This document shows positions 1 to 21,502 of a DNA stretch of 21,502 nt, piece by piece. The DNA is from a virus. The translations under genes and the position numbers were made by a program. Location of the stretch: positions 1 to 21,502 of IMG/VR virus record IMGVR_UViG_3300017971_000831; one strand, 5' to 3'. Position 1 is the first letter of the stretch. Each line of letters opens with the position of its first letter. The notes below the pieces were generated by a model. The model saw nothing but the letters and a program-made list of their open reading frames with translations, was not told the DNA's origin and ran no database searches.

Positions 1-801
1 GAAAAGATTTCAGGCTGGATTGAAGAAGAAGATCATTTAAGAAGAAGTTTTGTGCCCGACTTAATGCCAAGACAAACAGGCATTCGAGGCATTCCAACTT
101 TTATGGGAATTGATCTTGGGTTAACTGGTAATGGTACTGCAATTACTATTTCAGCTGTTAACCAGGAGCGGCAGATCGAACTTTGGTATGCCAAGGTAAT
201 TTATCCGAGTACTGCTACAGTTGATCCTATTTATGAGGATTGTGTAGAAAATGTTGATATGCTTGACTTCGATGCAATGTCTGATTGGATCGAAGAGCTT
301 GTCCATAAATTTAATGTACAGCAAGGAATTTTTGATCAGTGGAATGGGGGCCCGTTATTGCAAGCCCTCAAAAAGAAAAAAATAACCAATTTAGAGTGTC
401 TTAGTATAACCCGTGATTTAAAAGCAAAGATGTTTCAGAATTTCAAACTAATGATGTTAGATAAGCGTCTTAGGTTATTTGATCTTCATAAAAAAGATGA
501 CGGTGAAGATGGCGTACTATTTAAAGAGCTTATGCGTCTTCAAAAGCGAGCATACTCAAATTATCTTGTAGTTGTTAATAAACCAGATATCACAGGATTT
601 CAGGATGACCTTTCAGATGCTTTAGTGCGAAGTGTTTGGGCAGCTACTCAGAATTTAGATCGGGCTAGTAAGATCGCAAAATCAATTGAGAATCGATCAA
701 CTCGCCCGCCTAATTATGCTCATATGCAAAGACGATATGAGCTGCGAAAAAGGCATTCAGGTTTGAATAGAGGAGGTGGTCGCAAAAGAGGTGCAAGATA
801 G
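1..801 (+). CDS. terL: Terminase large subunit, C-terminal nuclease part (5' truncated by window)
   Basis: The frame is open from base 1, so the gene starts upstream of the window and the GTG at 52 should not be taken as its start. The visible 266 residues fit the RNase H-like nuclease domain of TerL, which cuts concatemeric DNA during packaging at the portal. A first beta strand carries GIDLGLTGNGTA (Asp at residue 38 of the visible part). A second acidic position is FDQWN (Asp112). A third is the helix DDLSDALVRS (Asp203/Asp206). Three spaced acids of this kind are the metal-binding pattern of TerL nucleases. The N-terminal ATPase is not in view. The C-terminus is basic and Gly/Arg-rich. 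The portal follows after one small gene, which is the usual order. The fold assignment rests on motif shape and context, not on a search. Confidence 0.85.
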   Translation, partial: EKISGWIEEEDHLRRSFVPDLMPRQTGIRGIPTFMGIDLGLTGNGTAITISAVNQERQIELWYAKVIYPSTATVDPIYEDCVENVDMLDFDAMSDWIEELVHKFNVQQGIFDQWNGGPLLQALKKKKITNLECLSITRDLKAKMFQNFKLMMLDKRLRLFDLHKKDDGEDGVLFKELMRLQKRAYSNYLVVVNKPDITGFQDDLSDALVRSVWAATQNLDRASKIAKSIENRSTRPPNYAHMQRRYELRKRHSGLNRGGGRKRGAR

Positions 802-803
802 GC

Positions 804-845
804 AGGTGAATTTGCCTTTTGTTTTAGTATTTAATTCACCTTTTG
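804..845 (+). terminator. Weak inverted repeat after terL
   Basis: AGGTGAATT (804-812) is complementary to AATTCACCT (833-841) and is followed by TTTTG. The loop is long. A smaller GGCA/TGCC hairpin (802-805 with 814-817) is also followed by TTTTG. Either could act as a weak terminator between terL and the next gene, but neither is as clean as the terminators at 7200 and 12458. Confidence 0.35.
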
Positions 846-884
846 TAACATAATTAAAATTAAAATTTATATATTAGAGTGTTT

Positions 885-890
885 GAGGAA
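885..890 (+). promoter_or_regulatory. Ribosome binding site deciding a TTG start
   Basis: GAGGAA lies six bases before TTG at 897. The only good SD in this gap is placed for this TTG, which supports the unusual start codon. Confidence 0.6.
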
Positions 891-896
891 TAACTC

Positions 897-1274
897 TTGA
901 GCGAAGTCAAAAAGATTATTGATCGCATTGAAGGTGAGCGCTCTAAAATAAAAGTTGATTTAATAAATCTTACAAAACATTTTGAGCGTCTTGGCGACAT
1001 AATGCAGAAACTTGAAAAAAGACCATCATACTTACGTTGCAAAGCAAATATGCGAACATTAAATGCGATGATTCGAGGTTTATCTACTCTTAGTTTTGGA
1101 ATGATCTTGCAGGATGAACAAGATGCCTTAGCTAAGAGAGAAGAGATTGAAGCACAAACGCGCGCAAAAGCCTCAAAAGAGCAGAGAGAAAAAAGAGTCG
1201 CTAAAAGAGAAGAGAAAGCTAAGAGTACATTGGCCGATTCTAAAGAAACCAATAGTTCTCCTGAAGCCCAATAA
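897..1274 (+). CDS. Small coiled-coil protein between terminase and portal
   Basis: This 125-residue protein of unknown function starts at TTG with a well-placed GAGGAA SD. Residues 1-70 are amphipathic helix with a heptad-like spread of Ile/Leu. Residues 75-110 are a very charged Lys/Glu/Arg helix (KREEIEAQTR and similar). The tail is Ser/Glu-rich. There is no signal peptide or membrane segment. Its place between terL and the portal suggests a packaging or head role, but nothing in the sequence proves this. It is too short and too unlike known DNA-binding small terminases to call TerS. Confidence 0.7.
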   Translation: MSEVKKIIDRIEGERSKIKVDLINLTKHFERLGDIMQKLEKRPSYLRCKANMRTLNAMIRGLSTLSFGMILQDEQDALAKREEIEAQTRAKASKEQREKRVAKREEKAKSTLADSKETNSSPEAQ

Positions 1275-1284
1275 GGTTTAGCAT

Positions 1285-3090
1285 ATGGCAAAGAAGAAGA
1301 AAAAGGCCGCAGCGAAGAAGGTTTCAAAGAAGGCTGCAGCAGACGCTCCTATAGATACTAAGCCTGTTGCTGAATTCAGACCGAGAATTACTCGAGGTAA
1401 GAATGGCAACAAGGCTGAAGTAGAAAAGCTACATAAAATTGCCGGCCGCATCAGTAAAAGAGCCGCAGCTGATATTTCTACGAGCGGAAATTTTTCATTT
1501 TATTCTCCTCAGCTCTCAACTGATTACCTTGAACTGCCAAGATCTCTACAAGAGAAACGAGAGTTCTTTCGGCATTTTTATCATAGTGATGAAATTGTTG
1601 GTCGTGCAATAGATCTTCATACTGAATTGCCCCTTTCTAAAGTTCGGCTGACTTTGCCCAAAGGCACGAATGACCATAAAAAAGCCGAAAAAGTTTTGGC
1701 TTTCTTTCAGCAAATGGTCGACCGTAATAAGCTATTTCAAATTTTATTAAGTGCTGCCCATGAATATTGGCTTCAAGGGAATTGTTTTATCTTTGCTGAA
1801 GACGGTGAAGGGCTTGAAACTAATTTTGATCCAAACTCTCTTGAGATAGATGACTTTTTACAAGATGAAGATACTCTTAAAGAGAAAAGAGAAAGAGCAA
1901 ATAAAGCTTTTGGTCAAGCAAACCCGCATTATCGCGGTTGGGAAAGGTTAACTATCTTACCACCCGATAATATTATGATTCGTTCTTATTCTTTTACTGA
2001 TATCAAGTCGATTGAATTAGTTCCGAGTGGTAATGAAAAGGCAATTTATTCTAGAGCCTTACAGGGAGATCCTGGAGCCGAGCAAATTGTAAACCAATTT
2101 CCAGATGAAGTTATAAATGCTCTGAATTCCGGCTCTAACATTTTTCTTGATTCCGATCCTTATTCGGGTTCATTTTGTTATCACCTAGCTAGACGGCGTT
2201 CATGGTATGAAGATTTAGGGTCTTCAATTTTAGAAAGATGTTTAAGAACGTTAGTTTATCGTGATAAATTGAGGCAAGCTCAATCATTGATCACCGATCG
2301 TCATATGACTCCTATTCATCTAGTTTGGGCTGAAAATTTAAGTGAGGATGATGTTGAGAATTTGCGAGAACAGGTTGACATGTCCTTGCTTGATCCTGAT
2401 TACAGTATTGTCACGAACTTTGAAGTGCATTGGACCGATATTGGTGCTCAAGAACGCATTCTAGAACTTTCTACCGAATATGAGCATAATGAGAACTTAT
2501 TATTTGCAGGTTTAGGAGTTACGCGAGAACTTTTAACAGGAGAAGGTACTTATGGTGGTAATCGTATCACCTTAGAAATTATGAATACGCAGTACCTCTT
2601 ATTTAGAGAAATCTTGCAAGAGTATGTTGAGCAATACCTTTTCAAGCCAGTAGCTCTTAAAAAGCATTTTATAGAAATTGACGCTTATGGTAATGAGATC
2701 CTTCTTTATCCAAAATTAAGCTTTACACGTCTCGCCATTTACGGCAACACCGAGTATTTCGAGCAGATCTTTTCACTCTACCAAAAAGGTTCAGTATCTA
2801 TTGATTATGTACTTGAGTTGCTCAATATCGATGCTGAAGATTCTAATGAGAAGGTTAAGAGAGACTTATTTACTATTGCTGATTCTAAATTTAATCAAGT
2901 AATTGATGGAATTTATACAACTGTAGCGACGCGATTGGCAGATGAGACGAATGTCGGTGGTAAGTTGATGAAATATCTGAATCTTAAGCCAGCTCCTGCT
3001 GGGGGTATTGAAGAAGGCGCTGAGGGAACTGAAGAGGCTGAAGCAGGAGCCGGGGCTGTAGAAGAGATGATTGAAGAGTCGAGGTTCTAA
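1285..3090 (+). CDS. Portal protein
   Basis: This 601-residue protein forms, by inference, the dodecameric channel at one capsid vertex through which DNA is packaged. The N-terminus is a Lys/Ala-rich basic tail (residues 1-50), followed by the portal-like opening LQEKREFFRHFYHSDEIVGR and AIDLHTELPLSK. A long alpha/beta body follows, with a conserved-looking helical stem region near residues 385-450 (ILELSTEYEHNE, VTRELLTGEG, NRITLEIMN). The C-terminus is acidic and Ala/Gly-rich (EEGAEGTEEAEAGAG), as in many phage portals. The length suits large portals. The start ATG has AAGG upstream. The stop overlaps the next start (TAATG), so translation is probably coupled. Position right after terL supports the call. 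I infer the family from pattern and context only. Confidence 0.85.
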   Translation: MAKKKKKAAAKKVSKKAAADAPIDTKPVAEFRPRITRGKNGNKAEVEKLHKIAGRISKRAAADISTSGNFSFYSPQLSTDYLELPRSLQEKREFFRHFYHSDEIVGRAIDLHTELPLSKVRLTLPKGTNDHKKAEKVLAFFQQMVDRNKLFQILLSAAHEYWLQGNCFIFAEDGEGLETNFDPNSLEIDDFLQDEDTLKEKRERANKAFGQANPHYRGWERLTILPPDNIMIRSYSFTDIKSIELVPSGNEKAIYSRALQGDPGAEQIVNQFPDEVINALNSGSNIFLDSDPYSGSFCYHLARRRSWYEDLGSSILERCLRTLVYRDKLRQAQSLITDRHMTPIHLVWAENLSEDDVENLREQVDMSLLDPDYSIVTNFEVHWTDIGAQERILELSTEYEHNENLLFAGLGVTRELLTGEGTYGGNRITLEIMNTQYLLFREILQEYVEQYLFKPVALKKHFIEIDAYGNEILLYPKLSFTRLAIYGNTEYFEQIFSLYQKGSVSIDYVLELLNIDAEDSNEKVKRDLFTIADSKFNQVIDGIYTTVATRLADETNVGGKLMKYLNLKPAPAGGIEEGAEGTEEAEAGAGAVEEMIEESRF

Positions 3091-3551
3091 TGCCTAAAGG
3101 TGAAGGTCAAGAAGGCAAGAAGCGAGGTCCTTATAAAAAAGATAAGGATGACGTTGAAATTCGGAGGCATAAGGCCCCTCATGGTAGAAAACCGCCTCGT
3201 GTAGATATGCATAAACTTATTGTTCCGGAAGAAGATCCTGATTTAATCAGCGATACTTATAAGCCTAAAAAGAAGTCCGAGGATCAGGTAGATCGTGTAA
3301 TTTCACAATTTAAAGATCAAGAACTCGAAAAGATGGCTCAAGATATTTATGCACATGCTTTAGAAAACCATGAAACTATTTGGACAGATGCATATAAACG
3401 TTATCCAGATTCTAATGGCAGCCAAGCATTGCCCGCATCTGAGTTCATTCTTGGTCTTCTTGGTGAACTTTACTCACAAGAGCATAGTTTTGATGTTTGG
3501 GCTCAAATTCGTTCAAAACTTTTCAGTAAAGTACATGCCGGGTTGACCTAA
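3090..3551 (+). CDS. Hypothetical head-module protein with basic N-terminus
   Basis: The 153-residue product begins with a Lys/Arg/Gly-rich disordered stretch (residues 1-45, including KKRGPYKKDKDD) and a short Pro-rich part, then an alpha-helical body (residues 65-150, with DRVISQFKDQELEKMAQDIY). Its start overlaps the portal stop by one base, so it is probably translated by coupling. I do not recognise a family. The position suggests a head or connector accessory protein or a DNA-contacting protein. No catalytic pattern is visible. Confidence 0.7.
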   Translation: MPKGEGQEGKKRGPYKKDKDDVEIRRHKAPHGRKPPRVDMHKLIVPEEDPDLISDTYKPKKKSEDQVDRVISQFKDQELEKMAQDIYAHALENHETIWTDAYKRYPDSNGSQALPASEFILGLLGELYSQEHSFDVWAQIRSKLFSKVHAGLT

Positions 3552-3578
3552 AGCTCTTCGATCTTCCTGCCTTGTTAT

Positions 3579-3594
3579 AATAATCCACTAATAG
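3579..3594 (+). promoter_or_regulatory. Motif AATAATCCAYTAATA, copy 1 (putative phage promoter)
   Basis: AATAATCCACTAATAG lies 28 bases after the stop at 3551 and about 40-50 bases before the next start. Near-identical copies are at 8271 and 9990, each in the same kind of gap. The AT-rich core and repeated placement suggest a promoter element. A 7-bp inverted repeat follows at 3601-3620. Confidence 0.5.
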
Positions 3595-3600
3595 ATTATC

Positions 3601-3620
3601 AAATGATGATAATATCATTT
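3601..3620 (+). repeat. Small inverted repeat downstream of motif copy 1
   Basis: AAATGAT (3601-3607) and ATCATTT (3614-3620) are perfect inverted copies separated by six bases. No U-tract follows, so a terminator is unlikely. It may be an operator or a 5' mRNA hairpin. Confidence 0.4.
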
Positions 3621-3633
3621 CCATTTTTGGATT

Positions 3634-4146
3634 TTGAGAAAAGTGGCAAATACGAAACTAGAACTACGAGAAGAAGATGAGGTTTCTTCTTGGTCATATG
3701 ATGCTAGATTTGAACCGACCGAGAATGTAGATCTTCCTTCGATTGATGATTATGAAGATTTTGATCTGATTTCGGCTTATGATTTTGAATATTGGCGTAG
3801 AAATCCATGGGGTTATATCGATAAGGCTTATCTTTGTGAGACAGATTTCAAGCGAATTGTTTCGAAAGCTTTAGATTTAAGAGATGAAGAGACTTATTCT
3901 TGTAACCCAGATGCTGCTAACTCATCTGCACTTGAATTAGCAATCTGGAGTATGGATGATGCCGCTTATCAATCAAAGATCCATCCAAATGTTTTCAAAG
4001 AGATGCTTGTAGCAATGGAAGATCCAAAATTTAAGAAAGTTTCAAAAGAGCTACAAGCACGTGATCTTAATAAACTTTATGCAGTTGAGAAACTGCTTAA
4101 ATTAGCTCAAGAATTAAAAGACCTTTCTTTTGAGGAGATCTCGTAA
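3634..4146 (+). CDS. Hypothetical acidic head-module protein
   Basis: The product has 170 residues if TTG at 3634 is used. GTG at 3643 is an equally possible start and would give 167 residues; neither has a strong SD. Residues 15-50 are rich in Asp/Glu and aromatics (SIDDYEDFDLISAYDFEYW), and the rest is mostly helical. There are no membrane segments and no recognisable domain. It is the first gene after motif copy 1. The next gene starts two bases after its stop. Function unknown. Confidence 0.65.
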   Translation: MRKVANTKLELREEDEVSSWSYDARFEPTENVDLPSIDDYEDFDLISAYDFEYWRRNPWGYIDKAYLCETDFKRIVSKALDLRDEETYSCNPDAANSSALELAIWSMDDAAYQSKIHPNVFKEMLVAMEDPKFKKVSKELQARDLNKLYAVEKLLKLAQELKDLSFEEIS

Positions 4147-4147
4147 G

Positions 4148-4651
4148 ATGAATAAGGCTACAGCTGAGAGGATGATGACACGGCTGATGCGGATTGCCGG
4201 TGAGGTACACAAAGAGAATCCAGACCTCGCGAAGCGTATCAAGAGAGTTGCCGAATGGTTAGAAGGGGATGCTGACGAATCGCGCTTCATGAAGAACTTT
4301 GACTTCGATGGCACCTATGAAGGTGATGCTGATGAAAGTCGTTACATGAAGATGTACGATGATGTCAAAGATCTTCCTGCTCGGGATTCTGAGGTGCAGA
4401 AGAGAGTTGAGCCTCCCGTCAAGGATTTGAACACTGACAAAAAGTGGAAGAATCCACATGAGGGGCAGGGTCCAGTTGATTATCACTGGGCTAAGGCACT
4501 TAAAGTCGCCTCGGCGCGCCTTGACAATCTTGCTGAGCAGGTCGAACCGCATGATGCAGATCTTGCTCTCCGCATTGATCAGATTTCAGATGCGATTGAT
4601 GTCGAGCGTGAGCGTGTAGCAGCCGCCTTAAAAGAAAAAGAAGAAAAGTAA
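4148..4651 (+). CDS. Virion-type protein with helical-hairpin and EGDADESR repeats
   Basis: The 167-residue product starts at ATG 4148 with GAGGAG ten bases upstream; a longer TTG start at 4130 would overlap the previous gene. Two internal repeats are visible. Residues 39-49 (EGDADESRFMK) recur as residues 58-68 (EGDADESRYMK). The N-terminal helical segment (RLMRIAGEVHKENPDLAKRI, residues 12-31) has a degenerate echo near the C-terminus (RLDNLAEQVEPHDADLALRI, residues 124-143). The gene is clearly richer in GC than the genes before it, a feature shared with the capsid genes at 10928-12435. This may mean high expression. No known family was recognised. A structural role in the head is inferred from place and composition. 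Confidence 0.7.
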   Translation: MNKATAERMMTRLMRIAGEVHKENPDLAKRIKRVAEWLEGDADESRFMKNFDFDGTYEGDADESRYMKMYDDVKDLPARDSEVQKRVEPPVKDLNTDKKWKNPHEGQGPVDYHWAKALKVASARLDNLAEQVEPHDADLALRIDQISDAIDVERERVAAALKEKEEK

Positions 4652-4697
4652 GCGTTGCTTGCCTTTACAAGTAACGTTGGCGGTGGAGACTAAGTAT

Positions 4698-6275
4698 ATG
4701 CCCTATCCTAACGAACACGCAGCTCGGCTAAAAGAACCAGATCAATACGAAGACTGGGCGCGACAAAACGATCGCTTCGGCAAAGGTGTTGACGCAATCT
4801 GGGGAATCAAGCGAGGCAAACCTCAATTACAAGCTCTGAGATTCGATAAAGAGACTTTTACCGCAGCCGAAGCAAAGAAATGGCTCAAATCGCACAATTA
4901 CGATCCGATCTTGTTCGAAGCTGCTGAAGGTGAAGAGAAATCGAAGAAGAAAAAGAAGACCAAGAAAAAGAAGTCTGCAGGCGCACTCTACCCATCTCTT
5001 GTCGCTCCTGAAGACTTCAGGCCTGGAGATGTTGTTCGAAAGATCTTTGGTGATTTCAGAGTAACTGAATACACCGGAATCATTCTTGCAGTACATCCAA
5101 CTACGCAGACGGTTGATGTTAGATGGCCGTATGGGATAGGGTTCGAAAATCCGCAAGATCTTGTTCGAGTAAATCCATTCTTTGAGCCCCCGACAGTTGT
5201 GATTGACGGTGAGGGCTATTACACGACTTGGGATGCTGAAAGGTGGAACAGCAAGACAGATGTTCCGTCAAAGGGAGTGTCAGGAAGATCTCCTCTTTAT
5301 CATGATACCCGAGATATAATTGATGATATAATTAAGAACGCAGCCACCACGACTAATGCTCTGCCCTCATACACCTTTACATCTAATGTGGATAACAACA
5401 CAATTTATGTAAACAGTGCAGGCAGTGTAACATTAACTGAAGGGTCTTATACTTCTGTGGATAATGCAATTGAAGTAACTTTAGATAATGAAATACCGGA
5501 TGAACTTAAAGCTGCTCGAATTGCTGATCGTTATGTTCGAAGAGCATTTAACGTTTTGTTAAGAGCCGCTTCACATCCATATAATGCTGGCTTAAATGAC
5601 TTACAGACATATAGTTTACTTTACAGGAAGTTCGGCCAGCACTATTCAGAACCCTCAATCCGCAAAGTAGTCTCTTATCTGTATGGTGAACCTCATACAT
5701 ATGCAGTTGAAGATTTTGATCGCGTAATTCAAGCAGCAGTCGTCGCGGCTCAAGAAAAGGATAAGAAATTATTAAAAGAAATGTTCTTGGCCGTTGTAGG
5801 CGCAACGCAAGGGGATACAGGTAAAAGCCTAAATGATCTACTTGACTTTTCAATCGAAACTCCGCATGCTAAAGAGATTTACAATAATTTTAGGCATGCC
5901 GTGCGTAGAGGCGGGGGCAGGTTAGATCTTTTACCAACACCTAGTGCAAGATTTGCTTCTCAAGAGAAGCAAAGTGATGAGGTAACAAATCTCGACAATA
6001 TGCAATGGACCGTAATTACTTTACCAGCTTTGAGTGAACAAGCCTTCCAGCAGCTCTTTGATGTTGAAGAGGATTTAGTTAATATCGCTGAGATGTCCGA
6101 AACACCTTTCACTGAAGCTGCGCAAAAGTTGAGTCCTGAAATTGCAAAGCTTTGGGCGGATCTTACATATCTAGAAGATAAGACAGCTGTCGAGTTTAAT
6201 CAACCTCTAAAAGATCTGGCGGGTAGCGGTAAAATTCGCGAAGCTTTTAATCAACTTAAAGCTCTCAAGAGTTAG
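4698..6275 (+). CDS. Composite structural protein: PYPNEHA domain, beta-barrel-like domain, long C-terminal region
   Basis: I choose ATG 4698 because GGAG lies nine bases upstream; a TTG at 4659 would add 13 residues. Residues 1-78 carry MPYPNEHAARL, a small domain I associate with phage and prophage proteins, function not firmly known. A Lys-rich linker (residues 81-93) follows. Residues 97-160 look like a small beta barrel (FRPGDVVRKIFG, EYTGIILAVHP, VDVRWPYGIG). From about residue 205 to 525 the protein is different, with a Thr/Ser/Asn-rich part and then helices. Base composition drops sharply near base 5300-5340, at this boundary. The gene therefore looks like a fusion of two modules of different history. 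It sits in the head region and is probably a virion or head-assembly component. It could also hold an unrecognised enzyme domain. Confidence 0.7.
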   Translation: MPYPNEHAARLKEPDQYEDWARQNDRFGKGVDAIWGIKRGKPQLQALRFDKETFTAAEAKKWLKSHNYDPILFEAAEGEEKSKKKKKTKKKKSAGALYPSLVAPEDFRPGDVVRKIFGDFRVTEYTGIILAVHPTTQTVDVRWPYGIGFENPQDLVRVNPFFEPPTVVIDGEGYYTTWDAERWNSKTDVPSKGVSGRSPLYHDTRDIIDDIIKNAATTTNALPSYTFTSNVDNNTIYVNSAGSVTLTEGSYTSVDNAIEVTLDNEIPDELKAARIADRYVRRAFNVLLRAASHPYNAGLNDLQTYSLLYRKFGQHYSEPSIRKVVSYLYGEPHTYAVEDFDRVIQAAVVAAQEKDKKLLKEMFLAVVGATQGDTGKSLNDLLDFSIETPHAKEIYNNFRHAVRRGGGRLDLLPTPSARFASQEKQSDEVTNLDNMQWTVITLPALSEQAFQQLFDVEEDLVNIAEMSETPFTEAAQKLSPEIAKLWADLTYLEDKTAVEFNQPLKDLAGSGKIREAFNQLKALKS

Positions 6276-6277
6276 AT

Positions 6278-6559
6278 ATGAGCTGCATTCTAGGAAGAGA
6301 ATTTAATTTTAAATCAACAGTTGAGGGTGAAGTCTATACTTTCGTAGTTGTATGGCAAGAAGTCGAAGACAAAGTGTATGTAAAGAGTATTGAGACACCT
6401 CGAGGCCATGCTGGATTTGCTATACCTATTCCAGAGCAAGTCGTGAAAGATATGTATATCGCCACTCAAATGGTTAGAGCAGATACTTTTGCTGATCACT
6501 ACACTGGAGTACCTCAGATAACAGGGCATGGTGGATCAGGATTTATCTGTATGAGTTAA
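6278..6559 (+). CDS. Hypothetical small protein
   Basis: This 93-residue protein starts two bases after the previous stop. It has beta-strand character in residues 5-45 (YTFVVVWQEVEDKVYVKSI) and ends Gly/His-rich (GHGGSGFICMS). No membrane segment, signal peptide or known motif is visible. It is probably co-transcribed with the genes on either side. Function unknown. Confidence 0.65.
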   Translation: MSCILGREFNFKSTVEGEVYTFVVVWQEVEDKVYVKSIETPRGHAGFAIPIPEQVVKDMYIATQMVRADTFADHYTGVPQITGHGGSGFICMS

Positions 6560-6569
6560 AAGGTACGTT

Positions 6570-7172
6570 ATGGGCAATTTGCATATTAGTTTAGGTGAAA
6601 ATGTTCAAGATCTTATAGAGCTTTATTGGGAAGCCGGTGATAGCACTATAGATCACTTTAAAGTATACCATTCTGTCGCTGTTGGTGGTCCTTTTACTTT
6701 ATGGGATCCGCATATACCTAATTATCCTTCTCGTTGGGTTCAGCGGATGGCCGTCGCATTTAATGTGTCGCGAGTAGCCCTTGGTATTAATCAGAATGTG
6801 CCCCATCACTTTAGAATTACTGAAGTTGATAAGGCAGGAGTCGAAAGCCTTTTAGCTAACTCACCAACGCGTGCTGTGCCGGCTCCTGGGTCTCCTCGAT
6901 TTCAGTTTGATGCTAATATTACCGTAGCTGCCTATCCGACTAATCCTCAGTTTAATTTTGGTTTTTCAGCCACCTCTTTCTTGATTGTCAATAAAGGGGG
7001 TGGGGGCGAAATCGAATATAGCTTTGACGGTGTAGCAACTCATGGTAAACTTGGAACTGCGGGTGCACCAGATAATGGTAAGGTATTTGACTTTAGAAGA
7101 GCGCGAAAAATTTGGTGTAAGCATACAGGATCGGCGCAAATGGTAAGAGTTGAGGCTTGGGTAAATCGTTAA
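6570..7172 (+). CDS. Beta-rich protein with fibronectin III-like N-terminal half
   Basis: This 200-residue protein has AAAGGT upstream of its ATG. Residues 1-100 resemble a fibronectin type III fold in layout: LIELYWEAGDSTIDHFKVYH, then HHFRITEVDKAGVES before a short tail. Residues 115-200 form a second beta domain (FLIVNKGGGGEIEYSFDG and WCKHTGSAQMVRVEAW). Two beta modules of this kind are typical of surface-exposed virion proteins that decorate heads or fibres. There is no catalytic pattern. A strong terminator follows, so it is the last gene of its unit. The assignment is by pattern only. Confidence 0.65.
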   Translation: MGNLHISLGENVQDLIELYWEAGDSTIDHFKVYHSVAVGGPFTLWDPHIPNYPSRWVQRMAVAFNVSRVALGINQNVPHHFRITEVDKAGVESLLANSPTRAVPAPGSPRFQFDANITVAAYPTNPQFNFGFSATSFLIVNKGGGGEIEYSFDGVATHGKLGTAGAPDNGKVFDFRRARKIWCKHTGSAQMVRVEAWVNR

Positions 7173-7199
7173 ATAAAGCTTTTAAGCTAAATTAGATCT

Positions 7200-7223
7200 G
7201 CGCGGTTATATCCGCGCTTTTTT
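7200..7223 (+). terminator. Rho-independent terminator
   Basis: GCGCGG (7200-7205), loop TTATAT, CCGCGC (7212-7217), then six T. This is a clean intrinsic terminator that ends the unit of the beta-rich protein and separates it from the glycosyltransferase. Confidence 0.9.
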
Positions 7224-7237
7224 AGTGTAAGAATTAG

Positions 7238-8266
7238 ATGATCAAATCTATTATCTTTTTAAAGAAAGGTATTAATGCTTGCACACATTACCGTGTTGAT
7301 ATACCTGCTAAATTTTTAACTCAGCTTAACTTTAATGTAAGAATAAAAGAAACTATTCAAGCAGAGGATTTAAATGATATAGATAAGACTATATTTGTTT
7401 TTGGGCGCGCTGCTTCATATGATGAGTTAAATCTTTTCAGAGAAATCAAACATAGGGGAGCTACTGTAGTTTATGAATTAGATGATAATCTCTTAGACTT
7501 GCCTTCAGGTAACCCTGCAACTATTTTCTATCTAAGCAAACAAGGATATATTAGATCTTTTATCCGTGAAGCTAATCATGTTATTGTCACAAATGAAGCG
7601 CTTAAGAAAGTCTTGCAGAACTATAATCGGCAGATCTCGTGTGTCGATAATTATCTAGATCTTGACTATGCGCGTATTGAATGCTCACCTAATCTTTTTG
7701 ATAAACATTCAAAAAGATTAGATGCTTCTATCTTTGACGGGCGTTTTGTTATACTTTGGGCTGGAAGTATAACGCATAGAGATGACTTAAGAGTTTTGAG
7801 TAAACCGCTTTTAGCCTTTTTGCATAAATATCCAGAAGCTTTGCTAGTCGCTGTTCACTCATTAAACAAAGAGTTGCTTGTGCATATCTCGAATGAGCAG
7901 CTTTGTTTAGTCTCTGCTGTGCCCCCTACGCAATACCTTAATTTACTTTCGAAGTTGTCTGCAGATGTCGGATTAGCTCCTTTATGCAGGCATCCTTTTA
8001 ATGAGTGTAAGAGTAGACTTCGAGTTATTGAGTATATGGCTTCAAGCATCATCCCCCTTGCAAGCAATTTAGGACCGTATAGAGAAATTCTAGAAGGGAC
8101 ACCTTTTGCTGACTTGCTTTGTTCGGTGGGCTGGTACGAAAAGTTAGAGTGGTTAAAGAATGAAGTAAACCTAGAAGTTCTAAAAGAGCATTTGTCTCAG
8201 TTTTGCCGAGAACGTTTTATTATTCAGAACTCTAACTGGGCAGATGTCTTTATAAATCTCACCTAA
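7238..8266 (+). CDS. GT-B type glycosyltransferase
   Basis: The 342-residue product is likely a sugar-nucleotide-dependent glycosyltransferase of GT4-like layout. The N-terminal Rossmann half contains YELDDNLLDLP (residues 79-89). The second half opens with VILWAGSITHRDDL (residues 171-184), a pattern typical of these enzymes. The donor-binding region reads GLAPL (245-249), HPFNECKSR (252-260) and EYMA (265-268), followed by PLASNLGPYREI. The Glu of EYMA matches the usual nucleotide-sugar-contacting Glu. No membrane segment is visible, so it is probably cytosolic. It stands alone between a strong terminator and motif copy 2, with no clear SD (GTGTAAGAATTAG before ATG), so it looks like a moron cassette. 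Its target could be host surface sugar, phage DNA or a virion protein; the sequence does not say. Confidence 0.8.
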   Translation: MIKSIIFLKKGINACTHYRVDIPAKFLTQLNFNVRIKETIQAEDLNDIDKTIFVFGRAASYDELNLFREIKHRGATVVYELDDNLLDLPSGNPATIFYLSKQGYIRSFIREANHVIVTNEALKKVLQNYNRQISCVDNYLDLDYARIECSPNLFDKHSKRLDASIFDGRFVILWAGSITHRDDLRVLSKPLLAFLHKYPEALLVAVHSLNKELLVHISNEQLCLVSAVPPTQYLNLLSKLSADVGLAPLCRHPFNECKSRLRVIEYMASSIIPLASNLGPYREILEGTPFADLLCSVGWYEKLEWLKNEVNLEVLKEHLSQFCRERFIIQNSNWADVFINLT

Positions 8267-8270
8267 AGAC

Positions 8271-8285
8271 AATAATCCATTAATA
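8271..8285 (+). promoter_or_regulatory. Motif AATAATCCAYTAATA, copy 2 (putative phage promoter)
   Basis: AATAATCCATTAATA begins five bases after the glycosyltransferase stop and lies 57 bases before the ATG of the prohead protease. It is identical to copy 3 and differs from copy 1 by one base. No sigma70-like promoter is evident nearby. Confidence 0.55.
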
Positions 8286-8330
8286 TTTTCTAAGTTTAAA
8301 TTGATTCTACTGTGTCCATTGAATTTGTTC

Positions 8331-8336
8331 AAGAGG
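8331..8336 (+). promoter_or_regulatory. Ribosome binding site selecting ATG 8342
   Basis: AAGAGG lies five bases before ATG 8342. An in-frame GTG at 8312 would add ten residues but has no SD, so 8342 is preferred. Confidence 0.6.
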
Positions 8337-8341
8337 ATGAG

Positions 8342-9991
8342 ATGGCATTTTTAAAAGTCGCAAACGCGGTTGTTGTACGTAACTTAAAAGACTGGGAAGA
8401 ATGGGGTGGTGAGTCTTTATTTCATACAAAGACTGCTCAAAAAGAGATTGTCTCAAAATATGAACCAGACAAATATCTTTTAACACATTGCACAATTATC
8501 GCTAGTGTAGATGTTGAAAAGGATAACCCTCATTTTATCACTCCCGAAACTACACGTTTTGTGAACAACAATTATGACGCTTGGGAAAGAGATCTGCTCT
8601 TAGGTTGCTATAAAACATTCATTGGTGCAAACAATTATGTAGAGCATGTGCAGGTTGAAGATTTAGCAAAAGGCAAAGTGATTGATGCTGTTGCGCGAGA
8701 AGTTATCTTTCCTTCAAAGACTGCAAACGAGCGTGAGGCAAAATCGATCTATGTTGACATTTTAGTCGCCACTGATCGAAAACATAAAAAACTTGTTAAA
8801 GATATCGAAGAAGAAAGAACAAATAAACTTTCAATGGGTTGTGCTGTTGCCTTTACGATTTGTTCTAAATGTGGTAATAAGGCAGAAGATACAGTACAGC
8901 TGTGCCGGCATATTAAATATGAAAAGGGAAATAAGTTTTTAGATGATAGCGGGGTTGAGCGCATTGTTGCTGAACTTTGTGGTCATAAAGATGATCCTGA
9001 AAGTGTAAAGTTTATTGATGCAAGTTGGGTGGAGAATCCAGCTTTTACAGGCGCCGTTCTAAATAAGATCTTAATACCTGAAGGTGATAGTTCTGTACAA
9101 GCAAAATTAAAGTCTGCTTTTGAGGTGGGCGCAATTACAGGTATTGAGTCATTACATCTCAAGAAAGTTGCCGGTACTAACTTTTATAAGGTCGCACAAC
9201 CTGAAGATGAACCAGAGCCTGAGCTTGAAGAGGCGGCACCTGAAGAAGAGGTCGCACCTGAAGAAGAGGTCGCACCTGAAGAGCTTGCACCTGAAGAAGA
9301 AGCAATAGAAGAAGTTGAAACACCTGATGAGCTAACTGAGATTTCGGATGAGATGACCTTTGGTGAAGTCAAAGATATTATCAAAAAGAAGTTAAAAGAA
9401 AAAGCCAAGCATGAAATTAAAGAAGAGCTTCTTAGAGAGCTTGAAGAAGAGTTTTCAGAAAGTGAACGCTCCGAAGAATATTTTGAAGAAGAAGGGCACA
9501 CACGAGATACATTAGTTTCTTCTTCAGAGCTAAATACTGTTAAACAAGGCATTCATTATGATGAGAAAATGCCTTTCGATCAATTAGGCTACATTACTGC
9601 CAAGACACGTGAAGAAGCGATCAGTAAATTGTCTACAGTACCCCGCAAAAAGTTTGCTGATTTGTTTTCTAAGTATTTTAGAAGCAGAGAAGGTGCTGAA
9701 GATATACACACTGCTATAAAGATTTTAGCACTTGCTTCACCGAATTCCTGGGAACGTTTAGCAAAGTCGAAAATTTCGGGTAAAGGTGCTGTTCTTCTAT
9801 CTGCTTTCCTTGATTCTCTAATTAAAGCGAATTACGATCAGCGAATTTATATGGCTGCTTTAAATTCTAGTAAGTTTAAGCATAGAGATACATTTAAAGC
9901 ATATTTAAAACGTCTTTTCGGTCGCGAGCTCGAAGCAACTGAACTAAAGAAGGTTGTTCAAGAAGTGGAACGATTCAATCTTTTTAGTTAA
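8342..9991 (+). CDS. Prohead protease fused to acidic and helical scaffold-like tail
   Basis: The product has 549 residues from ATG 8342. Residues 1-245 look like a phage prohead protease: NYVEHVQ (His102), LSMGC (Ser164) and ASWVENPAF (residues 227-235). The His and Ser are the likely catalytic pair of the herpes-protease fold shared by many prohead proteases. A Cys-rich insert follows the Ser: CSKCG (C174, C177), LCRH (C188, H190) and LCGH (C213, H215), possibly binding zinc. Residues 285-370 are extremely acidic with a tandem PEEEVA repeat. The last 160 residues are helical. Such proteases mature the head by cutting scaffold and shell proteins from inside. The long tail suggests a protease-scaffold fusion. 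It is followed by the scaffold-like and capsid genes. The exact peptidase family was not tested. Confidence 0.75.
   Translation: MAFLKVANAVVVRNLKDWEEWGGESLFHTKTAQKEIVSKYEPDKYLLTHCTIIASVDVEKDNPHFITPETTRFVNNNYDAWERDLLLGCYKTFIGANNYVEHVQVEDLAKGKVIDAVAREVIFPSKTANEREAKSIYVDILVATDRKHKKLVKDIEEERTNKLSMGCAVAFTICSKCGNKAEDTVQLCRHIKYEKGNKFLDDSGVERIVAELCGHKDDPESVKFIDASWVENPAFTGAVLNKILIPEGDSSVQAKLKSAFEVGAITGIESLHLKKVAGTNFYKVAQPEDEPEPELEEAAPEEEVAPEEEVAPEELAPEEEAIEEVETPDELTEISDEMTFGEVKDIIKKKLKEKAKHEIKEELLRELEEEFSESERSEEYFEEEGHTRDTLVSSSELNTVKQGIHYDEKMPFDQLGYITAKTREEAISKLSTVPRKKFADLFSKYFRSREGAEDIHTAIKILALASPNSWERLAKSKISGKGAVLLSAFLDSLIKANYDQRIYMAALNSSKFKHRDTFKAYLKRLFGRELEATELKKVVQEVERFNLFS
9236..9303 (+). repeat. 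Tandem in-frame repeat coding PEEEVA
   Basis: GCACCTGAAGAAGAGGTC occurs at 9236-9253 and 9254-9271, then in shorter or diverged form at 9272-9286 and 9287-9303. It lies within the acidic linker of the prohead protease and could vary in copy number by slippage. Confidence 0.85.
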
Positions 9992-10005
9992 TAATCCATT
10001 AATAG
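9990..10005 (+). promoter_or_regulatory. Motif AATAATCCAYTAATA, copy 3 (putative phage promoter)
   Basis: AATAATCCATTAATAG overlaps the stop codon of the protease gene (TAA at 9989-9991). It is followed by a leader of about 100 bases before the scaffold-like gene. It matches copy 2 over all 15 core bases. Confidence 0.55.
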
Positions 10006-10028
10006 TCGAGAACATGATGATTGGTAAC

Positions 10029-10055
10029 GAAATATTATTTCAAAAGTAATATTTC
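10029..10055 (+). repeat. Long AT-rich hairpin in the leader of the scaffold-like gene
   Basis: GAAATATTA (10029-10037) pairs perfectly with TAATATTTC (10047-10055). The stem extends by three more pairs to a CAA loop if a G-U pair is allowed. No U-tract follows. It could stabilise the 5' end of the capsid-operon mRNA or bind a regulator. Confidence 0.55.
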
Positions 10056-10109
10056 ACTAATTTCGAAAAGTTCATTAATTAAGAGATCATCTTATAGAGG
10101 AGTTTAACT

Positions 10110-10883
10110 ATGCGCAAGCGACTTACTCAAAGGAAAAAAGAAGCAGATCAGAAAAAGACTGCTGAACTAACTGATCCGAATCAGTTAGGGAGAGAGGATC
10201 GCGTGAATCCGCCCTTGTCCAAGTATGAAACTCACAAGTTTGTTGAGAATCATCCTCTTCCAGATCTGAAACATGATTGGCAGAAGGACAAGAGGAATGA
10301 AGTGGGCCTTCCAGCACCTATGAAAGAGGCTGCTGTGCGCCAAGCTCGTCAAGAGCGTGATAGGCTAGAAAAAGAAACTAAGAAGAAGGCTGAAGCTTGC
10401 CTCAAGATTGCTGAGATGATCCTGCCAGAAGGTGATGTGAATGTTCAAGAAGATCAGGCAGTTGATCTTATGGATCTTCCGACTGATGCTATTGTCAACA
10501 CATTGCGCAGAAAGTATGAACTCCTCGAAAATATAGAAGCAGCCGCCAAGGAAGCAACCGAAGACAAGGAAGCAACCGAGGAGCAGACAGAAGAGACAAA
10601 AGAAGCTTTCGGTGAAGAAGCTACAGATGCTGAGCTGAAAGAAGAAGAGACGAAGGAAGTCGAAGCAGAAGAGAAGTGTGCAGAAGAAGATGAGATTGAG
10701 ATGTCGGCTGCAGAAGAAGATGAGATCTTAGATCGTATCTTCACAAAAGAGACTTCCGAGAAGAAAGAAGTAAAGAAGGAAGGCGCAAAGAAGCTTGGAA
10801 ATGTGAAGAAAGCGAGCGTCGATAATGATCTTTCAAAGCTTTGGAAGTCAGATCCTGACGTATCCAACGCTTTCGGAATTTAG
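10110..10883 (+). CDS. Highly charged scaffold-like protein
   Basis: This 257-residue protein starts at ATG after AGAGGAG. Residues 1-20 are very basic (MRKRLTQRKKEADQKK). Residues 20-75 are polar with several Pro (NPPLSKYETHKF, GLPAPMKEAA). Residues 75-150 are helical. Residues 145-215 are an almost continuous Glu/Lys/Ala stretch. The tail is Lys-rich and ends DVSNAFGI. Lack of Cys and aromatics, high charge, and position between the prohead protease and the shell genes all fit a scaffolding or internal core protein that is removed or cleaved during maturation. No enzyme motif is present. It could instead be a packaged internal protein. Confidence 0.7.
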   Translation: MRKRLTQRKKEADQKKTAELTDPNQLGREDRVNPPLSKYETHKFVENHPLPDLKHDWQKDKRNEVGLPAPMKEAAVRQARQERDRLEKETKKKAEACLKIAEMILPEGDVNVQEDQAVDLMDLPTDAIVNTLRRKYELLENIEAAAKEATEDKEATEEQTEETKEAFGEEATDAELKEEETKEVEAEEKCAEEDEIEMSAAEEDEILDRIFTKETSEKKEVKKEGAKKLGNVKKASVDNDLSKLWKSDPDVSNAFGI

Positions 10884-10916
10884 TTAGATACTTGTAGTTC
10901 TTTGGTAGAAGCATTC

Positions 10917-10927
10917 GGGAGGTGATC
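10917..10927 (+). promoter_or_regulatory. Near-ideal ribosome binding site before decoration gene
   Basis: GGGAGGTGATC is complementary over its length to the usual 3' tail of 16S rRNA and ends directly before ATG 10928. It decides that start over the in-frame GTG at 10922 and suggests very strong translation. Confidence 0.8.
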
Positions 10928-11536
10928 ATGACGGTCAGTATTCAGGGTGCTGATTACGGGCTTAGAATCCTGTACATCGGCCACCGGAACACCCTCGGCT
11001 TCTTGGACGCGAATGGCTTTTCTAAAGTCAATTTCGTGGCTGGGACTACAATCAACTCCACTCTTTCGACCTCAACTCCCAAGGGCGTGCTCGCGGGTAG
11101 TGTTGCGGTTGTGAAGGGTTCGGATTTGATTGGAAATCCCACTCCGGCAGCTTCACCGGAGCCAGCTGAGCAGCCGCTGGGATTGTTCATCAACGACGCA
11201 GCTGGATACGCATTCCAGTCCACATCAGCTGCGGCATCAGGCAGGGCGCCTTACGTGGACAGCATGGGTACACATGAGGTAAGGTACTACGAGACCAACG
11301 AGCGGGATCAGTACGGTGTGCACACGGCTACGTTGCTCACTTACACCGCAGGCGATCCGCTGTATTGTGACAGCAGATCGGGTCTTTTGACAAACGTAGC
11401 ACCAGATGATCTTTCAACGGCGCCTCCTACGGTGACCAATGGGATCATTGCAGTGGCTTGGAATTGTCCGATCGCGATTCTGACTCGGCCGCCAACCACA
11501 GCTGACACCTCGATGAGAATCGCTTTAAGAGTCTAA
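10928..11536 (+). CDS. Putative capsid decoration/stabilisation protein
   Basis: The product has 202 residues from ATG 10928. It is rich in Gly, Ala, Thr and Ser with beta character and few Lys. It includes SVAVVKGSDLIGNPTPAA, a NDAAGYAFQSTSAAASGRAP region, and LTYTAGDPLYCDSRSGLLTN, which resembles phage head-decoration and capsid-stabilising proteins. The gene sits directly before the major capsid protein, has an exceptional SD, and shares the high GC of that gene, in contrast to most of the window. No signal peptide or catalytic motif is visible. Another possibility is a fibre- or vertex-associated head protein. The role is inferred from neighbourhood and composition. Confidence 0.7.
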   Translation: MTVSIQGADYGLRILYIGHRNTLGFLDANGFSKVNFVAGTTINSTLSTSTPKGVLAGSVAVVKGSDLIGNPTPAASPEPAEQPLGLFINDAAGYAFQSTSAAASGRAPYVDSMGTHEVRYYETNERDQYGVHTATLLTYTAGDPLYCDSRSGLLTNVAPDDLSTAPPTVTNGIIAVAWNCPIAILTRPPTTADTSMRIALRV

Positions 11537-11547
11537 GGAGGACTAAA

Positions 11548-12435
11548 ATGAGTGATCAAGGCCATGGTGAAGTCCTCAGCAATGAGGCTAAAAGCCAGAT
11601 CATCGGGGACCTGATCAAGACCGCCGCAGGGCGGCAGAAGTTGGCAGCCTCGATGATTCAGCCGCTGAGAGCTCGTCGTGACTACACGAGCATCGGCAGA
11701 AAGACCTTCCTGGTTGAGCAGTTGCCTGATGGCGCACTGCCCATCTATGACAGAGACCCGGATGCGGTCGCTTATGTCATTGGTGAGGAAGGTGAAAACG
11801 TGCTGGCTATTCAGAAGCCGCGCAGAGTCATCTTTCCGCTCTTCGAGATCGCGTCGAATCCTGAGATTCCGCTCACACAGGTGAAGGAAAGACGGTACGA
11901 CCTGATCGAAAGAGCACAGGACCTGGCGAAGAGTGAAGTCCAGGCGGAAGAAGACACGAGAGTCTTCGCAGTAATGGACGCCATCCAGGCGGTCGGCTTT
12001 GGCGGTCTTCCGCCCAATCCTGACATCCCGGTGGCAGCTCCTATCACAGGTGATGTACTCGCCGACGCATTTGCGACGATTGAGCGTCATGACCTGAGAG
12101 TTGCGAGACTGTTCTTCAACGCCAAGGACTACACCGACGTGAGGAAGTTTGGCCGTGATATCCTTGATATCGAGAGCCAGGCAACCTTACTGAAGACAGG
12201 CCTGATGGCGAACCTTTGGGGCGCACAGCTGATGGTCAGCAGAATCGTGCCCGTGGGTAAGGTATATGTTTGTGCCGAACCTGAGTTCTTCGGCCGCATT
12301 CCGGTGCGTACGGAACTCACAGTGCTCAGTGCAGACGATCCGAAGGCCCGCACGATTGGGTTCAGCATCTTTGAGAACCTGGGCATTGGTGCTTACAACC
12401 CGTTCGCTCTCACAAGGCTCGACGTCAGCAGGTAG
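11548..12435 (+). CDS. Major capsid protein (HK97-fold type)
   Basis: The 295-residue product starts at ATG after AAGGAGGA. Helical N-terminal residues 1-45 are followed by a beta region with PRRVIFPLFEIASNP (residues 90-104), like the E-loop and P-domain start of HK97-fold shells. A long helix follows (ERRYDLIERAQDLAKSEVQAEED, residues 113-135), resembling the spine helix. LADAFATIERHDLRVARLFFN and KFGRDILDIE then match the A-domain layout seen in such proteins. It is the shell subunit by inference: it follows protease, scaffold-like and decoration-like genes, has the strongest expression signals of the window, and is closed by an intrinsic terminator. GC is about 58% in bases 11581-11640. 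Family by pattern, not by search. Confidence 0.85.
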   Translation: MSDQGHGEVLSNEAKSQIIGDLIKTAAGRQKLAASMIQPLRARRDYTSIGRKTFLVEQLPDGALPIYDRDPDAVAYVIGEEGENVLAIQKPRRVIFPLFEIASNPEIPLTQVKERRYDLIERAQDLAKSEVQAEEDTRVFAVMDAIQAVGFGGLPPNPDIPVAAPITGDVLADAFATIERHDLRVARLFFNAKDYTDVRKFGRDILDIESQATLLKTGLMANLWGAQLMVSRIVPVGKVYVCAEPEFFGRIPVRTELTVLSADDPKARTIGFSIFENLGIGAYNPFALTRLDVSR

Positions 12436-12457
12436 TCAAGCCTAAAGCAGGCAAACT

Positions 12458-12491
12458 AAGAAGACCGCTTTAATCGGCGGTCTTCTTTTTT
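12458..12491 (+). terminator. Rho-independent terminator after the major capsid gene
   Basis: AAGAAGACCGC (12458-12468) pairs with GCGGTCTTCTT (12477-12487) around a short loop, and a T-run extends to 12491. This is an 11-bp stem and a strong intrinsic terminator that ends the capsid operon. Confidence 0.95.
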
Positions 12492-12524
12492 GGTTATATA
12501 TTCAGGTAGCAATTCATTCGAGTA

Positions 12525-12533
12525 TTGTAAAAT
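12525..12533 (+). promoter_or_regulatory. TTGTAAAAT element, possible -10 region
   Basis: TTGTAAAAT lies 24 bases before ATG 12557, just after the capsid terminator where a new promoter is needed. Related elements are at 15050, 17477 and 19205. No good -35 is seen. Confidence 0.35.
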
Positions 12534-12556
12534 ATGTAGGCTTTCCGAACAGATGA

Positions 12557-13063
12557 ATGAACCTGCATTCAAGATTTAGAGTACGCAAGCAACCTAATCT
12601 TCGCGATTGGCGTAAGTTTTTAAATAAGCAAAAGTACTCTGAGTGCCAACTTGTTACCGCTATTAATGCTCGTTATTGGTTAACCGGAAAAATTCTTGGT
12701 CAAGATACTCAACACTATGAAAAGTTAGTTGATCTAGTAGGTGCTCGTCATGGTGCTGCAATAAGTGTTCACCGAGCTTGGAAGCGTTTTGGTATTGATG
12801 TTGCTCAAGAATATAATTACGTTTTTGGCATTGAAGCAGATATGCTTCCTCTTGAGTTAACTGTTTGGCATAAAGCTTATGGCTATCATTCTGTGCTTAT
12901 AATTGATCGAGAAGCTAGATCTGGAGCTGTTCGTATTGCAAATTTTAGTAAAGCAACAAGTATGTATGGTTGGATCTTTTGGGAAGATCTTCAGCATTTC
13001 TTGCAAAAATCTCTAGGCCGCCGAAGTTGGCGTGCCCGAAAGTTCAAATTAGTAAAAGGATAA
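12557..13063 (+). CDS. Putative papain-like/C39-like cysteine protease
   Basis: The 168-residue product starts at ATG 12557 with no clear SD. A candidate triad is visible in the right order for the papain fold: Cys30 in YSECQLVTAINARYW at the start of a helix, His111 in YGYHSVLIIDRE at the start of a beta strand, and Asn129 in VRIANFSK in the next strand. Spacing (81 and 18 residues) fits C39-type peptidases. There is no signal peptide or transporter domain, so it is not a bacteriocin exporter. It opens the accessory block after the capsid terminator. It might process a phage protein, act on a host target or have lost activity. The basic tail (RRSWRARKFK) is of unknown use. Confidence in the gene is high, in the enzyme class moderate. 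Confidence 0.6.
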   Translation: MNLHSRFRVRKQPNLRDWRKFLNKQKYSECQLVTAINARYWLTGKILGQDTQHYEKLVDLVGARHGAAISVHRAWKRFGIDVAQEYNYVFGIEADMLPLELTVWHKAYGYHSVLIIDREARSGAVRIANFSKATSMYGWIFWEDLQHFLQKSLGRRSWRARKFKLVKG

Positions 13064-13066
13064 GCT

Positions 13067-13378
13067 ATGCAGGAAAACATATGCCCTTATCCGCATGGTG
13101 GATTTTTGGAAGGTCCACACCCATGCAGAAAGTGTGGCAAAGAGTTCATTCCAAATTGTTTTCCGCATTATGGTCTTTGTGAAGAATGTTTACCTTCAAC
13201 TGAGCCTTCACCTTGTCCAAGATGCAAAAGCACTAATATTGAAAATTACATAGATGTTAGTACCTGTTTTTGTCGATGTCTTGACTGTGGCGTGAGTACT
13301 CTTAAGTTCTATTATACCCATACAAGTCAGGGAGTATATGCGTGGAACAGAGGAGAAGTTTATAAAAAACCAACGTAA
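13067..13378 (+). CDS. Multi-zinc-ribbon protein with Lar-like C-terminal domain
   Basis: The 103-residue product has four CxxC knuckles: C20/C23, C38/C41, C50/C53 and C71/C74. The second half reads PCPRCKSTN, then CLDCG, then YAWNRGE. This follows the outline of the restriction alleviation protein Lar family: CPxCxS, a second CxxCG, and a terminal AWN-R. Lar-like proteins are common in phages and some counter host type I restriction, though most members are uncharacterised. Here an extra N-terminal zinc pair is fused in front. It follows the protease-like gene after three bases. Whether it protects DNA from restriction is inference. Confidence 0.65.
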   Translation: MQENICPYPHGGFLEGPHPCRKCGKEFIPNCFPHYGLCEECLPSTEPSPCPRCKSTNIENYIDVSTCFCRCLDCGVSTLKFYYTHTSQGVYAWNRGEVYKKPT

Positions 13379-13577
13379 GTTAGTAGAAAGTGAAAAAAGA
13401 GAGAGAATGGCAGCTCCTTATAAAACAGTTGATAAGATCATTGCAATCATAAAGAACCATGTTCCGAAAGAAAACATTCCGCACCTTTTAGCAGATCTTG
13501 CACAAACTCTCACCGAATCTAAAAATCAATCGTATAATGAGACAATATCTCGTATAATAAGACGCTTTAGTGAGTAA
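13338..13577 (+). CDS. Hypothetical small helical protein
   Basis: From ATG 13338 the product is 79 residues and overlaps the previous gene by 41 bases, with GGGAG placed rather close. An inner ATG at 13407 would give a 56-residue form (MAAPYKTVDKIIAIIKNH) without the overlap but with only a purine run upstream. The body is helical (IPHLLADLAQTLTESKNQSYNETISRI). No known motif. The start is uncertain and the function unknown. Confidence 0.55.
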   Translation: MRGTEEKFIKNQRKLVESEKRERMAAPYKTVDKIIAIIKNHVPKENIPHLLADLAQTLTESKNQSYNETISRIIRRFSE

Positions 13578-13582
13578 GCATA

Positions 13583-13861
13583 ATGGTTAGAATCCATTGG
13601 CCCGAACCTGGTTGGCCTCCTGAGAAACATGAGTGTATGTGTGATGAGCGCGATTACCAAATCATTGAGAATGGGAAGCAATATTACCTCCCTCAAGGTT
13701 TCCCATGTCAAAATACAGCAACCCACTGCTTAATTAGCAAGAATACCTATACCTTTTACTGTGAAAGGCATGCGGCGCAAATCTCAGAAGATGCGGGAGA
13801 ACTTGTAGAATTACCCGATTCAACTTTTAGAGTGGAGAAGGATGATCAAAAAGAACATTAA
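13583..13861 (+). CDS. Small Cys/His-rich putative zinc-binding protein
   Basis: This 92-residue protein contains C18, C20, C42, C49, C60 and H63, arranged as HECMC, PCQNTATHC and FYCERH. The last two resemble a small treble-clef or ribbon site. It has no membrane segment. It starts five bases after the previous stop and overlaps the next gene by 20 bases. Function unknown; probably a cytoplasmic accessory protein. Confidence 0.6.
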   Translation: MVRIHWPEPGWPPEKHECMCDERDYQIIENGKQYYLPQGFPCQNTATHCLISKNTYTFYCERHAAQISEDAGELVELPDSTFRVEKDDQKEH

Positions 13862-14195
13862 TCCAGATGCTTATATGTCACGACCAATTGAGAATCTTGT
13901 CTTTTGGTGTGCGAAGCTTGTTGAGAGAATTACTAAAGCGTCTGAGATGTTAGAAGAGCAACCTGAATTAGAAGAGAATCCTGAATTCCAGAAACTTTCA
14001 GATACTGATAGTCAGATGATTCCAGCATATCTTGCAGCTCTTAAACTTCGTGCACAAGAGGTAGTCGAATACGCTGCTAAATTTGGAGTTCTATGCACTG
14101 AAGAAGATGTGCGCGAAAATCCATTTTTAATTGCTGCTGGTCTAATGCATCACATTGGGGCTTTAAACTTTGAGGAAGATGAAGATGACGACTGA
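13842..14195 (+). CDS. Hypothetical helical protein with acidic tail
   Basis: The 117-residue protein has GGAGAAGG directly before its ATG. It is predicted helical by eye (FWCAKLVERITKASEMLEEQ, then AYLAALKLRAQEVVEYAAKF) and ends in a run of acidic residues (FEEDEDDD). It overlaps the genes on both sides, consistent with one operon. No known family is recognised. Confidence 0.65.
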   Translation: MIKKNINPDAYMSRPIENLVFWCAKLVERITKASEMLEEQPELEENPEFQKLSDTDSQMIPAYLAALKLRAQEVVEYAAKFGVLCTEEDVRENPFLIAAGLMHHIGALNFEEDEDDD

Positions 14196-14409
14196 GACGC
14201 AATGGCTTAGTTGTTTCGTTAAGAGATTTGTCCGTAAGAAAGACGCTGATGAAGTTGGGTGCTTTATCTGTCATGTTGAAATTCCAGTCGGCTCCGAATA
14301 CACTTTTGCTGGTAAAGACTACTCCGATTTTAAAACATTCTGCCTAGAGTGCACTGAGCATATTTCAAGAGACTTTGTAATGCGGCTTTTTGAAGAATCT
14401 AGGAGCTGA
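14185..14409 (+). CDS. Small CxxC-CxxC zinc-ribbon protein
   Basis: The product has 74 residues from ATG 14185, chosen because GAGG is nine bases upstream; TTG 14170 and ATG 14179 are alternatives in frame. C26/C29 (GCFICH) and C53/C56 (FCLECTEH) form a likely zinc site around a beta hairpin. Such stand-alone ribbons bind nucleic acid or protein partners. Function unknown. It overlaps the previous gene by 11 bases. Confidence 0.6.
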   Translation: MTTETQWLSCFVKRFVRKKDADEVGCFICHVEIPVGSEYTFAGKDYSDFKTFCLECTEHISRDFVMRLFEESRS

Positions 14410-14411
14410 AG

Positions 14412-14603
14412 ATGGATCTTCAAGAACTTAAAGACTTTGAGCGAATCACCCGCAAACTCGACTGTAAAGAAACATATAAACCTAACACCTATATTTGTCT
14501 ACGTTGTGGTTATTCATATGACAGTGGTTGTTCTGGTACTTATTCTTTTACAGCAAACTTTTGTGGGATTTGCTTGATTGAGGCACAAAATGAAAAGCAA
14601 TAA
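14412..14603 (+). CDS. Small Cys-rich putative zinc-binding protein
   Basis: The 63-residue product has C29/C32 (ICLRCG) and C51/C54 (FCGIC), with extra C18 and C40 between and before them. It starts two bases after the previous stop. It resembles its neighbour at 14185 in size and metal-site layout, so the two may be distant duplicates. Function unknown. Confidence 0.6.
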   Translation: MDLQELKDFERITRKLDCKETYKPNTYICLRCGYSYDSGCSGTYSFTANFCGICLIEAQNEKQ

Positions 14604-14751
14604 ATGCCCAACAGTTCTCACATTAGATGAGCAAATATCTGCAAGTTATCTTTTAGATCGCAAATTATTAAAAGACTTCAGGGAGGCAGTTAATAAATTT
14701 AGAAAGATCTATGATGAGCAAAAAAGAAAGCGTTCTTCGAGATCCGTATAA
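14590..14751 (+). CDS. Small basic helical protein (53 residues)
   Basis: ATG 14590 has GAGG (14580-14583) six bases upstream and overlaps the end of the previous gene by 14 bases. The product is 53 residues: a short N-terminal part with KCPTVLTLDEQ, a helix (ISASYLLDRKLLKDFREAV) and a basic end (EQKRKRSSRSV). It overlaps the next gene by about 38 bases in another frame. Good SD and gap-filling position support it. Function unknown. Confidence 0.5.
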   Translation: MKSNKCPTVLTLDEQISASYLLDRKLLKDFREAVNKFRKIYDEQKRKRSSRSV

Positions 14752-15055
14752 AGTTATTCGTAAAAGAGCTGACGGTTTGCATCCAGTAGGGAAACCTGGT
14801 GGGCATAATCTAGCGTTTTGCCCGACTCTTGAAAAAGCCCGTTTTGTCGCTGCAGCTTTAAATGCTTATTATCATTTCGGTTTTGATTTTGATACAGGGA
14901 GTTCTAGCTCTCAATGTAAATATGATAGGGGTGATTGTTCTCACCCAGAACGCCCCCATGTTATGAATTGTCATCAACAGAATTGCCCTTGGGAAGAACG
15001 CCGTAAAGATGAAGATTGGTGGTTTGGGCATCCTGGACGTTTTAACCAATTGTAA
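14714..15055 (+). CDS. Hypothetical protein with C-terminal Cys/His cluster
   Basis: The product is 113 residues from ATG 14714, or 114 from the adjacent ATG 14711. AGAAAG is the likely SD. Residues 10-55 form a mixed domain (DPYKVIRKRADGLHPVG, ARFVAAALNAYYHF). Residues 68-91 hold C68, C75, H77, C86 and C91 in a spacing suited to zinc (CKYDRGDCSH, NCHQQNC). The end is Trp-rich. Function unknown. Confidence 0.6.
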   Translation: MSKKESVLRDPYKVIRKRADGLHPVGKPGGHNLAFCPTLEKARFVAAALNAYYHFGFDFDTGSSSSQCKYDRGDCSHPERPHVMNCHQQNCPWEERRKDEDWWFGHPGRFNQL

Positions 15056-15058
15056 AAT
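15050..15058 (+). promoter_or_regulatory. TTGTAAAAT element, possible -10 region
   Basis: TTGTAAAAT overlaps the stop of the previous gene and lies 42 bases before ATG 15101. It continues as ACATGT, close to the GTCATGT after the element at 17477. No clear -35 is seen. Confidence 0.35.
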
Positions 15059-15100
15059 ACATGTTTAGTTTTGAACGCCAAATAGAAAGGGACATGCATT

Positions 15101-15340
15101 ATGACAAAGAAAAAAGCAAAAAAAGCTTCACCGAAGAAAGCAAACGATTCTAACTTTTATGGCATTTACTTAGGAGTTCCAGAAGGCACTGTTCGTGAGA
15201 TTCATGTCGCTATTAATGATATTCTAAAGAGTGGCGCTGATCAAGCAACAATGCAAGAAGCTCTTAATGTTCTCCGCGATGCCGCGAAGATCGAAGAATG
15301 CACAATCTCAAATTGTTCAATAAATCTTTCGAACAAATAA
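15101..15340 (+). CDS. Small protein with Lys-rich N-terminus
   Basis: This 79-residue protein has AAAGGGA upstream of its ATG. Residues 1-15 are Lys/Ala-rich (MTKKKAKKASPKKAN), resembling a nucleic-acid-binding tail. Residues 18-65 look like a compact alpha/beta unit (GIYLGVPEGTVREIHVAIND and TMQEALNVLRDAAK). Function unknown. It may start a new transcript from the element at 15050. Confidence 0.6.
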   Translation: MTKKKAKKASPKKANDSNFYGIYLGVPEGTVREIHVAINDILKSGADQATMQEALNVLRDAAKIEECTISNCSINLSNK

Positions 15341-15349
15341 GAGGGAAAG

Positions 15350-15529
15350 ATGTGGACTTTAAAATCTCTGTTGCGTTCGGCCGAGCAAACTCAAGCAGAA
15401 ATCAACGGTAAATGGGTACCTGCTCGTCCGTTAAATTGGAAATGCCGTAGCTTTCGTGAACGTCTTTGTGAAGCTTGGGCAGTATTTAAGGGCCGAGCAG
15501 AAGCATTTACTTGGCCAGAAGGACAATAG
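15350..15529 (+). CDS. Small basic Trp-rich phage protein (59 residues)
   Basis: ATG 15350 follows AGAGGGAAAG. The product has 59 residues with five Trp and many Arg/Lys: it begins MWTLKSLLRSAEQTQAEING, continues KWVPARPLNWKCRS and ends AEAFTWPEGQ. The unusual composition and even codon pattern point to a real gene. I have the impression that such short proteins occur in other phages, but could not check. No function is known. It is followed two bases later by a small membrane protein. Confidence 0.65.
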   Translation: MWTLKSLLRSAEQTQAEINGKWVPARPLNWKCRSFRERLCEAWAVFKGRAEAFTWPEGQ

Positions 15530-15531
15530 TT

Positions 15532-15657
15532 ATGAAAGAGGATTTAACACTTATTCTATTAACTATTGCGATGTTTATTTTCGCTCTATGCCAAGCAGGT
15601 GAAAGATTTGTCCGCGGAGAAAGATTATATCCTACTAATGAAGACGAATTTATTTAA
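15532..15657 (+). CDS. Small single-pass membrane protein (41 residues)
   Basis: This 41-residue product starts two bases after the previous stop. Residues 5-22 are a hydrophobic segment (LTLILLTIAMFIFALCQA), followed by a charged tail (GERFVRGERLYPTNEDEF). It may be an inner-membrane peptide. It is too small to assign as holin or spanin. It overlaps the next gene by 20 bases. Confidence 0.5.
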   Translation: MKEDLTLILLTIAMFIFALCQAGERFVRGERLYPTNEDEFI

Positions 15658-15898
15658 CATTAAACCACGCAGGCGCCTTATTAATTATCTGCGTGAGAAG
15701 TATCCTGAATACATTTGGCAGTACGATTTTCATGGTCATGCATGGCGTGCATCTAAAGACGGGAAAGAAGTGGGGCATGTACGCCACGTTGCTGCTCTTG
15801 CACCTCGCTATGACGGAGATGATGATACATTTATAAGACAAACCTATTTCTACCGTGATGGTCAAACTCCGCTAAGGATTTGGTCATATGACTTATAA
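15638..15898 (+). CDS. Hypothetical basic aromatic-rich protein
   Basis: I choose ATG 15638 (86 residues), since a longer in-frame start at 15566 would lie deep inside the previous gene. The product opens with a basic segment (KTNLFNIKPRRRLINYLREK) and then has beta-like, Trp/Tyr/His-rich parts (YIWQYDFHGHAWRASKDGK, ending RIWSYDL). There are no Cys. Function unknown. It overlaps the next gene by 11 bases. Confidence 0.55.
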   Translation: MKTNLFNIKPRRRLINYLREKYPEYIWQYDFHGHAWRASKDGKEVGHVRHVAALAPRYDGDDDTFIRQTYFYRDGQTPLRIWSYDL

Positions 15899-16199
15899 TA
15901 AGATTTTAGCAACGATCGCAGTTATTGGTCTCTATGCCTTCCTCATATTTATCACTGTATTTCTAATCGTAGATCTAAACAGGAAGTTTGATAAGCTAGA
16001 AGAATCCCTTGGAGAGCTCAAGGTTTCTCTTGAGAAATTGTGTGTTACCATGGAAGAGGTGAATGAAAACACAAAGAAATTGGTCAAGCAGATGGAGAAG
16101 ATGAATAAGAAACTAGAGAAGATCGATAAGCAATTAGAAGAAATGAATAAGAAGTTAGATGAAACAAATAAAGAACTTAGAAAGCGAGAAGGCCCATGA
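15888..16199 (+). CDS. Membrane-anchored coiled-coil protein
   Basis: The 103-residue product has an N-terminal membrane segment (residues 5-29, with IAVIGLYAFLIFITVFLIV) followed by a long uninterrupted heptad coiled coil to the end (repeats such as KQMEKMNKKLEKIDKQLEE). The short N-terminus with one Lys and the basic residues after the segment do not clearly fix the orientation. It could be a spanin-like, holin-associated or superinfection-exclusion protein, but no lysis gene is next to it. Function unknown. It ends in an ATGA overlap with the next gene. Confidence 0.65.
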   Translation: MTYNKILATIAVIGLYAFLIFITVFLIVDLNRKFDKLEESLGELKVSLEKLCVTMEEVNENTKKLVKQMEKMNKKLEKIDKQLEEMNKKLDETNKELRKREGP

Positions 16200-16432
16200 A
16201 ACAGTTAAGATCTTTAGAAGAAATCGAAACTATGCTTTCTTGGTTAGAAGATAAAATAGCAAAGTGGGAAGAGCGCCAGAGTTTAGCAGGCATTGGCACT
16301 CGGATGGGTACCAGTCAGTGTAACCATAGCCGTATAGAGTATGCGAGCTGGTTAGCTCAGCGAGATTTTTTACTAAAATTAAAGCAGCGTGTTAGTGCTG
16401 TTACCTGCTCAGGAGTCCCTGATGAACAATGA
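16196..16432 (+). CDS. Hypothetical small helical protein
   Basis: The 78-residue product is translated from an ATGA overlap with the previous stop. It is helical and charged (LRSLEEIETMLSWLEDKIAK, then YASWLAQRDFLLKLKQ) with a Gly/Thr-rich middle. No motif is recognised. It overlaps the next gene by 11 bases. Confidence 0.6.
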   Translation: MKQLRSLEEIETMLSWLEDKIAKWEERQSLAGIGTRMGTSQCNHSRIEYASWLAQRDFLLKLKQRVSAVTCSGVPDEQ

Positions 16433-16679
16433 ATATCCCCCAAAACATACAACTCGAGAAGACGTTGAAAAATTAGCTCGAGACAATCCAATTATCTTTT
16501 CAGCTCTAAATGCTATGTATTCTGGGCATATCTCTTTTGAACAAGCAATGCTCGAGGCAGTTAAGTTGCTCGCAAAGCATAATGCTTATCTTGAGCAGAC
16601 TGTTTTAAAACATGCTCTGGTGCTTGAACCTGTAAGTGTTCCATTGCAGGAGTCCTCGGATGAAAACAAAGGAAATTAA
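16422..16679 (+). CDS. Hypothetical small helical protein
   Basis: I choose ATG 16422 because CAGGAG is correctly spaced upstream; 85 residues result. A central helical domain is visible (TREDVEKLARDNPIIFSALN and FEQAMLEAVKLLAKHNAYLE). No Cys cluster or membrane segment is seen. It overlaps the next gene by 20 bases. Function unknown. Confidence 0.6.
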   Translation: MNNEYPPKHTTREDVEKLARDNPIIFSALNAMYSGHISFEQAMLEAVKLLAKHNAYLEQTVLKHALVLEPVSVPLQESSDENKGN

Positions 16680-17181
16680 AGAAGGCGGCCCATACGAAGC
16701 CGTTCATGTAAAAGACCGCAATGAGCATCAAGTTGAAGTAACAATGCGGAACGAATCAGGCCATGAAATCATCTATCTTATCTATAAGAAACCTCTTTTC
16801 GAGAGGATGAAAGATCTAGAGAAAGAAGAAAAGAAAAAGCGTTGGATCGCTTCAAGCCGAGACTGTGAAATGTATCCGATAAAACGAGTAAAATCAAAAG
16901 ATGAAGAGATGCTCGTAAAGATGCCTTTCCAGGAAGCTTTCCATTTGCGCAAAGCTCTGATAAAGGTAGTAGAACATATTGATAGCCCGCATATTCGAGT
17001 TCTTATTAAGTCTCTTGAATTAAAAGCAAGTGATTATGGTAGCGAGCCTTGTCTTGAGTGTGGGCAGAAGATGAAGGTAATAAATACAAGTCGTGCAAAG
17101 TATGCAACTTTTATTCTTTGGTCGTGCAATAATTGCGGTAATCAGCATTTGGAAAAGAAACATACTCCAAGTATGTATTAG
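16660..17181 (+). CDS. Hypothetical protein with C-terminal zinc ribbon
   Basis: ATG 16660 is preceded by CAGGAG, so I prefer it to an earlier in-frame ATG at 16636. The product has 173 residues. Residues 10-45 are beta-like, residues 48-62 a very charged helix, and residues 85-125 a helical part (FQEAFHLRKALIKVVEHI). Residues 131-159 hold a zinc ribbon: CLECG (C131, C134) and CNNCG (C156, C159). The ribbon is likely a nucleic-acid or protein contact. No catalytic motif. Function unknown. Confidence 0.65.
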   Translation: MKTKEIKEGGPYEAVHVKDRNEHQVEVTMRNESGHEIIYLIYKKPLFERMKDLEKEEKKKRWIASSRDCEMYPIKRVKSKDEEMLVKMPFQEAFHLRKALIKVVEHIDSPHIRVLIKSLELKASDYGSEPCLECGQKMKVINTSRAKYATFILWSCNNCGNQHLEKKHTPSMY

Positions 17182-17190
17182 AGGAAAGTG

Positions 17191-17436
17191 ATGGCATCTT
17201 TTACATTTAAGAAGCTGAAAGAGAAATTCAAATCACTTCTACGGACTAATATCGTTGAGCATCGTGTTACTATAATAAATGATCAGGTGATCGAAGGCAA
17301 TCTTACTCCAGATGAAGCAAAACAGCTTGTAAAAGAATCAGATGAGTTATTTGATGCTGCTTGCAAACGTATGGATGCCCTATTTGAAGACGTTAATCAG
17401 CGTTTAAATAGTATTCATTCTAAGTTCAGAAAATAA
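17191..17436 (+). CDS. Hypothetical small helical protein
   Basis: I choose ATG 17191 with GAGG six bases upstream rather than the GTG just before it. The 81-residue product starts with a basic helix (FKKLKEKFKSLLRTN) and then has a helix-rich body with LTPDEAKQLVKESDELFDAA. It is the last gene before a promoter-like gap. Function unknown. Confidence 0.6.
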   Translation: MASFTFKKLKEKFKSLLRTNIVEHRVTIINDQVIEGNLTPDEAKQLVKESDELFDAACKRMDALFEDVNQRLNSIHSKFRK

Positions 17437-17455
17437 CTTGTTTGTTTCCTTGTCG

Positions 17456-17484
17456 TTAACTTCCCTTGCTTTTTCTTGTATAAT
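17456..17484 (+). promoter_or_regulatory. Putative sigma70-type promoter
   Basis: TATAAT at 17479-17484 is a perfect -10. TTAACT (17456-17461) is a 4-of-6 match to -35 at a 17-base spacing. The 83-base gap, low GC and a clear SD (AGGAGAAA) before ATG 17520 fit a promoter that serves the rtcB unit. Confidence 0.55.
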
Positions 17485-17519
17485 GTCATGTACTTACATT
17501 CTTTTGTTAGGAGAAAGTC

Positions 17520-17747
17520 ATGAAAAAGGATGATCATATTAGTCGTGCCGCAGCACTCGAGAAGATCATCAATGATCGCGAAAAGCCTGAATCCGAACGT
17601 ATGGAAGCAATGATCGAACATGCAAAGATTTGGTGTCCTAATGATGTAGAGAGGCACAAGCTCAGACTTACTTTGATGATTACTCTCGAAAAGCTCGATG
17701 TTCCTCAGAAGACAATCGAGCGCATTTTGACTGATGATGTGAACTAA
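17520..17747 (+). CDS. Hypothetical small protein, first gene of the rtcB unit
   Basis: The 75-residue product has a strong SD (AGGAGAAA). It is helical and charged (SRAAALEKIINDREKPESER, MEAMIEHAKIWCPND, LRLTLMITLEKLDVPQK). It lies directly after the putative sigma70 promoter and its stop overlaps the next start by one base. I recognise no family. Confidence 0.65.
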   Translation: MKKDDHISRAAALEKIINDREKPESERMEAMIEHAKIWCPNDVERHKLRLTLMITLEKLDVPQKTIERILTDDVN

Positions 17748-18037
17748 TGATTTTAGATCAATTAGTTGAGAAGAAAGATCTCTACATTTATCTCAAGTAT
17801 CGTATACTTGAGCTACAGAAAGCTGAAGCAGACCTATTTGTAGCGATCAAAGAAGATGAATCATTAAATAAGACCAAAAAGCTACAACACGCTGTTTTGC
17901 GTCTTAAAGGAAGCATCCGCGAATTAAGAAGGCTTAAGGCTTCTCTAGAAACAGGACGGCTTAAAGAAGAATGTAAAAGGATGTGGAGACCAGACGATGA
18001 AATGGGTGAGGAAGGAAGGCATCAAGATTCCGATTAA
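17747..18037 (+). CDS. Hypothetical coiled-coil protein upstream of rtcB
   Basis: The 96-residue product begins in a TAATG overlap and ends inside the start of rtcB, overlapping it by 41 bases. It is mostly coiled-coil helix (YRILELQKAEADLFVAIKED, LRLKGSIRELRRLKASLETG). The close coupling suggests co-expression with rtcB, but it bears no resemblance to the RtcB helper archease that I can see. Function unknown. Confidence 0.6.
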   Translation: MILDQLVEKKDLYIYLKYRILELQKAEADLFVAIKEDESLNKTKKLQHAVLRLKGSIRELRRLKASLETGRLKEECKRMWRPDDEMGEEGRHQDSD

Positions 18038-19202
18038 ATCTTGGTGTGAATCTATTGATATTGAAGCTGAAAAGCAAGCTGTAAATCTTGCTAATCTGCC
18101 ATTTGCTTTTAAACACATTGCTCTTATGCCTGACTGTCATGGTGGGTATGGCATGCCTATTGGTGGCGTTCTCGCTACAAATGGGGTAGTTGTCCCCAAT
18201 GCTGTAGGTGTTGATATTGGTTGTGGTATGGGTTTCTTTGAAACTAATATCGACGCAGATGAAGTTGTTACAGCGCCAGATGATTTTCTTCGTAAGTTCG
18301 TTCAGGAACTTAAAAGAAGCATTCCTGTTGGTTTTCATCATCATAAAATAGCCCAGAAGTGGGAAGGTTTTAACCGCGCCCCTCAAACTCCTCCAGTCAA
18401 GCAAGAGCTCGAATCAGCAAGATTTCAGTTAGGCACTCTTGGTGGAGGTAACCACTTTATTGAGTTACAGAGATCAGATACAGGCAAACTTTGCTTAATG
18501 GTGCATTCAGGGTCTCGTAACTTTGGTTATAAGATCGCTAAATATTATAATGCTCTTGCTCAGAAGCTTTGTAAACGCTGGTATTCTAACATCCCTGAAT
18601 TTAAAGGTGAAGATGGTTTAGCCTTTCTTCCCATTGAAACACTTGAAGCCAAAGCCTATTTAGACTCGATGAATTATGCCTTAGACTTTGCTAAAGAGAG
18701 TCGTGCGCATATGATGAATACCTCTATAAACATCCTTAGTAAATTGCTGAAATCGGAGCTTTCTTTAGATCTTAGTTTGGGGCGCGAAGTTAACATTCAT
18801 CATAACTTTGCAGCTTGGGAAAATCATTATGGTAAGAATGTCATTGTGCACCGTAAAGGAGCTACTCAGGCACGGAAAGATCAGTTTGGTATCATACCCG
18901 GTTCTATGGGAACATCCTCTTACATTGTGCGTGGGCTTGGCAATTCAGAATCGTTTGAATCATGCTCGCATGGAGCTGGAAGAAAATTAGCTCGCGGGAA
19001 AGCCAATAGAACTCTTACAATGACTGATGTTGAAAAGGCTATGGGTGATATCGTTTTTGAGATTGGAGTTGACCGTAAAGGTAACCCCGATCTTAGCGAA
19101 GCGCCGCAAGCGTATAAAGATATTGATGAGGTAATCGACGCTGAGAAAGATCTTGTCGAGGTAGTTACGAAATTGCAACCACTGGCTGTAATTAAAGGAT
19201 AA
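17997..19202 (+). CDS. rtcB: RtcB RNA ligase (3'-phosphate / 5'-OH, GTP-dependent)
   Basis: The 401-residue protein is full length (E. coli RtcB is 408). RtcB joins RNA 2',3'-cyclic phosphate or 3'-phosphate ends to 5'-OH ends using GTP and Mn2+. The motifs are intact: MPDCHGGYGMPIGG (44-57), GVDIGCGM with metal Cys76 (71-78), GTLGGGNHFIE with His153 (146-156), MVHSGSRNFG with His170 (168-177), NIHHNFA with His268/269, RKGATQA (286-292), IIPGSMGTSSYIVRGLGN (299-316) and SCSHGAGR, where His325 is the expected guanylylation site. The end AYKDIDEVIDAEKDLVEVV follows E. coli RtcB closely. GGAG is eight bases before ATG. It lies in a run of phage accessory genes. A role in repair of tRNA cut by host anticodon nucleases is the likely inference. 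Confidence 0.95.
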   Translation: MKWVRKEGIKIPIKSWCESIDIEAEKQAVNLANLPFAFKHIALMPDCHGGYGMPIGGVLATNGVVVPNAVGVDIGCGMGFFETNIDADEVVTAPDDFLRKFVQELKRSIPVGFHHHKIAQKWEGFNRAPQTPPVKQELESARFQLGTLGGGNHFIELQRSDTGKLCLMVHSGSRNFGYKIAKYYNALAQKLCKRWYSNIPEFKGEDGLAFLPIETLEAKAYLDSMNYALDFAKESRAHMMNTSINILSKLLKSELSLDLSLGREVNIHHNFAAWENHYGKNVIVHRKGATQARKDQFGIIPGSMGTSSYIVRGLGNSESFESCSHGAGRKLARGKANRTLTMTDVEKAMGDIVFEIGVDRKGNPDLSEAPQAYKDIDEVIDAEKDLVEVVTKLQPLAVIKG

Positions 19203-19224
19203 TTTGTATAATCAAGTTATCCTT
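19195..19224 (+). terminator. 12-bp hairpin with TATAAT loop after rtcB
   Basis: AAGGATAATTTG (19195-19206) pairs with CAAGTTATCCTT (19213-19224) with one G-U pair, leaving the six-base loop TATAAT. It spans the rtcB stop codon. Only three T follow, so it is a weak terminator at best. It could also be an mRNA-processing hairpin, or the loop could be a -10 element at the DNA level. Confidence 0.5.
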
Positions 19225-19237
19225 TAGGAGCTAACAT

Positions 19238-19657
19238 ATGGATAATCCTTATGATTGGGGTTTAAAGCAGGAAGCGGCATTTCTTGATCGCAAACATCGT
19301 AATGAAAAACGAGAAGAGTTAAAGAGCTCTACCTTAGAGCTAGACTTGATTTCATTTGATAAGTTAACCCATTTGGCCGAAAATCCTGAGAAAGAACCAG
19401 ATCCTGATAAACCTCTAACTAGGTTATCTCAAGCTCAAATAGATCGAGTTTTAACTGAGTTAAATGTTGCTTGTCATATGAATGATTCTATGGTCAGCTT
19501 ACCTTTAGCTGAGTTGAGCCATCTTTTAAGAGCTTGGTTTCTTTGCCGTCTTATTAAACAAAGCACAGATTGGGATAACCTTTGTGAAGAAGACAAAGAG
19601 GTCAGCCCACTTAACAGTTTAAAAGCCATTTATAATCTTGTTAAGGATCGTGTTTGA
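19238..19657 (+). CDS. Hypothetical protein downstream of rtcB
   Basis: The 139-residue product has AGGAG seven bases before ATG. The N-terminus is charged (DRKHRNEKREELKS), then a short acidic Pro-rich linker (ENPEKEPDPDKP), then a helical domain (LSQAQIDRVLTELNVACHMN, LPLAELSHLLRAWFLCRLIK). No known motif. The stop overlaps the next ATG (TGATG), so the two are probably translated in series. Confidence 0.65.
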   Translation: MDNPYDWGLKQEAAFLDRKHRNEKREELKSSTLELDLISFDKLTHLAENPEKEPDPDKPLTRLSQAQIDRVLTELNVACHMNDSMVSLPLAELSHLLRAWFLCRLIKQSTDWDNLCEEDKEVSPLNSLKAIYNLVKDRV

Positions 19658-20130
19658 TGAAGGAGTTAGATATAACAATGAATGATTTCGACAAAGCTCA
19701 GGTGAAAGCTCTTGGGCGCGATATAGGTTATGGTAACATAATGAATCTTGCGAGCGAATGCTGGCGTGAATTTCTCGAAGCTTCAGGGCACCCTTCTGGG
19801 GGAGAATTTGTTCCAGGCCCTTGTAAGGCATCAACAGTACCCTGTGATTGTGGAGGTTCCTGTGACTGGTGCTGTGGTTCTGGATGGCTTACACTTAAAG
19901 TAAAAGAAGCAAAAGAAGCTTTAGGTGATAAAGAGCTACCTAAAAAGAAACAGCATGACATTACTGAGTTTGGTAATTATGATCCTCAAGTGTTTCAGCA
20001 GTTTTTAGATTCTAGTAGATCGTTTCATCTGTGCCATACTCAAGCCTCTTCTTGGGGTATAGCGCATGTGCGTAAAGCTTTAGTTAATTGGATTAAAGCA
20101 TTTGAGAAATTAGAAGAAAGCAGAAAATGA
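19657..20130 (+). CDS. Hypothetical protein with Cys-rich CDCGGSCDWCCGSG knot
   Basis: ATG 19657 overlaps the previous stop. The product has 157 residues. Residues 56-76 hold C56, C63, C65, C69, C72 and C73, in the sequence PCDCGGSCDWCCGSGW. The CxxCCGSG part recalls the CxxCxGxG repeats of DnaJ-type zinc domains, but only one clear unit is present. The flanks are helical (IMNLASECWREFLEA and HVRKALVNWIKAFEKLEE). A second internal ATG at 19678 sits 12 bases after AGGAG and is possible. Function unknown; zinc binding inferred. Confidence 0.6.
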   Translation: MKELDITMNDFDKAQVKALGRDIGYGNIMNLASECWREFLEASGHPSGGEFVPGPCKASTVPCDCGGSCDWCCGSGWLTLKVKEAKEALGDKELPKKKQHDITEFGNYDPQVFQQFLDSSRSFHLCHTQASSWGIAHVRKALVNWIKAFEKLEESRK

Positions 20131-20399
20131 ATCGACGCGATTTGCAGCGGCTTGTTGTTAAACTTAATGTGCGTCTTAACAATCTTTTTACTGAACTACA
20201 AGAGAAGCATAGTTCTGAAAATATTCCTCTGCTTAAAGGCCAAATTTACGACACCCTTTGGAATTTACGAAGATTAAGTGGTCTTGAAGCAGGTAGCCCT
20301 TTTCTAGAGCATTTAATCACTCAAGAAGAGCATGAGCTTAGAAAAGAATTGTTGGAAGCAAAACCAAAGATCGGGGCTAGAAAGATTCGGTTCAAATGA
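20127..20399 (+). CDS. Hypothetical small helical protein
   Basis: The 90-residue product starts in an ATGA overlap. It is helical and charged (LQRLVVKLNVRLNNLFTELQ, YDTLWNLRRLSG, EEHELRKELLEAKPK) with a basic end. No motif is recognised. It overlaps the next start by four bases. Confidence 0.6.
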   Translation: MNRRDLQRLVVKLNVRLNNLFTELQEKHSSENIPLLKGQIYDTLWNLRRLSGLEAGSPFLEHLITQEEHELRKELLEAKPKIGARKIRFK

Positions 20400-20620
20400 A
20401 ACTAGGGCATTTTCTTGAAATAATTACGTTAAACGATTTTCAGAAAGCTTACGGACGGCATCTGAACGCACTTCGATTTAATTTCGGTTTCCCTTTCTGT
20501 CCTAAATGCGATAGAAGAATAGCTGGCTGGCGAAGATTTCTTTTTTGGCGAAGAATCCATAATCGGAGGTGCCGGGAGAAATTTGGGCACCTTTTAAACG
20601 ATTTTAGAAAGAAGAGCTAA
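20396..20620 (+). CDS. Small basic putative zinc-binding protein
   Basis: The 74-residue product is very basic. FCPKCDRR (C35, C38) with H55 and C59 in IHNRRC could form one zinc site, similar to short zinc knuckles that bind nucleic acid. Trp and Arg dominate residues 40-60 (GWRRFLFWRR). It starts in an ATGA overlap. Function unknown. Confidence 0.6.
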   Translation: MKLGHFLEIITLNDFQKAYGRHLNALRFNFGFPFCPKCDRRIAGWRRFLFWRRIHNRRCREKFGHLLNDFRKKS

Positions 20621-20922
20621 TGTCAGAAGAACTAAAGAAGAGAACTTGGTGTTGGATTATGCTTCCCGCTGATTATGAGATTCGTTGTGATCTTTGTAAA
20701 GGCGCTAACATTACTTGGTCTGAATATGAGAATCTGATTTGGTGTTATGACTGTGAAAAAGATACACCTGGAACTTCCGGTATTTTTGATGGGCCGATTA
20801 TGGTTAATACGGTCCAACTAATGGGCATTTCTCTTGACCGTTTTGATTGTGTTAATGAACGAAGGCTTTATCTTCATCAGACTGATTCTGGTATTGATTG
20901 GAAACCAGAACCTCCAGAATAA
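20620..20922 (+). CDS. Small zinc-ribbon protein upstream of the structured RNA
   Basis: The 100-residue product has two CxxC pairs, CDLC (C23, C26) and CYDC (C42, C45), around a short beta segment, a likely zinc ribbon. The rest is beta/loop with MVNTVQLMGISLDRFDCVNE. The start overlaps the previous stop by one base. Its stop codon falls at the very 5' edge of the RNA stem at 20921, so ribosomes ending here would touch that stem. Function unknown. Confidence 0.65.
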   Translation: MSEELKKRTWCWIMLPADYEIRCDLCKGANITWSEYENLIWCYDCEKDTPGTSGIFDGPIMVNTVQLMGISLDRFDCVNERRLYLHQTDSGIDWKPEPPE

Positions 20923-21205
20923 GGATCTAACAACCTTGCGGGTCGTGGGAACCTCGACTCACGTTAAGAACGAGAGGAATGACTAGGTGGCTTTGACCGT
21001 TTGTCTCCTATCAGAGAAACGGTTGTGGGCAGATGAGCTCCCCACTCGTGTTAGCTTTGACACGACAAAACTTAGCTTGCTGAGCGCCGATCTCAGCACA
21101 ATGATTCGGCCGGGGTGCTTGTTAATTCCTGATCGAACAGCTGGAATTGACTAGGTGTGCATTCCGAATAATGTACTACACTCGTAGATAGGTTGTTAGA
21201 TCTTT
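20921..21205 (+). ncRNA. Candidate large structured RNA, class not recognised
   Basis: This gap holds no convincing coding frame but is dense in pairing. A terminal stem joins 20921-20936 with 21190-21205 (16 bp, one G-U). Inside are hairpins 20944-20949/20958-20963, 20996-21007/21014-21023, 21025-21029/21041-21045, 21046-21052/21059-21065, 21078-21084/21092-21098 and 21122-21129/21143-21150, plus a short one at 21176-21187. GGAAUG (20976-20981) could pair with CAUUCC (21160-21165). The loop GCCGA (21086-21090) can pair with UCGGC (21106-21110) as a pseudoknot. Several G-U pairs occur that would not form on the other strand, so plus is favoured. I see none of the landmarks of tmRNA, RNase P RNA, tRNA or group I introns. 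It may be a free RNA, or a leader of the gene at 21225. Confidence 0.7.
20976..21157 (+). repeat. Duplicated motif GGAAT(T)GACTAGGTG inside the RNA
   Basis: GGAATGACTAGGTG is at 20976-20989 and GGAATTGACTAGGTG at 21143-21157, differing by one inserted T. The ACTAGGTG part falls in predicted single-stranded joints in both places. Confidence 0.75.
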
Positions 21206-21224
21206 TAAGAGGAAAGAGGTAAAG

Positions 21225-21502
21225 ATGAAAGAAGAAGACATCTACAAACCTCAAAATATAAAAAGAACCGAAGAAGTTTTTTCACCTTCGAAGAAGTTCA
21301 AACTTGAGATCATTTACTATTTCACAAAAGAAGGTTGTTGGGAATATACTCGAGGTAAGCTATACCGTGTCTTAGACAATAAAATTATTGCCGATATCAA
21401 AAGAAATTATTCTACCTTCCACCATAGCTTCCAAACTAAAAACTCTCAAGAGTATCTAATCACCGGGCGCAGCTATATGGGGCAAACGATTGTCAATTTA
21501 GA
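21225..21502 (+). CDS. Hypothetical protein, 3' truncated by window
   Basis: ATG 21225 follows AGAGGAAAGAGGTAAAG, with SD-like GAGG twice, 20 bases after the structured RNA. The frame stays open to the window end (92 complete codons). After a charged start (KEEDIYKPQNIKR) the product has regular beta strands with FKLEIIYYFTKEG, WEYTRGKLYRV and IIADIKRNYSTF, then YLITGRSYMGQTIVNL. I recognise no family with certainty. Its closeness to the RNA makes it the natural partner or regulatory target. Confidence 0.65.
   Translation, partial: MKEEDIYKPQNIKRTEEVFSPSKKFKLEIIYYFTKEGCWEYTRGKLYRVLDNKIIADIKRNYSTFHHSFQTKNSQEYLITGRSYMGQTIVNL

Follow-up and report, generated by a model that had tools for sequence, protein, structure and literature searches.

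A candidate structured noncoding RNA, so far one of a kind, in the gene-free gap of a huge-phage genome fragment

What occupies the single long gene-free gap in a viral DNA fragment whose genes otherwise leave little space between them? The window, by which we mean the whole 21,502-nucleotide stretch analysed, is a 21.5-kb viral record of huge-phage type with every gene on the plus strand, and in the operon that contains the gap adjacent genes mostly overlap or abut. The original prediction, made from the letters of the DNA, placed a large, tightly closed structured RNA here and proposed that it might represent a new class of phage RNA. Our analysis retains a structured plus-strand RNA, matching no known family, as the best reading of the locus. 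The proposed new class is not established, because a class needs members and no second one was found. We regard the RNA as a credible candidate that is so far one of a kind.

Genomic setting of the gap

Positions 1-12435 of the window hold the terminase, portal, protease and capsid genes, and these are followed by a block of small genes that includes an RtcB ligase gene. The capsid protein shares 77% identity with its counterpart in a 485-kb uncultured phage, 51% with that of Tunturiibacter phage Tunturi_5 and 37% with that of Bacillus phage G. Of the relatives found, contig G039/L113 is the closest; its portal and capsid proteins are, respectively, 74% and 95% identical to those of the window. 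Conservation inside this one cluster is very uneven, with the capsid (window 11548-12435, L113 17805-18689) at the value just given and the terminase and glycosyltransferase near 50%. The small-gene block after the capsid gene is absent from the 69 kb of G039/L113 that could be read, so the RNA candidate sits where the genome is variable. The RtcB RNA ligase gene (window 17997-19202; PF01139, E 1e-109) lies 1.7 kb upstream of the candidate, and its nearest relatives found in viral contigs are just 52-55% identical.

The gap, at 20923-21224, is the sole real long gene-free gap of the fragment, as the original prediction had claimed. A second apparent gap (15341-15565) contains an ATG-started ORF of about 57 codons (15341-15530; MWTLKSLLRSAEQ...EAFTWPEGQ), which is likely a small phage protein overlooked by the 60-aa cut-off. 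GC content is about 47-49% in the RNA region versus about 39% in its surroundings. The arms of the candidate's closing stem, P1, coincide with the edges of the gap: the 5' arm begins in the upstream gene's stop codon, and the 3' arm stops 3 nt short of the downstream gene's purine-rich ribosome-binding site (21209-21219), which directly follows P1.

The protein encoded upstream belongs to no family in Pfam, NCBIfam or PHROGs. The downstream-gene family is found on three viral contigs (L110 10001-10699; L111; L112); it is unnamed and carries the motifs TKEGCW and YLITGRSYMGQT. On contig G040, a relative of the downstream gene (75% identity) directly abuts another gene with no RNA between them, which means that this gene can occur without the RNA as its leader and counts against a leader conserved with it. 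Upstream on the plus strand no promoter-like site of the sigma-70 type was found, though phages of this sort may rely on other promoters, and directly behind the RNA there is no terminator-like site. Co-transcription with the neighbouring genes is therefore likelier than an independent transcription unit.

Predicted fold, strand and coding potential

The candidate is predicted to be multibranched, with about seven hairpins inside a 16-bp closing stem that is extended by an 11-bp stem (Table 1). Both structural elements of the original prediction, a 16-bp terminal stem and six or more internal hairpins, are recovered: the arms of P1 are 94% complementary, and the prediction gives seven hairpins whose pairing probabilities lie between 0.45 and 1.0. 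Of these, B, D and F exceed 0.8, while two further helices (20951-20956/20980-20988 and 21111-21118/21159-21166) have probabilities of just 0.1-0.2 and are not to be trusted. P1 contains the only perfect 13-nt inverted repeat of the window at a spacing of 120-400 nt; scaling puts the number of perfect repeats of this length and spacing to be expected in the window at about 0.17.

Table 1. Coordinates of the candidate RNA, its predicted parts and the flanking genes in the window.
Feature	Position	Strand	Remarks
Upstream gene	20620..20922	+	100 aa; stop codon (TAA) extends into P1
Whole structured RNA candidate	20919..21208	+	MFE -107.6 kcal/mol, z -5.74; seen nowhere else in the records searched
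Closing stem P1, 5' arm	20921..20936	+	Inverted repeat; pair probabilities 0.65-1.0; overlaps upstream TAA stop
P1 extension (7 + 4 bp), 5' side	20937..20948	+	Probabilities 0.77-0.83 and 0.44-0.61
Hairpin A	20958..20976	+	Probability 0.45-0.66
Motif copy 1, TGACTAGGTG	20980..20989	+	Direct repeat; GGAA precedes
Hairpin B, 8 + 3 bp	20995..21024	+	Probability 0.85-1.0
Hairpin C	21025..21045	+	Probability 0.5-0.55; palindrome GAGCUC in loop
Hairpin D, 8 bp	21046..21065	+	Probability 0.82-1.0
Hairpin E, 5 bp	21071..21084	+	Probability 0.64-0.65
Hairpin F, 5 + 3 bp	21086..21110	+	Probability 0.87-0.98
Hairpin G, 9 bp, 13-nt loop	21121..21151	+	Probability 0.73-0.76
Motif copy 2, TGACTAGGTG	21148..21157	+	GGAAT precedes; first bases in 3' strand of hairpin G
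P1 extension, 3' side	21176..21186	+	3-nt bulge 21187-21189 between extension and P1
Closing stem P1, 3' arm	21190..21205	+	Inverted repeat, pair probabilities as for the 5' arm
Downstream gene, 5' part	21225..21502	+	Relatives in other phages 43-75% identical

None of 600 dinucleotide shuffles of the plus strand of 20919-21208 folded as well as the native sequence (shuffle mean -80.2 kcal/mol, sd 4.8). With DNA parameters the same strand gives a z of -5.0. The minus strand also folds unusually well (MFE -87.2, z -3.66), as an inverted repeat must. The stems had been described as containing G-U pairs valid only for RNA on the plus strand. G-U pairs indeed make up 11 of the 96 pairs, and the preference for the plus strand goes beyond what composition explains; the good folding of the minus strand qualifies this.

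After GC correction, the fold is the lowest of the 296 segments of the window and ranks second among 2913 segments drawn from the window, its close relative G039/L113 and G040. The top-ranked segment overlaps a stretch of L113 that encodes a homolog of window gene 10922-11536, a protein gene, and energy by itself is therefore not proof of an RNA. When the 16-bp stem is removed, z falls to -2.4 and 9 of 400 shuffles do as well, which indicates that the internal hairpins alone are no more than mildly unusual and that the closing stem, as the strongest part of the signal, accounts for most of the significance.

Inspection of all six frames agreed with the earlier remark that the region has no convincing coding frame. 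The longest started frame has 55 codons, from a GTG at 20987, and its codon-usage score (-0.12) compares with means of +0.19 for the genes and -0.19 for out-of-frame sequence. A search for its relatives gave no matches and no protein remnant was detectable. We rejected it as a gene, given its out-of-frame-like codon usage and lack of relatives.

GGAA(U)UGACUAGGUG occurs twice in the RNA. Both copies are for the most part unpaired and lie after, or overlap with, the ends of hairpins A and G; within the window the motif is restricted to these two places. The underlying 15-nt gapped match, GGAA(T)TGACTAGGTG, between the two halves of the RNA was equalled in 9 of 1000 shuffles, a result that is suggestive and not decisive. 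The palindrome in the loop of hairpin C might allow self-pairing, and the loop of hairpin G has the palindromes GAUC and AGCU; palindromes as short as these three are common by chance. OLE and GOLLD RNAs self-associate through palindromic loops (PMC12286853).

Search for known families and relatives

The earlier reader recognised no known RNA family in this sequence, and comparison with Rfam leads to the same result. None of its 4227 models matched at the gathering threshold. When filters were permissive and E values up to 10 were allowed, the only match was UPD-PKib, whose 21.5 bits (39 are needed) correspond to chance. A tRNA or tmRNA was ruled out with ARAGORN, which found 0 genes. The RNA has a GACUAG string resembling one core element of group I introns; an intron of this type was rejected, there being no RF00028 match at E up to 10 and the element lying between complete genes.

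A collection of homologues had been suggested as a check on the RNA. About 160 related-phage loci were gathered with capsid, portal, RtcB and downstream-gene queries. No homologues were found by blastn in phages and plasmids, nor in 41 related records. A covariance model built on the single sequence (R1) recovers the window copy at 373 bits and revealed no second member in the records of about 90 relatives, many of which are fragments. This is a weak negative, since a model built on one sequence becomes less sensitive as relatives diverge and the records searched may lack those closest to the window. The other R1 matches in these relatives and in the fetched loci were short hairpins only, at 4-14 bits, and one of them, in G040 (L203 7205-7229), was rejected as it lies inside a protein gene. 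Synteny via three relatives of the downstream gene gave no credible R1 match either.

Patterns combining the paired motifs were also run across IMG/VR and GTDB and identified no second member. The 10-mer pattern had 0 matches in viral contigs and the 9-mer pattern had 41, which is about the chance expectation; none of the 41 was confirmed by R1, nor was any of 6 matches in genomes. A pattern with a wider repeat unit had 0 matches. Neither sequence nor structure thus yielded a second member in which the stems could show compensatory changes. The RNA matches no family tested, precedents exist for large structured phage RNAs of this kind, and it may be the founder of a new family that so far has one member.

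In the related locus L077, the capsid gene is directly followed by a 394-nt, AT-rich gap (10868-11261) with a large closed fold. This gap adjoins an ORF resembling a homing endonuclease with zinc-ribbon repeats and has no Rfam match at threshold. It is unrelated to the RNA candidate.

Possible function and comparison with known systems

The explanation we favour, with a probability of about one half, is that the element is a phage gene for a structured noncoding RNA that lies in an operon, is excised at P1 and acts in trans; this degree of confidence reflects a mechanism based on architecture and analogy. The RNA gene, between two protein genes, would probably be transcribed together with its neighbours, and the long closing stem would probably join the two ends of the RNA. 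A double-strand-specific nuclease of the RNase III type could then cut the stem, by analogy only with the processing around ribosomal RNAs, and the product, about 250-290 nt long, would be a compact and stable RNA. Once freed, it would probably act in trans, in a structural or protein-binding role, and the two GGAA(U)UGACUAGGUG elements could be its repeated contact sites. The upstream RtcB ligase gene hints at RNA repair or circularisation; as many as 655 phage records of the collection have an RtcB gene, however, and the link is speculative.

The main rival, possible if unlikely, is a cis-acting intercistronic element. The structure would remain in the mRNA and act on its neighbours, either by placing the upstream stop about 20 nt or less from the ribosome-binding site that follows, by stabilising the message or by serving as a switch for downstream translation. 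Such an element fits the position of P1, whose arms reach from the upstream stop to 3 nt short of the ribosome-binding site, and in an operon whose genes mostly overlap or abut, looping the insert out would preserve coupling. However, the ribosome-binding site lies outside the structure and is not sequestered, the 75%-identical downstream-gene relative on G040 has no such element, and 285 nt with seven hairpins exceed what this kind of control needs.

We consider it improbable that the element is a mobile DNA insertion, whether a small non-autonomous transposon with terminal inverted repeats or a DNA hairpin serving as a recombination or attC-like site. The 16-bp inverted repeats at both ends, the good folding both as single-stranded DNA and on the minus strand, and the absence of the adjoining small-gene block from G039, which makes the region a variable island, are all consistent with an insertion. 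On the other hand, there is no second copy in the records searched and a single one in the 21.5-kb fragment, the arms are not directly flanked by a target-site duplication of 3 nt or more, and the internal hairpins favour the plus strand. Integron attC sites have RYYYAAC/GTTRRRY ends, an unpaired central spacer, extrahelical bases and a length of about 60-150. The ATCTAAC/GTTAGAT of P1 fits the core pattern, but P1 is unbroken, with neither spacer nor extrahelical bases, and the 285 nt of the element are roughly double what is usual; we rejected it as an attC site. The least likely of the readings is that there is no functional RNA, and that a chance inverted repeat arose in a GC-rich non-coding remnant such as a decayed gene. 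The modest z of the hairpins without P1, the segments of related phages with similar GC-corrected energies, one of them overlapping a protein gene, and the lack of homologues point in this direction. Chance would nevertheless have to produce a fold unequalled in 600 shuffles and a 13-nt repeat expected about 0.17 times in the window, with arms that coincide with the gap edges, and no protein remnant is detectable.

To our knowledge, very few kinds of large structured phage RNA have been described, GOLLD and ROOL among them. If the favoured reading of an excised, trans-acting RNA is true, a compact RNA that brings its own excision stem would be simpler to produce, to probe and to delete than those of 600-800 nt. 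What is more, huge phages may carry RNA genes missed by family-based searches, because few of their relatives have been sequenced. We are doubtful of a bolder version, namely that this RNA is the first known representative of a new class of ornate phage RNAs of middle size, is released from a polycistronic transcript by way of the closing stem it carries, may self-associate via its palindromic loops or be circularised by the phage RtcB, and uses the GGAA(U)UGACUAGGUG copies as contacts.

Several known systems invite comparison. The pRNA of phi29-type phages is a small structured phage RNA that acts in trans. The candidate is likewise a structured phage RNA, but it has no Rfam match, lies 20 kb from the terminase gene and accompanies portal, terminase and capsid genes of huge-phage and not of phi29 type. 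The msr-msd RNA of retrons is noncoding and has several hairpins closed by an inverted repeat, as does the candidate, although the latter has more hairpins than a typical retron RNA. A retron was rejected, since no reverse transcriptase gene was recognised in the window and the downstream gene belongs to another family. The omega RNAs of TnpB and IscB (including HEARO, RF02033) are structured RNAs of 150-400 nt borne by phages and transposons; here, no TnpB or IscB gene adjoins the candidate and there is no HEARO match. The close relative G039 does have a TnpB-like reading frame, on the strand opposite to the late genes, followed by a strong run of hairpins (L199 about 10042-10441; G039 contig 59041-59440) that is possibly its omega RNA or a transposon end; R1 has no match at this locus.

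GOLLD (RF01998) and ROOL (RF03087) are large ornate RNAs of phages and prophages with unknown function, often found near tRNA islands (PMC12286853). Many GOLLD RNAs exceed 800 nt and the solved ROOL example has 659 nt (PMC12286853), whereas the candidate has 290 nt; membership in either family was rejected, with no match to their models at E up to 10. Neighbouring tRNA genes are frequent for these RNAs and not obligatory, and there are none in the window, which ends 300 nt downstream of the candidate. Self-assembly into RNA cages is a further trait of GOLLD and ROOL. The candidate resembles them in being a multibranched phage RNA, with palindromes in its loops like those through which OLE and GOLLD self-associate.
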